Shown: piece after piece, positions 1 to 64,000 of the stretch
Position numbering within the stretch: the stretch's first letter is position 1
How the letters are laid out: each line of letters opens with the position of its first letter
Source: Undibacterium sp. 5I1
GTDB taxonomy: Bacteria; Pseudomonadota; Gammaproteobacteria; Burkholderiales; Burkholderiaceae_D
Length of the DNA: 64,000 nt
Direction: 5' to 3'
Assembly (NCBI RefSeq): GCF_034314085.1
Contig: NZ_JAVIWI010000002.1
Span: 62,001-126,000, forward strand
Notes under the pieces: generated by a model
Told to the model about the DNA's origin: nothing
What the model saw: only the letters and a program-made list of their open reading frames with translations
Database searches by the model: none
Made by a program: the position numbers and the translations under genes

Positions 1-1481
1 TTAATCGATGCCATCGTGCTGATCACTTGCGAAACAACTTGCCCACCTTTAGTGGCAACACCAGCTGCCGAAACCACCAGATCATTGGCAGTCTTGGCAC
101 TCTCGGAATTCTTTTTAACTGTGCCGGTCAGTTCTTGCATAGACGCCGCCGTTTGTTCCAGCGAGCTGGCCTGCGATTCGGACCGCGCCGATAAATCAGC
201 GTTGCCATTTGATATTTCATCGGCAGCCAGAGAAATTTCGGACGTGCTCGCACGCACCTGCATGACCACTTCCGCCAAGCCTGTTCCAATGCTATTAATC
301 GCTTCGATCAATTGGCCAATTTCATCAACCCGTGTCGAACTAATATGGGTTCGCAAATCACCTTGAGCCAAATTTCTTGCGGCATTAATCACAGTCTGCA
401 AGGGGAGGCTAAGACGCACACGCATGACGTAATACAATGCGCCCCCTAAGCATAGCAATAAAATGACGCCGATCGCTTCGTAGCGATGGGCAAGCGCAGT
501 CGCATCTCGCGTGAATTCGTCGGTGTAGACACCCCCGGCCACGATCCAATTCCAGTTTTTTATCGGCATAAACGCGACGATCTTTTCTCGTGTTTCCGAC
601 TCGCCGCGCTCAGTGTTGACCCATGGATAACGTATCACGCCTTCTTTTCGTTCCAGTATTTCTTTGATGAATTCACGCCCGCTGCTGTCCTTTGAATCGA
701 GGATTATTTGCCCTTCCTTGCTCGGGTGAATAATTAAGGTGCCAAGGTTTTTTCCTTCCCGTGCATCCAGCGCATAAAAATATCCGGTGTCACCTATTTT
801 CATGGCCCGAATCTTATCTTTGAGTTGTGTAATCGCCTCTGTAAAATTGACGCCAACAAAAAATATGCCGATAACTTTTCCCCCGCTGTCGATAATGGGG
901 TCGTATTGCGTCATATATTGTTTTCCGAATAAGGTCGCGATACCCACATAACTTTTGCCGCCGCTAACGATTTCAAAAGCTGGGTTCGTATGATCCAACA
1001 CAGTGCCGACCGCACGTTCACCATTTTCCTTCTTCAGTGATGTTGAGACCCGTATGAAGTCGTTGTCTTTCTTGACGAACAGCGTTGCTATCGCTCCTGA
1101 CAGGCTGGTGAATTGATCCAACACAGGAAAATTTCCGTTGAGGTCACCGTCGCCCGATTTCAAAACTGGTGTAGCGGTTCCGGCAACATCAATGGAACGT
1201 GATGGATCAAGCCCAACTGCGCCTTTGAAACTGCCCTCGAAAATTTTGGCGTCGACGCTGACTTGTGATCGAAGACCAGCATCAAAAATATTCAACATAT
1301 CGGCCACCATTTTTGTTTTGTCAGTGACATCAAGAGCGGTTCGTTGTTCGATTTGTTGATTAGTGCTGTAATTGATTAATGCGATAAGAGTAACTAATGT
1401 CGCACCGACAATAATAAACATAAAGAGTGCTAATCTGGCACCGATGTTCCATGAACCAATACGGATGAATTTTTTTAACAT
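1..1481 (-). CDS. methyl-accepting chemotaxis protein, N-terminal part (cut by window edge)
   Basis: Membrane chemoreceptor that would signal through CheA/CheW. Translating the minus strand from ATG 1481 gives about 493 open residues up to the window edge. It has a hydrophobic first membrane segment (about residues 13-36, ALFMFIIVGATLVTLIALI), a large periplasmic Cache-type sensor containing IGDTGYFYALDAREG and WNWIVAGGVYTDEF, a second membrane segment (AIGVILLLCLGGALYYVM), a HAMP region, and the start of the methylation/signalling helix (ARSESQASSLEQTAASMQEL). The conserved hairpin tip lies outside the window. ATG 1481 is preferred over the in-frame ATG at 1487 because GGA lies six bases upstream of it. 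The ligand cannot be told; this Cache fold often binds small organic acids or amino acids. Confidence 0.93.
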   Translation of the reverse strand, partial: MLKKFIRIGSWNIGARLALFMFIIVGATLVTLIALINYSTNQQIEQRTALDVTDKTKMVADMLNIFDAGLRSQVSVDAKIFEGSFKGAVGLDPSRSIDVAGTATPVLKSGDGDLNGNFPVLDQFTSLSGAIATLFVKKDNDFIRVSTSLKKENGERAVGTVLDHTNPAFEIVSGGKSYVGIATLFGKQYMTQYDPIIDSGGKVIGIFFVGVNFTEAITQLKDKIRAMKIGDTGYFYALDAREGKNLGTLIIHPSKEGQIILDSKDSSGREFIKEILERKEGVIRYPWVNTERGESETREKIVAFMPIKNWNWIVAGGVYTDEFTRDATALAHRYEAIGVILLLCLGGALYYVMRVRLSLPLQTVINAARNLAQGDLRTHISSTRVDEIGQLIEAINSIGTGLAEVVMQVRASTSEISLAADEISNGNADLSARSESQASSLEQTAASMQELTGTVKKNSESAKTANDLVVSAAGVATKGGQVVSQVISTMASI

Positions 1482-2143
1482 TACCATTCCATCAGGTTAG
1501 AAATTACTTTCGGCAACTATTCGTTTAATAGTACTCGAAACTCCATCTGGTCGTTGCGTCATTAAAGAGACGCTTCTGCATGTTTGTATGCATTTTGCGA
1601 CAAAGTCCATGAAATGAATGAGTGCCAGCTTCCAGACGGGCGTTGATACTACTTCGGACATCCAAGCGCCAATGGCCGGCGAAACCTGACCGTCCTCAGT
1701 CCGTCTTTATGCCTGGAGGTGTCTCATCGTCGCGCACTCCTAAAATAAGGGATAGAGCGCAAAAACCAATAATGCGCTAACTTTGAGTGTCTGCTTCGTA
1801 GAGGCGCGACAGACCGCTTTGGGGCGTTAGCAGTCAGTCGGGCTGGTCTTCCAGTTCGCGTGAAGCATCATCAAAATGCACTGAGTTACAGTATGGATAT
1901 CCGGGTTGAACGATGAGGCGGTTCCCATCGAGGATTTTTGTTCTTCCAGAATTTAAAATCGTCCAACATCAGGCAAAGCGTTTGCCCTTTGATGCCCAAG
2001 TGTTTCAATATGTCTTCGGAGCAGTAAAACTTGACTGGATTGATCCATCGCAGGCCCAGCGGGGCGGGATCTAGCGGATGGCGCGTGATTGGAAGGGTTC
2101 AAATTGACCGACGCCATGTTGGATACAGCCGCCTCCCTTAGAC
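1482..2143. other. intergenic region with one small unidentified coding remnant
   Basis: No complete gene is seen. On the minus strand, about 1900-2090, a roughly 60-codon open stretch (containing LRWINPVKFYCSEDILKHLG) has a protein-like composition but no start codon. It may be the tail of a gene removed when the adjacent IS21 element arrived. I do not recognise its family. Confidence 0.35.
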
Positions 2144-2173
2144 TGTCAAACAGCGTTCAATATTTACCACCTG

Positions 2174-2941
2174 TCAGCGTCCAAATTTTTCCATTTTATC
2201 GGCTTGTTCAGAACGATTTTTGCTGTGCTTAAATCGGTAAGAATCGTTCCCGGTTTCCAAGATGTCGCAATGGTGCGTAACACGGTCAAGCAAAGCGGTA
2301 GTCATTTTTGCATCACCAAAGACCTGTACCCACTCGCCGAATGACAAATTGGTCGTAATGATGAGCGAGGTTTTTTCATAGAGATGGCTGATCAGATGGA
2401 ACAGCAATGCACCTCCAGAAGCGGGAAACGGCAAATATCCCAGCTCATCTAAAATGACAGCGTCCATCAGGCAGAGCTGTTTCGCCAGATTGCCGACCTT
2501 TCCCTGACTCTTCTCTCGTTCCAACTGGTTGACCAGATCGACCGCATTAAAGAAACGCACCCGCTTGCCATGATGGATTGCCGCGACACCGATGGCAGTG
2601 GCCAAATGCGACTTGCCGGTGCCAGTACCACCCACCAGAATTAGGTTGTGCGCTGTTTCCATAAATCCTGCGGTCGCCAATTGCTCAACCACTGTTTGCG
2701 ATAAGGGAGTCTCTGCCCAGTTAATGCCAGTTAAGTCACGGTGAATCGGGAAGCGTGCTGTTTTGAGTTGATAGCGTAAGCTCTTGAGTTGCCTATCGGT
2801 TTGTTCTGCATGGATTAACCGCTCCATCCAGCTTTCAGGTCGATGTGCTTGCCTGGGCTTTTCTGCCTGCAGCTCACTCCATGCCAAAGCCATCCCATAG
2901 AGTTGCAGTGTTTTTAAACTGGTAGCGTGGTCAGTGGACAT
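2174..2941 (-). CDS. istB: IS21 transposition helper ATPase IstB
   Basis: AAA+ ATPase that assists the IstA transposase in target capture. Walker A is GGTGTGKSH and the Walker B region is [13 protein letters not shown]; the C-terminus is typical ([19 protein letters not shown]). The start is placed at MSTDHATS (ATG 2941) because it overlaps the istA stop in the arrangement ATGTCCACTGA, the usual translational coupling in IS21. Length (255 residues) is normal, and nothing suggests inactivation. Confidence 0.93.
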
Positions 2942-4439
2942 TGGCCGCTCCCAGCAAATAATCATAACGGTGGCAGTTCGCCAGAGGTTCCATCGTCAAA
3001 GCAATGGTGTCTGGCAGGTGGATCGCTGCTGCGGGTAAATGCGGCGCAATGAGACGGCGCAATTCATTCATCACGATAGGCGCACTGATGACGCCGCCCT
3101 CCAGAGTTAACTCACATGCCACAGTAAGCGCATCAAGTCCTGCTTCACCGGCAAGCATCAGTAATTCTACGAAGGCTCGGTCTCCTTTCGGTTGCTTCAG
3201 AATCCGGTCGCGTACTTGCACAACCGCTCTGGGTAATGTCCATTCAACGAATGGTGCGCCATTGCGTAAAGCGCCAGGCTTCTTCTCCAGAACAGGCAGG
3301 TAATGCCAGGGATCACAAATCAACTGGTCACGACTGAATTGACGGGCATGGGCGGCAATCACTTCGCCCTGTGCGACGACCCGCACCAGATTTGCTGTCG
3401 TGCGAACAGATACCGCCTGCCCGGCAAACCGCGCTGGCACACTGTACTTATTCCGGTCTACTTTCACTAGACAAGTGGACGAGGCACGCATCATTTTTTC
3501 TACATAGCCATCAAAGTGCGCGCTGACAGGTCGAAGCAAAGGCTGCGCATCAGCATAACAGTCTGCAATGGTGCGCTGACTTTGTGTCGGGTGCATACGT
3601 TGCGCTAATTCCTGGCAGCGGGTTGTGAGCCACGCATTTAAATCCGCAAAGGAAGCAAAGCGGGCCAACGGGGTAAACAGCCATTCCCGTACATTGCCAA
3701 CTTGATTCTCGACCTGACCTTTCTCCCAACCAGAAGCAGGAGTGCAGGCCACTGGTTCAAACAGATAATGATTGGCCAGCGTTAAAAAGCGCCGGTTAAA
3801 TTGACGTTCTTTACCGACAAAGACGGTGTCGACGACGGTCTTGAGATTATCGTAAATCAGACGGGCAGGCACACCGCCAAAGAAGGTAAATGCCCAGATG
3901 TGCGCATCAAAGACCATTTCCTGCGTTTCTCTGGGATAGGCGGCCACAAACATTTGGCGGCTATAGGCTAACCGGAAATGGGCGACTTTAATCGTTTGCA
4001 TGATGCCAGCGATTTCCACCTGTTCCTGGCTCCAGTCAAACTGGCAGGCATCGGCTGGCAGAAACACCAACGGAATAAACGCTTCGGTGATTTTTGGACC
4101 ATGTGCGCTGGATTTCCACTGTTTTACAAATCGTTGAATGCTGTCGTAGGCCCCGCCGTAACCTAGTTCCTGTAGCCCCTCAAATAGCCGTTGCGCTGTT
4201 CGGCGCCGTGATCGGGGTAGTTTGGATTCTTCTTCTAACCAGGAGGTTAGCTGGTCTTTATATTCATCGAGGCGGGGTGAAACCGTTAGCAGCCGCTGAT
4301 ATTTAGGCTGTTCGACGGTATTGAGATGTTTGCGTACGGTCGGCCGGGAGAGTCCCATTTCTCTCGCAATGGCAGAAATCGATTGTTTCTGTACTGAATG
4401 ACGTCTTCTTATTTCGTAAATGATGTCCATATAAATCAC
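2931..4439 (-). CDS. istA: IS21 transposase IstA
   Basis: DDE transposase of 502 residues. An N-terminal helix-turn-helix ([20 protein letters not shown], about residues 20-40) precedes the catalytic core, in which [22 protein letters not shown] and [12 protein letters not shown] carry the expected D, D and E. A C-terminal region ([20 protein letters not shown]) resembles the usual Mu-type beta-barrel domain. It appears intact, so this IS21 copy may still be active. Confidence 0.93.
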
Positions 4440-4543
4440 TCCAGATACCCCCGGCTAAAACACCGGATGGTGACACACTAGGGTGGAAACTTTTGGACGC
4501 TGTTTCCACCCCTAATCTGGTAAGTATTGCACGCTGTTTGACA

Positions 4544-5076
4544 TCGATGCAGGCATGATTGTCGCGCAGATCCTCACCGATCAGCATACGGATGACCCAT
4601 CTCAAGTGGGGCCACTACTGGATCAGGTCGACGAACAAATCGACAAAGTCACTGCCGATGGTGCCTATGATGGCGCGCCCACTTATCAAACGATCGCGCA
4701 ATATGGTGACGATATTGCGGTGGTTATCCCACCCCGTAAAACCGCCGTTCCTGGTACTCAATCGCGTTCGCCAAGTCAGCGTAATCGCCATCTTGACATG
4801 ATCAATACAGAGGGTCGGTTGGCTTGGCAAGAAGCCACTGGTTATGGACAGCGTGCTTTGGTCGAAACGACCATGGGACGCTATAAATCGATCATCGGTC
4901 CTCGACTGCGTGCGCGCAGATTCGAAGCGCAAAAAACCGAGGCCGCCGTCGGTGTTGCTGTGTCAAATCGCATGCTCGCTGCTGGACGCCCAAACTCCGT
5001 CCGTAGTCAGAAAGTTCCTGCATAAATGATCGGGGTTGGGGTACTTTTTACTTCAACTTTTAAGTGCACCAACGCC
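4544..5076 (+). pseudogene. 3' half of an IS5-family element (truncated transposase)
   Basis: These 533 bp match the last 533 bp of the four full IS5 copies in the window, including the terminal repeat ending AACGCC at 5076. The transposase remnant (from GMIVAQILTDQH to RSQKVPA, stop at 5025) lacks its first half and the first catalytic aspartate. One base differs from the full copies near 4967 (serine for leucine in AVSNRM), so this fragment is older or has drifted. It abuts the IS21 end exactly at 4544. Confidence 0.9.
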
Positions 5077-5111
5077 ATGGATAAATCTATTAATCGCGCT
5101 GACAGGTTCTA

Positions 5112-5204
5112 TCATTTAGCTTTAGGTTTCCCACTCTCTTTTTTAGCCGCCATCGCTTTAGGTACAGGTGATGCTGGTGGTGCAATACGCGCCAGTACTC
5201 CCGC
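5112..5204 (-). pseudogene. C-terminal remnant of an unidentified gene between two insertion sequences
   Basis: The minus strand from the IS6 end reads GVLARIAPPASPVPKAMAAK and then a basic tail ending in a stop at 5112. The Ala/Pro/Lys-rich tail looks like the end of a real protein whose upstream part was lost when the IS6 copy entered at 5206. The family is not recognised. Confidence 0.3.
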
Positions 5205-5205
5205 C

Positions 5206-5950
5206 GGTATTGTCAACTTGCTGAACGGAGACGGCGAGTTGTACAATTTCAGGCGAACTTGCATTTGCCCGGGTAACACGGTGTCACGGATTAGGTTTTT
5301 TTGCTACGTTGGTGACCTCATTCCATACAGAAAATGCCTGCGTACGCATGTGTCGGTACTGCTCCGCTGTCATACGGTTTCGCTGACACCGGAAAGCATT
5401 GTTGATCGGGCCATGAGCCGATAAAAAGCGCTGAGCATGGCCCGATGACTTGAAGCGCCGCATCTGTCGTTCTCGTTGCCGCGTCGGTTGGTGCGAGAGT
5501 TCTGCACGGTTATTGAGGCCTTTGTGTTGGCGATGCTCCACACGCGGCATAACTCTTGAGCTTGTCGGTTGCGCCGACTCTGCATCAGAATATCGAGCAC
5601 ATGTCCGTTCTGATCGACCGCACGCCATAGGTAATGGTGCTTGCCCTTGATCGTTAGCACCACCTCGTCGAGATGCCATTTGTCTTCGCGTTGCGGTTGA
5701 CGCCGGCGAAGCTCATTGGCATAGCCTGGGCCAAACTTCAACGTCCATTGGCGGATCGTCTCATACGTGACTATGATGCCACGGCTGGCCATTAGTTCTT
5801 CTATGTCGCGAAAACTCAGCGCGAACCGGAAGTAGAGCCACCCGACATGGCTGATGATTTCTGCTGGGTAGCGGAACCCGCGATAGAGTCGAGATTTTTT
5901 CATCTCGCCACCTTACAATATTTTGCCAGCCTCCGTAAGTTGACAATACC
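5206..5950 (-). mobile_element. IS6-family element, decayed (copy 1) with broken transposase
   Basis: Bounded by inverted repeats: GGTATTGTCAACTTGC at 5206 and its counterpart ending GTTGACAATACC at 5950. The minus-strand transposase starts at 5903 (MKKSRLYRGFRYPAEIISHV), has the IS6 start of the DDE domain (KWHLDEVVLTIKGKHHYLWR), then loses frame after MQSRRNRQA. Compared with the copy at 7117-7954 it is 93 bp shorter through two separate deletions, each between short repeats (ACCGACA-type and ATG). The C-terminal frame (ending WNEVTNVAKKPNP, 5284) is out of register. It is not expected to encode an active enzyme. Confidence 0.8.
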
Positions 5951-6052
5951 GCTCAGCACATAGGCCGCGTACCAACGCACACATAACAACATCATATCGA
6001 GTGGATAATGTAAACGTTTTAAAACCTGACGAAGTACAGACTCTTCAATTTA
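5951..6052 (-). pseudogene. N-terminal fragment of another IS6-family transposase
   Basis: Read on the minus strand, the sequence leading into the IS6 end at 5950 encodes VLKRLHYPLDMMLLCVRWYA followed by AYVLS, the typical N-terminus of an IS26/IS6-type transposase. It breaks off exactly at the terminal repeat of copy 1. A different IS6 element was therefore the target into which copy 1 inserted. Confidence 0.6.
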
Positions 6053-6145
6053 TTTAGGCACTGATTTCATCGAAACGTTTTACCAATTTCGGCCTAATGC
6101 GATAGAGCCTAAACTATAAGCAGTGAGTTGATTGATTGGACTATT

Positions 6146-6652
6146 TCAAGTTTTCGTAGATAACAATTGCCGCGCATCTTTTAGCAAAAGTAATAATTGT
6201 TTTTCACGAATGGGCGATCCTATAAATCCGAAACGGGTGTAGAAATTTGAAGCCTCATCATCAATGGGGTGAGTGAGCATAGCTCTGACGCCAGCCTGAT
6301 CAGCTATGACGATGGTACGTTCAATTGCATCCTTGAGCATACCTATACCAATGCCTTTGCCTTGATCATGAGTAGAAACAGCAAGGCGAGCAATTATAAC
6401 AACAGGGATTGGGTATTGCCCCATTCCTTTACTGATACGTTCGGGAACTTCAGTAGTGTCGACCTGGCCAATCGTCAAACTGAAGTACCCGACAACACGA
6501 AACCCATCTGCTACTACGAAAGTTTTTGCAGATCCACTTCCTTGCGCCTGTCTGGCATGGCGTAGCAACCACTCATTAAGGGGAGGCTTGCCACAATCAA
6601 ATTCCTCGATTTGATGTTTGGCATTAAGAGGCTCCGGCTTGCCTAAACTCAC
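6146..6652 (-). CDS. GNAT N-acetyltransferase, probable toxin of a TacAT-type pair
   Basis: 168-residue acetyltransferase. The acetyl-CoA binding signature is visible in RLAVSTHDQGKGIGIGMLKD (Q/R-x-x-G-x-G/A type), preceded by the strand VVGYFSLTIGQV and followed by LTHPIDDEASNFYTRFGFIG, the usual C-terminal Tyr/Phe loop. GNAT toxins of this class (TacT, AtaT) acetylate aminoacyl-tRNA and stop translation; that substrate is inferred from family and gene order. The gene overlaps the DUF1778 antitoxin by four bases (ATGA), so the pair is translationally coupled. Length and motifs are normal for an active toxin. Confidence 0.88.
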   Translation of the reverse strand: MSLGKPEPLNAKHQIEEFDCGKPPLNEWLLRHARQAQGSGSAKTFVVADGFRVVGYFSLTIGQVDTTEVPERISKGMGQYPIPVVIIARLAVSTHDQGKGIGIGMLKDAIERTIVIADQAGVRAMLTHPIDDEASNFYTRFGFIGSPIREKQLLLLLKDARQLLSTKT

Positions 6653-6933
6653 TTCGCCTCATCCCACGGCGATTTTCGAGAGAATAAATCGCGTAGACCT
6701 TTATTTTCTTGCTCAGGACGTTCCAATAAATCCATTAAAGATTGATACTGATTCCCAGAAACCATGAACAATCTTTGGTCTAGGAGTGCTTGTTCCGCCG
6801 CGAGACAAGCGCTATCGAGAATAAAATCAGTTAAAGATTTACGCGACACATCAGCGGCTCTGCGCAGTATAGTTTCCTGTTCTGGCGTGGCACGGAGTCC
6901 AAAGCGGGCTGATTTAAAAGCTAGGGCACTCAT
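6649..6933 (-). CDS. DUF1778 antitoxin (TacA-like)
   Basis: 94-residue protein with an N-terminal ribbon-helix-helix pattern (ARFGLRATPEQETILRRAAD, then RKSLTDFILDSA) and a C-terminal tail (LLERPEQENKGLRDLF and SPWDEAK) that in this family wraps and neutralises the GNAT toxin. It lies first in the operon, with a strong ribosome-binding site (GAGGTG) eight bases before ATG 6933. Ribbon-helix-helix antitoxins usually repress their own promoter; candidate operator repeats lie just upstream. Confidence 0.9.
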   Translation of the reverse strand: MSALAFKSARFGLRATPEQETILRRAADVSRKSLTDFILDSACLAAEQALLDQRLFMVSGNQYQSLMDLLERPEQENKGLRDLFSRKSPWDEAK

Positions 6934-6943
6934 GGCGTCACCT

Positions 6944-6981
6944 CATTTGTTAGTTCATTTGACGCTATGTTAGCACAAATG
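6944..6981 (-). promoter_or_regulatory. candidate operator of the GNAT/DUF1778 operon
   Basis: Upstream of the antitoxin start, CATTTG occurs at 6944 and 6956 and its inverse CAAATG at 6976. The 6956/6976 pair forms a spaced inverted repeat, the sort of half-site array bound by ribbon-helix-helix antitoxins. No clear -10/-35 pair was identified. Confidence 0.4.
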
Positions 6982-7003
6982 ACGTACAATATCTAATTAT
7001 TTA

Positions 7004-7114
7004 TTAAAGAGTGGTTCGGGCGTTTTGTCGCATTAGCAAAATCGCCTTGTCTTCGATGATCTGATCGATCGCCGATTTATTGGCTCCGCTCTCATCCATT
7101 ACTACTTTCTCAGG
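7004..7114 (-). pseudogene. internal fragment of an IS6-family transposase
   Basis: The minus strand reads PEKVVMDESGANKSAIDQII then EDKAILLMRQ and stops at 7004. The phrase V-x-D-x-SGAN-x-x-A-I matches the middle catalytic aspartate region of IS6/IS26 transposases. It is cut at the terminal repeat of IS6 copy 2 at 7117. Confidence 0.55.
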
Positions 7115-7116
7115 AT

Positions 7117-7954
7117 GGTATTGTCAACTTGCGGAGGCTGGCAAAATATTGTAAGGTGGCGAGACGAAAAAATCTCTACTCTATTGCGGGTTCCGCTACC
7201 CAGCAGAAATCATCAGCCATGTCGTGTGGCTCTACTTCCGGTTCGCGCTGAGTTTTCGCGACATAGAAGAACTAATGGCCAGCCGTGGCATCCTAGTCAC
7301 GTATGAGACGATCCGCCAATGGACGTTGAAGTTTGGCCAAGGCTATGCCAATGAGCTTCGCCGGCGTCAACCGCAACGCGGAGACAAATGGCATCTCGAC
7401 GAGGTGGTGCTAACAATCAAGGGCAAGCACCATTACCTACGGCGTGCGGTCGATCAGAACGGACATGTGCTCGATATTCTGATGCAGAGTCGGCGCAACC
7501 GACAGCCGCAAAACGTTTTTTCCGCAAGCTGCTCAAGGGCTTACGTTACGCACCACGAGTGCTAATCACCGACAAGCTCAAGAGTTATGTCGCGGCGAAG
7601 ACGCAAATCATGCCGCGTGTGGAGCGTCGCCAACACAAAGGCCTCAATAACCGTGCAGAACTCTCGCACCAACCGATGCGGCAACGAGAACGACAGATGC
7701 GGCGCTTCAAGTCATCGGGTCATGCTCAGCGCTTTTTATCGGCTCATGGCCCGATCAACCATGCTTTCCGGTGTCAGCGAAACCGTATGACCGCGGAGCA
7801 GTACCGACACATGCGTACACAGGCATTTTCTGTATGGCATGAGGTCACCAACGTAGCAAAAAAACCTAATCCATGACACCGTGTTACCCGGGCAAATGCA
7901 AGTTCGCCTAAAATTGTACAACTCGCCGTCTCCGTTCAGCAAGTTGACAATACC
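7117..7954 (+). mobile_element. IS6-family element, frameshifted (copy 2)
   Basis: 838 bp with termini GGTATTGTCAACTTGC (inverse form) matching copy 1, in the opposite orientation. The transposase start codon is changed to ACG (near 7164). The DDE domain reads to MQSRRNRQP and then shifts frame near 7505: one base is missing in the stretch that should read QAAKRFFRKLLKGLRYAPRV. The C-terminal frame continues to VTNVAKKPNP at 7876. Two lesions make activity unlikely. The eight bases on each side do not match, so no target duplication remains. Confidence 0.82.
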
Positions 7955-8365
7955 CATTCAATCAACATACGCTTACCCGTTTCTCTAAAATATGGATAGC
8001 GCTCAATCATTGTCGAAACTAATGGCAAGGTCTGACCAATCGCTCGACTAATGCTATTCTCTGCTTCGTCAAGATCACGCGATAGCAAAGACAAACGCGT
8101 TGTTGCAAGTTGTCGAAGCTGCTTCCCCATCCACTAGGCTTTTTTTCCTTGTAATGTGAGGGCGGGCTTATCTTCTAGATGTGGATATGCAGACGTAGTT
8201 ACTACATCGTAGACAGGTGAGAGAAATGCATCTTCATAGTTTGTGTATACCAGAGCAAAATTCTTCAGATGCGCATCACCATTATGCAAAGCATAATTGA
8301 GTAACATTAATTTATATAGCTGCTTAGCGCTCTCTAGTCGCTTGGTTGAGACTACAGCATAAGAC
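7955..8365 (-). pseudogene. remnant of a HipA-type kinase toxin (C-terminal part)
   Basis: The minus strand contains KLMLLNYALHNGDAHLKNFA and FLSPVYDVVTTSAYP, the catalytic loop and metal-binding D-x-x-x-T region of HipA-family serine/threonine kinases. An in-frame TAG follows GKKA (8134-8136), where intact proteins have a Lys/Arg-Trp, and the reading continues to LPLVSTMIERYPYFRETGKR before ending at the IS6 terminus at 7955. The N-terminal half and any HipB partner are missing. HipA phosphorylates glutamyl-tRNA synthetase in E. coli; this copy cannot be functional. Confidence 0.7.
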
Positions 8366-8566
8366 TACAGGCTGGGATTGGTACACTTTTAACGCGCCAT
8401 TTATGGCAGTTTCCAGTGCGCTTTCCGGTACATTATTCACGCGGCATTCATACTCCATAATGTCTACCTTTGTACAAGGAGACAAATCCTAAGCCGAATG
8501 CTAGATATTTGCCTCTAAGGTACGCGTTTTGTGTCTGCGTGGTTTTCGTTTGAATTGCCTTCGTGT
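8366..8566. other. intergenic, no gene identified
   Basis: A 33-39 codon open stretch from ATG 8458 on the minus strand (MEYECRVNNVPESALETAIN) runs toward the hipA remnant in another frame. It may be upstream hipA debris or noise. Nothing else stands out. Confidence 0.3.
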
Positions 8567-9136
8567 TCAAAAAAATGTGGTGATTGCAGCAGCGATTCCA
8601 ATTGCAGAGGACGCAACAGAGCCCCAGAGCAACCAACGCCGCTTGGTCAGCACTGTAATTGCTGCAAGTGCGATTGCGATCTGGATGAAGGTCAAAGCTA
8701 GAGCCAAACGTTCATGTGGCTTAAGCTTTGCTTCAGATTCTTCTCCTAATCTGCGGGATTCTGCTTGTAGTTTCTTCGCCTCGGCTTGTACTTCAACCCT
8801 CTCTTTTTCTTCTTTTAGCTTGTCTACCAAAAAACGTTCTTTGATTTCCGAAGTAGTAGATAACGCGGCAACAGCATCATCAAGATGGCTCTTGATGGAT
8901 TTCGCTTGATAAAATGCCCATTGGTCGGATGCTTCCGCCTGTTTAAGGATGCTTTGATTTTTTAGGAACATCGCTTCATTTTGCGCAGCACCGCTTTCGT
9001 AGCTGATGAGTGCACCAACGGTGGCAAGAACAGCCGTCATCAAAGCAATTTTTTGTGCTAAACCATTGCTTTCTTTTTCAGCAGCATCATCAAGCGCGTG
9101 TTCGTGCGGGCTAGGAACTTCATATTCTTCTTCCAT
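8567..9136 (-). CDS. DUF4337 family membrane protein
   Basis: 189 residues: an acidic N-terminus with EHALDDAAE, a first membrane helix (IALMTAVLATVGALISYESG), a long central helical/coiled-coil segment rich in Lys, Glu and Ala (about residues 65-135), and two C-terminal membrane helices (LALALTFIQIAIALAAITVL and LLWGSVASSAIGIAAAI). This layout and the phrase QNEAMFLKNQSILKQAEASD match the DUF4337 family, whose role is unknown. It is monocistronic as far as can be seen, and it is followed downstream by the hipA remnant. Confidence 0.8.
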   Translation of the reverse strand: MEEEYEVPSPHEHALDDAAEKESNGLAQKIALMTAVLATVGALISYESGAAQNEAMFLKNQSILKQAEASDQWAFYQAKSIKSHLDDAVAALSTTSEIKERFLVDKLKEEKERVEVQAEAKKLQAESRRLGEESEAKLKPHERLALALTFIQIAIALAAITVLTKRRWLLWGSVASSAIGIAAAITTFF

Positions 9137-9678
9137 ATATTCCCTCTAAAGTGGTAAGTGATAATGCGATGCAAATGCTGCCCCTGAACTGAAAGCTAAA
9201 TACTTAGTCAGTATCATTCTAGCGAAGGTAGCAGACGACTTTAAAGATGAAGCTAGATTTATTATTAAGAATATTACTCGAACTCAAACGGTTCTGTCGT
9301 ATTAACTGACACAAATCAAACTTATCAAAGGGATCGCAATCATCCTCAAACTAATTGAGCGAATTTCTTTGGCCAACACTTACAACTGATCAAAAAAATT
9401 TCGCCTATGAGTTAATTACCGCGTTCGTTAATTCGATCCTAGACAGATTTTTCATTCTCAAACTAAGTGTTAGGCGACAAGATTATCTTAAAAACTAAGC
9501 AGATGGGACTACGAGGAAGGGCATAAGAATCAACAGATTCTTTATTAATATATGCCTGGCAGGTAAAACGCGAATCATTGCGAATATGATTCGAAGCACC
9601 TCTACTCGCATAGAAAAGCAATGTCCCTTAAGATGCTGGTTTATCGTAAATCATGTACTACTAAATTATTGCGTCAAT
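9137..9678. other. AT-rich intergenic region between divergent genes
   Basis: About 540 bp between DUF4337 (minus) and the CDF transporter (plus). It is AT-rich and should hold both promoters, but I could not pick a convincing -35/-10 pair and saw no large inverted repeat. Confidence 0.5.
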
Positions 9679-10641
9679 ATGAACCCAACTGAAGTTGAAC
9701 ACCAGAACGAGAATTCCTTGCATTCGGCAACTGAGAGAGCAACTGCGGCATCGCGAAGTACCTGGGTGAGCGTAGGTGTCAATATTTGCTTGAGTGTTGC
9801 TCAAATTAGCATAGGTATATTCGCTAAATCACAAGGCTTGATTGCTGACGGCATTCATTCGTTATCCGACCTGGTGTCGGATTTTGTTGTGCTATTTGCC
9901 AGTCATCACAGCAAGAAAGACGCCGATGACGACCATCCTTATGGTCATCAGCGATTTGAAAATGCGGCCTCGTTGATTCTAGGGTTGTTACTACTCGCAG
10001 TTGGTGCAGGCATGATTTGGACTGCTGTATTGAAGCTTGAAGCTCCGGATACCATCGCACAAGTACAGAGTATTGCCTTATGGATGGCGGCTATAGCGCT
10101 ATGCACCAAAGAGCTACTTTTTCGCTACATGCTTGCCATCGCCAAGCGCATCAAATCAAGCATGCTGATTGCAAATGCATGGCACGCCCGTTCAGATGCG
10201 GCATCATCATTTGTGGTCGGCGTAGGTATCATCGGTAATTTAGCAGGCTATCCAATACTTGACCCTATTGCCGCACTGATTGTAGGATTCATGATTCTCA
10301 AAATGGGTTGGGGATTTGCTTGGGATGCCCTACATGATTTAATGGATCGAGCAGTCGACCAGATCGAACTCAACGCAATCCGAATCACATTGTTAGAAAC
10401 ACCTGGTGTGAGCAACGTTCATGATTTGCGTACGCGGAAGATGGGTGACATGATCGTCGCCGATGTGCACCTAGAAGTCGAAGCATCACTGACAGTGGAG
10501 GCCGGACATGACATTGCAGTCGATGCCAGGCGTCGTGTGCTGGAGCGCCACAGAGTGCTCAACCTAATGACGCACATTGATCCATGGAAAAAACCAGATC
10601 TAGATCACGAAAATAAAGTACAAATCTCCCCATCAGACTAG
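9679..10641 (+). CDS. cation diffusion facilitator (CDF) metal exporter
   Basis: Proton-coupled inner-membrane exporter of divalent metals. The transmembrane domain shows the metal site HSLSD (H60, D64), the marker HPYGH (residues 86-90) and four to six hydrophobic helices. The C-terminal cytoplasmic ferredoxin-like domain contains GVSNVHDLRTRKMGDMIVAD and a terminal HIDP-type metal ligand. The open frame extends upstream to 9586, but the family N-terminus fits MNPTEVEHQ at 9679; no strong ribosome-binding site settles this. His in the first motif position suggests Zn, Co or similar, but the substrate is not decided by sequence. Confidence 0.9.
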   Translation: MNPTEVEHQNENSLHSATERATAASRSTWVSVGVNICLSVAQISIGIFAKSQGLIADGIHSLSDLVSDFVVLFASHHSKKDADDDHPYGHQRFENAASLILGLLLLAVGAGMIWTAVLKLEAPDTIAQVQSIALWMAAIALCTKELLFRYMLAIAKRIKSSMLIANAWHARSDAASSFVVGVGIIGNLAGYPILDPIAALIVGFMILKMGWGFAWDALHDLMDRAVDQIELNAIRITLLETPGVSNVHDLRTRKMGDMIVADVHLEVEASLTVEAGHDIAVDARRRVLERHRVLNLMTHIDPWKKPDLDHENKVQISPSD

Positions 10642-10863
10642 GACGAATAACACGGCATCAAAGTAGAAAGGTGAAATTTTGTAGCTTCGAAAACTGCAGA
10701 AAAGCTTAACAAAAATGACCAGAATTGGCCTCTCACCTTTCGTCCTTTAAATGCCTTGCTCATGTTGCTTAACGTAGTTTCTAAGTATATGTTTCTGCGG
10801 CTCGCTACCTAAGGTACTTAAATAGATCAGTTTTGTATCCTAATAACTAACCTAGGAAATCGC

Positions 10864-11421
10864 ATGGCGAAGCATATTAACTTTGGCACAGAGTCTGAAC
10901 ACAATTGGAAATATCACAAGCCCGCAATTTGGCTCCACTGGGTATCCGCACTCTTGATCATCGGCTTACTGTGCGTGGGCTGGTACATGATGTCGATTGA
11001 GGATGAGCCTGGGAGTGGTTGGTATTTTGATCAACATAAATCGTTCGGCATACTCGTCCTCATACTAATTCTGATTCGCATAGTCTGGCGGATCAGACAC
11101 AAACCAGAGCCATTGTCAGATAACGTCCCTGGCTGGCAAAAGAATTTAGCAAGCATTATCCAATGGCTGCTTTATGGCAGCATGTTTGCCATGCCTATTA
11201 TCGGATTTATAGGGACATCTTATACCAAGCGAGGTGTATCACTATTCGGAATGAAACTCCCAGCCTGGACGACTCCCAATCATGACATCGCTGAACAATT
11301 TTTTGCTGCGCACTCAATCTTAGCTTTTATCCTGACGACCCTGATCGTCCTGCATGTGCTAGCCGGCCTAAAGCACCTATTCATAGATAGAGACCGCGTC
11401 TTTTACCGAATGTGGTTCTAA
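10864..11421 (+). CDS. cytochrome b561 family protein
   Basis: 185-residue four-helix membrane haem b protein. Helices are visible at WVSALLIIGLLCVGWYMM, FGILVLILILIRIVWRI, IIQWLLYGSMFAMPIIGFIG and SILAFILTTLIVLHVLAGL. Candidate haem ligands are the His in WLHW, DQHKSFG, AAHSIL and VLHVLAGLKH. Bacterial members (CybB, CybP, SOO-type) move electrons between quinone and acceptors such as superoxide. It stands alone; no partner gene such as YceI is adjacent. Confidence 0.88.
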   Translation: MAKHINFGTESEHNWKYHKPAIWLHWVSALLIIGLLCVGWYMMSIEDEPGSGWYFDQHKSFGILVLILILIRIVWRIRHKPEPLSDNVPGWQKNLASIIQWLLYGSMFAMPIIGFIGTSYTKRGVSLFGMKLPAWTTPNHDIAEQFFAAHSILAFILTTLIVLHVLAGLKHLFIDRDRVFYRMWF

Positions 11422-12023
11422 AACCGATTCTGTCGCATTGTTGATCGGAAGACGACAATAGCAGGAACTATGTCACCGATAAGTAAAATCGATTTGTGTG
11501 CGGCGTAGATTTAATTCCATCAATCTCTAACTGTCTATTTACACCAGTACTAATCCAGCGAGCACGATACTGATGGACCGGAACTGCTTACATTTGAGCA
11601 CCGGCACGAGCATCCGCTTGATCGTATATGCGCTCTGCTAGACAATGGTTTTAAGATTTTAGCCTTGTAACGAAAGATCTGTGGTCACTTTGTTGAGGTT
11701 CCTCTCCGCCATCATGCCCCTCCACATTGATGGAGAAATGCATCGCTATAATATTGAGCAGGTCAGTTCATCCTTTATCAGTGTTTTGCAATCTAGAAGT
11801 TCATTACGCTAACGGCTCACTAGGGCTATGAGACTCTGTTATCCATCCGTTTTATGGGCTAGGTTTTGACATACCAGCCCAGCAACTGTAAACCAACTGA
11901 CCGGGTCAGGTCTCTCTAACGGCAATTTAACGGACTATAGTAAAATATAAGCATCGTTTAGAATTACTCAAAACTATTCTCTCAATAATCACCATTCAAG
12001 TGTAATTTCAATAGGATAAAACC
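11422..12023. other. intergenic region, no gene identified
   Basis: 600 bp with no convincing coding stretch in either strand. TTGACA near 11865 followed after 17 bases by TAAACC could be a weak sigma-70 promoter for the dehydrogenase at 12024, and AT-rich sequence (ATAGTAAAATATAA) lies around 11937-11950. GATTCTGTCGCATTG near 11426 resembles an IS6-type end but stands alone. Confidence 0.35.
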
Positions 12024-12464
12024 ATGGCAAATATCAGCTTTCTTGGGACAGGATTGCTCGGCGGTGCATTCGCTGAAGCTGCGGCAAAACGTGGTGACTC
12101 AGTCACCGCATGGAATCGTTCTGCGGACAAAGTTAACGCTTTGATGCAATTTGGTGTCAAAGCCGCCGCAACTCCTGCTGACGCAGTCCGAGGTGCATCG
12201 CGAGTGCATCTAGTGCTAAAAGATGACGCAGTTGTCGAAGAAGTTATTGCCATGGCACGTACTGCACTCGAGCCTGGTACGATCATCATTGATCATACTA
12301 CGACCTTGCCGGTACTCACCGCAAAGCGCGCTGAACAACTTCATACCGCAGGATTGAAGTATTTGCACTGCCCTGTCTTTATCCGATTTGCGCGTAAAAC
12401 CCCGTCGTTCAGGGCGGGGATGTAAGCGCGGAAGGCGAAGCCTTCCTTGTCTTGGACTTTCGGT

Positions 12465-12884
12465 TTAATGCGGCGTTTGCTGTTGCTCGATGTACTTGCG
12501 AATCACAGCAATAGGCGCACCTCCGCAGCTTCCAGCGAAGTAGCTAGGCGACCACAGCGCACCGCCCCAGAGTTTCTTGCGGATGTTCGGATAGTTCTTC
12601 TTCCGAATCATCAAGCTTGATATTCCCTTGAGGCTGTTCACAAGCTTTGACACTGCCACTTTAGGCGGATAGTTCACCAGTAGGTGAACGTGGTCGTCCT
12701 CGCCGTCGAACTCAACAAGCTCCGATTCAAAGTCCTTGCAGACACTAGCAAATATTGGGCGCAGATCATCAAGAATCTCTTTGGTGAATACCCCGCGCCG
12801 GTATTTTGTCACAAAGACCAAATGCACATGCATCATAAATACACAGTGTCTTCCAGTCCTAATATCGTTGTTGTCTTCGCTCAT
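12465..12884 (-). CDS. tnpA: IS200/IS605 transposase TnpA (Y1 HUH enzyme)
   Basis: 139-residue single-strand DNA transposase. The metal-binding HUH motif is H65-V-H67 in EDDHVHLLVNYPP, and the catalytic tyrosine is Y131 in IRKYIEQQQ. The start MSEDNNDIRTGRHCVF at 12884 fits the family length; an open extension to 12920 would overlap tnpB. It cuts and joins the hairpin ends as a dimer. All key residues are present, so it is probably active. Confidence 0.93.
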   Translation of the reverse strand: MSEDNNDIRTGRHCVFMMHVHLVFVTKYRRGVFTKEILDDLRPIFASVCKDFESELVEFDGEDDHVHLLVNYPPKVAVSKLVNSLKGISSLMIRKKNYPNIRKKLWGGALWSPSYFAGSCGGAPIAVIRKYIEQQQTPH

Positions 12885-12905
12885 AGACCAGAGTATGATC
12901 GAACC

Positions 12906-14147
12906 ATGCAAAGACTTCAAGCCTTTAAATACGAACTGATGCCAGACGGCGAACAGCAGCGCGATATGCGCCGCTTTGCTGGGTCGTGCAGGTTCGTCTA
13001 TAACAAGGCTTTAGCATTGCAAAAAGAAAATCACGAAGCAGGAAACAAGTTCATCGGCTACGTGCCAATGGCGGCGAATCTGCCGATCTGGAAGCGTGAA
13101 TCTGGTACGGAATGGCTCAAAGAAACGCCATCCCAGGCGCTGCAACATGCCCTGAAGGACTTGGACAAAGCCTACAGCAACTTCTTTGCCAAACGTGCCG
13201 ACTTCCCGCGCTTTAAAAAGAAAGGCAGTGGCGACAGCTTCCGCTATCCCGACCCGAAACAGATCAAGCTCGATCAGGCCAACGACCGCATCCTCGTGCC
13301 GAAACTTGGCTGGATACGCTACCGCAACAGTCGTGATGTATTGGGCGAAGTGCGTAACGTCACGATAAGCCAATCAGGTGGCAAATGGTTCGCCTCGATC
13401 CAGACGCAGCGCGAAGTCGAACAGCCATTGCCCACGGCAACAAGCGCTATCGGCATCGATGTCGGCATTGCGCGGTTCGCCACCATGAGCGATGAGAGCT
13501 ATATCGCGCCACTCAACAGCTTTAAGAAGCACCAGCAACGCCTTGCACGTTACCAACGGCGCATGAGCCATAAGGTGAAGTTCAGCAGTAACTGGAAAAA
13601 GGCAAAAGCCAAAGTCCAGAAGATTCACACCGGCATCGCTAACGCCAGAAAAGATTTCCTGCACAATACCACAACGACGATCAGCCAAAACCACGCGCTC
13701 GTATGCATTGAGGATTTGCAGGTACGGAATATGTCCAAGTCTTCCAAAGGCAATAGTGAACAGCACGGCAAGATGGTCAAGCAGAAGTCTGGCCTAAACC
13801 GTTCCATCCTCGATCAGGGCTGGGGCGAATTCAGGCGACAACTGGCGTATAAGGTGCAGTGGCACGGCGGCATGTTGCTTGCCGTTCCGCCGCACCACAC
13901 CAGCCAGACGTGTCCATGCTGCGGCCATGTGTCGAAAGACAATCGGCAAACACAAGCAAAATTCTTGTGTGTCGATTGTGGCTACGAAAATCACGCCGAT
14001 GTCGTTGGCGCGATCAATATTTTAGAGCGGGGATACCGCTTGTTAGCCTGTGGAGAGTCGGTGCAGTCAGACCGCTCAGTGAAGCAGGAACCCGCCGAAG
14101 CGACTCGCAAATCATCGCGCAGCGCCGTAGGAATCCCCGTCCTTTAG
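12906..14147 (+). CDS. tnpB: RNA-guided nuclease TnpB of IS605 type
   Basis: 413 residues starting MQRLQAFKYELM; the longer open frame from 12684 runs antisense to tnpA and is rejected. RuvC catalytic residues are D185 (AIGIDVGIARF), E269 (LVCIEDLQVRN) and D365 (NHADVVGAIN). A zinc ribbon has C336, C339, C355 and C358. TnpB proteins use a right-end RNA to cut DNA next to a target-adjacent motif and help retain the element. The stop codon TAG lies in the loop of the right-end hairpin, so coding and RNA functions overlap. Confidence 0.95.
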   Translation: MQRLQAFKYELMPDGEQQRDMRRFAGSCRFVYNKALALQKENHEAGNKFIGYVPMAANLPIWKRESGTEWLKETPSQALQHALKDLDKAYSNFFAKRADFPRFKKKGSGDSFRYPDPKQIKLDQANDRILVPKLGWIRYRNSRDVLGEVRNVTISQSGGKWFASIQTQREVEQPLPTATSAIGIDVGIARFATMSDESYIAPLNSFKKHQQRLARYQRRMSHKVKFSSNWKKAKAKVQKIHTGIANARKDFLHNTTTTISQNHALVCIEDLQVRNMSKSSKGNSEQHGKMVKQKSGLNRSILDQGWGEFRRQLAYKVQWHGGMLLAVPPHHTSQTCPCCGHVSKDNRQTQAKFLCVDCGYENHADVVGAINILERGYRLLACGESVQSDRSVKQEPAEATRKSSRSAVGIPVL

Positions 14148-14164
14148 GGCGGGGAGGATGTCAA
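14040..14164 (+). ncRNA. predicted right-end guide RNA (reRNA/omegaRNA) scaffold for TnpB copy 1
   Basis: In characterised IS605 elements the 3' end of tnpB plus the element right end makes the guide RNA scaffold, and the guide is the flanking DNA. Here the right end has the hairpin 14135-14154 and ends at 14164. The 5' limit is a guess. The guide would begin at 14165 (GGGACCACCGGC), inside the dehydrogenase gene. Confidence 0.45.
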
Positions 14165-14660
14165 GGGACCACCGGCTGCTAGAAACGCTCAAGGTTCAAT
14201 GATGGTTGCTGGCCCAAGTGCTCTATTCGAATCGGTCAAGGCAGATCTCGCCAAGATGACCGGGCGTCTGGTTTATATAGGAGAACGATCCGACCTTGCC
14301 GCCGCGAACAAATTACTAGGTAATGCAATGATCATTGGCCTCTCTGCAGTAATGGCAGATGTGCTGACTCTGGCGCAGGCAAGCGATATACATGGTGAAG
14401 ATGCGATCAAGTTGCTTGGTATGCTGGACTTAAATGCGACGGTCGGCGGTCGCGGGCTCAACATGGCAAAAGGCAACTTCGCTCCGAGTTTTGAGCTAGT
14501 GATGGCACGCAAGGATGTGCGTCTGATGTTGGAAACATCTGGCAGTCGCTCGATGGCAACACTGCCAGCAATTGCGGCCAGAATGGATCAGCTCATCGCC
14601 GCTGGACATGGTGCTGAAGATGCCAGCGTGCTTGGAATCGATGCAGTGGTGCGGCCTTGA

Positions 14661-14955
14661 GTATAGCTGGCTGCGGTTCTCGTTTAGACAATCCGAGCTA
14701 AAAGCTTGAACTCACAGACCGCAGTCCAACGTCACATCGATTGGGGTCGAAAAAATTACAACGACTTATATCGTTCATATAATCACAATTAGCATTGTCA
14801 CCACCTGAGGTAACATCGGCATACGCTGACGCAAAATAATCATAAATCGTTTTTTCGAACTTTACCTCGCATATGCTTTTAATCAGAATTTCTGTAATTA
14901 ACTCAGACATTGCTCTTACAGTTCGCTATAACGATCACACCGTACAACTCGAACT
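14661..14955. other. intergenic region with a doubtful small ORF
   Basis: A 70-codon frame lies on the minus strand from 14910 to 14698 (MSELITEILIKSICEVKFEK at its start). It has only a weak AGAG upstream and no recognised family, and it ends against IS5 copy A. I list it as possible only. Confidence 0.25.
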
Positions 14956-16045
14956 GGCGTTGGTGCACTTAAAAGTTGAAGTAAAAAGTACCCCAACTCC
15001 GATCATTTATGCAGGAACTTTCTGACTACGGACGGAGTTTGGGCGTCCAGCAGCGAGCATGCGATTTAACACAGCAACACCGACGGCGGCCTCGGTTTTT
15101 TGCGCTTCGAATCTGCGCGCACGCAGTCGAGGACCGATGATCGATTTATAGCGTCCCATGGTCGTTTCGACCAAAGCACGCTGTCCATAACCAGTGGCTT
15201 CTTGCCAAGCCAACCGACCCTCTGTATTGATCATGTCAAGATGGCGATTACGCTGACTTGGCGAACGCGATTGAGTACCAGGAACGGCGGTTTTACGGGG
15301 TGGGATAACCACCGCAATATCGTCACCATATTGCGCGATCGTTTGATAAGTGGGCGCGCCATCATAGGCACCATCGGCAGTGACTTTGTCGATTTGTTCG
15401 TCGACCTGATCCAGTAGTGGCCCCACTTGAGATGGGTCATCCGTATGCTGATCGGTGAGGATCTGCGCGACAATCATGCCTGCATCGACATCGACGGCCA
15501 GATGTAGTTTGCGCCAGCTACGGCGCGACTTCGCGCCATGTTTTTCTTCCAGCCATTGTCCTGCCCCAAAGACCTGCAAACCTGTGCTGTCGATGAGCAC
15601 ATGGAGTGGCCCCTTTGGTGCGGATGGTGACTTCGTTACCGTCAGTCCGACCGCCCGTCTGCTGACCGTGGTGTGATCCGGTGCCGTGATTGTCAGGTTC
15701 ATCAGTGTCAGCACGGAAGCCATTAACCCTTCGGTTTGTCGCAGGGCCATTTTGAAGGCGGAGCGCAGCATCAGACTCGTCTCAATGGCGCTATCCCGAT
15801 AGCGAGCCTGACCATTTGGCCCTACGCTTTGCCACTGATCTAATGCTGCGTCTTCAATCCACAACGTCAGGCTACCGCGCCGCCGTAATCCTGCTTCATA
15901 TTCCGGCCAATTCTGAACCTTGAACGACATCTTAGGTATATGATGACGCCGATCGTCGTTGTGTTTGTTGGGCATCGGGGCGATCAGTAAAATTGAGGCC
16001 GCATCGTAACATCACCGCTTTTCGAGTTTGAAGTGCACCAACGCC
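14956..16045 (-). mobile_element. IS5-family element, complete (copy A)
   Basis: 1090 bp bounded by GGCGTTGGTGCACTT and its inverse. It is identical to copies B, C and D apart from scattered single-base changes (one silent change near 15951). The flanks are AACT on the left and GATC on the right; no target duplication. The right flank continues directly into a fragment of another IS5 copy in opposite orientation. Confidence 0.95.
15007..15975 (-). CDS. IS5-family transposase (copy A)
   Basis: 322-residue DDE transposase. The catalytic residues sit in HVLIDSTGLQVFG (D), VTADGAYDGAPT (D) and ALVETTMGRYKSIIGPRLRA (E with the downstream R/K). The N-terminus (MPNKHNDDRRHHIPKMSFKV) precedes an RRRGSLTLWI motif common in IS5 transposases. 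It is intact, and so near-identical to the other three that the expansion must be recent. Confidence 0.95.
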   Translation of the reverse strand: MPNKHNDDRRHHIPKMSFKVQNWPEYEAGLRRRGSLTLWIEDAALDQWQSVGPNGQARYRDSAIETSLMLRSAFKMALRQTEGLMASVLTLMNLTITAPDHTTVSRRAVGLTVTKSPSAPKGPLHVLIDSTGLQVFGAGQWLEEKHGAKSRRSWRKLHLAVDVDAGMIVAQILTDQHTDDPSQVGPLLDQVDEQIDKVTADGAYDGAPTYQTIAQYGDDIAVVIPPRKTAVPGTQSRSPSQRNRHLDMINTEGRLAWQEATGYGQRALVETTMGRYKSIIGPRLRARRFEAQKTEAAVGVAVLNRMLAAGRPNSVRSQKVPA

Positions 16046-16232
16046 GATCATCGGTCCTCGACTGCGTGCGCGCAGATTCGAAGCGCAAAAAACCGAGGCC
16101 GCCGTCGGTGTTGCTGTGTTAAATCGCATGCTCGCTGCTGGACGCCCAAACTCCGTCCGTAGTCAGAAAGTTCCTGCATAAATGATCGGGGTTGGGGTAC
16201 TTTTTACTTCAACTTTTAAGTGCACCAACGCC
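16046..16232 (+). pseudogene. 187-bp 3' end fragment of an IS5 copy
   Basis: It matches the last 187 bp of the complete copies exactly in length, beginning GATCATCGGTCC (transposase codons for SIIGPRL) and ending at the terminal repeat at 16232. It lies head-on against copy A, so copy A seems to have entered, or recombined into, an older copy whose 5' part is gone. The base string GATC follows both IS ends (16046 and 16233). Confidence 0.92.
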
Positions 16233-16298
16233 GATCCGAATACTACGGCTGACCACATCTGTAAGACGTCGCGCCGATTGCTGTTACGGTGCTTCGGT

Positions 16299-17515
16299 TT
16301 AATTCAGCTGCATAACTAGTGTTTTCCTGGAGACAAACAGATAGCCCATCAGAGACAGTGTGATAAAGCCGACCGTACTGATCGTGAAATTTGCGCTGGG
16401 TTGGAACGACAGATCTGATACCACCATAGTACCTATTCCGGCGAAGCAATATTGGATGCATGTGAGCAGTCCCAACGCATGGGCCCCTTTGTCCCGGAAG
16501 TAGTTCGTCACGATCACCTGCACGGGCGGGTTGATGAGGGCCGTGGCCAGCCGCAGTAAGCAAGTACCTAGCGTGATCAGGCCGACGGTAAGCATAGTGT
16601 CGTGGGTAAACATTTGGGCAAGGATGACGGAGGTGCCCAGCATAGAAGTATAAATGCCGATTCCGACGATCTTCTGCGGTGTCACGTTGCTCGCGTTGAG
16701 CTTGCTCATCATACGATTTCCTAACAGATAAGCCAGAGCGATACCGATGAACAGATAGGCATAGTTGGTTTCACTCATCCCATACTGGTTGATGTACATG
16801 AAGCTGGAAATGCTGATAAATGCATAGAAAGCGGCAAACGCGGCGCCGACAATCAACGCGAGACCCAAAAAGTAGTTGTTCTCGAGAACACTGTAGTAAC
16901 TCAGGAGATGCGTCTTCATGCTGAAGTTGGCGCGAAACTCTTTTTGCCGATGGTTACTCTCGCATATCACCACCCACGCCCATGCGAATAAGGGAATTTC
17001 GAACAGTGCGATGGCCCAGAAGCAATTGCGCCAGTTGGAGACTTTCACGATCCATGCGCCCAATACCGGTGCGAGGATCGGCGAAAGAACCAGTCCGACT
17101 ACCAACAAGCCGGTAGCGTGAATCTGCGCCTTCTTGTCCATAGTATCCTTGATGATCAGCCTTAAGACGATATAGACCGCCGCACTACCCAGTGCCTGCG
17201 CGGCTCGTAACGCGATCATGGCAGGCATGGCAGTACACAGCGCGATCCAGACCGAGGCGGCGATATGTATGAGCAGACAGGAAAGAACCACAGAACGGCG
17301 TCCCCACAACTCGCTGACAACGCCGATAAACAGCACGAAGAACGCTTGGCTGTAGTTGTAGACTGAGATAGTTAGATTGCTCACGTCCATTGATACGCCG
17401 AATTCGCGGGCAATCAGGGGCAAGCCGGACAGGAAAATATCCGTGCATGCCTGGGTGGAGAAAAGAAGTAATACCATAAGGATGACAGGGGGGGGCGAAT
17501 GCCATTTGAGTTCAT
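16299..17515 (-). CDS. MFS drug/metabolite exporter (Bcr/CflA-like), start out of frame at a G8 tract
   Basis: Twelve-helix exporter; the frame from 17477 gives 392 residues with GVVSELWGRRSVVLSCLLIH (the MFS loop 2-3 signature) and SPILAPVLGAWIVKV (motif C of drug:H+ antiporters). The best ribosome-binding site (AGGA) lies seven bases before ATG 17515 (MNSNGIRPP), but a run of eight Gs at 17488-17495 puts this start one base out of register with the body. Nine would join them, giving PPPVILMVLLLFSTQACTD and a full first helix. It is last in the five-gene operon and is the likely product exporter. Confidence 0.85.
17488..17495. repeat. homopolymeric G8 (C8 in the coding sense) tract
   Basis: Eight consecutive G on the plus strand inside the 5' coding part of the exporter. 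Such tracts slip during replication and can switch translation on and off; they are also common sequencing errors. Confidence 0.85.
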
Positions 17516-17539
17516 AGAATAATCCTGCAAATAATGTGT

Positions 17540-18085
17540 TCAGTGACAGTCCAGCGCTAAGAGTTGCTGGGCCAAAGGCGGGCGGACGTCTGGACTGGTA
17601 AGGCCGTCCTCCCAGGCGCGGCGGAGCGCGACTTGCAAGTCTGCATACTCGGAATCAGACACGTTCGCCGGCCTGTTTTCGCGCATCGCGGTGGCGATGT
17701 GGCGTAGCTGTTCCAGTTGGTCGCCGATATAAAACGGTAGCCGCACGTCGCTGAGGTCGACTCGGTGGCCGTCCGGCAAAATGCGCGTGTCACGCTCGAA
17801 ATCGATGCTGAAGCGGCCTATCTGGATTAGGATGTAGCGCGAGTGGCTGCTGTTCTCGGAGCAGTGCGAAACCCGGTGAATGGTATTGGCGGGCACCTGC
17901 ACGACCTGACCCGGATGAAAAAGACAGGACTGGCCGCTCTCCGGTAGTTCTAGCAACAGACGCCCAGAGGCGCAATAAGTAATATCGGAAATATACGTAT
18001 GGCGGTGAAAGGCTAGGTTCTCGCTACCTACGTTATAGATGCATACACGGATATCGCCAGCGAAGGAAAATTCTTTGAAGTCCAT
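17540..18085 (-). CDS. cupin-domain protein (AraC N-terminal-like, no DNA-binding domain)
   Basis: 181 residues with a single small beta-barrel. AFHRHTYISDITYCASG and FHPGQVVQVPANTIHRV match cupin motifs 1 and 2, with His27, His29 and His69-type ligands, though the usual motif 1 glutamate is not obvious. Its C-terminus is helical and has no helix-turn-helix, so it is more likely an enzyme or ligand-binding protein than a regulator. It has a strong ribosome-binding site (AAGGGAGGTG) before ATG 18085, only three bases after the FAD gene stop, so it belongs to the operon. The function is unknown; cupins in such clusters include dioxygenases and decarboxylases. Confidence 0.75.
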   Translation of the reverse strand: MDFKEFSFAGDIRVCIYNVGSENLAFHRHTYISDITYCASGRLLLELPESGQSCLFHPGQVVQVPANTIHRVSHCSENSSHSRYILIQIGRFSIDFERDTRILPDGHRVDLSDVRLPFYIGDQLEQLRHIATAMRENRPANVSDSEYADLQVALRRAWEDGLTSPDVRPPLAQQLLALDCH

Positions 18086-18088
18086 TGC

Positions 18089-19777
18089 TCACCTCCCTTG
18101 ATGAATTAGACTTGAATCGGCCGCCGCGAAAATCGCCCAGTCCTGCGCGACCACCTTAGCGGCATTCACGAACGCTGCCGCGTAGTTGTTCTGATTTTGC
18201 CAGTACTGCGTGACCGGTCCGAAGGAATACAGATGGTCCGAATGGCGCGTGCCAGCTATCGTTGCGTGCGCCACCCGAAAGCTGCTCGACTCCGCAGCAG
18301 CAACGCCGCCCGTCCGATAGCCGTCCTCGCTGTATTCCAGCAGCTCACCACTTTCCAGCAAATGACGGATGAGTTGGGATGGATGGCGGCGCATGTCGTA
18401 ATTGTGGCCATGGGATCGGATCACGATATCGGGCAGAACCGCTCTTTCGTCACCACCGATCGTGAACGCAGCACTGAATTGCTCCTGATAGCCAAGGCGT
18501 ACCGTCGACAGTACTCCGGCCTCGACTAGCGCGACGAGTTTCTTCGCGTTCTGTAGGGGAATCGGCACGGCGGTGCGGATGAAATGAGTATCGAACTGGC
18601 TGTCGTAACGGAGCTTGTCCGCAGCCCTCAAGTGCTCATAGAAGCGCAAGCGGCGCGCACGCAGCACGATGGCGTGGACTATGCGTTCGCTGCGTTCGCC
18701 GCGGATTTCGGTCAAGAGCTTGTCGTAAGCGCTGGCAAACGGTGGAGCGGCGACATCGTTGAAACTAAGCCGCCCGTCGCTCGCAGCGGCTAATTCGGCG
18801 TCAATCAGCGCGATCACGTCGTCGAGCAGGACTGTCCCGTGGTTGCTTTGCCTTAGCTCGTTGATGGCGTTGTCTTTCAGATAGCGGAACTCGTCATTCA
18901 AAAGAGGCCAACGCACGCCGGGGAAGAATCCCGAGCGCGAGCCAGCGATAATCTTGACGTCCTCCACCCCGAAGTAGTGCCAGTCCGGCTCGAAGCTCCG
19001 CGCTAAACCGTCCGCACCGTATACAAACCTGCCATGTTCACACGCGCTCAAGATGGCATCGACCGCGCTCGGCCCCATGCCTTGGACATACACCGTGAGT
19101 TGCCGTTGTCGGTGTGCCTGCTGATAAGCCAACATACTGACATGAATGTTTTCCGGGGGGTAAGGCGAAGCCAGCACGGCGGTGCTGGACTGTTCGCTGG
19201 GCCAATGGCCAGAGGCCAACAACACTTTGTCCAGGTGCTCGAGGCGGGTAACCGCGCCACTGGTTCGACATTGGATCGTCAACGCGAAGTGGCCGTCGCG
19301 GGTCGCGCCGTTGATCGCTTCGTGACCGTTGAAAGTGCATACCGATATTCCGTGGCCAGCTGCGCGCTCGCTCGCCTGCTTGAAGCGGCTCGACAGGTAC
19401 ATGCCGAACAGGGCACGCGGATAAAACGCCGTTGCGACTGGTTCCCACTGTTCAAGCTGGGTGCTTGGATCAGAAGCCAGTATCAGTTCAGGGTGGTCAG
19501 CGATGATCTGCTCGCGGCGTTCCCGCATCCAATCGAGGAAATCATTGTCGAACAAGGACATTTTTTCTGCCGGGTTATTGCACAGGTGGTATGGTGCGCT
19601 GCAGTCGCTGCCATATGGAAATCCGGGCCCGTTCGTCGGCTGGCGTTCGACGGTGGTGATGACAATGTCACCTCGCAGGACGGTGTCACTGTCGATGCTC
19701 CGGCATAAGGTGTCGACCAGGTGCCAGAGCATGCAGGTGCCGGAGAATCCGGTGCCAATGATGCAGTAGCGCGTCAT
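18089..19777 (-). CDS. FAD/NAD(P)-binding oxidoreductase (NAD_binding_9 type)
   Basis: 562 residues from MTRYCIIGTGFSGT (dinucleotide-binding G-x-G-x-x-G at residues 8-13). PGFPYGSDCSAPYHLCNNPA, then EKMSLFDNDFLDWM, is characteristic of the FAD-NAD(P)-binding family (PF13454). A second nucleotide-binding region is suggested by VYVQGMGPSAVDAILSACEH. The start at 19777 overlaps the aminotransferase stop (ATGA), giving tight coupling. Family members are poorly characterised flavoproteins that may oxygenate or oxidise amino-acid-like substrates; no substrate is assigned here. Confidence 0.88.
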   Translation of the reverse strand: MTRYCIIGTGFSGTCMLWHLVDTLCRSIDSDTVLRGDIVITTVERQPTNGPGFPYGSDCSAPYHLCNNPAEKMSLFDNDFLDWMRERREQIIADHPELILASDPSTQLEQWEPVATAFYPRALFGMYLSSRFKQASERAAGHGISVCTFNGHEAINGATRDGHFALTIQCRTSGAVTRLEHLDKVLLASGHWPSEQSSTAVLASPYPPENIHVSMLAYQQAHRQRQLTVYVQGMGPSAVDAILSACEHGRFVYGADGLARSFEPDWHYFGVEDVKIIAGSRSGFFPGVRWPLLNDEFRYLKDNAINELRQSNHGTVLLDDVIALIDAELAAASDGRLSFNDVAAPPFASAYDKLLTEIRGERSERIVHAIVLRARRLRFYEHLRAADKLRYDSQFDTHFIRTAVPIPLQNAKKLVALVEAGVLSTVRLGYQEQFSAAFTIGGDERAVLPDIVIRSHGHNYDMRRHPSQLIRHLLESGELLEYSEDGYRTGGVAAAESSSFRVAHATIAGTRHSDHLYSFGPVTQYWQNQNNYAAAFVNAAKVVAQDWAIFAAADSSLIHQGR

Positions 19778-21060
19778 CAACGCAGGCCGTCCAGCGCGAT
19801 TTTGATGCGCTGTGCCGCGCGGGTCAGCACCGCGCTGTCCCTTCCGCAATTGATCCTAACGAAATGCCGATAATGATCTTTCCCGGCATAGCCTTCCGCA
19901 AAATGCTCTCCCGAAATGGTCGCCACACGTGCTTCTTGCAACAGGAACTGTTCTGCATGGGTATATCCCAGCTGCTGGTATCGCTTCGCATAGGTTGACA
20001 GGTCAGCGAAGATGAAATAACCGCCTTGGGGTGTATGTACTGATAACTGACAGGCCCGCAGCAGTGCGATCATCTCTAGCGCACAGTTGCGCGCCTGGGT
20101 CGCTCGGCGATGTGCCACCTCGTCCATGGCCTCTTCCATTGCGTGGAAGCAGGCCACCTGGCCGTAGGTGCCGGCGAACGAATTGAGGTTGACTTGGACG
20201 TTGGCGGCGACCGCGATGAACCAGTCCGGCGCGTACATATAGCCGATCCGGTCGCCGTGCATGCCGTACGTCTTGCCCGGGCCCGTCACGTTGACTACAC
20301 AATCTCTCATGCGGTAGGCGCCGACCGTGAGCGCGGCGAATGCCTTGGCTCTTTCGTTGAGGATATGGGCTTCGTACGGGCAGTCGTAGATAACTATCAT
20401 GGGCGCCAAGCCATCCTCTGCTCTATCGATGTTGTGTTTGGCGACGACGGCGCCCAACGCCTGCAATTCCGACGTCGTGTATACCTTTCCGGTCGGGTTG
20501 ATGCAATCGCCCAGAATGATTAGCTTGGTGTTGGGGGTGATGGCGTCACTCAAGGCGTTAGCCGACACGCCTTTTTCGATGAGCGCGTCGGACTGGACAA
20601 ACACGGGGGTGCCCCCATGCAGACGGATCATGTCGGCGTAGTGTGGCCAGTTGGGCAGCGGCACGATGACTTCGTCGCCTGAGTTCAGCAGACTATGCAG
20701 TACGACCGCGATGGCGCCCTTGATGCCCCCCGGCGTGACCATGATCTCGGTCGCTGGATCATACGTAACGTCGTGCACGCGTGCAACGCGCTGCGCAATA
20801 GCCTTGAGTAAAAAATCGAATCCCTTGACGGGAGCGAACTGGTGGATAAGGTGCGGGGTATTCTTGATGAAGTCGATTACGCCTTGGTCGATACGCAGAT
20901 CGGTGGGCGTGTCGAGAGTACCGATGCTCAGGTCGATGATCTTGTCGGGTTCTGCATAGCCCTCGTTTAACTGAGCGATGCGCATACGCATACCGTGAGT
21001 AATCGACTCGCCGATGCTGAGTGCGGCGTGGGAAAAGACGTTATTTAATGGCTTAGTCAT
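19777..21060 (-). CDS. class I/II PLP-dependent aminotransferase
   Basis: 427 residues of fold-type I. The PLP lysine is K263 in VTGPGKTYGMHGDRIGY, with the phosphate-binding R271. N188 (INPTGK), D226 and Y229 (YDCPYEAH) are the other cofactor contacts. The unusual GPGKTYG in place of the common S-x-S-K sequence may reflect a special substrate. A ribosome-binding AGGAT lies eight bases before ATG 21060. It sits second in the operon, after the diiron enzyme. It could supply or consume a 2-oxo acid, or act as a PLP enzyme on an oxidised amino acid; both are inferences. Confidence 0.92.
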   Translation of the reverse strand: MTKPLNNVFSHAALSIGESITHGMRMRIAQLNEGYAEPDKIIDLSIGTLDTPTDLRIDQGVIDFIKNTPHLIHQFAPVKGFDFLLKAIAQRVARVHDVTYDPATEIMVTPGGIKGAIAVVLHSLLNSGDEVIVPLPNWPHYADMIRLHGGTPVFVQSDALIEKGVSANALSDAITPNTKLIILGDCINPTGKVYTTSELQALGAVVAKHNIDRAEDGLAPMIVIYDCPYEAHILNERAKAFAALTVGAYRMRDCVVNVTGPGKTYGMHGDRIGYMYAPDWFIAVAANVQVNLNSFAGTYGQVACFHAMEEAMDEVAHRRATQARNCALEMIALLRACQLSVHTPQGGYFIFADLSTYAKRYQQLGYTHAEQFLLQEARVATISGEHFAEGYAGKDHYRHFVRINCGRDSAVLTRAAQRIKIALDGLR

Positions 21061-21139
21061 GTTGTCATCCTATTGGGAGAGGCCATTAGACATCCGCGGC
21101 GCAAGACAATTCGCCGCGCACGTGGCCATTCCATGGTGT

Positions 21140-21910
21140 TTAATTGGCAAGCTGCGCGGCGTGGCGATACATACCGTTCCACATGTGATGCTGGATCTTT
21201 AGCGTTTGGTCGATACCATAGATAATATCGGCTAGGTCGGCTTCCGACGAGCAGTTATTCAGAACACATTGCTGCGCATCTGCGGCGTGGCGATCCTCGA
21301 CACCGCTATCGAGATGGCAATTGAAATAAACCTCGACGTCATGGGTGTAGCGTTTTTGATCCAAATTGTGGCGGCTGGCACCGAACGCGTCACGGAAATG
21401 CGTAAGCATGATGCTCGCGTGAGTTTCAAGGGCGTACGCAACTCCCAACATTGTTCGATAATTCATTCCCAGCAATTGGTTTACTTTGGAGCGGTAATCC
21501 TTAGTTTCTTCTATCACCAGCGCGAATGCTTTATCGTTGCGCGTGCCATCGCGGCGACCTTCCAAGTCCCTGACTTTCAACGCAGGCAGGTCAAACTCGA
21601 ACTGACCATACAGATTATGCGAATTTTCCATAAGTAACTCGTGGCAATGCGATTTTTTACCATCACCGCATTCCTCGTTGAGAATATACGAAAACAAGAT
21701 TAGAGTGTCTTGGTCGTGTTCTTTCGCCGCGTGGCCGCAGATGTGGGCGATGCCGATTACAGTAGCCATCGTCCGATAGAAAAAATTCGCCCGATGAATC
21801 GCAAACAGTGTCGGCGTTAACTTGGTTTCTTTCAAAAGTTTGAAATAGTCGTTGGTGAAGACTGGATGGTCTGCCAGTTCGTTCATATAGCTCAATAACT
21901 GTTGCTGCAT
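21140..21910 (-). CDS. heme-oxygenase-like diiron oxidase/oxygenase (HDO family), first gene of operon
   Basis: 256 residues, all-helical. The ATG pair at 21913/21910 follows AAGGAG; 21910 has the better spacing, and the open extension to 21997 lacks a site. Candidate iron ligands typical of the HDO fold are Glu80 and His90 (LNEECGDGKKSHCHELL), Glu162 (ALETHASIML) and His199, Asp206 and His208 (CHLDSGVEDRHAAD). Haem oxygenases lack this carboxylate set. HDO enzymes perform N-oxygenation, desaturation, C-C cleavage or ring formation on amino-acid-derived substrates (UndA, SznF, BesC, PolF). Its leading place suggests it carries out the key oxidation. The exact reaction is unknown. Confidence 0.82.
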   Translation of the reverse strand: MQQQLLSYMNELADHPVFTNDYFKLLKETKLTPTLFAIHRANFFYRTMATVIGIAHICGHAAKEHDQDTLILFSYILNEECGDGKKSHCHELLMENSHNLYGQFEFDLPALKVRDLEGRRDGTRNDKAFALVIEETKDYRSKVNQLLGMNYRTMLGVAYALETHASIMLTHFRDAFGASRHNLDQKRYTHDVEVYFNCHLDSGVEDRHAADAQQCVLNNCSSEADLADIIYGIDQTLKIQHHMWNGMYRHAAQLAN

Positions 21911-22188
21911 CATTTCTCCTTGGTTTTGTCCAATATTGAGTGGGTTAGAGTTGTAGATTTTATATCGTTGGTAAAAAATAATGTATGTGGAAATCACTAA
22001 CTATTAAATATTGTTAAATTATGTTAGCAATTGATAAACTATTCAGACCGTAGCTCCATGGAAGCCAGTGATCGAGCAGCGGCTAGGGCAAGCCATGACA
22101 GCGGTCATTCGTGACAACAGCGCGGCCTTACTGTCGGCTAAACCAGTCGTTGTTTAAGAAAATCGTCGTTTATATGGGCTTTACGCAG
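21911..22188 (-). promoter_or_regulatory. AT-rich upstream region of the five-gene operon
   Basis: The first 110 bp upstream of the operon are very AT-rich (for example TATTAAATATTGTTAAATTA around 22000-22020) and should contain the promoter. Beyond 22060 the sequence is GC-rich, with an open remnant on the plus strand (PWKPVIEQRLGQAMTAVIRD, stop near 22158) of unknown origin. No specific operator was identified. Confidence 0.4.
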
Positions 22189-22510
22189 GGTTCTGTCGCA
22201 ATAGCGAACCCAAGACGGAGTCTTGGCAGACGGATTCCGCCTATCATTAAACAGAGCGGATTTTTCCTGCCAAAGCATAAAATTGGTCGGCAAAAGACAG
22301 ATCATCTGCACCTTCCATCATGAGTTGACCCTTGCGAATCATGTGCATGAGTTCGATACCAACCAGGATGCTTTTGGCTGATCGGAACGATTTGAATCCG
22401 AGCATTGGTTTTGTTATCCGTTTCACTGCACGATGGTCTTGTTCCACGATATTATTGAGGTACTTGATCTGACATACCACCATAGGTATTTCCATGGAAG
22501 CGTTGATCTC
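22189..22510 (-). pseudogene. C-terminal fragment of an IS26-like IS6-family element
   Basis: The end repeat GGTTCTGTCGCA starts at 22189. The minus strand encodes QIKYLNNIVEQDHRAVKRIT, KPMLGFKSFRSAKSILVGIE and LMHMIRKGQL, the unmistakable IS6 C-terminus with the catalytic glutamate. It is cut by IS5 copy B at 22511, and the rest of the element is not found beyond copy B. Confidence 0.88.
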
Positions 22511-23600
22511 GGCGTTGGTGCACTTAAAAGTTGAAGTAAAAAGTACCCCAACTCCGATCATTTATGCAGGAACTTTCTGACTACGGACGGAGTTTGGGCG
22601 TCCAGCAGCGAGCATGCGATTTAACACAGCAACACCGACGGCGGCCTCGGTTTTTTGCGCTTCGAATCTGCGCGCACGCAGTCGAGGACCGATGATCGAT
22701 TTATAGCGTCCCATGGTCGTTTCGACCAAAGCACGCTGTCCATAACCAGTGGCTTCTTGCCAAGCCAACCGACCCTCTGTATTGATCATGTCAAGATGGC
22801 GATTACGCTGACTTGGCGAACGCGATTGAGTACCAGGAACGGCGGTTTTACGGGGTGGGATAACCACCGCAATATCGTCACCATATTGCGCGATCGTTTG
22901 ATAAGTGGGCGCGCCATCATAGGCACCATCGGCAGTGACTTTGTCGATTTGTTCGTCGACCTGATCCAGTAGTGGCCCCACTTGAGATGGGTCATCCGTA
23001 TGCTGATCGGTGAGGATCTGCGCGACAATCATGCCTGCATCGACATCGACGGCCAGATGTAGTTTGCGCCAGCTACGGCGCGACTTCGCGCCATGTTTTT
23101 CTTCCAGCCATTGTCCTGCCCCAAAGACCTGCAAACCTGTGCTGTCGATGAGCACATGGAGTGGCCCCTTTGGTGCGGATGGTGACTTCGTTACCGTCAG
23201 TCCGACCGCCCGTCTGCTGACCGTGGTGTGATCCGGTGCCGTGATTGTCAGGTTCATCAGTGTCAGCACGGAAGCCATTAACCCTTCGGTTTGTCGCAGG
23301 GCCATTTTGAAGGCGGAGCGCAGCATCAGACTCGTCTCAATGGCGCTATCCCGATAGCGAGCCTGACCATTTGGCCCTACGCTTTGCCACTGATCTAATG
23401 CTGCGTCTTCAATCCACAACGTCAGGCTACCGCGCCGCCGTAATCCTGCTTCATATTCCGGCCAATTCTGAACCTTGAACGACATCTTAGGTATATGATG
23501 ACGGCGATCGTCGTTGTGTTTGTTGGGCATCGGGGCGATCAGTAAAATTGAGGCCGCATCGTAACATCACCGCTTTTCGAGTTTGAAGTGCACCAACGCC
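22511..23600 (-). mobile_element. IS5-family element, complete (copy B)
   Basis: 1090 bp, same orientation as copy A. Left flank is a broken IS6 element (ATCTC) and right flank a broken istA (TATTC); the absence of a duplication and the two unrelated flanks point to a recombination junction. Confidence 0.95.
22562..23530 (-). CDS. IS5-family transposase (copy B)
   Basis: The 322-residue product is the same as in copies A, C and D, with the DDE residues intact. See copy A for motifs. Confidence 0.95.
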   Translation of the reverse strand: MPNKHNDDRRHHIPKMSFKVQNWPEYEAGLRRRGSLTLWIEDAALDQWQSVGPNGQARYRDSAIETSLMLRSAFKMALRQTEGLMASVLTLMNLTITAPDHTTVSRRAVGLTVTKSPSAPKGPLHVLIDSTGLQVFGAGQWLEEKHGAKSRRSWRKLHLAVDVDAGMIVAQILTDQHTDDPSQVGPLLDQVDEQIDKVTADGAYDGAPTYQTIAQYGDDIAVVIPPRKTAVPGTQSRSPSQRNRHLDMINTEGRLAWQEATGYGQRALVETTMGRYKSIIGPRLRARRFEAQKTEAAVGVAVLNRMLAAGRPNSVRSQKVPA

Positions 23601-24577
23601 TATTCGATGCCCATACCCGTGCCTTCACCGCCATGGGTGGGATTGCCCGACGCGGGATCTACGACAATATGAAGACGGCGGTAGACAAAGTCATGAAGGG
23701 TAAAGGACGTATCGTCAATGCGCGCTTTTTTGCAATGACGGCGCATTACCTGTTTGATCCTGACTTCTGTAATGTCGCCTCTGGCTGGGAGAAAGGGATT
23801 GTTGAGAAGAATGTACAGGATAGTCGCCGCCGTGTTTGGCATGAGGCTAGGCAGGAACGTTTCGGCAGCTTTGCCGAACTCAATGCTTGGTTGGCCGTGC
23901 AGTGCAAACGGCTGTGGAGCGAGTGCCGCCACCCAGACTACCCTGACTTAACGGTCGCCGATGTACTTGAGCATGAGCAAGCCCAACTGATGCCCATGCC
24001 AACGCCGTTTGATGGCTATGTTGAGTTAGTGGCGCGGGTCTCTTCCACATGCTTAGTCCACGTTCACCGTAATCGTTACTCGGTACCTTGTTACCTAGCC
24101 AATCACATGGTCAGTGTGCATCTCTACTCCGAGCAGGTCGCCATTTATGCAGATCAGGAGCGCGTGGCTTACCATCTGCGCGTGTTCGGGCGAGATCAAA
24201 CCTGCTATGACTGGCAGCACTACATCCTGCTGGCAGAGCGGAAACCAGGTGTCTTACGGAATGGCGCTCCATTTGCGTTGATGCCTGAACCACTCATCAA
24301 ACTACAAGCGATTCTGATGCGACGTTCAGGCGGCGATCGGGTCATGGCACAAGTCCTCGCTGCGATACCACATCATGGATTGGAAACGGTCATCGTGGCT
24401 GTTGAGTTGGTACTGGAATCAGGCGTTGCCAGTGTCGAACACATCACCAATGTACTAGTCCGATTACATCAGGTTGAGCGCCCAGATCCGGTGGTCACCA
24501 CTTTGCAATTAAATGAAGAACCCGTGGCTGATGCTAGCCGCTATGACAGCTTACATCAGGAGATCAATCATGTTTAA
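23601..24577 (+). pseudogene. istA: IstA of a second IS21-family element, 5' truncated
   Basis: The frame enters from IS5 copy B and continues LFDAHTRAFTAMGGIARRGI, YDNMKTAVDKVMKG and ASGWEKGIVEKNVQ, so the second catalytic D and the E survive while the helix-turn-helix and first D are lost. It ends at 24577, overlapping istB. It differs substantially from IS21 copy 1, so it is a different IS. Confidence 0.9.
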
Positions 24578-25400
24578 CATCATCACAGAACTTAAAACCC
24601 TCAAGTTGTATGGCATGGCAATCGCCTATGCGGATTTAACGGCGCAAAGCACGGCGTCTGTCAGCGCATCGGAATGGTTGATTCAGCATTTACTGGAAGC
24701 TGAATCCACGGATCGTGGTATGCGCTCTATCCGATATCAACTGCATGTGGCGAAGTTTCCGATTCACCGTAGTTTGGCGGACTTCGATTTCAGTCAATCC
24801 AAAGTCGATCAGAAACTCATTGAGCAGCTAGCTTCGTTGAGCTTCACTGAGGCTGCACATAATGTCGTGCTCATTGGTGGAACGGGCACAGGTAAAAGTC
24901 ATCTGGCGACAGCACTAGCTGTGTCCGGAATTACGCGTCACGGCAAACGTGTACGTTTCTTCTCCACCATTGAATTAGTCAACGCGCTGGAATTAGAAAA
25001 AGCGGCAGGCAAGCAAGGACGTTTGGCATTAAGTTTAATGCAGATGGATTTGGTGATCTTAGATGAACTAGGCTATCTGCCATTCTCACAAGCCGGTGGT
25101 GCTTTGTTATTCCACTTGCTGTCCAAGCTCTACGAGCGCACCAGCGTAGTGATAACCACCAATCTAACATTCTCAGAATAGAGTAGCGTGTTTGGCGACG
25201 CCAAATTAACGACGGCGCTATTAGATCGACTCACGCATCATTGCCACATTATTGAAACAGGCAATGATTCCTATCGATTCAAACACAGCAGCGCAACCGC
25301 CAAAATGCGCATCAAATCACGAGAGAAAATCAGAGAAATGAACAAAGCCGACATCGAAGTACCGCAAGAGATACAAGGCACGACAGAAGATGAAATCTAG
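24570..25400 (+). pseudogene. istB: IstB of the second IS21 element, interrupted by an amber codon
   Basis: Begins MFNIITELKTLKLYGMAIAY at ATG 24570. Walker A is GGTGTGKSH and the Walker B region is [12 protein letters not shown]. In FSEW-x-x-VFGDAK the tryptophan codon reads TAG (25179-25181), after which the frame continues normally ([20 protein letters not shown]) to 25400. Loss of the last 70 residues probably inactivates it. Confidence 0.9.
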
Positions 25401-25627
25401 GTTGTTCTGTTAACTGATGAGGGGTGGCTCCGCTGCGCTCCGCAAAACCCGAAAAAGAAAAGACTTAAGTTCAACAACAAACCAAACCTAAGGAGACTTA
25501 CATGGCTACTTAAATCATCGACAAATGCCAAAGTAAATTATATGATCAGTAACTAAGTGCCTGGTCAATATTCAATGCGCAAGGCTGGTCAAATTTGAGT
25601 GCGCGCCAACACCTCAGACGAAAAAAA
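25401..25627. other. right-end region of the second IS21 element
   Basis: Contains repeated TGGTCAA (about 25562 and 25585) and GTGCGCGCCAACA near 25600-25612, plausible IS21-type end repeats. No gene is present; a short AGGAGACTTACATGGCTACT at about 25490 opens only four codons. Confidence 0.4.
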
Positions 25628-25662
25628 GGGAAACAATGCTCCCATCGGGATGATTGTTTCCC
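25628..25662. terminator. hairpin, probable transcription terminator
   Basis: GGGAAACAAT pairs perfectly with ATTGTTTCCC across a 15-base loop, with A7 on the left, so it could stop transcription leaving on the minus strand as well as IS read-through. Confidence 0.6.
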
Positions 25663-25892
25663 AATGGTTTTTGAATGACCAGAATAGTTCTGACCAGTAA
25701 TAATGAGGGCTAGCCTCTTGACGATGTGAGTTTCCTCACTATGATGTCTGACAAAATACCAAATCTTGCGTAAATTTGCAACAAATTAAACGCCCCGTGA
25801 ATCAAAAACGATAAGAAGAGCAATTAAATGGTCTTTTCGGACATGGGTTCGTTTAATCAACGTCAAAATGATGGTCATATTAGGAGTATTTG
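25663..25892. other. short AT-rich intergenic region
   Basis: No gene is seen; it should hold the promoter for the gene at 25893, which is preceded by a good ribosome-binding site (TAGGAG, 25881-25886). Confidence 0.4.
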
Positions 25893-27128
25893 ATGTCTCA
25901 GGCTTTTACATTTTTTGTTGATATTGGTGGAACACAATTTTCTCAGTCGAGTGGTAATCGGCTTCAAGAAGCGCTTCAGATCGCGCACCGGCAAGGTCGC
26001 TCTTTTTGTCTGTGTTGCACTGGAAAACAGATTCCTTTAGTCGTCAAACGCTACAACAAAGACAATGTTGTGCCGCACTATGGTCTTGCTAGATGGCCCG
26101 AGACAGGGTTGGATCACGACGCGGATTGCTATTTTTTTGGTGAGGATACTGAGAGTCAAGAATCATCAACCAATCTCCCTGCGTTTGAAGAACTGGCCAA
26201 TGGTCAAAGCCGCGCCTATTTGTCGATTGCTCTCAACATCATTGAACGCAATATGCAGGCCATTGCTTTAAAGAAAACGCAACCACCTGCCCCTGGTAAT
26301 AAACGCGACAGAGCCAATGAAGTTACCCTACTTCTCAAGCTTTGGCGCTTGGCAGGCCTGAACATTTATCGCGGTCAAGATCGTAAATGGTATCAGGCAA
26401 CCTTTAATTTGCTTAAAGCGGCAAAGCAAATCGTCATTAACAAGGAGGGAGAAACACTTGATCAGTATTTATTAGTGGGATCGGCCAACGGAGATAAATT
26501 GGCGTTTGAACATAATCACCACGTACTCGATCATGCAAAGAAAAAATACACTCGCCTCTTTGTGATTGGTCGGCTTAAAGCGTATGGCCGGGACAAAAGC
26601 CGCCAAATGCTCCAATTCAAAGATTTTCATGGCTTACCGAGAATAGCCGTCAAACTAGATCAGCTTGACGCCTTCCTGCAGGACAAACCCTTTTATCAAG
26701 AACTACTGAATAAAGAGGAAGGTCATGTCATTGCAATTGCTTGTATAGAACCCAGCACAAAAGAATGGTGGTCTGTTCTTCATCTCAATGGGATTAGTAC
26801 CAGCACTCAGATGGTTCCCGTTGAGAAATCGGAAGAATTGCTGTTTGAAGCCTATCTAAGTTCCCTTAAAAGAAAATTTATTAAGCCCTTAGCACACGAT
26901 GGCAGTACCCAATATCTGCAAAGGTCAGAATTTATATTATTGGATACCCCCACGCGTACTTATTGTGAGGTGTTTGATTCCACTGCGTTACCAGCTACAT
27001 CTGATCTGGCTGAGAGAAGTTCAAAACATAGGAGTAAGGGTCAAGAGTATCTGACATGGATTAACGCGCCAGGATCGGCCTACCCTGCTTTACCTGCGTC
27101 AAACAAAATCGGATTTTTAGAAACTTGA
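25893..27128 (+). CDS. DUF1173-like protein
   Basis: 411 residues from ATG 25893, six bases after AGGAG. The N-terminal region has a cysteine pair (FCLCCTGKQIPLVVKRYNKD) and YGLARWPETGLDHDADCYFF, a C-x-C/H-x-x-x-C arrangement resembling the metal-binding start of DUF1173 proteins. These are hypothetical proteins often found on integrative and conjugative elements. The middle (TLLLKLWRLAGLNIYRGQDR) and the C-terminus show no catalytic motif I know. No transfer genes are nearby. The family call is from memory of the pattern and needs a profile search. Confidence 0.55.
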   Translation: MSQAFTFFVDIGGTQFSQSSGNRLQEALQIAHRQGRSFCLCCTGKQIPLVVKRYNKDNVVPHYGLARWPETGLDHDADCYFFGEDTESQESSTNLPAFEELANGQSRAYLSIALNIIERNMQAIALKKTQPPAPGNKRDRANEVTLLLKLWRLAGLNIYRGQDRKWYQATFNLLKAAKQIVINKEGETLDQYLLVGSANGDKLAFEHNHHVLDHAKKKYTRLFVIGRLKAYGRDKSRQMLQFKDFHGLPRIAVKLDQLDAFLQDKPFYQELLNKEEGHVIAIACIEPSTKEWWSVLHLNGISTSTQMVPVEKSEELLFEAYLSSLKRKFIKPLAHDGSTQYLQRSEFILLDTPTRTYCEVFDSTALPATSDLAERSSKHRSKGQEYLTWINAPGSAYPALPASNKIGFLET

Positions 27129-27186
27129 CAGCGATACCTTTGATGGGACACTGGAACTGTTCCAATAACTTTTATAGGTATTTAAT

Positions 27187-28098
27187 ATGTTTAAAAAATG
27201 GATTCATTCGTTTCTATTATTCTCCGCATTTGCCGCGGTTACCAACGTCGATGCAAAGGATTGTTCAACACAGTTTTTTAACGGCAAGGCACCCGTTGCG
27301 ACGACTACTCATTTTAACGAACGTACCACTTCGTTGTGTTTTGAGGAATATGCTTTGATGTACTCTGGCGTGACCAAAACACCGCTCTGGACGGCTGAGT
27401 TTCTAACGAATAACCGTATTAAAGAGGCGCGCAAATTAAAACGGCAGGATAGCTTTCACGAAGAAGAGCAAATTCCCAATGCGGATCGCTCCTACTTGAA
27501 AGACTATAAAGGATCAACAAAGAATGTCGATATCGACCACTCAATCGACCGGGGCCACATGAGTCCAAACAGCGACTTTAGCACTTACACAGCTCAATTC
27601 GAATCGTTTTCACTTGCCAATATCATTCCGCAAAATTCGGATAATAACCAAAACCTGCACGAAGGTATTGAATCAGCCACCAGAAAATTAGCAACGCAGC
27701 GCGAAAGATTGTATGTCATCACAGGACCGATCTTTGATACAACAGCGAATAAGCTCAATGGCCGCGTTGTCATACCGACCCGCATCTTTAAAGCGATAGT
27801 CGATCCTTCCAGACATGAAGCGGCAGCGTATTTGACGTATAACAAGCCAGGTATGGACTATCAAGTCGTCTCCATCGCCGAGCTAGAGCGGATTGTGGGC
27901 TTTGATCTTTTCCCTGATTTGCCATCCTCAATCAAAAATTCAACAATGCAATTACCTGAACCTACGCCTTATAAACAACATTCCGGCAAGGACCGTTCTG
28001 AACAATATCATTCAAAGCATGCGTCGAATGAACAGACAAGTTTCTCATCGACCCCCTTACGTAACTTTGGTAAATCTTTGCAATATCTTTTTAAGTAG
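27187..28098 (+). CDS. secreted DNA/RNA non-specific endonuclease (NUC1, His-Me finger)
   Basis: 303 residues with an N-terminal signal peptide (FLLFSAFAAVTNVDA, cleavage near residue 24). The catalytic motif DRGHMSPNSDF (DRGH) is intact, followed by SLANIIPQNSDNNQN with the Mg-binding Asn. RLYVITGPIFD is the second conserved block. It would degrade nucleic acid in the periplasm or outside the cell, for nutrition, biofilm turnover or competition. The C-terminal 60 residues are polar and low-complexity. No immunity gene is evident, as expected for a Sec-exported nuclease. Confidence 0.92.
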   Translation: MFKKWIHSFLLFSAFAAVTNVDAKDCSTQFFNGKAPVATTTHFNERTTSLCFEEYALMYSGVTKTPLWTAEFLTNNRIKEARKLKRQDSFHEEEQIPNADRSYLKDYKGSTKNVDIDHSIDRGHMSPNSDFSTYTAQFESFSLANIIPQNSDNNQNLHEGIESATRKLATQRERLYVITGPIFDTTANKLNGRVVIPTRIFKAIVDPSRHEAAAYLTYNKPGMDYQVVSIAELERIVGFDLFPDLPSSIKNSTMQLPEPTPYKQHSGKDRSEQYHSKHASNEQTSFSSTPLRNFGKSLQYLFK

Positions 28099-28107
28099 GC
28101 CACTAAC

Positions 28108-28147
28108 AAAAAGTGCTCCAGCAAGGATTTCCGCTGGAGCACTTTTT
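28108..28147. terminator. bidirectional rho-independent terminator
   Basis: AAAAAGTGCTCCAGC pairs perfectly with GCTGGAGCACTTTTT around a 10-base loop. The A and T runs on either side serve both the nuclease gene and the converging operon from the right. Confidence 0.9.
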
Positions 28148-28169
28148 GGTCATTAAATTTGCTTTTGGC

Positions 28170-28922
28170 TTAAGACGCTTTTGACGAAAGACGCTTGAGA
28201 CGATCAACTACCGATTCCGTTGCACCACCTGTCATTGACACAGAGTGACGAATATCTTCAATTTCTTTTGCGTCATCTAATGGTTTTTGCTTGATGTCGG
28301 CAACAATTCGCATACCAGCAGCTTCACTACTTACCGCTTGTGCTTTCTTGGTTAGTGCAGCCATTGCCGATGAATGGCTGGCTATCCCGTTCAAGCCATC
28401 GAGTTCAGCCTGACGCTGTAAACGTAACGCCTGCAAATCCTTTTGCGCTTGGGCTGAAGCAAGAACTTGCATATTCTTTTTGGCTTGAGCATCAAAGTCA
28501 GACAAGCTTTTAGAAAATGCATCAACGACCTGCTGCAGCTGATCCAGATATTCTTTTGCATCAGCCTCTTCTTGTATTTCTTGTGGCAAGCGGGCTTTTT
28601 CTCCTTCTAATTCATCACAAAACTTTGATACGGCAGATTCAGAAATGGAACCGGCGGCCAACCGATCGCCTAAAGATTCTGCGACTTTTTCGTCATTGGC
28701 TATCAGGGCGCGAAGCTTAACGACATCATCGTGTTCTTTATTAAAAGCGTTGCGCGCTGTCGCCAACTTTTGAGCTGTATCCATTAATGTTTCATTTAGA
28801 CGATCACGGTCCGCTTCGGTCGCAGTCTCAGGATCCCATGCAGCGATTGTTTCCGAAAGTTTGTCGCCCACTGCACTGAAATGTTTACTTAACAAATTTG
28901 CTGTTAATCCCCATCCACTCAT
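28170..28922 (-). CDS. coiled-coil protein of a DUF2491 (YjfK-like) locus, PspA-like in shape
   Basis: 250 residues, almost wholly helical with long heptad-like stretches (LATARNAFNKEHDDVVKLRA; AQAQKDLQALRLQRQAELDG) and no membrane segment. In enterobacteria the DUF2491 gene yjfK neighbours the PspA-family gene yjfJ. I see overall similarity in length and coiled-coil character but not a clear PspA signature. It lies 78 bp downstream of the DUF2491 gene, probably in the same operon. It may be a membrane-stress scaffold; this is inference. Confidence 0.6.
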   Translation of the reverse strand: MSGWGLTANLLSKHFSAVGDKLSETIAAWDPETATEADRDRLNETLMDTAQKLATARNAFNKEHDDVVKLRALIANDEKVAESLGDRLAAGSISESAVSKFCDELEGEKARLPQEIQEEADAKEYLDQLQQVVDAFSKSLSDFDAQAKKNMQVLASAQAQKDLQALRLQRQAELDGLNGIASHSSAMAALTKKAQAVSSEAAGMRIVADIKQKPLDDAKEIEDIRHSVSMTGGATESVVDRLKRLSSKAS

Positions 28923-29000
28923 TTTTCGCTCCCGTTTCTATGTTATCGCTGCACATGCAGCTTTCAAAATATTAGTCGTGATTGTGTACTAATACAAAAC

Positions 29001-29792
29001 CTACTGAATAGTGATGCGCTCTTTTTCGATTAAGATACCCACCATAAAATCAACGAAGATGCTTCGCTTACTGTTGTCGCCATCGTGACTTTTAACAACT
29101 GATGTAGTGATCAACAAAAATTCTTGAGATCCGTCAGACAGTGATCGTACATACGGAACAAACCAAATGTCCTGTTCTTGGCCATGGACTCCCTGTGCAT
29201 CATCAATTCTTATTTCTGATCCATTAAATGGAGGAACATAATCTCCATCTCCGGTGTCGCGAATATAATCGAGTTGTTCGTTATCCCCAAATACCGGAGT
29301 CAAAACGGTGTCAGCAAACCCGTACTCTGAGAGTTGGTCTCGCCACAACGTATATGTCTTTTGTCCCAACCCTTCACCATTTTCTCCTGTGAACGCTTGT
29401 TGATCTTCAACTGTTTCTGGTATGAATCTGACGAGTCTGGAACAGTACATCAGTTCAACGATGTCGCCTTGATCATTTTGAACTACTTGGATAAATTTCT
29501 CTGACTCTTCTCCATCATCACCAACTGAAAGATAGTAACGATAGATATCCCCTGGATAATCCAGTTTTACATGTGCAATGGCCCGTATCACCGTATCGTC
29601 TTCAGTTGGACCACTAACTAGAGAACCCGCTCCGGACGCCCGGATGAAGGGGGATATTTGTAGTTGAACAAGTGATCCGATTTTGGCTTTTAGCGGCAAA
29701 CCGTCATCAGACCGCTGCTGCTTTTTTAGAGAGTCGATACCGTGATTTGCAGCCGCGCCTTTAAAATAACGCAATGAGTCTGTCCAGCCCAT
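29001..29792 (-). CDS. DUF2491 family protein (YjfK-like)
   Basis: 263 residues, soluble. Family-like blocks include GLPLKAKIGSLVQLQISPFI near the N-terminus, LDYPGDIYRYYLSVGDDGEE, and the C-terminal FVDFMVGILIEKERITIQ. The family is found next to PspA-like and small membrane protein genes and has no proven biochemical role. It sits between a coiled-coil gene and a Ser-rich membrane protein gene, the typical context. Confidence 0.8.
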   Translation of the reverse strand: MGWTDSLRYFKGAAANHGIDSLKKQQRSDDGLPLKAKIGSLVQLQISPFIRASGAGSLVSGPTEDDTVIRAIAHVKLDYPGDIYRYYLSVGDDGEESEKFIQVVQNDQGDIVELMYCSRLVRFIPETVEDQQAFTGENGEGLGQKTYTLWRDQLSEYGFADTVLTPVFGDNEQLDYIRDTGDGDYVPPFNGSEIRIDDAQGVHGQEQDIWFVPYVRSLSDGSQEFLLITTSVVKSHDGDNSKRSIFVDFMVGILIEKERITIQ

Positions 29793-29828
29793 AATCTTCC
29801 TTAATTAAAAAAGAGTAATTCCGCAGAA

Positions 29829-30668
29829 TTAGTTCAACGAATAGTGATTGGTCTTTTCGGCCGACAATTTCTTCTTAAAAAATAATTTCCATGTAATCCA
29901 AACCAGTAGCAAGATCATTGATAGCCAAAATAAGAATCTAAACAACTTCATCAGAAAAGAAGGTTGTTCGGTTCCAATGGAACTCTGACTTACGTTATCA
30001 GGAGATAGCCCTTTTGCAGAAATATTTCCCCCTGATGATTTTTCAAAGGAAACGTCGTTATCTCTCTGGCGTGAATATCCTGAATCGTGATTCATTGACC
30101 TGCCCAACATAAAGCCCATCAAACCACTACTCCAAGAGAAACCGCCGTTGTTGCCATAATTCGAACTAGGCACTTGGACGATTACTGGTGCTTGATAGGA
30201 CGCTGTTGGGGTCGAGGGTAAAGCAGCGGATGGGGTAAAGCTATTGTCCTGGGACGATCGTCCAAAACCAGTAGGCTGAGCCGAGGCGTTGCTTGACAGG
30301 GGCGCAGCAGTCTTAGCAGCATTTCGGGCATCTAAGGTTTTTAATGCATTCGCTTGGGAGGCATTTTTATCTAGTCCGATTGAAAGAGCTGATTGATTTG
30401 TTTTGGGCTGTGAACTCGGTGTTGTTCCTGATGTACTTTGGGTTGATGCGTTTTCGGATTTGGTAGCGTTTCCGAAAGAGCCAAACCCTGTAGGTTTAGT
30501 CGATGTCGCGCTTGATGAAGAAGGATTTGATGGTGCTGATTTCGCGGGAGTAGATTTAGTGCTGCCTGAGAATCCTCCACTCATTGAATGCGAAGAGCTA
30601 CTTTTTCCAAAAGAGGAAATAGTAACTGCCAGCATTGAAATGACTAATAAACATTTTAATTTTTCCAA
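29829..30668 (-). CDS. Ser/Thr/Asn-rich exported protein with C-terminal membrane anchor
   Basis: 279 residues: a signal peptide (CLLVISMLAVTISSFG), a 180-residue low-complexity region of Ser, Thr, Pro, Ala and Asn with repeated PTGFG motifs, a Gly/Asn stretch (NYGNNGGFSWSSGLMGFMLG), then a membrane helix (LFRFLFWLSMILLLVWITWK) and a basic tail. It is the first gene of the DUF2491 operon. Its layout suggests a surface or envelope stalk protein; function not known. Confidence 0.7.
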   Translation of the reverse strand: MEKLKCLLVISMLAVTISSFGKSSSSHSMSGGFSGSTKSTPAKSAPSNPSSSSATSTKPTGFGSFGNATKSENASTQSTSGTTPSSQPKTNQSALSIGLDKNASQANALKTLDARNAAKTAAPLSSNASAQPTGFGRSSQDNSFTPSAALPSTPTASYQAPVIVQVPSSNYGNNGGFSWSSGLMGFMLGRSMNHDSGYSRQRDNDVSFEKSSGGNISAKGLSPDNVSQSSIGTEQPSFLMKLFRFLFWLSMILLLVWITWKLFFKKKLSAEKTNHYSLN

Positions 30669-30731
30669 TCTAGACTCCCAGTCTTTAAATAATAGGTTTT
30701 AATACGAACCCACAGCTAAACACCTTACGGC

Positions 30732-30887
30732 TCAACTGATAAATTCCAATAACTCGGAATTGGAGCACCATATGCTTTTTGAAATAAACGTAAATTCTTC
30801 GCCGTCGCTGATGCGACGATAAAGAACCCTTTTTGACACGACTGTCTCAACAGGAGACTCAAAACTGTACGGTTCGGTTGCCATCAT
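30732..30887 (-). CDS. small protein of unknown function (51 residues)
   Basis: Starts with paired ATGs at 30887/30884 after AAAGGAAAA. The product begins MMATEPYSFESPVETVVSKR and ends SNSELLEFIS. Its ribosome-binding site, spacing and position inside a co-directional run of small genes favour a real gene. No family recognised. Confidence 0.5.
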   Translation of the reverse strand: MMATEPYSFESPVETVVSKRVLYRRISDGEEFTFISKSIWCSNSELLEFIS

Positions 30888-30932
30888 TTTTCCTTTGGCA
30901 TTAAGCAAGTCTACGTTTGAGAATTTTTGGAT

Positions 30933-31166
30933 TCAAAATAGCCTCTTCACTTTTGGTGCGACCTCTAGCATTCCTGGTGTTTCCCATTTTCCAAAATTAG
31001 AAGCAACCAACAACTTCCATGCACTCCAAAGCGAAGCCAGTGAAGCATTTTGAACTTCGTCTTTGGTTTGACCCTTATTAATCATTCGACGCACCGTCTC
31101 GGAAATCGCATCGTTAGCTTCATAAAATTCATGTTCTGAAAAATGAACCGGTTTATTGTTGAGCAT
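30933..31166 (-). CDS. small protein of unknown function (77 residues)
   Basis: Acidic N-terminal half (FSEHEFYEANDAISETVRRM) and a basic C-terminus (VAPKVKRLF). A ribosome-binding GAAGGAA lies upstream of ATG 31166. It is part of the small-gene run that resembles phage or plasmid accessory genes. Confidence 0.55.
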   Translation of the reverse strand: MLNNKPVHFSEHEFYEANDAISETVRRMINKGQTKDEVQNASLASLWSAWKLLVASNFGKWETPGMLEVAPKVKRLF

Positions 31167-31185
31167 TTTTTATTATTCCTTCACC

Positions 31186-31704
31186 TTAATCGACAAATAC
31201 GTGCGTCATTACGTCAAACTTGTTTTCGAGTACGAACTCGTGGATAGAATCTCCAACCACAGTATCGGTGAAGCCCCACTTAATGCCATCGCCTACCACT
31301 TTTGATGGAAGCATGTTGAACAGTCTACGCACTTGCTCATCGGTTGGAACGCGGTCACAGATGTGGTTCAGAACATCATGTAGAGAATCAAATTCGCCGG
31401 ATTCCGGGTCAGTTGACATCCAGTACGCTTCACGCACGGCTGCAGTTCGCCGGTCGTACTTAATTTGTTCAATTTGCTCGCGATCAGAATTCGCTTGTTT
31501 TTCTGCTTCGGTTGGAAACCAGTGTTTTTCTGCCTCTTCGTAGGAGATACTGCGACTTGCAGCGTCTGACGTGATCAGCATACTGCGGCCACGGCGACTG
31601 GAACCAATACACAGGGTGTGCTTGTTATCTGCATCGCTGCGTACGAAGATATTGGCAGCGCTTGCAGTGGCGTTAAATTTGATACTTGAATTGTCGTTGC
31701 TCAT
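31186..31704 (-). CDS. hypothetical protein (172 residues)
   Basis: Begins MSNDNSSIKFNATASAANIF; a beta-rich first third (HTLCIGSSRRGRSMLITSDA) is followed by a charged helical part. The start overlaps the end region of the next upstream small gene, with GAGGAA eight bases before ATG 31704. No recognised family or catalytic motif; context is the phage-like gene run. Confidence 0.6.
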   Translation of the reverse strand: MSNDNSSIKFNATASAANIFVRSDADNKHTLCIGSSRRGRSMLITSDAASRSISYEEAEKHWFPTEAEKQANSDREQIEQIKYDRRTAAVREAYWMSTDPESGEFDSLHDVLNHICDRVPTDEQVRRLFNMLPSKVVGDGIKWGFTDTVVGDSIHEFVLENKFDVMTHVFVD

Positions 31705-31716
31705 GACATTCCTCGG

Positions 31717-31863
31717 TTAAACTTTAACTTCACCTAGTCCGATTCCCTGCAAGTTCAACAGAGATTTCTTGTGCTTTGCGTATAAATACATGCAATTTAA
31801 GGTGGTACGTTTACCACCTATCGAGTTTTCGGATACATTCGCAATTAAGGATATCGTTGTCAT
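31717..31863 (-). CDS. small protein of unknown function (48 residues)
   Basis: Frame from ATG 31863 (MTTISLIANVSENSIGGKRT) to TAA at 31717, with GGAAGGA nine bases upstream. Coupled by its close spacing to the 172-residue gene. No family recognised. Confidence 0.5.
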   Translation of the reverse strand: MTTISLIANVSENSIGGKRTTLNCMYLYAKHKKSLLNLQGIGLGEVKV

Positions 31864-31877
31864 AGCTTTTGTCCTTC

Positions 31878-32189
31878 CTAGATTTCGCCAGATTCAACAA
31901 AACGCTGTAAGTGCGGCAATAGCTCCACAACCTGCTCTTTAGTCAAATGCATTTTAGTGGTAAGTGACACCTCTTGCGGTATCGGGAATTCGACCCAGCC
32001 TGTACCGTCGCCAGCATCAAGACCGTGCGCGGCAGCTTGTGATGCCTTGATCTTAGGCGATGCGTTATTAACCCCAAGCCAAACTGCATCTTCGGTTGCA
32101 AGACTGCTTTTTTGCAGGCTGCAAGCGGCTCCGTATCTGTCTACGAAATCAATCTTTGCAAATCCGCGTGGCGTTCTTGTAGTTTTCAA
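31878..32189 (-). CDS. phage-like conserved hypothetical protein (103 residues)
   Basis: RGFAKIDFVDRYGAACSLQK, then SSLATEDAVWLGVNN, and the C-terminal MHLTKEQVVELLPHLQRFVE form a pattern I know from small hypothetical proteins of Burkholderia and Pseudomonas phages; the biochemical role is unknown. It supports a prophage or phage-derived origin for this run. Confidence 0.65.
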   Translation of the reverse strand: MKTTRTPRGFAKIDFVDRYGAACSLQKSSLATEDAVWLGVNNASPKIKASQAAAHGLDAGDGTGWVEFPIPQEVSLTTKMHLTKEQVVELLPHLQRFVESGEI

Positions 32190-32201
32190 AATTTTCCTCG
32201 G

Positions 32202-32396
32202 TTAGAACTGACCATTGAATGCAGCTTCAGCATCATCGGCAGCTTGTTGGTAATCATTACCAAAACCCCACGCCGTCTCACCACTTGAGGTTTTTAGACA
32301 GACAGCTTTTTCGCCGCCGTGATCTTCGTTTTCAATCGGGATTTCATACGTCTTCACAATCGTCAACCCGTTTGAAATATTCAATTTTGTTTCCAC
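32202..32396 (-). CDS. small protein of unknown function (64 residues)
   Basis: METKLNISNGLTIVKTYEIP start; Ala/Asp-rich end (DDAEAAFNGQF). Preceded by GGAAAA and placed 12 bp before the next gene, so it is likely co-transcribed. No family recognised. Confidence 0.5.
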   Translation of the reverse strand: METKLNISNGLTIVKTYEIPIENEDHGGEKAVCLKTSSGETAWGFGNDYQQAADDAEAAFNGQF

Positions 32397-32414
32397 AATT
32401 TTCCTTTTGGTTTC

Positions 32415-32636
32415 CTACTGTTCGATGCGGTGCGAAGAGGGTGACCGATGTACAGTATCAGGTCGCATCATAAGTGCCCATGCAGTTTCTTGACAGCGAG
32501 GACACTCCCACTCAATTCGACTCAGCGAGGCATTACCATCAAACCTTGGAAACGATTCGCTTTCCTTGTACGGGATGTTTTTTCGTGATGCATGACCGAT
32601 CATCTTACAAAGCAGTTTGCTTAAAAAATTAGGCAC
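32415..32636 (-). CDS. small Cys-containing protein, possibly DUF1660-like phage protein
   Basis: 73 residues from GTG 32636. LLCKMIGHASRK and WECPRCQETAW supply a C-x-x-x-x-H and a C-x-x-C, which resembles short zinc-ribbon phage proteins of the DUF1660 type. The family call is tentative. Confidence 0.5.
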   Translation of the reverse strand: MPNFLSKLLCKMIGHASRKNIPYKESESFPRFDGNASLSRIEWECPRCQETAWALMMRPDTVHRSPSSHRIEQ

Positions 32637-32695
32637 TATTTTTCCTATGTGATATTTTTAAATACTAATCGTTTAGCTTTGACATCCTCCCCGCC

Positions 32696-33937
32696 CTAAA
32701 GGACGGGGATTCCTACGGCGCTGCGCGATGATTTGCGAGTCGCTTCGGCGGGTTCCTGCTTCACTGAGCGGTCTGACTGCACCGACTCTCCACAGGCTAA
32801 CAAGCGGTATCCCCGCTCTAAAATATTGATCGCGCCAACCACATCGGCGTGATTTTCATAGCCGCAATCGACACACAAGAATTTTGCTTGTGTGAGGCGA
32901 TTGTCTTTCGATATATGGCCGCAGGCTGGGCACGTCTGGCTTGTGTGGTGCGGCGGAACGGCAAGCAACATGCCGCCGTGCCACTGCACCTTATACGCTA
33001 ATTGTCGCCTGAATTCGCCCCATCCCTGATCGAGGATGGAACGGTTTAGGCCAGACTTCTGCTTGACCATCTTGCCGTGCTTTTCACTATTGCCTTTGGA
33101 AGACCTGGACATGTTCCGTACCTGCAAATCCTCAATGCATACGAGCGCGTGGTTTTGGCTGATCGTCGTTGTGGTATTGTGCAGGAAGTCTTTTCGGGCA
33201 TTGGCGATGCCGGTATGAATCTTCTGGACTTTGGCTTTCGCCTTTTTCCAGTTGCTGCTGAACTTCACCTTGCGGCTCATGCGCCGCTGATAGCGAGCCA
33301 GGCGTTGCTGGTGTTTCTTGAAACTGTTGATCGGTGCGACGAAGCTGCCATCGCTCATGGTGGCGAACCGGGCAATGCCGACATCGATGCCAATGGCGGT
33401 GGTGGCCGTGGGTAATGGCTGTTCAACTTCACGCTGCGTCTGAATCGACGCGAACCACTTTCCGCTCGACTGACTCACGGTGACATTGCGGACCTCACCA
33501 AGAACATCGCGGCTGTTGCGGTAGCGAATCCAGCCCAGCTTTGGTAAAAACAGGCGATCGTTATCTTGGTCGAGTTTGATTTGTTTCGGGTCTGGGTAGC
33601 GGAATGCATCGCCGCTGCCCTTGCGCTTAAAGCGCGGGAAATCGGCGCGTTTAGCAAAGAAGTTTGTGTAGGCTTTGTCCAAGTCCTTTAAAGCATGTTG
33701 CAGTGCTTGGGATGGCGTTTCTTTGAGCCATGCCGTATCAGGTCCACGCTTCCAGATTGGTAGATTTGCTGCCATCGGCACGTAGCCGATGTACTTGATT
33801 CCGGCTTCGTGGTTCTGCTTTTGCAGTGCTAAAGCCTTGTTATAGACGAACCGACACGAACCAGCGAATCGGCGCATATCGCGCTGCTGTTCGCCGTTTG
33901 GCATCAGTTCGTATTTAAAGGCTTGAAGTCGTTGCAT
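32696..33937 (-). CDS. tnpB: RNA-guided nuclease TnpB (copy 2)
   Basis: 413 residues, nearly identical to copy 1, with RuvC residues in AIGIDVGIARF, LVCIEDLQVRN and NHADVVGAIN and the zinc ribbon CPACGH...CVDCGY intact. Small differences (for example SRSSKGNSEKHG) show separate histories. Its guide RNA would read into 32678 and below (AGCTAAACGATT). Confidence 0.95.
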   Translation of the reverse strand: MQRLQAFKYELMPNGEQQRDMRRFAGSCRFVYNKALALQKQNHEAGIKYIGYVPMAANLPIWKRGPDTAWLKETPSQALQHALKDLDKAYTNFFAKRADFPRFKRKGSGDAFRYPDPKQIKLDQDNDRLFLPKLGWIRYRNSRDVLGEVRNVTVSQSSGKWFASIQTQREVEQPLPTATTAIGIDVGIARFATMSDGSFVAPINSFKKHQQRLARYQRRMSRKVKFSSNWKKAKAKVQKIHTGIANARKDFLHNTTTTISQNHALVCIEDLQVRNMSRSSKGNSEKHGKMVKQKSGLNRSILDQGWGEFRRQLAYKVQWHGGMLLAVPPHHTSQTCPACGHISKDNRLTQAKFLCVDCGYENHADVVGAINILERGYRLLACGESVQSDRSVKQEPAEATRKSSRSAVGIPVL

Positions 33938-33958
33938 GATTCGATCATACTCTGGTCT

Positions 33959-34378
33959 ATGAGCGAAGACAACAACGATATTAGGACTGGAAGACACTGC
34001 GTATTTAATATGCATGTGCATCTGGTCTTTGTAACAAAATACCGACGCGGCGTATTCACAAAAGAGATTCTTGACGACTTGCGACCAATATTCTCCAGTG
34101 TCTGCAATGACTTTGAATCGGAGCTTGTTGAGTTCGACGGCGAGGACGACCACGTTCACCTACTGGTGAACTATCCGCCTAAAGTGGCAGTGTCAAAGCT
34201 TGTGAACAGTCTCAAGGGAATATCAAGCTTGATGATTCGGAAGAAAAACTATCCGAACATCCGCAAGAAACTCTGGGGCGGTGCGCTGTGGTCGCCCAGC
34301 TACTTTGCCGGAAGTTGTGGGGGTGCGCCGATTGCAGTTATTCGCAAGTACATTGAGCAGCAGCAAACGCCGCATTAA
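33959..34378 (+). CDS. tnpA: IS200/IS605 transposase TnpA (copy 2)
   Basis: 139 residues from MSEDNNDIRTGRHCVFNMHV, with the HUH motif in EDDHVHLLVNYPP and the tyrosine in IRKYIEQQQ. Divergent from tnpB by 21 bp. Confidence 0.93.
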   Translation: MSEDNNDIRTGRHCVFNMHVHLVFVTKYRRGVFTKEILDDLRPIFSSVCNDFESELVEFDGEDDHVHLLVNYPPKVAVSKLVNSLKGISSLMIRKKNYPNIRKKLWGGALWSPSYFAGSCGGAPIAVIRKYIEQQQTPH

Positions 34379-34832
34379 ATCGAGAATTCAAGGCAAGGAA
34401 GGCTTCGCCTTCCGCGCTTACATCCCCGCCCTGAAGGGCGAGGTTTTACGCGCAACGGATAAATGAGAGAACATAAACGTCCCAGATTAAAGCAGCTCGA
34501 TAAACTCGCTTATTCCGAATGTCTCTCTTGTACATTGCAGCAAATAGGTTTGTCCATCTTTGACCATCATCGGAACAAACAATTGTTTCCCACTTCAAAA
34601 ACAGAAAAAACTTATACCTCTCAATTTCACGTATAAATTTAATGGACTCTAAACTATAAAAAATACTGATGTACGGATTAGAAAATTTACCATCGCGCAA
34701 ATGTCCATGACAGGAACCACGGCTTTCTATTCCAGCACTCCAAATAGTTTTAAGCAAAGGCTCAATCAGCAAATCGGCTCTAAACGTTTGTTTATAGGGC
34801 TGACCTTTATTGCTCACCATTTTTCCGATCTA

Positions 34833-35114
34833 TTAGTGGCCGACATTGGCAGCAGCATCCATGCCAAGTACATACGCAAGTTCAATTTCAAGACGCGCTT
34901 CGTCGATTGACTCAATTGTCAGTGATTCATCTGTTGATTCCATTACCTTAAGCAAGATGTGCTTAACTTCAAATGGATACTTGGTCATGCGTCGCTGGGC
35001 ATCCTCCAATTCTCTTTCATTATTTTGACTTTGTTGCTCAAGTTGTACGCTTGCAGCTAATGCCTGATCTTTCAGGGCACGCAACGCTTCAATATAAGAA
35101 TTCGGTAGCATCAT
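34833..35114 (-). CDS. hypothetical protein (93 residues)
   Basis: Helical, charged: MMLPNSYIEALRALKDQALA followed by an acidic coiled-coil-like stretch (QQSQNNERELEDAQRRMTKY). GGAATAA upstream. In the same direction as its neighbours with a 12-bp gap; unknown function. Confidence 0.55.
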   Translation of the reverse strand: MMLPNSYIEALRALKDQALAASVQLEQQSQNNERELEDAQRRMTKYPFEVKHILLKVMESTDESLTIESIDEARLEIELAYVLGMDAAANVGH

Positions 35115-35134
35115 TATTCCTTTACGTCTAATAT

Positions 35135-35500
35135 TCAGTTACTAGAGCCTCTTTCCATGACTTCAGATAGAAGGTCGCCGATATTCTTCGCATTTTGAAA
35201 TAACCGAGCCTTTTCATCGTCTTCAAAGAATCGTCCAAGGCCGGTACTTAACATTACTTCGAACTGACCAGTCGTCAGGATATTGCCGTCCATGATTATG
35301 TTGCCTATGCTCTGGTGCTTGTGGCGCATCAGTGAATGACCACAAGCGTGAACAAGCGGCGCAAGCTTTGCGTCGATGTCGGGCTGCATGTCTTCGGCAA
35401 TAGCTTCATTCAGCACGAAGTCAATACCGTGTGGATTCTGTTCAAAACGGAACAGGAAGATCGACACGTCGTTGCCAGCAATATTTCTCATGTTCGCCAT
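35135..35500 (-). CDS. hypothetical protein (121 residues)
   Basis: Start placed at ATG 35500 (MANMRNIAGNDVSIFLFRFE), with AAAGGGAAAAG upstream; the longer open frame begins with TTG at 35587. LAPLVHACGHSLMRHKHQSI has a His/Cys-rich patch that might bind metal. It is the first gene of the small-gene run and of unknown function. Confidence 0.55.
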   Translation of the reverse strand: MANMRNIAGNDVSIFLFRFEQNPHGIDFVLNEAIAEDMQPDIDAKLAPLVHACGHSLMRHKHQSIGNIIMDGNILTTGQFEVMLSTGLGRFFEDDEKARLFQNAKNIGDLLSEVMERGSSN

Positions 35501-35587
35501 CACGAATCTTTTCCCTTTACTAAATGTGAAGTGGCGGTAGGCGATGAACCCTGCTGATAAATTTCGTCTCAGGTCATTTGGAAGCAA

Positions 35588-35877
35588 ACCATTCGAGACA
35601 ACGGGACAATCCCATTTGCCATACTTTATCTACGTTTAGCCGATCATCACTCGGCACTCACCACAGCAAGACATACTCGACTAACATTCCCTGCCATACA
35701 GCGCTTTCGCGGTGGCTCTAATGCAAGTACATCTTGCTTTGGTGACTGGTTACGCCAGTCAAGCGTATTCTTGCAAAAAATTAGATTTGTCAACCGCAAC
35801 ATCTTGCATATTTCTGCATTTGTCAACTAGCCAGCAGGGCGTAATGTATCCTAGAAGCCGAGCCTTAAATGTTGAAG
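35588..35877. other. intergenic region upstream of the small-gene run
   Basis: No gene. TTGCTTTGGTGACTGGTTACGCC and ATTTGTCAAC repeats (35788 and 35822, ATTTGTCAAC-like) occur; ATTTGTCAAC appearing twice about 30 bp apart could be an operator pair for a phage-type repressor. Confidence 0.35.
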
Positions 35878-36333
35878 CTATCTCCGCTGAGCCTTGTGTC
35901 CAGACCGCGTGGCATTAGCGATCTTCTGCGCGGTGATAGCTTCAGCCCACGATTTGAACACAGTTATAGGCACTTCCGAGTCTGGGTGGTACAGCAAATA
36001 TGGGTACTCTTCGCGATCACTCTTACGTTCGACCGGAGCCGTCTCAACTCCATTTCCGACATCTGCCCGCACGAGTGCAAGAGCACCCCGTATCTCCGCG
36101 ACATGTTCCTCAAGGGCCTCCTTCCAACGCACAGGAAGCTCAACATCAAGGGGCATCCTCTTGAGCACCATTCGTCGTATGGTTTCCAGCCGCAGCGTTA
36201 CCTTCGATACACTCACACCGAAGTCCACGGATATTCTTCGGTGTGACATACCGTTTAGCGATGCCTCGAATATGTCGATAGCGGCCAGCATCTGCTCCTT
36301 GGAATCTCTGAAATTGGTCAGGCTTTGCCTCAT
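35878..36333 (-). CDS. HTH-type protein of unknown role
   Basis: 151 residues from ATG 36333 (MRQSLTNFRDSKEQMLAAID), with AAGGA eight bases upstream. HRRISVDFGVSVSKVTLRLE resembles a sigma-like or resolvase-like helix-turn-helix. The C-terminal part (YLLYHPDSEVPITVFKSWAE) is not recognised. It is 11 bp downstream of mazF. It may be a regulator or terminase-small-subunit-like DNA binder. Confidence 0.55.
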   Translation of the reverse strand: MRQSLTNFRDSKEQMLAAIDIFEASLNGMSHRRISVDFGVSVSKVTLRLETIRRMVLKRMPLDVELPVRWKEALEEHVAEIRGALALVRADVGNGVETAPVERKSDREEYPYLLYHPDSEVPITVFKSWAEAITAQKIANATRSGHKAQRR

Positions 36334-36344
36334 GAATTTTTCCT

Positions 36345-36704
36345 TCATTCAAAAATAATTGCTTCAATACGAGCCGCCACATCATCCACAATATCTAGCG
36401 GCACAATCTCTTTAAACTTCGCCTTGCGAATCTTCCAGTCCAGCGACTTCATTTGATGGCAGTGAACAGCGCCTTGCGTGTCCAGCCCTAAGCCCATCAA
36501 TGTAACCACTGTGCCGTGTGTTCTGGCAGTATCCGCCGCACCTTGCGAAATCGGACAAATCATCGCCAGGCCTCGCGCATTGAAAGCCTTCTGGCTAATG
36601 ACAAGCCCGAAGTGATTGCCCTTCATTTCTTGACCGGAGGCTGGATCAAACAGCAAATGCACAATATCGCCACGGTTTGGAACATATGCTGCCACTAGAA
36701 ACAC
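36345..36704 (-). CDS. mazF: MazF/PemK-family mRNA interferase toxin
   Basis: 119 residues from GTG 36704. VPNRGDIVHLLFDPASGQEM carries the conserved GD and P-x-x-G-x-E, and GLAMICPISQG with TVVTLMGLGLDTQGAVHCHQ then MKSLDWKIRK is the classic MazF core including the D-x-R/K region. It cleaves mRNA at short sequence sites. It overlaps mazE by ten bases, giving coupled translation. Intact. Confidence 0.92.
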   Translation of the reverse strand: MFLVAAYVPNRGDIVHLLFDPASGQEMKGNHFGLVISQKAFNARGLAMICPISQGAADTARTHGTVVTLMGLGLDTQGAVHCHQMKSLDWKIRKAKFKEIVPLDIVDDVAARIEAIIFE

Positions 36705-36943
36705 TCCCTGCCAACTGGAACTAGGTTATCCCATCCTTCGACCATTGGCAGTTTCCCCGCTGGCATTTCAGCCATTAAATCTTCCAATTTATATCGTTTC
36801 TTTGTGGGCGCATCAATAGTCATCCTATTGCCTTCTAATGAAAGCTCTACTTGCGAACCATCTTGCAAGTGATTTTGCTCAATAAAAGCCTTTGGAACTG
36901 TCATCACCAGCGAACCGCCAGCACGTCTTAAAGTCTGTAACAT
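36695..36943 (-). CDS. mazE: MazE/AbrB-family antitoxin
   Basis: 82 residues. The N-terminal swapped-hairpin DNA-binding domain reads LRRAGGSLVMTVPKAFIEQN and SQVELSLEGNRMTID; the C-terminal acidic tail (DLMAEMPAGKLPMVEGWDNL) would block MazF. GGAGGT lies four bases before ATG 36943. Probably represses its own promoter in the AT-rich sequence just upstream (36944-37013). Confidence 0.92.
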   Translation of the reverse strand: MLQTLRRAGGSLVMTVPKAFIEQNHLQDGSQVELSLEGNRMTIDAPTKKRYKLEDLMAEMPAGKLPMVEGWDNLVPVGRECF

Positions 36944-37013
36944 ATTACCTCCAACTGAATCATAAGTATTATTATAGTAGGACTTTAAGTATCACTCAAG
37001 TAGGATTTTCATT

Positions 37014-37166
37014 TTAAATTACTTCAGCAAACATCTCTTTAAGTTTATCAGGCTGAACCTCCAAATACGGCATAATGTGATCCAATTCTGGATGCCTACT
37101 GGTTTCGTTTGTAACACGTAGAAGGTGCCTGATTTGACCAGGCTTGAGTGTGGTTGCTTGCGCCAT
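37014..37166 (-). pseudogene. short ORF resembling the start of a tyrosine recombinase domain
   Basis: 50 residues from ATG 37166 (MAQATTLKPGQIRHLLRVTN), with GAGG before the start. This beginning looks like site-specific integrases of the XerC type, whose catalytic domain would follow, but the frame stops at 37014 after unrelated sequence. It may be an integrase stub left by a deletion, placed at the edge of the phage-like segment. Confidence 0.4.
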
Positions 37167-37340
37167 GTGATCCTCTGAATAAGATGAATTGAAATTGCGT
37201 TCAGAGTGAGAATCACAAAGACTCTTTTTCTATGGTATCACGAGTGTTTTAGCCACGTTCCCGGAAAAGCCGGAAAAACAACCTCTAGCCTGGTACCGGC
37301 CCGCCCGCACGCCAGCAAACCGAAAACCAATAGACGAAAA

Positions 37341-37370
37341 AAACCACCTGGCCGCGAGGCGAGGTGGTTT
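37341..37370. terminator. hairpin, probable terminator for the NinX-like gene
   Basis: AAACCACCT pairs with AGGTGGTTT over a 12-base loop, eight bases beyond the NinX-like stop codon, with an A-run on the distal side. Confidence 0.7.
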
Positions 37371-37377
37371 AGTGGGA

Positions 37378-37962
37378 TTAGAATGACGGAAAAATATAAC
37401 CTAAATCAGGGTCAACTTCGTCCATCAGGAATTGATATGCTTCATCAATTGCTTCATCTTCAGTCTCGGTGATGATTGAAAAAGCTTCGGAGTCTTCAAC
37501 GATGTATGATTTGAATTTAGCGTCGACTTTAGTCACTTCGTAGCCAAAGGAACGCAATATCTCAATCTTGCTTTTGCCAGTAAAATCATTGCTCTCTATA
37601 AGGCAATCGGGTACTTCTACTTCATCACCTAGAATCGACTCTACGCAACAACGGCATGCGGCGATGAGTGGTAAATTGCCGTAACCAAATGCCTCTGACT
37701 CATCCCTCAAAGGTGCAGGAGTCCAAGCAGCCCAACTATAACTTGTTTCGTTATCTCGATTTAAGCTGATCTCTTCACGCTGTATGATCGGCCCCATTAG
37801 CATCCAATCTTCGGAGTAGTCGGGTTTGTGCAATCCTTGAGCGTGCTGTTCAAGCACCCACTCTTTTACGCGGTCGCCATTATTTTGCAAATGTTGCAGT
37901 TCGCACTTTGCTACTGCCCAATTGAGTGGTGGCCCTATTAAGTCTGCTGTCTTGATTTTCAT
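37378..37962 (-). CDS. DUF2591 (NinX-like) phage protein
   Basis: 194 residues. MKIKTADLIGPPLNWAVAKC and YSEDWMLMGPIIQREEISLN, then GNLPLIAACRCCVESILGDE with EVEVP, follow the NinX/DUF2591 pattern exactly in order. In lambdoid phages these sit in the nin region and have no firm function. The C-terminal 70 residues extend beyond the usual length with an acidic segment (TETEDEAIDEAYQFLMDEVD). Confidence 0.8.
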   Translation of the reverse strand: MKIKTADLIGPPLNWAVAKCELQHLQNNGDRVKEWVLEQHAQGLHKPDYSEDWMLMGPIIQREEISLNRDNETSYSWAAWTPAPLRDESEAFGYGNLPLIAACRCCVESILGDEVEVPDCLIESNDFTGKSKIEILRSFGYEVTKVDAKFKSYIVEDSEAFSIITETEDEAIDEAYQFLMDEVDPDLGYIFPSF

Positions 37963-38155
37963 TACTTCTCTCCGTATAACAGAGGGAAATTTCCATGAAG
38001 AGAATTTCCCTCCATGGGTTTATGATCGCCTCGATTGAGGCGATTGATTGATTGGATCTATTCAGATACTCAGAACAGACTATTTTTCTTACAGTTGATT
38101 AGTTGATGGTGTAGATGAATTTATTCCTCCACCAAAACCATCGATATTCGACTTT

Positions 38156-38569
38156 TCATTGAAGCAAAGAGATGCATCCATCCATTAAATTTTTGATGTG
38201 CCAATCTGGTTGTTCATCAAAATAGACAGCTTTCACCTTATTAACGGCGTCATACACATCATCCCACTTAATTGAACGTGGTTTAATGAGGAAACAATCT
38301 GCTCGCCATTGAAAACTTTCTTTCTCTGAACCTTTACCTTCCCATTCTAAAAAACGTAAAGTTCCATATGAAAATTGAATGCCACTTAAATTGCACAAAT
38401 TGTCTGATATTTGTTTGATCCGCTCTTCCAATATGATTTGAAGTTCGTCTTTAGTTCCATTGTCAAAGCGATTGTCAACAATTTGGGTAAATCGTATGCC
38501 CATTTTTGTTCGCTCGAAATAAACTTCAGAACACGTCACTAAGCCAGGCTTAACTTCTTGCGAACCCAC
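38156..38569 (-). CDS. hypothetical protein (137 residues)
   Basis: Alpha/beta, no membrane segment. MGSQEVKPGLVTCSEVYFER start; FLEWEGKGSEKESFQWRADC in the middle. No family recognised. The neighbours are the NinX-like gene and, divergently, tnsD. Confidence 0.5.
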   Translation of the reverse strand: MGSQEVKPGLVTCSEVYFERTKMGIRFTQIVDNRFDNGTKDELQIILEERIKQISDNLCNLSGIQFSYGTLRFLEWEGKGSEKESFQWRADCFLIKPRSIKWDDVYDAVNKVKAVYFDEQPDWHIKNLMDGCISLLQ

Positions 38570-38774
38570 ACCACTAATTTTTCCGGCTAAAGATCAGAAC
38601 TTTCATCAGTTTTCCATATTTTTACTGATTCGAAAAAGAATTAACTTCAGAACATAAAAAACGCTTCAGATTAATTCAATATTGAGAAGATTTTTCGATC
38701 CTTGGCATGCGACATATTTTGATGCAATATCTATTTTTAAATGAATATTTACGGATAGATTTGGATTTAAGTAT

Positions 38775-40547
38775 ATGCCAAGTAGCCAATCAGAGCTCTT
38801 TCCATTAGCTGGACTTCCGGAATGGCTTCCAAACGAACTTCTATTTAGTTTAGGAAGTCGATACCACCTATATTCTGCTAACTCCAAATCGTCAGCAACG
38901 TGCAATCAACTTTTTGGTGCTCCTAGAGCAGGTTATCAGCATGATTTTCCGTGCCGCATTGAAGAGTTTGCTCGTAGGTCTGGATATTCAATTGGAAGTG
39001 CCATTGAGATCATTCGTGAGCACACCATCCTGCCTTTTTACCTTCCATTTCGACCGGTATCTGATCAGGAATTAGCGATCTCTACAATGCAGGGCAACAC
39101 GGTTCAATCTCTGAAATACCGTCTTGGAATTTTGACTAGCCGTTTTCGAGCCAATCATCCATTAAAAGCTTGCACTGAATGTATCGAGGCTGACAAAAAG
39201 GAACATCATATTGCCTATTGGCATTTAGACCATCAATATCCAGGAGTTTGGACTTGCCCCACTCATCGAATACCTCTTCTAGAATCTTTGGTCAAATCTA
39301 ACGGCGTTGGGCGATTTCTTTGGTATCTTCCCAGCGAAGATATATTGACATCAGCACTTACTTTTCACACTCATGATTTGGTATCTCAATCACTAATCGA
39401 AATGGGAGCACTTTCGGAAATCGTCCTTGCATATAGTTGTTTACCTGCGGGATTTAATTTTGATGCTCAACGATTGCTTGAGACTTACCACGAGGGATTA
39501 GAGAATCATGATCTAAAGAAAAATAATGGCCAACTAAATTTAACAAAAATAGGACATTCGTACTTTCAAGCGATGTCATTTTTACGTGCCACTAATTTGG
39601 TAATTGGATTTCCAGAAAATGTACACCTAGCGGAAGTACAAATGAACCGTCTGTTGCGGTCGCCACGGTCTGGAACACATCCGTTAAGACATCTTCTAAT
39701 AGTTAAATGGCTATTTCAAGATTGGTCTGACTTCATGAGTACCTACTCTAAAAGTAAAGGACAAATGAAAGAGGTGAAATTCGAATTTCCTGCGACTGTA
39801 TCAGCGGAAACGCTGCCGCTAATCGATATTAGGCATGACCAATTTCTATCGCTATTAAAGACTGAAAAACTTTCCATTACTAAGGCTGCAGCACGGGTAG
39901 AAATTGATACGACCACCGGCATGGTATGGGCCACAAAGGCAGGATTTGCAATTTCGCGACGCCCGAAAGTATTAAAAGAAGAAATTCGAAAAAACCTAAT
40001 CGCAGATTTACGTATTGGCTTAGATAAACAAACTGCATCGAAAAAATATTCTATTTCAATACAAACGATAACAACGACTTTACGCACCGAAGTGGGACTG
40101 CATCATTTCTGGCAGCTGGCTCAACACACAAATCGGTTAATTAAAAATCGCGCCGAGTGGGGCGCCTTACTTAATGGAAATCCAAATAACGGTGTGAAAA
40201 CCATCCGTGCATTGGCACCAGCTATCTATGCATGGCTGTATCGAAATGATAGAGATTGGCTTAGAGAGAGAACTTCAAATCAAGTCTCTGCAATATGTGG
40301 AAATAATTCGTCAGTCGACTGGGACAAACGTGATCAGTTTCTGGCTAACGAAGTACAACGCATTGCATTAGCTATTTATGGTCTAAATGGATCTCGTAAA
40401 TTAAATTTGTGGGAGATTTACCAGAAATTACCTGAGCTGAAGGCAAAATTGCAGTCACTTAATAGATTGCCTCTAACAAGAAGATCAATAGAATTTGTCA
40501 CTTTAGGAGTATCCAAGAAAGCTAATTTCGATGACGGTCTATTCTAA
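38775..40547 (+). CDS. tnsD: TnsD/TniQ-family Tn7-like target-site selection protein, orphan
   Basis: 590 residues. The TniQ domain starts SELFPLAGLPEWLPNELLFS and LGSRYHLYSA, and the zinc finger C133-x2-C136 ... C161-x2-H164 (CTECIEADKK ... WTCPTH) with YWHLDHQYPGVW is the hallmark. The C-terminal region (TKAAARVEIDTTTGMVWATK) has helix-turn-helix repeats that in TnsD bind the attachment site. TnsA, TnsB and TnsC are absent from the window. The protein may be left from a Tn7-like element or borrowed by another system. Confidence 0.85.
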   Translation: MPSSQSELFPLAGLPEWLPNELLFSLGSRYHLYSANSKSSATCNQLFGAPRAGYQHDFPCRIEEFARRSGYSIGSAIEIIREHTILPFYLPFRPVSDQELAISTMQGNTVQSLKYRLGILTSRFRANHPLKACTECIEADKKEHHIAYWHLDHQYPGVWTCPTHRIPLLESLVKSNGVGRFLWYLPSEDILTSALTFHTHDLVSQSLIEMGALSEIVLAYSCLPAGFNFDAQRLLETYHEGLENHDLKKNNGQLNLTKIGHSYFQAMSFLRATNLVIGFPENVHLAEVQMNRLLRSPRSGTHPLRHLLIVKWLFQDWSDFMSTYSKSKGQMKEVKFEFPATVSAETLPLIDIRHDQFLSLLKTEKLSITKAAARVEIDTTTGMVWATKAGFAISRRPKVLKEEIRKNLIADLRIGLDKQTASKKYSISIQTITTTLRTEVGLHHFWQLAQHTNRLIKNRAEWGALLNGNPNNGVKTIRALAPAIYAWLYRNDRDWLRERTSNQVSAICGNNSSVDWDKRDQFLANEVQRIALAIYGLNGSRKLNLWEIYQKLPELKAKLQSLNRLPLTRRSIEFVTLGVSKKANFDDGLF

Positions 40548-40896
40548 TTAAAACAGTTCGGGCCGAAACGACTAAAAATTAGAGGGTATTCTACGCAAGT
40601 ACTTATAGCATCAATAGTTTTAAGGCAGGGAAGATTCAACTTCGAAGGGCGTCAACGTGAAGCTGCAATTTTATCGATGCATGTAGAATTTACGTGCGGC
40701 GCATTTTTTTGGATGTGAAACTGCTCGGTAACTTCCCCACTTTTTTGCAAAAGTCAGCGTACTGGTATTTTTTAATACCTGATTCGGCGAAGACTGCTGC
40801 CAATATCTGGAAGCAACCTTTCATACGCAAATCCTCGAAACTCCAAGAGGCTGGAATAGACTGATTGCGGTCACTCAGTCGTTGGGAACCAGACGT
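40548..40896. other. intergenic region between tnsD and the LysR gene
   Basis: About 350 bp without a convincing gene. I looked for repeated 20-bp boxes that would mark a Tn7-like end and could not establish any by eye. Confidence 0.4.
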
Positions 40897-41805
40897 TTAA
40901 GAACGGTCCAATATTTTAGCCTTTACGAGATCAAGGAACGGGCGCAGAACAGGTGAAGGATTGCGCTCCGAATAGGTGACAGCAATACCCATCGATAACC
41001 TACTGGAGCGTTCCTTCAGCGCCCTGAAAGCGACGCCCTGCCGTTTTACTTTCTGCAAAGACGCCGATATAAGGGCGATGCCTTGACCCTCCGCAATCAA
41101 TCCCAGCAGGATGTGATGGTCTTGTGGTTCCGAGATAATGTTAGGCTTGAAGTCGATCTGTTCGAAAAACGCCTGACAGTGGTCGTAGAAGCCCGGATTT
41201 AAGCGGCGCTCGAACCAAAACATCGGTTCGCCGCGCAGGTCATCGAAGCCGAGCCGGCGTTTCTGGGCGAGTCGATGGTTGGCGGGCAAGGCGACGACTA
41301 GGGGCTCCTCAAGGATTGTTTCTACCGTCAAACCCTGGGGATCGGTATGCAAGCCGATGAAGGCCGCGTCCATGATCCCGTTCTTAATGTCCCGGACGAG
41401 ACTGATCGAATGCTTGCCCTTCGTAACGACGCGCCAGTTTGGGAAGCGTTGGCGAAGGCGGTCGAATACGTCGGGGATCGCGCTGCGGTCGAACACGGTC
41501 GTGTAGCCTACGACAAACTGCCCATCCTCGGCACCTCGTGCCGCTCTGGCCACAGCAATCGCTTTTTCCGCTTGCAGCAATGTTTTTCTTACTTCGGGCA
41601 GGAATGCCGCACCGGCTTCTGTCAGTGCTACCCCTGACTTGATCCGCAGGAATAATTCCACGCCAAGTTGATCTTCCAACTGGCGGATCTGCCTGCTCAA
41701 CGGTGGTTGCGAGATGTGCAATCGCAGCGCTGCACGTCCGAAATTGAGTTCTTCACTCAATGCTAGGAAATAGCGAAGCTGTCGCAGGTCAATAGATTCA
41801 TTCAT
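40897..41805 (-). CDS. LysR-family transcriptional regulator
   Basis: 302 residues. The N-terminal winged HTH (LRYFLALSEELNFGRAALRL and HISQPPLSRQIRQLEDQLGV) and periplasmic-binding-type effector domain are complete. It belongs to the CatM/BenM-like group by the phrase GVALTEAGAAFLPEVRKTL. It is divergent from the CMD-family gene, its probable target, with an 86-bp shared control region. Confidence 0.93.
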   Translation of the reverse strand: MNESIDLRQLRYFLALSEELNFGRAALRLHISQPPLSRQIRQLEDQLGVELFLRIKSGVALTEAGAAFLPEVRKTLLQAEKAIAVARAARGAEDGQFVVGYTTVFDRSAIPDVFDRLRQRFPNWRVVTKGKHSISLVRDIKNGIMDAAFIGLHTDPQGLTVETILEEPLVVALPANHRLAQKRRLGFDDLRGEPMFWFERRLNPGFYDHCQAFFEQIDFKPNIISEPQDHHILLGLIAEGQGIALISASLQKVKRQGVAFRALKERSSRLSMGIAVTYSERNPSPVLRPFLDLVKAKILDRS

Positions 41806-41818
41806 ACCGAAAAGGTAT
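41804..41818. promoter_or_regulatory. candidate LysR-type binding site
   Basis: ATACC-N5-GGTAT is a perfect dyad matching the T-N11-A rule of LysR boxes; it overlaps the lysR start codon. A third GGTAT at 41828-41832 may be part of the activation site for the divergent gene. Confidence 0.5.
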
Positions 41819-41891
41819 CACAAAAATGGTATTGGATGCATTGCAAAACGAGATATAAAGTGTGCCCACAATTTAACGTAAAGGAACTGAG

Positions 41892-42302
41892 ATGAACAAC
41901 GAACGCTATCTGCGGGGCTGGGCAAAGCTAAAGGAGGTTGATGGTCAGGCTGGTGAAAATGTCATTGAAAGTCTGCGCGACATCGCTCCTGACTTTGCTC
42001 GGCTACTGATTGAGTTTCCCTTTGGCGACATCTATTCGAGGCCTGGTCTCGATCTCAAGACGAGGGAACTCGCCGTGGTGGCGGCGCTCACCGCGCTAGG
42101 CAACGCTGCGCCTCAGCTCAAAGTGCATATCCACGGCGCTCGCAACGTTGGCTGCTCCGAGCAGGAAATCGTTGAGGTCATCATGCAAATGGCTGTCTAC
42201 GCTGGCTTTCCTGCCGCACTAAACGGTCTATTCGCAGCCAAGGAAGTCTTTGCGCAGAATGACGAACCGCAGAGCCATATCGCACGGGCGCAGGTGATAT
42301 GA
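41892..42302 (+). CDS. carboxymuconolactone decarboxylase (CMD) family protein
   Basis: 136 residues. [20 protein letters not shown] and [20 protein letters not shown], then [16 protein letters not shown], is the CMD helix set. A single cysteine (GCSEQE) and no C-x-x-C means it is not an AhpD peroxidase partner. AAGGA precedes ATG 41892 by six bases. True gamma-carboxymuconolactone decarboxylases act in protocatechuate degradation, but no pathway genes are near, so the substrate is open. Confidence 0.88.
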
Positions 42303-42411
42303 CCAGCATCTACTGCGCCGTTCTTGCCGCCATTGCCATGTTTGCCAGATCTCAGCTATTAGTCTGGTGCAACAGTCAAATTCAGACTGAAAGCAGCCAG
42401 TGAAGTGGAAA

Positions 42412-43108
42412 TTATTGAAGGCTAATAGACTTACAAGACACCAAAAAATCCACGTGATAGTGTTCATCGTGGCGTACCCAAGCATTACCCTTCATAAAAT
42501 TGATATGGGATTTTATGTAGTCTCCATGCTTTGTTGCAATTAGCTTTTCGATGTATGGGGGATCAATAATCACAAGAGCGAGTCCAGCTCCAAGTGCTTT
42601 GGCTGCAATGTCAAGTTGGTAAAGGTGCTCTGCGATGGTTTCAAAATCGATGCTATAAGTTTCGAATTTCCCGTCGGTATCAAAGTCGATGTTGTAACCG
42701 AACTTATTAGTTACGTTTGTGGGTAATGTTACTGAATGACCGGCATCATTGACAACTGGCACAAAAAAATCGACTGACAAACCATTCCTATGGGTCTTAT
42801 GAGGCCTAATTCGACCGCCTTTCGCCCACCCCGTTTCGCCGTATACGAAAACTTTACCAGTTGCCGTTCGTTCCAAGGAGCGATAAGCAGTTAAAACTAT
42901 CTCTGAAACCTTGGAGTGAACATGGTTTCTGCCAAGTGCGATGCCAAACGAACTGTATGCCGTGAAGTTTTTTTCCTTTATCTGGCAACTGGACGCCACT
43001 TTCGAGCCTTCCATTGCTTACCGTGCCAAAGCAAATGCTTTCCACTGCTCCAGCATTTGCTGAAATAAGTGAGAAAATTAAGACAAGATTCATTAGAGTA
43101 CGGCGCAT
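42412..43108 (-). pseudogene. MepA-like murein endopeptidase, frameshifted
   Basis: Two frames belong together: 43108 down to about 42975 (signal peptide LMNLVLIFSLISANAGA, then CFGTVSNGRLESGVQLPDKG) and 42974 down to 42412 (NFTAYSSFGIALGRNHVHSK ... KTHRNGLSVDFFVPV ... RHDEHYHVDF). The zinc ligands of LAS-type penicillin-insensitive endopeptidases are all present (H, D, H-x-H). They meet at a run of seven T (plus strand, 42968-42974); six would make one frame. Either a pseudogene, a slippage site or a sequencing error. Confidence 0.78.
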
Positions 43109-43127
43109 TTACTAAGGCCCCTTTTGG

Positions 43128-44217
43128 GGCGTTGGTGCACTTCAAACTCGAAAAGCGGTGATGTTACGATGCGGCCTCAATTTTACTGATCGCCCCGATG
43201 CCCAACAAACACAACGACGATCGCCGTCATCATATACCTAAGATGTCGTTCAAGGTTCAGAATTGGCCGGAATATGAAGCAGGATTACGGCGGCGCGGTA
43301 GCCTGACGTTGTGGATTGAAGACGCAGCATTAGATCAGTGGCAAAGCGTAGGGCCAAATGGTCAGGCTCGCTATCGGGATAGCGCCATTGAGACGAGTCT
43401 GATGCTGCGCTCCGCCTTCAAAATGGCCCTGCGACAAACCGAAGGGTTAATGGCTTCCGTGCTGACACTGATGAACCTGACAATCACGGCACCGGATCAC
43501 ACCACGGTCAGCAGACGGGCGGTCGGACTGACGGTAACGAAGTCACCATCCGCACCAAAGGGGCCACTCCATGTGCTCATCGACAGCACAGGTTTGCAGG
43601 TCTTTGGGGCAGGACAATGGCTGGAAGAAAAACATGGCGCGAAGTCGCGCCGTAGCTGGCGCAAACTACATCTGGCCGTCGATGTCGATGCAGGCATGAT
43701 TGTCGCGCAGATCCTCACCGATCAGCATACGGATGACCCATCTCAAGTGGGGCCACTACTGGATCAGGTCGACGAACAAATCGACAAAGTCACTGCCGAT
43801 GGTGCCTATGATGGCGCGCCCACTTATCAAACGATCGCGCAATATGGTGACGATATTGCGGTGGTTATCCCACCCCGTAAAACCGCCGTTCCTGGTACTC
43901 AATCGCGTTCGCCAAGTCAGCGTAATCGCCATCTTGACATGATCAATACAGAGGGTCGGTTGGCTTGGCAAGAAGCCACTGGTTATGGACAGCGTGCTTT
44001 GGTCGAAACGACCATGGGACGCTATAAATCGATCATCGGTCCTCGACTGCGTGCGCGCAGATTCGAAGCGCAAAAAACCGAGGCCGCCGTCGGTGTTGCT
44101 GTGTTAAATCGCATGCTCGCTGCTGGACGCCCAAACTCCGTCCGTAGTCAGAAAGTTCCTGCATAAATGATCGGGGTTGGGGTACTTTTTACTTCAACTT
44201 TTAAGTGCACCAACGCC
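43128..44217 (+). mobile_element. IS5-family element, complete (copy C)
   Basis: 1090 bp. The left flank is the promoter side of the mepA-like gene, 19 bp before its start. The right flank is the interior of a type I secretion ABC transporter gene. Flanking GG on both sides is too short to call a duplication. Confidence 0.95.
43198..44166 (+). CDS. IS5-family transposase (copy C)
   Basis: 322 residues, same as copy A; DDE residues intact. Confidence 0.95.
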   Translation: MPNKHNDDRRHHIPKMSFKVQNWPEYEAGLRRRGSLTLWIEDAALDQWQSVGPNGQARYRDSAIETSLMLRSAFKMALRQTEGLMASVLTLMNLTITAPDHTTVSRRAVGLTVTKSPSAPKGPLHVLIDSTGLQVFGAGQWLEEKHGAKSRRSWRKLHLAVDVDAGMIVAQILTDQHTDDPSQVGPLLDQVDEQIDKVTADGAYDGAPTYQTIAQYGDDIAVVIPPRKTAVPGTQSRSPSQRNRHLDMINTEGRLAWQEATGYGQRALVETTMGRYKSIIGPRLRARRFEAQKTEAAVGVAVLNRMLAAGRPNSVRSQKVPA

Positions 44218-44471
44218 GGTGCACTAGCTAACCGTTCGGGCGGTTGTAATACTTGCTTGGCAGAGAGTCCTAAGTATTTTGCAGCCAATAAAATTTTTTG
44301 ACCAGTAAACGACTCTTGTCCAAACTCATGTCTCAGTTTTGCGGCATCAACAGCGACACCATGGAAGCTGGCAATCATCATAAATGCAAAAAGACCAGAA
44401 TCTGTTATTTCTTCCTGCTCATTAGTGGAATCTGGTTGTATACCAGAGGCTTGGGTTTGATGGTCTGTCAT
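44218..44471 (-). pseudogene. N-terminal stub of a type I secretion ABC transporter, cut by IS5 copy C
   Basis: About 85 residues from ATG 44471: after a polar leader, DSGLFAFMMIASFHGVAVDA, AKLRHEFGQESFTGQKILLA and AKYLGLSAKQVLQPPERLAS. This is the N-terminal C39-peptidase-like domain of HlyB/LapB/RTX exporters, with the catalytic Cys replaced (SGLFAF), as in RTX exporters that use it only for docking. The membrane and ATPase domains are missing beyond the IS5 junction. It lies directly downstream of the giant RTX-like gene, its expected cargo. Confidence 0.85.
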
Positions 44472-44491
44472 TATTTCAATTCGTCATAAAT

Positions 44492-44535
44492 CCAACGGGA
44501 CAGCCAAAGCGAATGACGCCTTGCTGTCCCGTTGG
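44492..44535. terminator. perfect inverted repeat between the giant gene and the exporter stub
   Basis: CCAACGGGACAGC (44492) and GCTGTCCCGTTGG (ending 44535) are exact complements over 13 bp with an 18-base loop. No strong T-run follows on the minus strand, so it may attenuate rather than stop transcription from the giant gene into the exporter. Confidence 0.6.
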
Positions 44536-44547
44536 AGTAATACTTTA

Positions 44548-47500
44548 CTAGTGTGCTGCGGCTAACAGTGGTTTTGATTGAACTAAACTATTGGCTGCTA
44601 AAAGTTGAGTTTCGGTTGCTGACGATGGCGCGAAACTACTCATAGCGCTGATCAACTGGTTCATACTCGTTCCCACCAAAATTTGAGTTGGACTTCCTTT
44701 ACTTGAACCACCTGTCGATACGGATGTGTCAAACAAAGCACTTTGATCCATTTGCTGCGCTGGATCGGCAATTAGTTTGACAAACATCTGATTCAAGACA
44801 TTAGACGAAATTTGTGATGAACTGGTTACTCTACCTGCCAGCATAGAAATTGCCTCTGATACCGCTGGCTGATCACCGCTCTGCAAAGGGTCCGCGTTCA
44901 TTTTTACAAACGTTGGATTTAGTGCATTGTCTGTGATTTGTGCAGAACTCGCTGTCGGTACTGGCGCTGTGGTTACCGTGACTGCAGTATCAGACGCTAA
45001 GCTTTGCTCACTATTTTGCATTGGATCCGCATTCATTTTTACGAACGTTGGATTCAGTGCATTGTCTGTGATTTGTGCAGAACTTGTTGTCGTTACTGGT
45101 GCTGTTGTTACTGTGACTGCAGCACCAGACGCTAAGCTTTGCTCACTATTTTGCATTGGATCAGCCGTCATTTTTACAAACGTTAGATTCAGTGCATTGT
45201 CTGTGATTTGTGCAGAACTTGTTGTTCCTGATACGGTGGAAGTCACCTCTGCGTTTATTGCCTCATCCACACTTGGAACGGTAACTGATGCAACTCTCAC
45301 CAGTGATTTATTCAATACATTGGATGAGATCTGTGCTGAGCTGGTTGGTGTCGTCCTAACGATCGGATTGAGTGTAGTAGCAAAATTGGGTTGGTCGTCG
45401 CTTAGAGCATCTCCAAGGAACTGGTTAGAAGAACTACTGAAAGAACTAACGGTAGCTGATGTCGGTGTTGGTGGAACGATTTGAATCACCGAGACCGTCG
45501 TGGTGGCATTAGATGTCGTGCTCGTTTGTATTAGTGCCGCGATATCAGTGCTGGAATAGCTACGGCCGTCACTGGTCGTGAGCGTCGCAAACTTAGCGCC
45601 TCCAAACCAGTTATTTACTGTCAGTTTTTCAGTCGAACCGGTACCCGTCAACACGAGATTATTTCCTACCCGCTGTGCCTTTAGTTGGTAAGAGGTGACG
45701 CCAACTAAGTTGATCGTGACTTGGGCGCTATTATTGCTGAGTGTGTACTGACCCGCATTCAGATTAATGATATCGCTACCACCGCTAGTGCTAATCGTAT
45801 CTATGCCATTGCCCAGTGTCACTTGATGTTTGCCTGCACCTAGTGTGATCTGGTTAGATCCACTACCTACTGTCAGCATATCGCTACCACTGCCGACATT
45901 CACTTGATTGTTACCATTCCCTAATTGGATAGTATCGCTCACTGTGCTGGTATCGGAGGTAACTAGGATATTGTTGCCGTTACCGAGCGTGATATTGTTT
46001 TTGCCTGAGCCGAGGTTGATATTATTATTACCATTACCGCCATTGATGATATTGGTACCATTGCCTGCAGTGATCGCGTTATTTCCTTGCCCTACCGTGA
46101 CGATGTTATTTCCGCTACCCAGGCGAATGGTTTCGACCACACCAGCAATTTCCGCTGTTGTGACGCTATCGTTTCCGTTGCCAAGAGCAATACTGTTTTT
46201 ACCTGAGCCAAGACGTATGGTTTCGTTGCCGTTGCTGCTGGAACCATTGATCGTGTTGCTACCGTTACCGGCTGTGACCGCGTTATTGCCTTGTCCCAGA
46301 TTTACAGTGTTGCTACCACTACCCAAGTTAAAGGCGTTGCTACTACCAACAATATCACTCGACGTCAGGCCGTTCGTACCACTGCCTAAAGTTACGGTAT
46401 TAGAGCCGCTACCCAGTTGTACGCTGTTATTGCCGTTACCGCCATTGACTATATTGTTGCCATTACCCGTGTGTAGTTGCAAATTACCGCTGCCAAAGCC
46501 GACCGTGTTGTTCCCTTTACCGAGATAAATCACGTCATTGCCATTACCTAAACTAAGCTTATTATTACCATTACCGATATTCATTGTATCCACAATTGAA
46601 GCAGCGTCCGTGCTGTTAATTTGGTTATTACCGTCAGCGACTGTCAGGTTATTTTTACCTGAGCCTAAGGTGATCGTATCGGCGCTGGTGCCTGAACTGG
46701 CAGTGATGGTATTGGTACCATTACCAGCAATGACCACATCGGATCCTGTCCCTAGTGTCAGATTATTGTTGCCGTTACCCACTTTGACTTGATCGTTTCC
46801 ATTGCCGACCTGGATGACGTTAGAAACACCGGAACCGTCCGCAGTAGTCACCACATCATTGCCATTACCTAGGCGAACATTATTACTACCTGTGCCCAGT
46901 GTGATGACGTCGTTTCCGTTACCGCCTGCGACGGTGTCATTGCCATTTCCTGCAGTGAACTGGTAACTACCATTGTCAAAGTTGACTTGATAATTACCAT
47001 TGCCGTTACCATTGCCGAAAGCGAAGTTGGTACTGCCTAATGTCGTCCCAGAATTCCCGCCAACCAGACGCACACTACCTTGTCCGTTCGGTTCGGTGAT
47101 CAGCAAATCTTGTCCACTCACCGCAAAATTTAAATTGCCGCTGAGAATGGATGGAGACAAATAAACCGTATCGATACCGCCTTGATTGGTCAGGGACTGG
47201 CTACCGGAACCAAGGTAAATTGCGTTAGTACCACTACCTGTGACAATCGAGTTATTACCATTGCCAACAGTCACGGTGTTAGTACCGTTACCGACAGCAA
47301 TTTGACTATTACCGTTACCTAATTTGACGCTGTTATTACCCGAACCTAGTGCGATCGTATCGCTACCGTTGCCACCGACAATCGTATCGTTGCCATTTCC
47401 GGTGGTCAGACGATAGCTACCATTATCCAGGTTGGAGAGGTAGTTACCATTTCCTTCCACAAAGGTAGTAGTTCCAGATCCCGCCACATTGCCACCAACA

Positions 47501-50500
47501 AGCTTGATGCTTCCCTGCGCACTTGCTTGGGTGACTACCAGATCTTGGCCACTAACCGCAAAGTTCAAGGTGCCAGTTTGAATCGCTGGTGACAGGTAGA
47601 CCGTATCGTTACCAGCATGATTAGTCAGGTTCACGTTACCCAAACCAGCATGGATTGCATTATTGCCGCTGCCATTGCTGATAGTGTCATTACCATTACC
47701 AACGGTCATCGAGCTATTACCGTTACCGGTCTGTAAGACATTATTACCAGAGCCTAGGGTGACGACATCATTTCCATTACCGGTCGTGACTTGGTTATTA
47801 CCATCCCCTGCTTGTATCGTATTCACTGTATTGGCAGCGTCGGCAACAGTTACCATATTATTGCCATTACCCATTTGCAGGCTATTGGTACCCGTGCCTA
47901 ATGTGATCGTATTTGCACCGTTACCAGCAATGATCGTGTCATTACCATTACCGAGTTTAATTTGGTTTGATCCGGCACCCACGACGATACTGTTGGTTCC
48001 ATTAACAGCAAGGATCGTACTATTGCCGTTGCCAGTGTGAACGGTATTATTACCTTGTCCGAGCTTGATCGTATTGACACTATTGATCAGATCCGACGTA
48101 GTCACTGCGTCATTACCATCACCCAGTTGAACCTGGTTATTACCCGAACCCAAGGTTAAGATATTGACGCCATTTCCACCCAGAACCGTGTCGTTACCAT
48201 TACCCAACTTGATTTGATTGGCTCCAGAGCCGACCGTGATGTTATTGGCTCCATCCCCTGCACTGACGATGCTGCTGCCGCTGCCTGTGATAACGCTGTT
48301 ATTGCCTTGACCCAAATTAATCAGATCATTCCCATTGGCGGTTGTCACGTGGTTGCTTCCGTCACCTAAGGTGATCTTATCCACGCTACCGGCGACATCG
48401 CTTGTCGTTACGGTGTTGTTGCCATTGCCCGCCTGCACATTGTCGTTGCCGGATCCCAGCGTGATGAGATTAGCGCCATTACCAGCGTTGATCGTATCGC
48501 TACCATTGCCGAATTTGATCTGATTATTTCCAGAGCCAACGGTAATGCTATTAGCACCATTCGTCCCGGACAGCATACTGTTACCGTTGCCAGTCTGGAC
48601 AACATTACTACCTTTGCCCAATGAGACGATGTCATTACCATTTCCTGCAGAAAGGGTATTGTTACCATCGCCAAGCGTAATGGTATCGACCTTGCCGGTA
48701 AGATCAAGCGTTGTGACAATATTATTGCCATTGCCGGCCGTGACACTATCAGCACCTGAGCCCAGTGTAAGGGTGTTATTACCGTTGCCAGCTAACACAC
48801 TGTCGTTGCCATTACCCAGTGTGACTTTATTGGCGTTATCGTTACTACTTACATCAATGAGGTTAGTACCGTCTCCTAGGCTGACATTGGCAGTACCGCT
48901 GACGTCACCGGTCAGCGTATTGTTGCCGTTCGTACCTGTAACTTGGCTTATGCCACTGCCGAGCAATAAGATATCTGAGCCATTGCCGAGCTGATACGTA
49001 TCCGTGCCACTACCACCGATGAAGCTATCAATGCCACTACCGGCAATCATCGTGACATTGCCAACTCCGGCGACTATCGTGTCATTACCTGAATTGGCTT
49101 GAATCAGATTATTTAGCCCGTTGCCTGTCAGCTTGATATTGGCGTTACCAGTACCGATCAAGTTTTGGACATTCTGGGATGCGGTGTAACTGACACTGGT
49201 TTGAATTGTGTTTGTGTTTGTGTTTGTGTTTGTGTTTGTGTTCGTATTTGGCGTAACTGTTGCTTGCGCCTGTACGATATCGTTGACATTATTGACGATG
49301 AAAGTGTCATTGCCAAAGCCGCCGATCAGGGTTGCAATACCGCTACCTGCAACCAATGTGTCGTTGCCACTATTTGCAGAAACAGTGACACCGTCTTGGC
49401 TACCACCCGTTAGTGTTAATGCCGCATTCCCTGTTCCAACCAGGTTTTGTTCGTTGGCTGACAAGGTAAAATCAACTGAGGTTTGTATCGTATTACTGAT
49501 ACTACCTGCCTTGACATTGATCACGTCATTCTTATTGTTGATCACAAAGGTGTTACGTCCCAGACCACCCACCAGAGTAGCAATGCCAGTACCAGCGACC
49601 AAAGTATCATTTCCGTTATTGGCGGTAATGACATCGGTTTGATCGTTACCTGTTAGGGTGATGTCCGCTTTACCAATACCTGTCAGATTTTGTAATCCGC
49701 TGCCGAGTGTATAACTCGCACCTGCCTGAACCTCATTACTCAGGCTGCCCGCTTTGGTCTTGATCACATCGCCAGCATGGTAGACCACATACGTGTTGTG
49801 TCCAACGCCACCCATCATGGTGGCTAATCCTGCACCCGCAATTAAGGTGTCATTGCCGGATCCTGCAACTAAGGTGTCGTTACCAGCGTTACCCAGAATC
49901 ACGTTGTTCAAATCATTACCGGTCAAAGTAAGGTTAGCGTTACCCAGACCTGTTAGATTTTGCATATTCGCGCCCAGCGTGTAGCTGACTGAGGTTTGAA
50001 CATTATTGCTCTTACTATTCGCTTGGGTCGTAATGACATCGGCTACATTGTTGATGACAAAGGTATTGTTACCCGTTCCACCAATCAGTGTCGCGATACC
50101 GGTACCAGCCGCCAGAGTATTGTTACCTGATCCCACTTGCAAACGTGACACACCATCGCCTCCTTGCAATTGGTTGTTACCGTTACCAACAAAAACGGCG
50201 ATTGCCCCTTTACCGCCGACGACCGTGTTATTGCCGTCGCCTAGTCGAACCACATCGTTTCCAAGACCTGCATACACCAGATTATCGCCATTGCCTGCGA
50301 AGATAATATCGGTTCCGCCACCAGCAATAATCGCATCGTTGCCATTGCCAGCAACGAGCAAATCGGTTCCCGATCCTAAGTTGATGACATCGTCGCCATT
50401 ACCGACCTTAATTTCATCATTGCCATTACCAGCGTAGATAACGTCTTTACCGTTACCGACAGATATATAGTCATTGCCGTCGCCAGAGAAGACAACATCA

Positions 50501-53500
50501 TTGCCGTCTCCACCGATGATCTGGACGTTACCGTTCGTACCTAGTAATAATCCATCGCCAGTAATCGTTTGTGCCGCTGCAAAGATTGGTTTATCGACGA
50601 CCGTCGTCGTACCATCCGCATTCGGCATGAGTACCTGCGTTGACTCTGCCAGATTGGCTTCGACCGCTTGTATTGTGCTGCCGTCGGTCATGGTGGCACT
50701 AAAAGTTGGATCAATTAAAGTGCCGTTTTGAATCGATGATTGTCCGGTGGTGTTCAATGAAATGGAACTCAGTCCCGCCTGCGCCATACTTTTAACTTCA
50801 CCTGGATCAACGACACCGTTTCCATTGGCATCCTGCCACACAAACAAATTACTCCAAGCCGCGTCGCTGGCATTGAGTACCCCTGTTTTATTGGTGTCGA
50901 AAGATTGTAAAGCTGCATAATCTGAGGCAGCGCCTGGTACATAGTTTTTGAAGTCGAGTTGCTTGCCGTCTATGAACTGACCTTTGCCGCTTGGATCATA
51001 AAACAGGAATGCATCGTTGTTACCGATCCATGCTGTTTTATGACGGTAACCATCGCCGCTGCCGTTAAAGAATACGTTGCTACCATCAACTGGGGTAGTC
51101 GTGATGCCTTGATGGTTGATATCCAACACGATAGGATCAAGCGATCCAAAGATATCTTGAACAGTGACTTGATAATAGCCGCTAACATTTTGTGCATCGG
51201 TGACTTTGACGTAAAAACTATCGTAACCCCCTTGCAAACTGACATTATGCGGATTGGCTTGGGTTTGATCATACTCCCAACTACCGTCTTGTCCCAACGA
51301 TACGATACCGTACTTAGGCTTGCCCACTAACGTGTAGGTCAGCTTATTGTCATTGGCATCACTGACACTAAATTGCCCGGTGTAGGTACCTTGATTATCA
51401 TTCGATAAAATTTCATTTGAGATCGTGATAGGTATTGCATCCCAGCTAAGATTGAGACTCATTTGTGCGGTCAATACTTGGCCAGTATCGTCTGTACCTT
51501 CGTAATTAAAACTCACCGGTCCGTAGTAGTACAAATCAGGTGTGTACGTAATGATCCCGTTATTCATGACGACCGTTCCGTGGGTATCCGCGGTGGCAAC
51601 TACACCAAACAGTCTGGCAGACGGATCATTCGGATTCCTGTCCTTAATCTGCGCATTAAAATCCCAGGTCAAGACCGTATCGTTCGGATAAGGCCCTGCA
51701 CCGCTAGTATTTTCTATTTTTAGTAAGTTTGACGAACCCGGTATCGTCGGAGTGGTCGGGGTAGTTGGCGTACCTGGATCGGTAGGGACACCTGGAACAC
51801 CCGGCGGTTTAATCACCGGTGGTACATCTACAATGACATTAGCGTTGTTAACGACGATGGTCGATTGTCCGTTGGTATTGGTAATCTGAATACCTTGAGG
51901 CACGACAGAAATTTTTTCACCTTGCAGATCGGCAGTGAGATCTGGTGAAGCCATTTGATAGGCTTTACCGTTTCGTACAAAAGTGCCTTGTGCATAGTTC
52001 AGTGAGGTAATGCCTAAACTCGCGAGCGAATGTAATTCCGTCTTTTGTGCTACGCCGTCGCCATTGGTATCTTGCCAAACTTGAAGCTGTGAGAACACGG
52101 CATCGGAACTGTCCAATATGCCATCCTCATTACCGTCAACCGCTTTTAGTGATGGCAAACCACGTACTGCAGTACTGACATTAGCATTCGAGAAGAGATC
52201 GCTACCGTTGTCAATGACGCCGTTGTCGAGCTTGTCTAACACCAAGAATCCGTCGCTAGGACTAATCCATGCAGTTTTCTTGAGGAAGCCGGTATTGTCT
52301 ACATTGAATGAAGCATTACTGTTAGCTTTGGCAATGGTCTGAATCCCATTACCGGTTAAATCAAGAACAACTGGTTTGAAGTCTTGGGTTGTTGCCCCTG
52401 GATCGATTGGTGCTGCTAATTGACCGGAGTGACCAGCAATTTGTATATCGGTGTAGCCCGCTTCAGGATCACCTGTGGCAAGTTGTTGAAGCACTGTTTG
52501 TGCTTCCCATTGCGGAGCGACTGCTTCACGCGACGCGGCATTATTGATAAATTGGGTACTGAGATTAGCGCTATTAAAACCTGGTGTGAAACGGTTACCA
52601 ATAGGATCGCCATACGTATTAAATCGTGTAGACTGGTCTGCTCCAGTCAACGGATCGATCATCGTTAACGTATAAATCTGACCATCGAACGATATACCCG
52701 GGAGTCGGCTCGCAATTAAGCCTATCGGTGTTAACGGACTTAGGGAATTTTCTGCCGAGACTATACTATTTAACTGGTTCACTAGACCGTTCATCAAATT
52801 GGTAACTGCCTCAGCTCCACCGCTCGCACCAGTAACGCTTAGTCCTACCGTGCCGTTAGCATTGGTAATGTAGTGACCAGAACCCCATGGTGTCGGTGGC
52901 GCGTTAATCCCAAGCAGACCTTCAATTGTAGTGAAGATTGCATACGCAGGACCTACCCAACTTAGAGCAGGTATAAGCGAAATAGCATCGAGCACCGCTC
53001 CGACATCATTGCCGTCAGCGAGATCGGTGATCAGACTGATCACCGGCAAATCTTGTTGTAAGGTTGATGCAAAATCAAATGTGCCCAGATTCCCGGACAG
53101 CGCGCTCATCTGACTTCCTGACGTTACACTTAAGTACTCCGTATAAGCCTGTAATCCGTAGTTGAGCGATTGGGCACCTGATCTGATTACTGCTGCCGCA
53201 TCACCGTTTTTTAGCGCATTTTCTAATGACAGTATGCTGAGAAAACCGTTGGCAACATTCGCCGCACCAGAGAGTTCTGAGAGATTGTTGTTGGTGAGCG
53301 CATTTGCTAAGGTCAAACCTGTCGCAGCGATCGGAAGCGGCTTGCCTGATTGTAAGGCTTTTAATAAATTGAGTGCATCGACAATGGATGGCAAGGAATT
53401 GACGATCGTTTGTCCTGCCGCAGACAGTTGCTGCACAACGCTGGAAACTTCGGTGCCATTTGGATCTGTCTCGGTAGTTGTGGTTATACCCTTGGAGATA

Positions 53501-55422
53501 ATGGTGTTGAGTGTATTACCATTTGACTCGTGCTCTGCAATCACGACATCACCTGAGTCAGTCACGCTAACGGCTTGACCGGCTACAAATTTAACAGGGG
53601 CTGCGCCATCAATTGCGATGGTGCCACTACTATTTTCGCCATACGTAATTACAGTTGTTGAAGGTGATTGCCCATCTATGTGAGTTACTACTTGTAGAGT
53701 TTCGCCACTATCACCGGTGGAAATTTCACTTTTTCCAGAGACTGAAATCGGTGCAGCGGTTCCTAACTGTATTGAAGTATCCCCTGAAACCGTAATTGAC
53801 GCGCTTTTCCCTAAAACGATTGATTGAGGAGTGCCGTTAATTGTTGCGCTTGCTCCGTCTGCGAAAGTTAGTTCTTCACCAGAACCATCGAGCACGGCGC
53901 CTTTTCCACTCACAATAGCGGTCAAAATCTCACCATCAAATGTCGTCTGGGTACCAGATACGTCACTTATTGCGGGGAGTTTCAACCACCCATTGCCTAA
54001 GTCATTAATACCAGTGGGAGAAGTAAGATCAAATGCAGAATGTAGATCACTTATTGAGTAAACCGCTTTTTGAAAGGTGCAGGCTCCTGCACCAGAACCA
54101 CCATTGTTATCTTGTTTAAAAACGGTGACTGTGTTCGTATCATAATCAAATACAAAATTTGTTTCAGTACTGATCGCAAATTTCGATGAATCCGTGTAGG
54201 AAACCATGCTAACAGTATCGGGATTTCCATCTCCGTTGCTATCAACTAATGTATTAACTGTTTTACCATCAGTGCTTACTGAAGTACTGGTCGAGTATTT
54301 TAAAACCGTTCGCGTATTGTCAGTATAAACATTAACCAAATTATGATTTAGTGAGCTACTGTAAATAGCACCTAAATCCTCATTTAATCGAGGATCAGTA
54401 CTTTGTACGGTCACAATATTGTCTACCGTCTTTGTGATACTTTTTATTTTAGATACATCGTTGCTGTTATACGCATAAGTAATTCCAGTGTCAGAATTTT
54501 TAACATTAAAGCTGTAACCATAAGCTGGATCTAAAAATCCGTTAGTTAAGTTAGTGTCCGCAATTCCAAGACTAGAATATGAAAAGTCCACCATTCCATT
54601 ATTTGGCATGTTCTTTGTAATATTAGCCAATTGGGAAAGGTATGAATCAAGGTAATAAGCAATATAGTTATATTGAGTCGAATCTTCTTTTACACCAAAT
54701 GCGTTTGGATTATTGTAATAAATTCCTACTTCCGCCCCTATGTTAGCAACGGTATGGTCAACACTATAACCACCTTGATCAAATGTCAATCCAGGAATAG
54801 GGCCTTTAGTGTTAATGAAATACTTTGCATAATAACTAGAATCCTTTAACAAGCCTCCAAGTTCAGGGAGAGAATCAATTCCTGGATTAAAATATTGAAC
54901 CGCACTGACTAAAGCGTTCCAACCGTATATCTGAGCATTCGCTTCATCGTTACCATTAACTAACAAGACTTTTTGTAACAATGCTGTCATCGACTCCCCA
55001 TCACCTCCTGAGGACAGCAAATTTTTTGCATCAGAAAAAAAATTTTTTTCTGCAATGCTAGCACCAACGTTTAAAGGCGATGTTGACCATGCATCGTAAG
55101 CATGACCACCCTCGTGGCCTAATTGAAAAACGAAATCTGCAATCCCCTCATTTCCCCTCGCCAACGTGGATTCGAGATTTTCTATGTTCAACTGAATGGT
55201 TTTATTACCAGGGTCAAATGATGCTCCAGTCCCTGGGCTTGCATTCAGATTAAAACCATTAAGTTGCTCTTTGTTAGCTAATTCGTTAAATTCCGCAGTA
55301 AGGGTGTCCGACGCATTAAAAGCGGATATGAGCAAACGATAAGCCTTTGAATTTACGCCTACGCCAGGAGAGTTTACAAAAGATGCAATTATTGCTTTTA
55401 ATTTATCGTTAAGTGGAGTCAT
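44548..55422 (-). CDS. giant RTX-like repeat protein with an N-terminal HEGGH motif
   Basis: 3624 residues, a probable type I secretion substrate. Residues 1-350 include VFQLGHEGGHAYDAW, a HExxH zincin-like motif (103-107). Around 1017 and 1434, VVLDLTGNGIQTI and IVLDINHQGI begin two FrpC-like calcium-binding blocks with D-x-N/D-G-x-G-x-x-D loops; Ig/cadherin-like sequence lies between. Residues about 1630-3210 are long arrays of 9-residue turns of the kind LGNGNDTI and GSGNNTV, where Asn replaces many usual Gly and Asp. The C-terminus has a Ser/Thr/Val-rich tail with three repeats of about 50 residues. It likely forms a calcium-folded beta-roll stalk for adhesion or biofilm. Confidence 0.88.
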   Translation of the reverse strand: MTPLNDKLKAIIASFVNSPGVGVNSKAYRLLISAFNASDTLTAEFNELANKEQLNGFNLNASPGTGASFDPGNKTIQLNIENLESTLARGNEGIADFVFQLGHEGGHAYDAWSTSPLNVGASIAEKNFFSDAKNLLSSGGDGESMTALLQKVLLVNGNDEANAQIYGWNALVSAVQYFNPGIDSLPELGGLLKDSSYYAKYFINTKGPIPGLTFDQGGYSVDHTVANIGAEVGIYYNNPNAFGVKEDSTQYNYIAYYLDSYLSQLANITKNMPNNGMVDFSYSSLGIADTNLTNGFLDPAYGYSFNVKNSDTGITYAYNSNDVSKIKSITKTVDNIVTVQSTDPRLNEDLGAIYSSSLNHNLVNVYTDNTRTVLKYSTSTSVSTDGKTVNTLVDSNGDGNPDTVSMVSYTDSSKFAISTETNFVFDYDTNTVTVFKQDNNGGSGAGACTFQKAVYSISDLHSAFDLTSPTGINDLGNGWLKLPAISDVSGTQTTFDGEILTAIVSGKGAVLDGSGEELTFADGASATINGTPQSIVLGKSASITVSGDTSIQLGTAAPISVSGKSEISTGDSGETLQVVTHIDGQSPSTTVITYGENSSGTIAIDGAAPVKFVAGQAVSVTDSGDVVIAEHESNGNTLNTIISKGITTTTETDPNGTEVSSVVQQLSAAGQTIVNSLPSIVDALNLLKALQSGKPLPIAATGLTLANALTNNNLSELSGAANVANGFLSILSLENALKNGDAAAVIRSGAQSLNYGLQAYTEYLSVTSGSQMSALSGNLGTFDFASTLQQDLPVISLITDLADGNDVGAVLDAISLIPALSWVGPAYAIFTTIEGLLGINAPPTPWGSGHYITNANGTVGLSVTGASGGAEAVTNLMNGLVNQLNSIVSAENSLSPLTPIGLIASRLPGISFDGQIYTLTMIDPLTGADQSTRFNTYGDPIGNRFTPGFNSANLSTQFINNAASREAVAPQWEAQTVLQQLATGDPEAGYTDIQIAGHSGQLAAPIDPGATTQDFKPVVLDLTGNGIQTIAKANSNASFNVDNTGFLKKTAWISPSDGFLVLDKLDNGVIDNGSDLFSNANVSTAVRGLPSLKAVDGNEDGILDSSDAVFSQLQVWQDTNGDGVAQKTELHSLASLGITSLNYAQGTFVRNGKAYQMASPDLTADLQGEKISVVPQGIQITNTNGQSTIVVNNANVIVDVPPVIKPPGVPGVPTDPGTPTTPTTPTIPGSSNLLKIENTSGAGPYPNDTVLTWDFNAQIKDRNPNDPSARLFGVVATADTHGTVVMNNGIITYTPDLYYYGPVSFNYEGTDDTGQVLTAQMSLNLSWDAIPITISNEILSNDNQGTYTGQFSVSDANDNKLTYTLVGKPKYGIVSLGQDGSWEYDQTQANPHNVSLQGGYDSFYVKVTDAQNVSGYYQVTVQDIFGSLDPIVLDINHQGITTTPVDGSNVFFNGSGDGYRHKTAWIGNNDAFLFYDPSGKGQFIDGKQLDFKNYVPGAASDYAALQSFDTNKTGVLNASDAAWSNLFVWQDANGNGVVDPGEVKSMAQAGLSSISLNTTGQSSIQNGTLIDPTFSATMTDGSTIQAVEANLAESTQVLMPNADGTTTVVDKPIFAAAQTITGDGLLLGTNGNVQIIGGDGNDVVFSGDGNDYISVGNGKDVIYAGNGNDEIKVGNGDDVINLGSGTDLLVAGNGNDAIIAGGGTDIIFAGNGDNLVYAGLGNDVVRLGDGNNTVVGGKGAIAVFVGNGNNQLQGGDGVSRLQVGSGNNTLAAGTGIATLIGGTGNNTFVINNVADVITTQANSKSNNVQTSVSYTLGANMQNLTGLGNANLTLTGNDLNNVILGNAGNDTLVAGSGNDTLIAGAGLATMMGGVGHNTYVVYHAGDVIKTKAGSLSNEVQAGASYTLGSGLQNLTGIGKADITLTGNDQTDVITANNGNDTLVAGTGIATLVGGLGRNTFVINNKNDVINVKAGSISNTIQTSVDFTLSANEQNLVGTGNAALTLTGGSQDGVTVSANSGNDTLVAGSGIATLIGGFGNDTFIVNNVNDIVQAQATVTPNTNTNTNTNTNTNTIQTSVSYTASQNVQNLIGTGNANIKLTGNGLNNLIQANSGNDTIVAGVGNVTMIAGSGIDSFIGGSGTDTYQLGNGSDILLLGSGISQVTGTNGNNTLTGDVSGTANVSLGDGTNLIDVSSNDNANKVTLGNGNDSVLAGNGNNTLTLGSGADSVTAGNGNNIVTTLDLTGKVDTITLGDGNNTLSAGNGNDIVSLGKGSNVVQTGNGNSMLSGTNGANSITVGSGNNQIKFGNGSDTINAGNGANLITLGSGNDNVQAGNGNNTVTTSDVAGSVDKITLGDGSNHVTTANGNDLINLGQGNNSVITGSGSSIVSAGDGANNITVGSGANQIKLGNGNDTVLGGNGVNILTLGSGNNQVQLGDGNDAVTTSDLINSVNTIKLGQGNNTVHTGNGNSTILAVNGTNSIVVGAGSNQIKLGNGNDTIIAGNGANTITLGTGTNSLQMGNGNNMVTVADAANTVNTIQAGDGNNQVTTGNGNDVVTLGSGNNVLQTGNGNSSMTVGNGNDTISNGSGNNAIHAGLGNVNLTNHAGNDTVYLSPAIQTGTLNFAVSGQDLVVTQASAQGSIKLVGGNVAGSGTTTFVEGNGNYLSNLDNGSYRLTTGNGNDTIVGGNGSDTIALGSGNNSVKLGNGNSQIAVGNGTNTVTVGNGNNSIVTGSGTNAIYLGSGSQSLTNQGGIDTVYLSPSILSGNLNFAVSGQDLLITEPNGQGSVRLVGGNSGTTLGSTNFAFGNGNGNGNYQVNFDNGSYQFTAGNGNDTVAGGNGNDVITLGTGSNNVRLGNGNDVVTTADGSGVSNVIQVGNGNDQVKVGNGNNNLTLGTGSDVVIAGNGTNTITASSGTSADTITLGSGKNNLTVADGNNQINSTDAASIVDTMNIGNGNNKLSLGNGNDVIYLGKGNNTVGFGSGNLQLHTGNGNNIVNGGNGNNSVQLGSGSNTVTLGSGTNGLTSSDIVGSSNAFNLGSGSNTVNLGQGNNAVTAGNGSNTINGSSSNGNETIRLGSGKNSIALGNGNDSVTTAEIAGVVETIRLGSGNNIVTVGQGNNAITAGNGTNIINGGNGNNNINLGSGKNNITLGNGNNILVTSDTSTVSDTIQLGNGNNQVNVGSGSDMLTVGSGSNQITLGAGKHQVTLGNGIDTISTSGGSDIINLNAGQYTLSNNSAQVTINLVGVTSYQLKAQRVGNNLVLTGTGSTEKLTVNNWFGGAKFATLTTSDGRSYSSTDIAALIQTSTTSNATTTVSVIQIVPPTPTSATVSSFSSSSNQFLGDALSDDQPNFATTLNPIVRTTPTSSAQISSNVLNKSLVRVASVTVPSVDEAINAEVTSTVSGTTSSAQITDNALNLTFVKMTADPMQNSEQSLASGAAVTVTTAPVTTTSSAQITDNALNPTFVKMNADPMQNSEQSLASDTAVTVTTAPVPTASSAQITDNALNPTFVKMNADPLQSGDQPAVSEAISMLAGRVTSSSQISSNVLNQMFVKLIADPAQQMDQSALFDTSVSTGGSSKGSPTQILVGTSMNQLISAMSSFAPSSATETQLLAANSLVQSKPLLAAAH
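44840..45235 (-). repeat. tandem repeats coding for the C-terminal tail of the giant protein
   Basis: Three copies of about 144 bp (48 residues), each containing SSAQITDNALNPTFVKM, ADPMQNSEQSLAS and VTVTTAPV with small variations; weaker copies (SSNVLNKSLVRV, SSNVLNQMFVKL) flank them. Unit number could vary in frame. Confidence 0.75.
45700..50540 (-). repeat. long array of degenerate RTX-type coding repeats
   Basis: Nearly 5 kb of DNA built from variants of coding units for GNGN(D/N)xVxLGxG; some blocks recur over larger units, for example a 270-bp block near 47000-47460 and again near 47460-47840 with NFAVSGQDL. It is one open frame throughout. Confidence 0.8.
49207..49243 (-). repeat. hexanucleotide microsatellite inside the giant gene
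   Basis: About six units of TGTTTG (plus strand), read on the coding strand as alternating Thr-Asn codons (TNTNTNTNTN). Changes of unit number keep the frame. Confidence 0.85.
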
Positions 55423-55440
55423 TTTGTACTTTATAAAAAT

Positions 55441-56073
55441 TTATTTAGAAAATAGATCCATGCTATACAAGCAAGCATAATCTTTTCCCTCAGCAGAGAT
55501 AAGCGTTAAAGTTTCATTCGTGGATTTCTTATATCTAGTTTCAAATATATTATTCCGCTCTGGATGTCCTTTTGAATGAAACTTCCAACCAGCTTTTTCA
55601 AGATCTGTCCTAATTTGATTGACATCAATACACAGACTATCTGGAGGAGCTTGTAAGTATCCAAAGGGTGAATACTTCCAAGAAAAATTAAAATATTTAG
55701 TTATCGACTTTTCTACATCCATTGATAGAGCAAAATACCAATCACGGCCATCAAGGGCCTCAATAACGGTTGGATTTAACTCAGTGCGAGAATTTATTGT
55801 CCCGATAGCCTGAACCATTTTTATTCCCCACATTTTTTCAACGTTTTCTCTAGATGCACTCTCAGGGAATTTCGCTGCAATTGTCAGCAAATTTGCCCAT
55901 AGTTCTTGGGCAGTAAATGGGTATGGCGCATGAAATTTTGTATCCATTGACTCTTCTTTCGTTTGCGTTGATTTACCAGCGCTCAAATCTCCTTGCGACT
56001 TCGCCGCGATTGGCAGAGCACATAGGAGAATAGGTAGCATCATCTCAAAGACGTTTTTTAACTTCATGTACAC
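55441..56073 (-). CDS. exported protein of unknown function upstream of the giant gene
   Basis: 210 residues with a signal peptide (MLPILLCALPIAAKSQG) and a mature alpha/beta part beginning FHAPYPFTAQELWANLLTIA. No cysteines suited to a lipid anchor. It is 18 bp upstream of the giant gene and co-directional, so the two are likely one operon; its role could be in folding, display or immunity toward the big protein. Family not recognised. Confidence 0.65.
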   Translation of the reverse strand: MYMKLKNVFEMMLPILLCALPIAAKSQGDLSAGKSTQTKEESMDTKFHAPYPFTAQELWANLLTIAAKFPESASRENVEKMWGIKMVQAIGTINSRTELNPTVIEALDGRDWYFALSMDVEKSITKYFNFSWKYSPFGYLQAPPDSLCIDVNQIRTDLEKAGWKFHSKGHPERNNIFETRYKKSTNETLTLISAEGKDYACLYSMDLFSK

Positions 56074-56452
56074 GAATCTCCGCCGTTTTATCTCTATAAA
56101 TTATTTATAAGTTAACATAAGCTTCTTTTAATGATGTAACTAAACCTTACTAAATTTACAAAATCCAGTGAATGTATCAAATCACTTTCTTTTCATATGT
56201 AAGTTTTTGTAAGGTTTCTTTATTTTGGCTTGGGCACTATTTTTATTGCAACTTAGTTCTTTATTGTTATGATTTTTATGATCTAAATAGGTTGGTAGAC
56301 TGATAATAGAAGTTATTCTTTTTATGTAGGTTACCTCACTATACTTTTGCTACTAATTCAGCAAAACTTATCTGGGCAGTTCCGGTAATTTCTTTCTAAG
56401 TGCGTAAAGCATCATCCACAGTCAATTCATTGGTCTGGGTGAGATGACATAA
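56074..56452. other. AT-rich intergenic region
   Basis: Very AT-rich, likely promoter for the leftward operon (for example TTATTTATAAGTTAACATAA near 56098). On the right side no coding match to the missing glycosyltransferase N-terminus is seen. Confidence 0.4.
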
Positions 56453-57571
56453 GTGCGCGATAATTTTCGTGATGCAATGCCGGGTGCTTATTTGGCTGGT
56501 TATGAAATGCCAGCAGATGCGATGCTCACGCATCCTTGGCTTGATTCATTAGAGCTCGCTGTTCGTCGAGGGCAAGCGGTCTATCGTGGTTTGCTGGATT
56601 TAAAAAAACGGGGTTTCATCCCTGACGTGGTATTGGTCCATCCTGGGTGGGGCGAGGCTTTATTTGTGAAGGATGTGTTTCCTGCTTGTCGACTGGTGAG
56701 TTTTTGCGAGTTTTATTATCAGGCGGAAGGACAAGATATAGGATTTGATCCAGCCTTGCCTACGTCTGAGGACGATAAGCTTAAGCTCAGGCTACGCAAT
56801 ATGGTGCAACTGCAATCCTTGTCATGTATGGATGTAGGGATCAGTCCAACACAGTGGCAACGTCAAAGTTACCCTTCAATTGTTCAGGATCGTATTGAGG
56901 TTATTCATGATGGGATTGATACAGATACCGTCAAGCCAGATCCTGCTGCTCGGTTCCAATTACCTGATGGTCGTTGGCTAACTTCTAACGATGAGGTCAT
57001 TACTTTCGTTAATCGCAATTTGGAACCTTGTCGTGGTTTTATGAGTTTTATGCGTTCTTTGCCAGATTTACTGCGTGCCAGACCTCATGCGGAAGTGCTT
57101 ATTCTTGGGGGAGATAGTGTCTCTTACGGTCAAGGCCTACTCAATATGACATGGCGTCAAGCACTGTTGGAGGAAGTTGGATCGCAACTAGACTTAAAAC
57201 GCGTTCATTTTTTAGGAAAAATACCCTACACAAATTTCCTTAAAATGCTGCAAATTTCATCTGCCCATATTTATCTGACGTATCCATTTATATTGTCATG
57301 GTCAATGCTAGAGGCGATGGCGGCTGGCTGTGTGGTGGTGGGCTCACGTACGGCACCAGTTGAAGAGGTCATCCTGGATCAAGAGAATGGTTACTTGGTG
57401 GACTTCTTTGATACGGATGCTTTGGTTCGTATAGTCGCATCCATCTGCAGCGCAAGAGAAAGTCAGGCTCAGATTAGACTCGCTGCGCGCCAAACAATCC
57501 TAGACAAATTTGATCTGAAGCGTCATTGCCTGCCAAAACAAATCGCTCTGCTTGAACAAGGCATCAACTGA
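56453..57571 (+). pseudogene. GT4 glycosyltransferase lacking its N-terminal part
   Basis: 372 codons open from a GTG at 56453. PDVVLVHPGWGEALFVKDVF, PACRLVSFCEFYY and the C-terminal GT-B half (VIHDGIDTD, HFLGKIPYTNFL, SWSMLEAMAAGCVVVGSRTA, APVEEV) match group 1 glycosyltransferases of the Glyco_trans_4_3 type. Relatives begin about 60-70 residues earlier with a strand-loop nucleotide-sugar fold (for example RILFVHQNFPGQ), which is absent here, and no ribosome-binding site precedes the GTG. It is probably a 5'-truncated gene; if translated it might be inactive. Confidence 0.7.
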
Positions 57572-58083
57572 AATTTAAAGCTGATTTTTGAATAACGACC
57601 TTGCATTGGACATTCGAATGGTTATTAAAAAATTCTGGCATTTGCTATCAATTTCCCTTGTTGATATCTTTGGTATTATTGCCTGCCCTTAGAGTATGGT
57701 TAGCGATATAGTTTACTCAACGGCTGAGCAGATCTTTAAGGGAAGGGTCGTTCTATAAAAATTAAAGCCCATCTTAGTCTTCGAATCATTGACATCGTCT
57801 GAACTCAAAAAACAGTTAGGAATACGACTTAAGCCTCAATCATCCAATAATGATGACAATAAACATAACAGTCCCCCTACGATAATTCGAAACGTAGACC
57901 ACCTGAGAAGTTATAGAACAGAGCATAGCGGTAAGTACTGCCAACAATTTTCTGAATTTTTCTTCTGAAGTTCATATGCTTACTATTAGTGTCGGCATAG
58001 CGTTGAAAGCCGACTCTGAAACCTAGTTGCAATTGCCGCTATGTACCGTTTTTTACTATTCAAATACGGCATTAATGAAGCGG
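57572..58083. other. intergenic region, nothing identified
   Basis: 510 bp, AT-rich, with no coding stretch I can support and no strong hairpin. Confidence 0.5.
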
Positions 58084-58737
58084 CTATTTATTTTCCGGAA
58101 CACCATCTAAATCAACCTTAATATTCAACTTTTTTTGAAGACGCTTAAAATAGGCATCTGGATTGAAGTAGATAATTTGTTTGGCTCCAGTCTGATCAAC
58201 AGACTCGATTCTGTCGCGGTACGGCGAGGTTTCAAGTGACTGACTGGCAATTCTTAAACGAAAATAACTAACTACCTGTTTTTCTTCTGCGATCGAGATC
58301 ACTTCATATGCTGTCCTCGACGATTTGCCATCTCCAGTATCCAGTATCGATTTCATCAAGCCCGTCGCCCATCGAAAATGGGCTGCCATTTCAGCCGACT
58401 GCCCCTTTCTTTGCAGAGCTGTCGCCAAATAAAGATGAGCACCAATATCTACAGGACAAGTGCCGAGCCTAATGTGTGTGTATTTTAGAATATCATCATC
58501 ATTCTTGGTATTCATTGCAACGACCATCTTTTGAGTCACTTGATGGTCGTCGCACAATTCTTCAAATCGGCTCATGGCGCCATATTCTGTGCGTAAATTC
58601 TTAAAATTTACGTCTGCATTCCAGTCTGCTATCGGTAGATTTTCTTTATTTGATTCAGACGAGTTGGACTGCCCCTTCGAAACAAGCGGAATAGACACAA
58701 TTAATACTAGCAACAAACACGATTTAGACAATTTCAT
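58084..58737 (-). CDS. DUF4919-like exported protein
   Basis: 217 residues from MKLSKSCLLLVLIVSIPLVS, a signal peptide ending near KGQS. The body has TCPVDIGAHLYLATALQRKG, MKSILDTGDGKSSRTAYEVI and IYFNPDAYFKRLQKKL, a TPR-like helical pattern as in DUF4919 proteins of unknown function. ATG 58737 and an upstream ATG (58773) are both possible; neither has a good ribosome-binding site. Confidence 0.65.
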   Translation of the reverse strand: MKLSKSCLLLVLIVSIPLVSKGQSNSSESNKENLPIADWNADVNFKNLRTEYGAMSRFEELCDDHQVTQKMVVAMNTKNDDDILKYTHIRLGTCPVDIGAHLYLATALQRKGQSAEMAAHFRWATGLMKSILDTGDGKSSRTAYEVISIAEEKQVVSYFRLRIASQSLETSPYRDRIESVDQTGAKQIIYFNPDAYFKRLQKKLNIKVDLDGVPENK

Positions 58738-58773
58738 CTCCAATGCTTTAACTTTGATACATGTATAAGCCAT

Positions 58774-59120
58774 AAACCGTAAATCAGCAATATATCAACC
58801 GGTAAGCTATGTGCCGCGAACTGTCTTTTCGTTCAATATACAAGACTAGGATAGCAAAACGGCTGGACTGACATTTCGATTATTCCTGTACCCTACCTAA
58901 TTTCAACACATTCTAGGTAAATGAATTAGAGTAAAGTTTGTCGATCAACCCGCTGCGCGCAGTTAACTGCAAAGGAATAACAATCGTGATCGTCCAATAA
59001 AAAATGGTTGCAGAACACGCCGATAGGCTCACAATCCCATTCAAAAGGATCTCGACCTGATTTTTAAATGCAAAGTGAGCTAATGTCAATGTCAATGTCA
59101 ATGTCAATTCAGTATATAAA
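58774..59120. other. intergenic region upstream of IS5 copy D
   Basis: No supported gene. It contains the short tandem repeat listed separately and ends in TATATAAA directly against IS5. Confidence 0.45.
59082..59105. repeat. short tandem repeat, four AATGTC units
   Basis: Four perfect hexanucleotide units, 16 bp from the left end of IS5 copy D; no gene is known to depend on them. Confidence 0.85.
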
Positions 59121-60210
59121 GGCGTTGGTGCACTTCAAACTCGAAAAGCGGTGATGTTACGATGCGGCCTCAATTTTACTGATCGCCCCGATGCCCAACA
59201 AACACAACGACGATCGCCGTCATCATATACCTAAGATGTCGTTCAAGGTTCAGAATTGGCCGGAATATGAAGCAGGATTACGGCGGCGCGGTAGCCTGAC
59301 GTTGTGGATTGAAGACGCAGCATTAGATCAGTGGCAAAGCGTAGGGCCAAATGGTCAGGCTCGCTATCGGGATAGCGCCATTGAGACGAGTCTGATGCTG
59401 CGCTCCGCCTTCAAAATGGCCCTGCGACAAACCGAAGGGTTAATGGCTTCCGTGCTGACACTGATGAACCTGACAATCACGGCACCGGATCACACCACGG
59501 TCAGCAGACGGGCGGTCGGACTGACGGTAACGAAGTCACCATCCGCACCAAAGGGGCCACTCCATGTGCTCATCGACAGCACAGGTTTGCAGGTCTTTGG
59601 GGCAGGACAATGGCTGGAAGAAAAACATGGCGCGAAGTCGCGCCGTAGCTGGCGCAAACTACATCTGGCCGTCGATGTCGATGCAGGCATGATTGTCGCG
59701 CAGATCCTCACCGATCAGCATACGGATGACCCATCTCAAGTGGGGCCACTACTGGATCAGGTCGACGAACAAATCGACAAAGTCACTGCCGATGGTGCCT
59801 ATGATGGCGCGCCCACTTATCAAACGATCGCGCAATATGGTGACGATATTGCGGTGGTTATCCCACCCCGTAAAACCGCCGTTCCTGGTACTCAATCGCG
59901 TTCGCCAAGTCAGCGTAATCGCCATCTTGACATGATCAATACAGAGGGTCGGTTGGCTTGGCAAGAAGCCACTGGTTATGGACAGCGTGCTTTGGTCGAA
60001 ACGACCATGGGACGCTATAAATCGATCATCGGTCCTCGACTGCGTGCGCGCAGATTCGAAGCGCAAAAAACCGAGGCCGCCGTCGGTGTTGCTGTGTTAA
60101 ATCGCATGCTCGCTGCTGGACGCCCAAACTCCGTCCGTAGTCAGAAAGTTCCTGCATAAATGATCGGGGTTGGGGTACTTTTTACTTCAACTTTTAAGTG
60201 CACCAACGCC
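59121..60210 (+). mobile_element. IS5-family element, complete (copy D)
   Basis: 1090 bp. The left flank is intergenic sequence (ATATAAA), the right flank the middle of an NRPS condensation domain (CACTGG). No duplication. Confidence 0.95.
59191..60159 (+). CDS. IS5-family transposase (copy D)
   Basis: 322 residues, same as copy A; DDE residues intact. Confidence 0.95.
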   Translation: MPNKHNDDRRHHIPKMSFKVQNWPEYEAGLRRRGSLTLWIEDAALDQWQSVGPNGQARYRDSAIETSLMLRSAFKMALRQTEGLMASVLTLMNLTITAPDHTTVSRRAVGLTVTKSPSAPKGPLHVLIDSTGLQVFGAGQWLEEKHGAKSRRSWRKLHLAVDVDAGMIVAQILTDQHTDDPSQVGPLLDQVDEQIDKVTADGAYDGAPTYQTIAQYGDDIAVVIPPRKTAVPGTQSRSPSQRNRHLDMINTEGRLAWQEATGYGQRALVETTMGRYKSIIGPRLRARRFEAQKTEAAVGVAVLNRMLAAGRPNSVRSQKVPA

Positions 60211-60212
60211 CA

Positions 60213-63200
60213 CTGGATGCGTACACCCATCAGGATCTGCCGTTCGAAAAAATTGTCGAAGTAGCACAACCAGTACGTAGTATGAATCACAATGTTTTGT
60301 TTCAAACTATGCTATCCCTTGACAATACGCCAAGCTCGGGACGACTGATTCTGCCCGGCTTGCACCTATCGCCAGCGCCCGCCCCAATTCAAACAACACA
60401 GTTCGACTTGTCGCTGACATTAATGGATTCGCACGATGCATTGTCAGGCCTGCTCGAATATTCGACTGACTTGTTTGATCACGGCACGATTGAGCGCCTG
60501 ATCGGCCATTTACAAACTGTTCTCTCAGGCATGATCACCGACGACGAGCAATATGTCTCCCAGATTCCGTTACTAACACCGTCACAACGACAACATATCC
60601 GCACGAAGTTCAACAACACCGCGGTCGACTTCCCACGTGACCTGTTGATTCATCAACTGTTCGAGCAACAAGCAGCGGCACATCCAGAGGCTACTGCACT
60701 GGTTTTTGAGCAGCAACAACTGAGCTATGGCGAGCTCAATCAGCGCGCCAATCAGCTGGCCCACTATCTGATCGCTCAGGGCATCGGTCCTGATCAACGG
60801 GTAGCCATCTGCATCGAACGCGGCATCGAGATGATCGTCGGTCTGCTTGGCATTCTCAAAGCCGGTGCCGCTTATGTCCCGCTTGATCCGGCCTATCCCA
60901 AAGACCGTCTTGACTACATGCTGCAGGATTGCAATCCTGCCATGCTGCTGACTCAACGTGCTCTGCTGCCGTTCTTACCTGTCACCTCGGTGCCATTATT
61001 GGCAATCGACGATGCCAGCGCAGTGCTGGCGAACCAGCCGGGTACCAATCCCGATCCATCTGCCCTCGGCCTGTGTTCTGCTCACCTCGCATACGTGATC
61101 TACACTTCCGGCTCCACTGGCATGCCTAAGGGTGTTATGAACCAACACAATGGTGTTGTCAATCGCCTATTATGGGCACAAGATCAATTCACCCTCGGTG
61201 CTGCCGATCGTGTGCTACAAAAGACTTCGTTCGCCTTTGACGTCTCGGTATGGGAATTCTTCCTGCCGCTGCTGGCCGGCGCACGACTCATATTGGCACG
61301 CCCAAATAGCCACCAAGATCCCCATTACTTGATTGAGCTGATCGAACGTAGCGGCATCACGATCCTGCATTTCGTGCCGTCCATGCTGCAAATCTTCGTC
61401 GACCAGCTGCCGATAGACCGCTGCACCAGCATCCGTCACCTGCTATGCAGCGGCGAAGCCTTGTCCTATGGACTCGTGCAACGCGCTTGCAGCCTGCTGC
61501 CGCATGCACAACTACACAACCTGTACGGACCTACCGAAGCAGCCGTCGACGTCACGCATTGGAACTGCAGCACAATGCCCGCAGGCCCAGTGCCGATCGG
61601 CCGGCCTATCGCCAATACCCAGATATATCTACTCGATGCGCGTGGACAGCCGGTACCGATTGGAGTAGCAGGCGAACTTCATATCGGCGGCGTGCAAGTT
61701 GCACGTGGCTATTTAAACCGCCCCGAGTTGACAGCAGAACGCTTTGTCACCGATCCCTTCAGTACCGATCCGCAGGCCCGCATGTACAAGACCGGCGACC
61801 TCGGTCGCTGGCTGGCCGACGGTAATATCGAATACCTCGGCCGTAACGACTTCCAGGTCAAGTTACGTGGATTCCGCATCGAACTCGGTGAAATCGAAGC
61901 CAAGCTCGCCGCCTGTCACGGAGTGCGTGAGGTCGCCGTGATCGCCCGCGAAGACGATACGAGCGAGAAACGTCTGGTCGCTTATCTCGTCGCCACCGAC
62001 GGTGCCACGCCGCAGGCCGCTGAATTGCGCGCCGCACTCTCGGGCGTGCTGCCCGAGTACATGATTCCGTCCGCTTTCGTTGTACTGAACGCAATGCCGC
62101 TAACACCGAACGGCAAACTCGACCGCAAAGCCTTACCGGCTCCCGGCCAATCTGCCATCGCCACGCGTGTCTATCAGGCACCGCAAAGCGCCACCGAGTC
62201 CGCCATCGCCTCTATCTGGCAGGAATTGTTAGGCCTTGAACGCGTTGGCCGCAACGACCATTTCTTTGAACTCGGCGGCCACTCCCTGCTGGTCATCAGC
62301 ATGATCGAGCGCCTGCGCCTACGCGACATTGCGCTCGATGTACGCACGATCTTCACGGCGCCGACGCTCGCTGCGCTGGCCGCGGCAGCTCATCACGGAG
62401 AGCAGCACGATGCTATCGCGGCGCCAGCCAACCTGATCACCGCCAACTGCACCCGCATCACGCCCGCCATGCTGTCGCTAGTGACGCTCGAACAGGAGCA
62501 GATTGACCGGATCGCCAACAACGTCGCTGGCGGTGCCGCCAATATCCAGGATATCTATCCACTTGCGCCGCTACAGGAAGGAATTCTGTTCCACCATCTG
62601 CTCGAGGCCGAGGGTGATGCCTACCTGCTGCGCACTGTTATGACGTTCGATCAGCGCACGCTGGCCACCGCTTTTTTGGACGCACTGCAAACGGTCATTG
62701 ACCGCCATGATATCTTGCGTAGTGCTATCCATTGGGACGGGCTGGCACAAGCAGTCCAGGTCGTATGGCGAACCGCACTGCTGCAAATCGAAGAACTAAC
62801 ACCCCAAGTCGGCACTGACGTGCTCGAACAGCTTCTCGCGTATGCCGATCCGCGCCGCTTACGCTTAGATCTGCGGCGCGCTCCACTACTGACCGTCTAC
62901 CTAGCACAAGATCCACTGACGCTGCAGTGTCATCTAGTCCTATTAAACCATCACATGGTCGCTGACCACGTTACGCGTGAACTGATTATCGATGAAATTG
63001 GTCTGCTGCTGCAAAACCGCGCAGACGCCCTACCAACTCCCCTGCCCTACCGCGATTTCATCGCGCAAGCACGCTCCGTGCCGCAAGATGAGCATGAGGC
63101 GTATTTCCGCGCCCAACTCGCTGACATCGATGAGCCGACCGCACCGTTTAGTATCATCAACGTCCAAGGCAGCGGTAGTCAGATCCGTGAAGCATTGCTG

Positions 63201-64000
63201 CCACTCAATACTGAACTGGCTCAGCGCATCCGCAACGCCGCACGCCGCTTCGGCGTGACCCCGGCTGTCCTGTTCCACGTCGCATGGGCGCAAGTGTTGG
63301 CGGCGTGCAGTGATCGTGACGACGTGGTATTCGGCACCCTGCTCTCTGGCCGACTCCAAGGGAGCACCGGGGCCGACCGAGTGCTTGGAATGTTCATCAA
63401 CACGCTACCGATCCGCATTTCGCTTACCGCATGCAGTGCTGAACAAGCGCTGACCGATACCTACAAAGGACTCAGCGCACTGCTGCTCCATGAACAGGCA
63501 CCGCTGGCGCTGGCACAGCGCTGTAGTGGCGTCAAGGCGCCACTACCTCTATTTACCACGCTGCTCAATTACCGCCACAGCGCCAGTACCGACATGTCAG
63601 TACTGGAAACACATGACGCGATGGCGGGCATGCACATCGTCGGTGGCGAAGAGCGTACCAATTACCCGATCACCGTCGCAGTAGATGATTATGGCAATGC
63701 CTTCGATATTACCGCGCAGTGCGTTGCGGGAGTCGAGCCTCAGCGCATTGCTGCATATCTGGTAACCGCTATCGACGCCTTGGTAATCGCATTGGAGAGC
63801 GATGCCGAACAGCCGCTACGCAGTCTGCCAATCCTGCCAGATCACGAGCGTCACGAATTGCTCGACAGTTTCAACAACACCGCGGTCGACTTCCCGCGTG
63901 ACCTGTTGATTCATCAACTGTTCGAGCAACAAGCAGCGGCACATCCAGAGGCTACTGCACTGGTTTTTGAGCAGCAACAACTGAGCTATGGCGAGCTCAA
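60213..64000 (+). CDS. non-ribosomal peptide synthetase, 5' end lost at IS5, 3' end beyond the window
   Basis: One open frame of 1262 codons: a condensation-domain C-terminal part (LDAYTHQDLPFEKIVE), a full adenylation domain (A3 YTSGSTGMPKG, A5 NLYGPTEAAVD, A7 YKTGDLGRW, A10 NGKLDRKALP), a carrier domain (FFELGGHSLL, Ser near 62283), a complete condensation domain (HHMVADH near 62949-62969, with His in place of the usual final Gly), and the start of a second adenylation domain. A-domain pocket motifs FDVSVW, LHFVPSML, CSGEAL and GPTEAAVDVTHW resemble serine-activating domains (DVWH...-type code). The missing first part means this protein lacks a proper start. Confidence 0.93.
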   Translation, partial: MDAYTHQDLPFEKIVEVAQPVRSMNHNVLFQTMLSLDNTPSSGRLILPGLHLSPAPAPIQTTQFDLSLTLMDSHDALSGLLEYSTDLFDHGTIERLIGHLQTVLSGMITDDEQYVSQIPLLTPSQRQHIRTKFNNTAVDFPRDLLIHQLFEQQAAAHPEATALVFEQQQLSYGELNQRANQLAHYLIAQGIGPDQRVAICIERGIEMIVGLLGILKAGAAYVPLDPAYPKDRLDYMLQDCNPAMLLTQRALLPFLPVTSVPLLAIDDASAVLANQPGTNPDPSALGLCSAHLAYVIYTSGSTGMPKGVMNQHNGVVNRLLWAQDQFTLGAADRVLQKTSFAFDVSVWEFFLPLLAGARLILARPNSHQDPHYLIELIERSGITILHFVPSMLQIFVDQLPIDRCTSIRHLLCSGEALSYGLVQRACSLLPHAQLHNLYGPTEAAVDVTHWNCSTMPAGPVPIGRPIANTQIYLLDARGQPVPIGVAGELHIGGVQVARGYLNRPELTAERFVTDPFSTDPQARMYKTGDLGRWLADGNIEYLGRNDFQVKLRGFRIELGEIEAKLAACHGVREVAVIAREDDTSEKRLVAYLVATDGATPQAAELRAALSGVLPEYMIPSAFVVLNAMPLTPNGKLDRKALPAPGQSAIATRVYQAPQSATESAIASIWQELLGLERVGRNDHFFELGGHSLLVISMIERLRLRDIALDVRTIFTAPTLAALAAAAHHGEQHDAIAAPANLITANCTRITPAMLSLVTLEQEQIDRIANNVAGGAANIQDIYPLAPLQEGILFHHLLEAEGDAYLLRTVMTFDQRTLATAFLDALQTVIDRHDILRSAIHWDGLAQAVQVVWRTALLQIEELTPQVGTDVLEQLLAYADPRRLRLDLRRAPLLTVYLAQDPLTLQCHLVLLNHHMVADHVTRELIIDEIGLLLQNRADALPTPLPYRDFIAQARSVPQDEHEAYFRAQLADIDEPTAPFSIINVQGSGSQIREALLPLNTELAQRIRNAARRFGVTPAVLFHVAWAQVLAACSDRDDVVFGTLLSGRLQGSTGADRVLGMFINTLPIRISLTACSAEQALTDTYKGLSALLLHEQAPLALAQRCSGVKAPLPLFTTLLNYRHSASTDMSVLETHDAMAGMHIVGGEERTNYPITVAVDDYGNAFDITAQCVAGVEPQRIAAYLVTAIDALVIALESDAEQPLRSLPILPDHERHELLDSFNNTAVDFPRDLLIHQLFEQQAAAHPEATALVFEQQQLSYGEL
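60609..60739 (+). repeat. intermodule repeat of the NRPS, first copy
   Basis: 131 bp at the start of the first adenylation domain, matching 63870-64000 with a single base difference (A versus G in TTCCCACGTGA). The offset is 3261 bp, exactly 1087 codons. Confidence 0.95.
63870..64000 (+). repeat. intermodule repeat of the NRPS, second copy
   Basis: Second copy of the 131-bp sequence, at the start of the next adenylation domain; it may continue beyond the window. Confidence 0.95.

What the first reader, a model, noticed from the sequence alone, without database searches (positions are those of the whole stretch)
16299..21910. Five-gene operon: heme-oxygenase-like diiron enzyme, aminotransferase, flavoprotein, cupin, exporter
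Seen: five minus-strand genes, with ATGA overlap (aminotransferase/FAD), a 3-bp gap (FAD/cupin) and a 24-bp gap (cupin/MFS), all in one block of higher GC than its surroundings. Known: HDO-fold enzymes perform N-oxygenation, desaturation and cyclisation of amino-acid-derived substrates. Inference: a small-molecule pathway without NRPS or PKS assembly, making an oxidised amino-acid derivative and exporting it. I know of no characterised cluster with exactly this set (the mgo and ham diazeniumdiolate clusters share only the HDO and, in part, cupin or aminotransferase).
Basis: partly seen in the sequence, partly recalled or inferred. Interest (0 to 1): 0.85.

Follow-up and report, generated by a model that had tools for sequence, protein, structure and literature searches.

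The report
Orphan amino-acid N-oxidation gene cluster
A small set of genes, probably for building and exporting an oxidised amino-acid-like compound, sits on a plasmid-like replicon of this bacterium and recurs as a rare cluster in very different bacteria; no product for it was found in the literature searched.

Summary
The five genes are real and form one minus-strand, higher-GC block on a 171-kb second replicon. Two junction details are wrong: aminotransferase/FAD is TGATG, not ATGA, and the exporter start behind the "24-bp gap" is out of frame in this sequence.

The cluster is conserved. In 14 of 14 other loci with a full-length HDO the same PLP enzyme lies beside it. In 9 of 14 the flavoprotein and cupin follow, with a TauE-type transporter and an O-methyltransferase instead of the MFS; in 5 of 14, one nested clade, HDO+PLP stand with an unnamed conserved protein. 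Among 392 Streptomyces genomes the flavoprotein was found in 6, all with the HDO.

Best reading: an orphan pathway that N-oxidises an amino acid without NRPS/PKS; substrate and product unknown. New variant of a known kind, moderate interest.

The parts
21140..21910 (-). [quoted passage not shown] probable ligands E80, H90, E162, H199, E205, H208
   Evidence: PF14518; 54-sequence alignment; model pLDDT 96.1 and HDO fold
19777..21060 (-). Aminotransferase-class-I-like PLP enzyme, 427 aa; K263 the PLP lysine by alignment
   Evidence: PF00155; invariant K263, D226, Y229, N188, R402, F75 in 12 members
18089..19777 (-). FzmM/CreE-class FAD and NAD(P)H dependent N-hydroxylase homologue, 562 aa from the ATG at 19777
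17540..18085 (-). Small cupin, 181 aa, with HxH, Asp and His of a metal site (H27, H29, D34, H70)
   Evidence: PF07883; invariant in 10 of 10
16299..17477 (-). MFS exporter of the Bcr/CflA type, 392-aa open frame; 5' end uncertain
   Evidence: PF07690; relatives of 405-408 aa; upstream ATG out of frame
14956..16045 (-). Left flanking insertion sequence, 1,090 bp, DDE transposase at 15007-15975
   Evidence: one of seven full copies on the replicon
22511..23600 (-). Right flanking copy of the same insertion sequence (one mismatch)
16045..16232 (+). 188-bp inverted fragment of the same insertion sequence beside the exporter
   Evidence: (C2:78045-78232)

Best explanation
The block is a horizontally dispersed biosynthetic operon that makes and exports a small N-oxidised amino-acid derivative without carrier proteins. 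Inferred order: the HDO (diiron, O2) and the PLP enzyme first act on a free amino acid and form a shared intermediate; the FzmM-like flavoprotein (NAD(P)H, FAD, O2) then hydroxylates an amine of it, once or repeatedly, towards hydroxylamine, oxime or nitro; the metal-site cupin completes or rearranges the N-oxidised intermediate; an exporter removes it (MFS here, TauE-type elsewhere, where an O-methyltransferase also caps the product). Shown: gene content, conservation, co-inheritance, conserved ligand and cofactor residues, predicted folds of HDO and flavoprotein. Inferred: every reaction, their order, and that substrate and product are amino-acid-like.
For: Conserved neighbourhood in 14 of 14 (HDO+PLP) and 9 of 14 (HDO, PLP, flavoprotein, cupin, TauE-type transporter, methyltransferase) loci. 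Flavoprotein found in 6 of 392 Streptomyces genomes, all among the 10 with the HDO. Tree distances correlate at 0.957 (HDO-AT), 0.991 (HDO-FAD), 0.952 (AT-FAD). Flavoprotein closest to FzmM by profile and fold, with FzmM active-site Arg266 aligned to invariant R290. HDO ligands conserved. One flavoprotein-cupin fusion, P0110. Seven shared contig lengths between flavoprotein and MFS homologue lists against 0.2 on average after shifting.
Against: The fold list does not separate N-oxygenating HDOs from the rest: HrmI 23.8, CADD-like 23.4, BesC 21.9, PolF 21.2, and the metal-free PqqC still 20.3. FzmM similarity is 20% identity, and substrate residues other than one arginine could not be compared. 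Five of 14 loci lack flavoprotein and cupin, so N-oxidation by the flavoprotein is not needed in every version. The cupin co-varies least with the rest (0.75-0.84) and could be regulatory. No substrate evidence from the PLP enzyme. An NRPS gene lies 38 kb away in the window and one at the edge of the Nocardia locus, so a link to a larger assembly line in some strains is not excluded.
Confidence: 0.5

Rival explanations
1. The HDO carries out carbon chemistry (desaturation, C-C cleavage or cyclisation, as BesC, PolF or MboA do) on a free amino acid, and the PLP enzyme then eliminates or cyclises. HDO+PLP make the reactive group; flavoprotein, cupin and methyltransferase only decorate it.
For: HDO+PLP alone form a stable derived unit in 5 of 14 loci, and two of those genomes have no flavoprotein homologue at E<=0.001. 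BesC is the only HDO found by sequence, though weakly (E 0.41; NCBIfam 19.5 bits against a cut-off of 500). MboA shows alkyne formation by an HDO.
Against: HrmI, an N-oxygenase, is nominally first by fold, though tied. Every locus with the flavoprotein also has the HDO, so N-oxidation is at least part of the ancestral pathway.
Confidence: 0.3
2. The flavoprotein makes nitrosuccinate or another nitrite donor, as in the aspartate-nitrosuccinate route, and the released nitrogen oxide is joined by the cupin to an amine made by HDO and PLP enzyme.
For: Closest solved relative is an aspartate N-hydroxylase. Cupins take part in N-N bond formation in several pathways (PMC11705231, passages).
Against: No lyase (CreD-like) gene is among the families conserved in 5 or more of the 14 loci, which are only HDO, PLP enzyme, flavoprotein, cupin, transporter, methyltransferase and the unnamed protein; I did not search for CreD itself. 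Only one FzmM active-site arginine could be compared.
Confidence: 0.1
3. In this strain the operon is a decaying plasmid passenger between insertion sequences, with a damaged exporter and no product, whatever it does elsewhere.
For: Seven full insertion-sequence copies on the 171-kb replicon and none on the other contig; IS copies and fragments on both sides; exporter start out of frame; no excess of promoter-like sites (3 found, 5.4 expected).
Against: Five long open frames with conserved catalytic residues.
Confidence: 0.15

Closest known systems
FzmM / CreE / PcxL flavin N-hydroxylases (L-aspartate N-hydroxylase, PDB 8cp2, 8cp5)
   Same: Predicted fold over 490 residues, two dinucleotide-binding motifs, an active-site arginine.
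   Different: 20% identity; substrate not known; no nitrosuccinate lyase among the conserved genes.
HDO N-oxygenases and other HDOs (HrmI, BesC, PolF, HamA, FlcD)
   Same: Heme-oxygenase-like fold and six-ligand set.
   Different: 8-19% identity in the structural alignments; extra conserved cysteines C58 and C215; different gene partners.
ham (fragin, valdiazen) and mgo (leudiazen) diazeniumdiolate clusters
   Same: HDO and cupin; ham as described in PMC11705231 section 21.
   Different: These use NRPS genes (recalled); here a PLP enzyme and an FzmM-like flavoprotein and no NRPS gene in the operon. mgo was not looked up.
gvg (4-formylaminooxyvinylglycine) and mbo (mangotoxin) operons
   Same: NRPS-free amino-acid pathways with an HDO-fold protein; gvg also has an aminotransferase and exporters.
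   Different: Class III aminotransferase, carbamoyl- and formyltransferase in gvg; ATP-grasp ligases in mbo; none of these in the five genes here.
SznF (streptozotocin)
   Same: Diiron HDO domain plus cupin chemistry.

Membership tests
HDO superfamily | Seven-helix heme-oxygenase-like fold | tested here: met
HDO superfamily | Six metal-ligand residues | tested here: met
   E80, H90, E162, H199, H208 in 54 of 54 and E205 in 53 of 54; register of the last three from the BesC alignment and SznF ligand spacing.
HDO superfamily | Two bound metals and O2 activation | not testable with these tools
   Needs protein.
FzmM/CreE flavin N-hydroxylases | FAD and NAD(P)H domains with the helical substrate domain of FzmM | tested here: met
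FzmM/CreE flavin N-hydroxylases | Active-site arginine cluster | tested here: inconclusive
   Arg266 aligns with invariant R290; Arg13, 409, 412, 416, 577 lie outside the printed alignment.
FzmM/CreE flavin N-hydroxylases | Aspartate N-hydroxylation | not testable with these tools
   Needs protein.
Aspartate-nitrosuccinate (CreE plus CreD) pathway | Nitrosuccinate lyase partner in the cluster | not tested
   No search with a CreD sequence; only that no further family is conserved in 5 or more of the 14 loci.
GntC cyclodehydratase | NCBIfam NF041364 cut-off of 415 bits | tested here: not met
   158.7 bits.
ham/mgo diazeniumdiolate clusters | NRPS gene in the operon (feature recalled) | tested here: not met
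   None of the five proteins has an NRPS domain; the NRPS gene at 60198 lies 38 kb away.
Metal cupins | HxH, acidic and His metal ligands (motif recalled) | tested here: met
   H27, H29, D34, H70 in 10 of 10.
Bcr/CflA efflux subfamily | TIGR00710 cut-off of 200.9 bits | tested here: not met
   157.2 bits for the 392-aa ORF, which may be short at its start.

The most novel reading that the evidence does not exclude
A carrier-free pathway in which two unrelated O2-using N-oxygenases (a diiron HDO and an FzmM-type flavoprotein) act in turn on one free amino acid, and the stand-alone cupin joins or rearranges the oxidised nitrogens into an N-N bond or an O-methylated nitronate/oxime, in a module traded between Proteobacteria and Actinomycetota with swapped exporters.
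Probability: 0.2. Interest if true: 0.75.

Novelty: new variant of a known kind. Interest (0 to 1): 0.5.

Why it matters
HDO pathways keep giving unexpected chemistry (nitro groups, alkynes, azetidines, nitriles). This one is short, has no NRPS/PKS gene, is present in Streptomyces, and comes in three natural versions: HDO+PLP only, six genes with methyltransferase, five genes with MFS. Comparing them would isolate what each enzyme adds. It also places an FzmM-type hydroxylase beside an HDO and a cupin.

Tried and rejected
Composite transposon: two copies of a 1,090-bp insertion sequence with one mismatch flank the block. But the element has seven full copies on this replicon, and the outer flanks show no matching target duplication. 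Transposition as a unit is possible, not shown.

Known clusters: mangotoxin, FVG, alanosine and ham and the dob diazo cluster were compared from papers, azomycin and fluopsin from recall; none has this gene set. Paper searches for the set or parts of it. They cover an open-access library only, so absence there is weak evidence. One search was a search for the PDB codes 8CP2 and 8CP5.

Close relatives: no HDO match other than the window's own in 147 relatives, 349 genomes of the order and 369 of the class; these samples overlap. In the Sessilibacter family sample 2 of 100 matched: Sessilibacter itself and a weak 24% match (fetched as L033), whose stretch gave no match to the other cluster proteins.

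Dropped rows: L028 (same 1,601,525-bp replicon as L004) and L018 (same place as L007) were not counted again; L034 holds only an HDO fragment without the other genes; L033 is the weak match. In one search only 3 candidates per listed genome were scored and the limit was 1e-60, so 6 of 392 is a lower bound for remoter flavoproteins. The HDO-MFS contig-length coincidence alone (3 seen; shifted mean 0.5, max 4) is not significant; FAD-MFS (7 seen; mean 0.2, max 2) and HDO-FAD (10 seen; mean 0.1, max 1) are. The position of the short clade among the six-gene Streptomyces loci differs between the HDO and AT trees, and I did not read support values.

Substrate prediction from the PLP enzyme failed: GntC and ordinary aminotransferase models are nearly tied. 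DNA search of the operon in plasmids: no match. Ligand geometry could not be measured because no coordinates are returned.
Full report
WHAT IS THERE. The window is bases 62001-126000 of contig C2 of a 4.88-Mb, two-contig genome. C2 is 171,029 bases long, so it is a second replicon, probably a plasmid (no replication genes were looked for). Close protein relatives named Undibacterium (89% for the exporter) and Janthinobacterium (71% for the HDO) suggest a member of that family; this is inference. The block has 55.1% GC against 47.1% for the rest. The AT/FAD junction is TGATG, FAD/cupin has a 3-bp gap and HDO/AT a 79-bp gap. The ATG that would leave 24 bp between cupin and exporter is out of frame with the exporter in this sequence; the open ORF begins at 17477, and the five relatives read have about 13 more residues there.

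SURROUNDINGS. Two 1,090-bp insertion-sequence copies (14956-16045 and 22511-23600; one mismatch) and a 188-bp inverted fragment (16045-16232) flank the block, with a truncated IS240-type transposase at 22247-22561. The element has seven full and two partial copies in the genome, all on C2. The flanking is therefore suggestive of acquisition, with the raised GC, but not proof of a composite transposon; the outer flanks show no target duplication.

CONSERVATION. HDO homologues number 76 at E<=0.001 among 5.8 billion sequences, the window's own included. Named ones include Vibrio, Photobacterium, Pseudoalteromonas, Streptomyces, Nocardia, Pseudonocardia and Janthinobacterium. In the plasmid records three carry the HDO, and the same three are the top rows for the PLP enzyme at 49.9-55.3% identity; the other five rows listed, of 914 records with a match, are at 31-32%. 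I counted 14 independent loci with a full-length HDO: L002-L008, L025-L027, L029-L032. The PLP enzyme adjoins in 14 of 14. In 9 of 14 it is followed by flavoprotein, cupin, TauE-type transporter and O-methyltransferase. In 5 of 14 it is followed by a conserved protein of about 250 residues, probably membrane-bound by its look, without a Pfam match in the two members scanned. The window's MFS matched nothing in these 14 stretches.

The MFS version is nevertheless not private. The flavoprotein and MFS homologue lists share 7 exact longest-contig lengths, and two of these (11,238 and 29,408) also occur in the HDO list. Shifting the lengths by 1-100 either way gives 0.2 on average, at most 2. This infers linkage from equal lengths; the contigs were not read.

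In 392 Streptomyces genomes the HDO occurs in 10 (9 full length, 1 fragment), and the flavoprotein (E<=1e-60) in 6, all HDO-positive. The genomes are related, so the hypergeometric value of 4e-11 overstates the case. Two genomes with the short form, G429 and G430, have no flavoprotein match at E<=0.001 at all. Midpoint-rooted trees of HDO and AT both place the five short loci as one clade inside the actinobacterial group, though beside different six-gene loci. The short form is thus probably derived, and HDO+PLP is a separable unit. Distances correlate at 0.957 (HDO-AT), 0.991 (HDO-FAD), 0.952 (AT-FAD) and 0.75-0.84 with the cupin.

HDO. The model is confident (pLDDT 96.1). By Z the best are HrmI 23.8, CADD-like 3b5p 23.4, CADD 22.2, BesC 21.9, PolF 21.2, HamA 20.9 and FlcD 20.9, with PqqC, which uses no metal, at 20.3. 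The fold is that of HDOs, and the list does not fix the reaction. E80, H90, E162, H199 and H208 are invariant in 54 homologues, position 205 is E in 53 and Q in 1, and position 206 is E 29, D 19, Q 5, L 1. In the BesC alignment E205 faces the Glu three residues before the last histidine. SznF's ligands E215, H225, E281, H311, D315, H318 (PMC11705231, passage) have the same last spacing. Hence Glu205, not Asp206, is the likely ligand.

PLP ENZYME AND CUPIN. The PLP enzyme keeps K263, D226, Y229, N188 and R402 in all 12 members aligned. It has Phe75 in all 12, where aspartate aminotransferase 1j32 aligns Tyr, so it is probably not a housekeeping transaminase (inference). Its best NCBIfam model is GntC at 158.7 bits (cut-off 415), nearly tied with generic aminotransferases. 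The cupin keeps H27, H29, D34 and H70 in 10 of 10, the usual motif with Asp for Glu (motif recalled). One homologue, P0110, is a flavoprotein-cupin fusion, which hints that these two work together.

MECHANISM. Shown: a co-inherited set with intact catalytic residues. Inferred: HDO+PLP build an intermediate, flavoprotein+cupin N-oxidise or rearrange it, and an exchangeable exporter removes it. Transporter families differ between lineages, as expected if the product is exported in each.

KNOWN OR NEW. No match was found in ten paper searches (only for PDB codes) of an open-access library. What I read: PMC13185094 parts 1-2 of 6; PMC13108848 outline and one passage; PMC13061610, PMC8067088 and PMC10404684 passages; PMC11705231 passages and section 21; all others as search listings. 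All enzyme classes are known; the combination and its distribution were not found described there. I rate it a new variant of a known kind, interest 0.5: a solid orphan cluster with unknown chemistry.

Noticed in passing
window 12024-14660 (+): A 3-hydroxyisobutyrate-dehydrogenase-like gene seems split in two (12024-12425 and 14199-14660) by an IS200/IS605-type element with a TnpB gene (12684-14147).
   Followed up: no
window 32696-34159 (-): A second, similar TnpB-sized ORF of 487 aa.
   Followed up: no
window 44548-55422 (-): A 3,624-aa ORF with RTX calcium-binding repeats.
   Followed up: no
window 60198-64000 (+): An NRPS gene (AMP-binding, carrier and condensation domains) running off the window's end, beside another copy of the insertion sequence.
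   Followed up: no
window 38775-40547 (+): A TnsD/TniQ gene of a Tn7-like element; its partners were not looked for.
   Followed up: no
P0110: A 749-aa fusion of the FzmM-like flavoprotein with the cupin.
   Followed up: partly
P0143 (Francisella sp. W12-1067): A 35% identical homologue of the flavoprotein, named acyl-CoA dehydrogenase by its source; its neighbourhood was not seen.
   Followed up: no
L003 2998-11381: Upstream of the Nocardia HDO+PLP pair lie genes annotated as formyltransferase, NUDIX hydrolase, aldo/keto reductase and a second aminotransferase, which gave no match in the other loci tested.
   Followed up: partly
window 21140-21910 (-), residues 58, 89, 215, 220: The HDO has cysteines C58 and C215 invariant in 54 of 54, C89 in 53 and C220 in 49; their role is unknown.
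   Followed up: no
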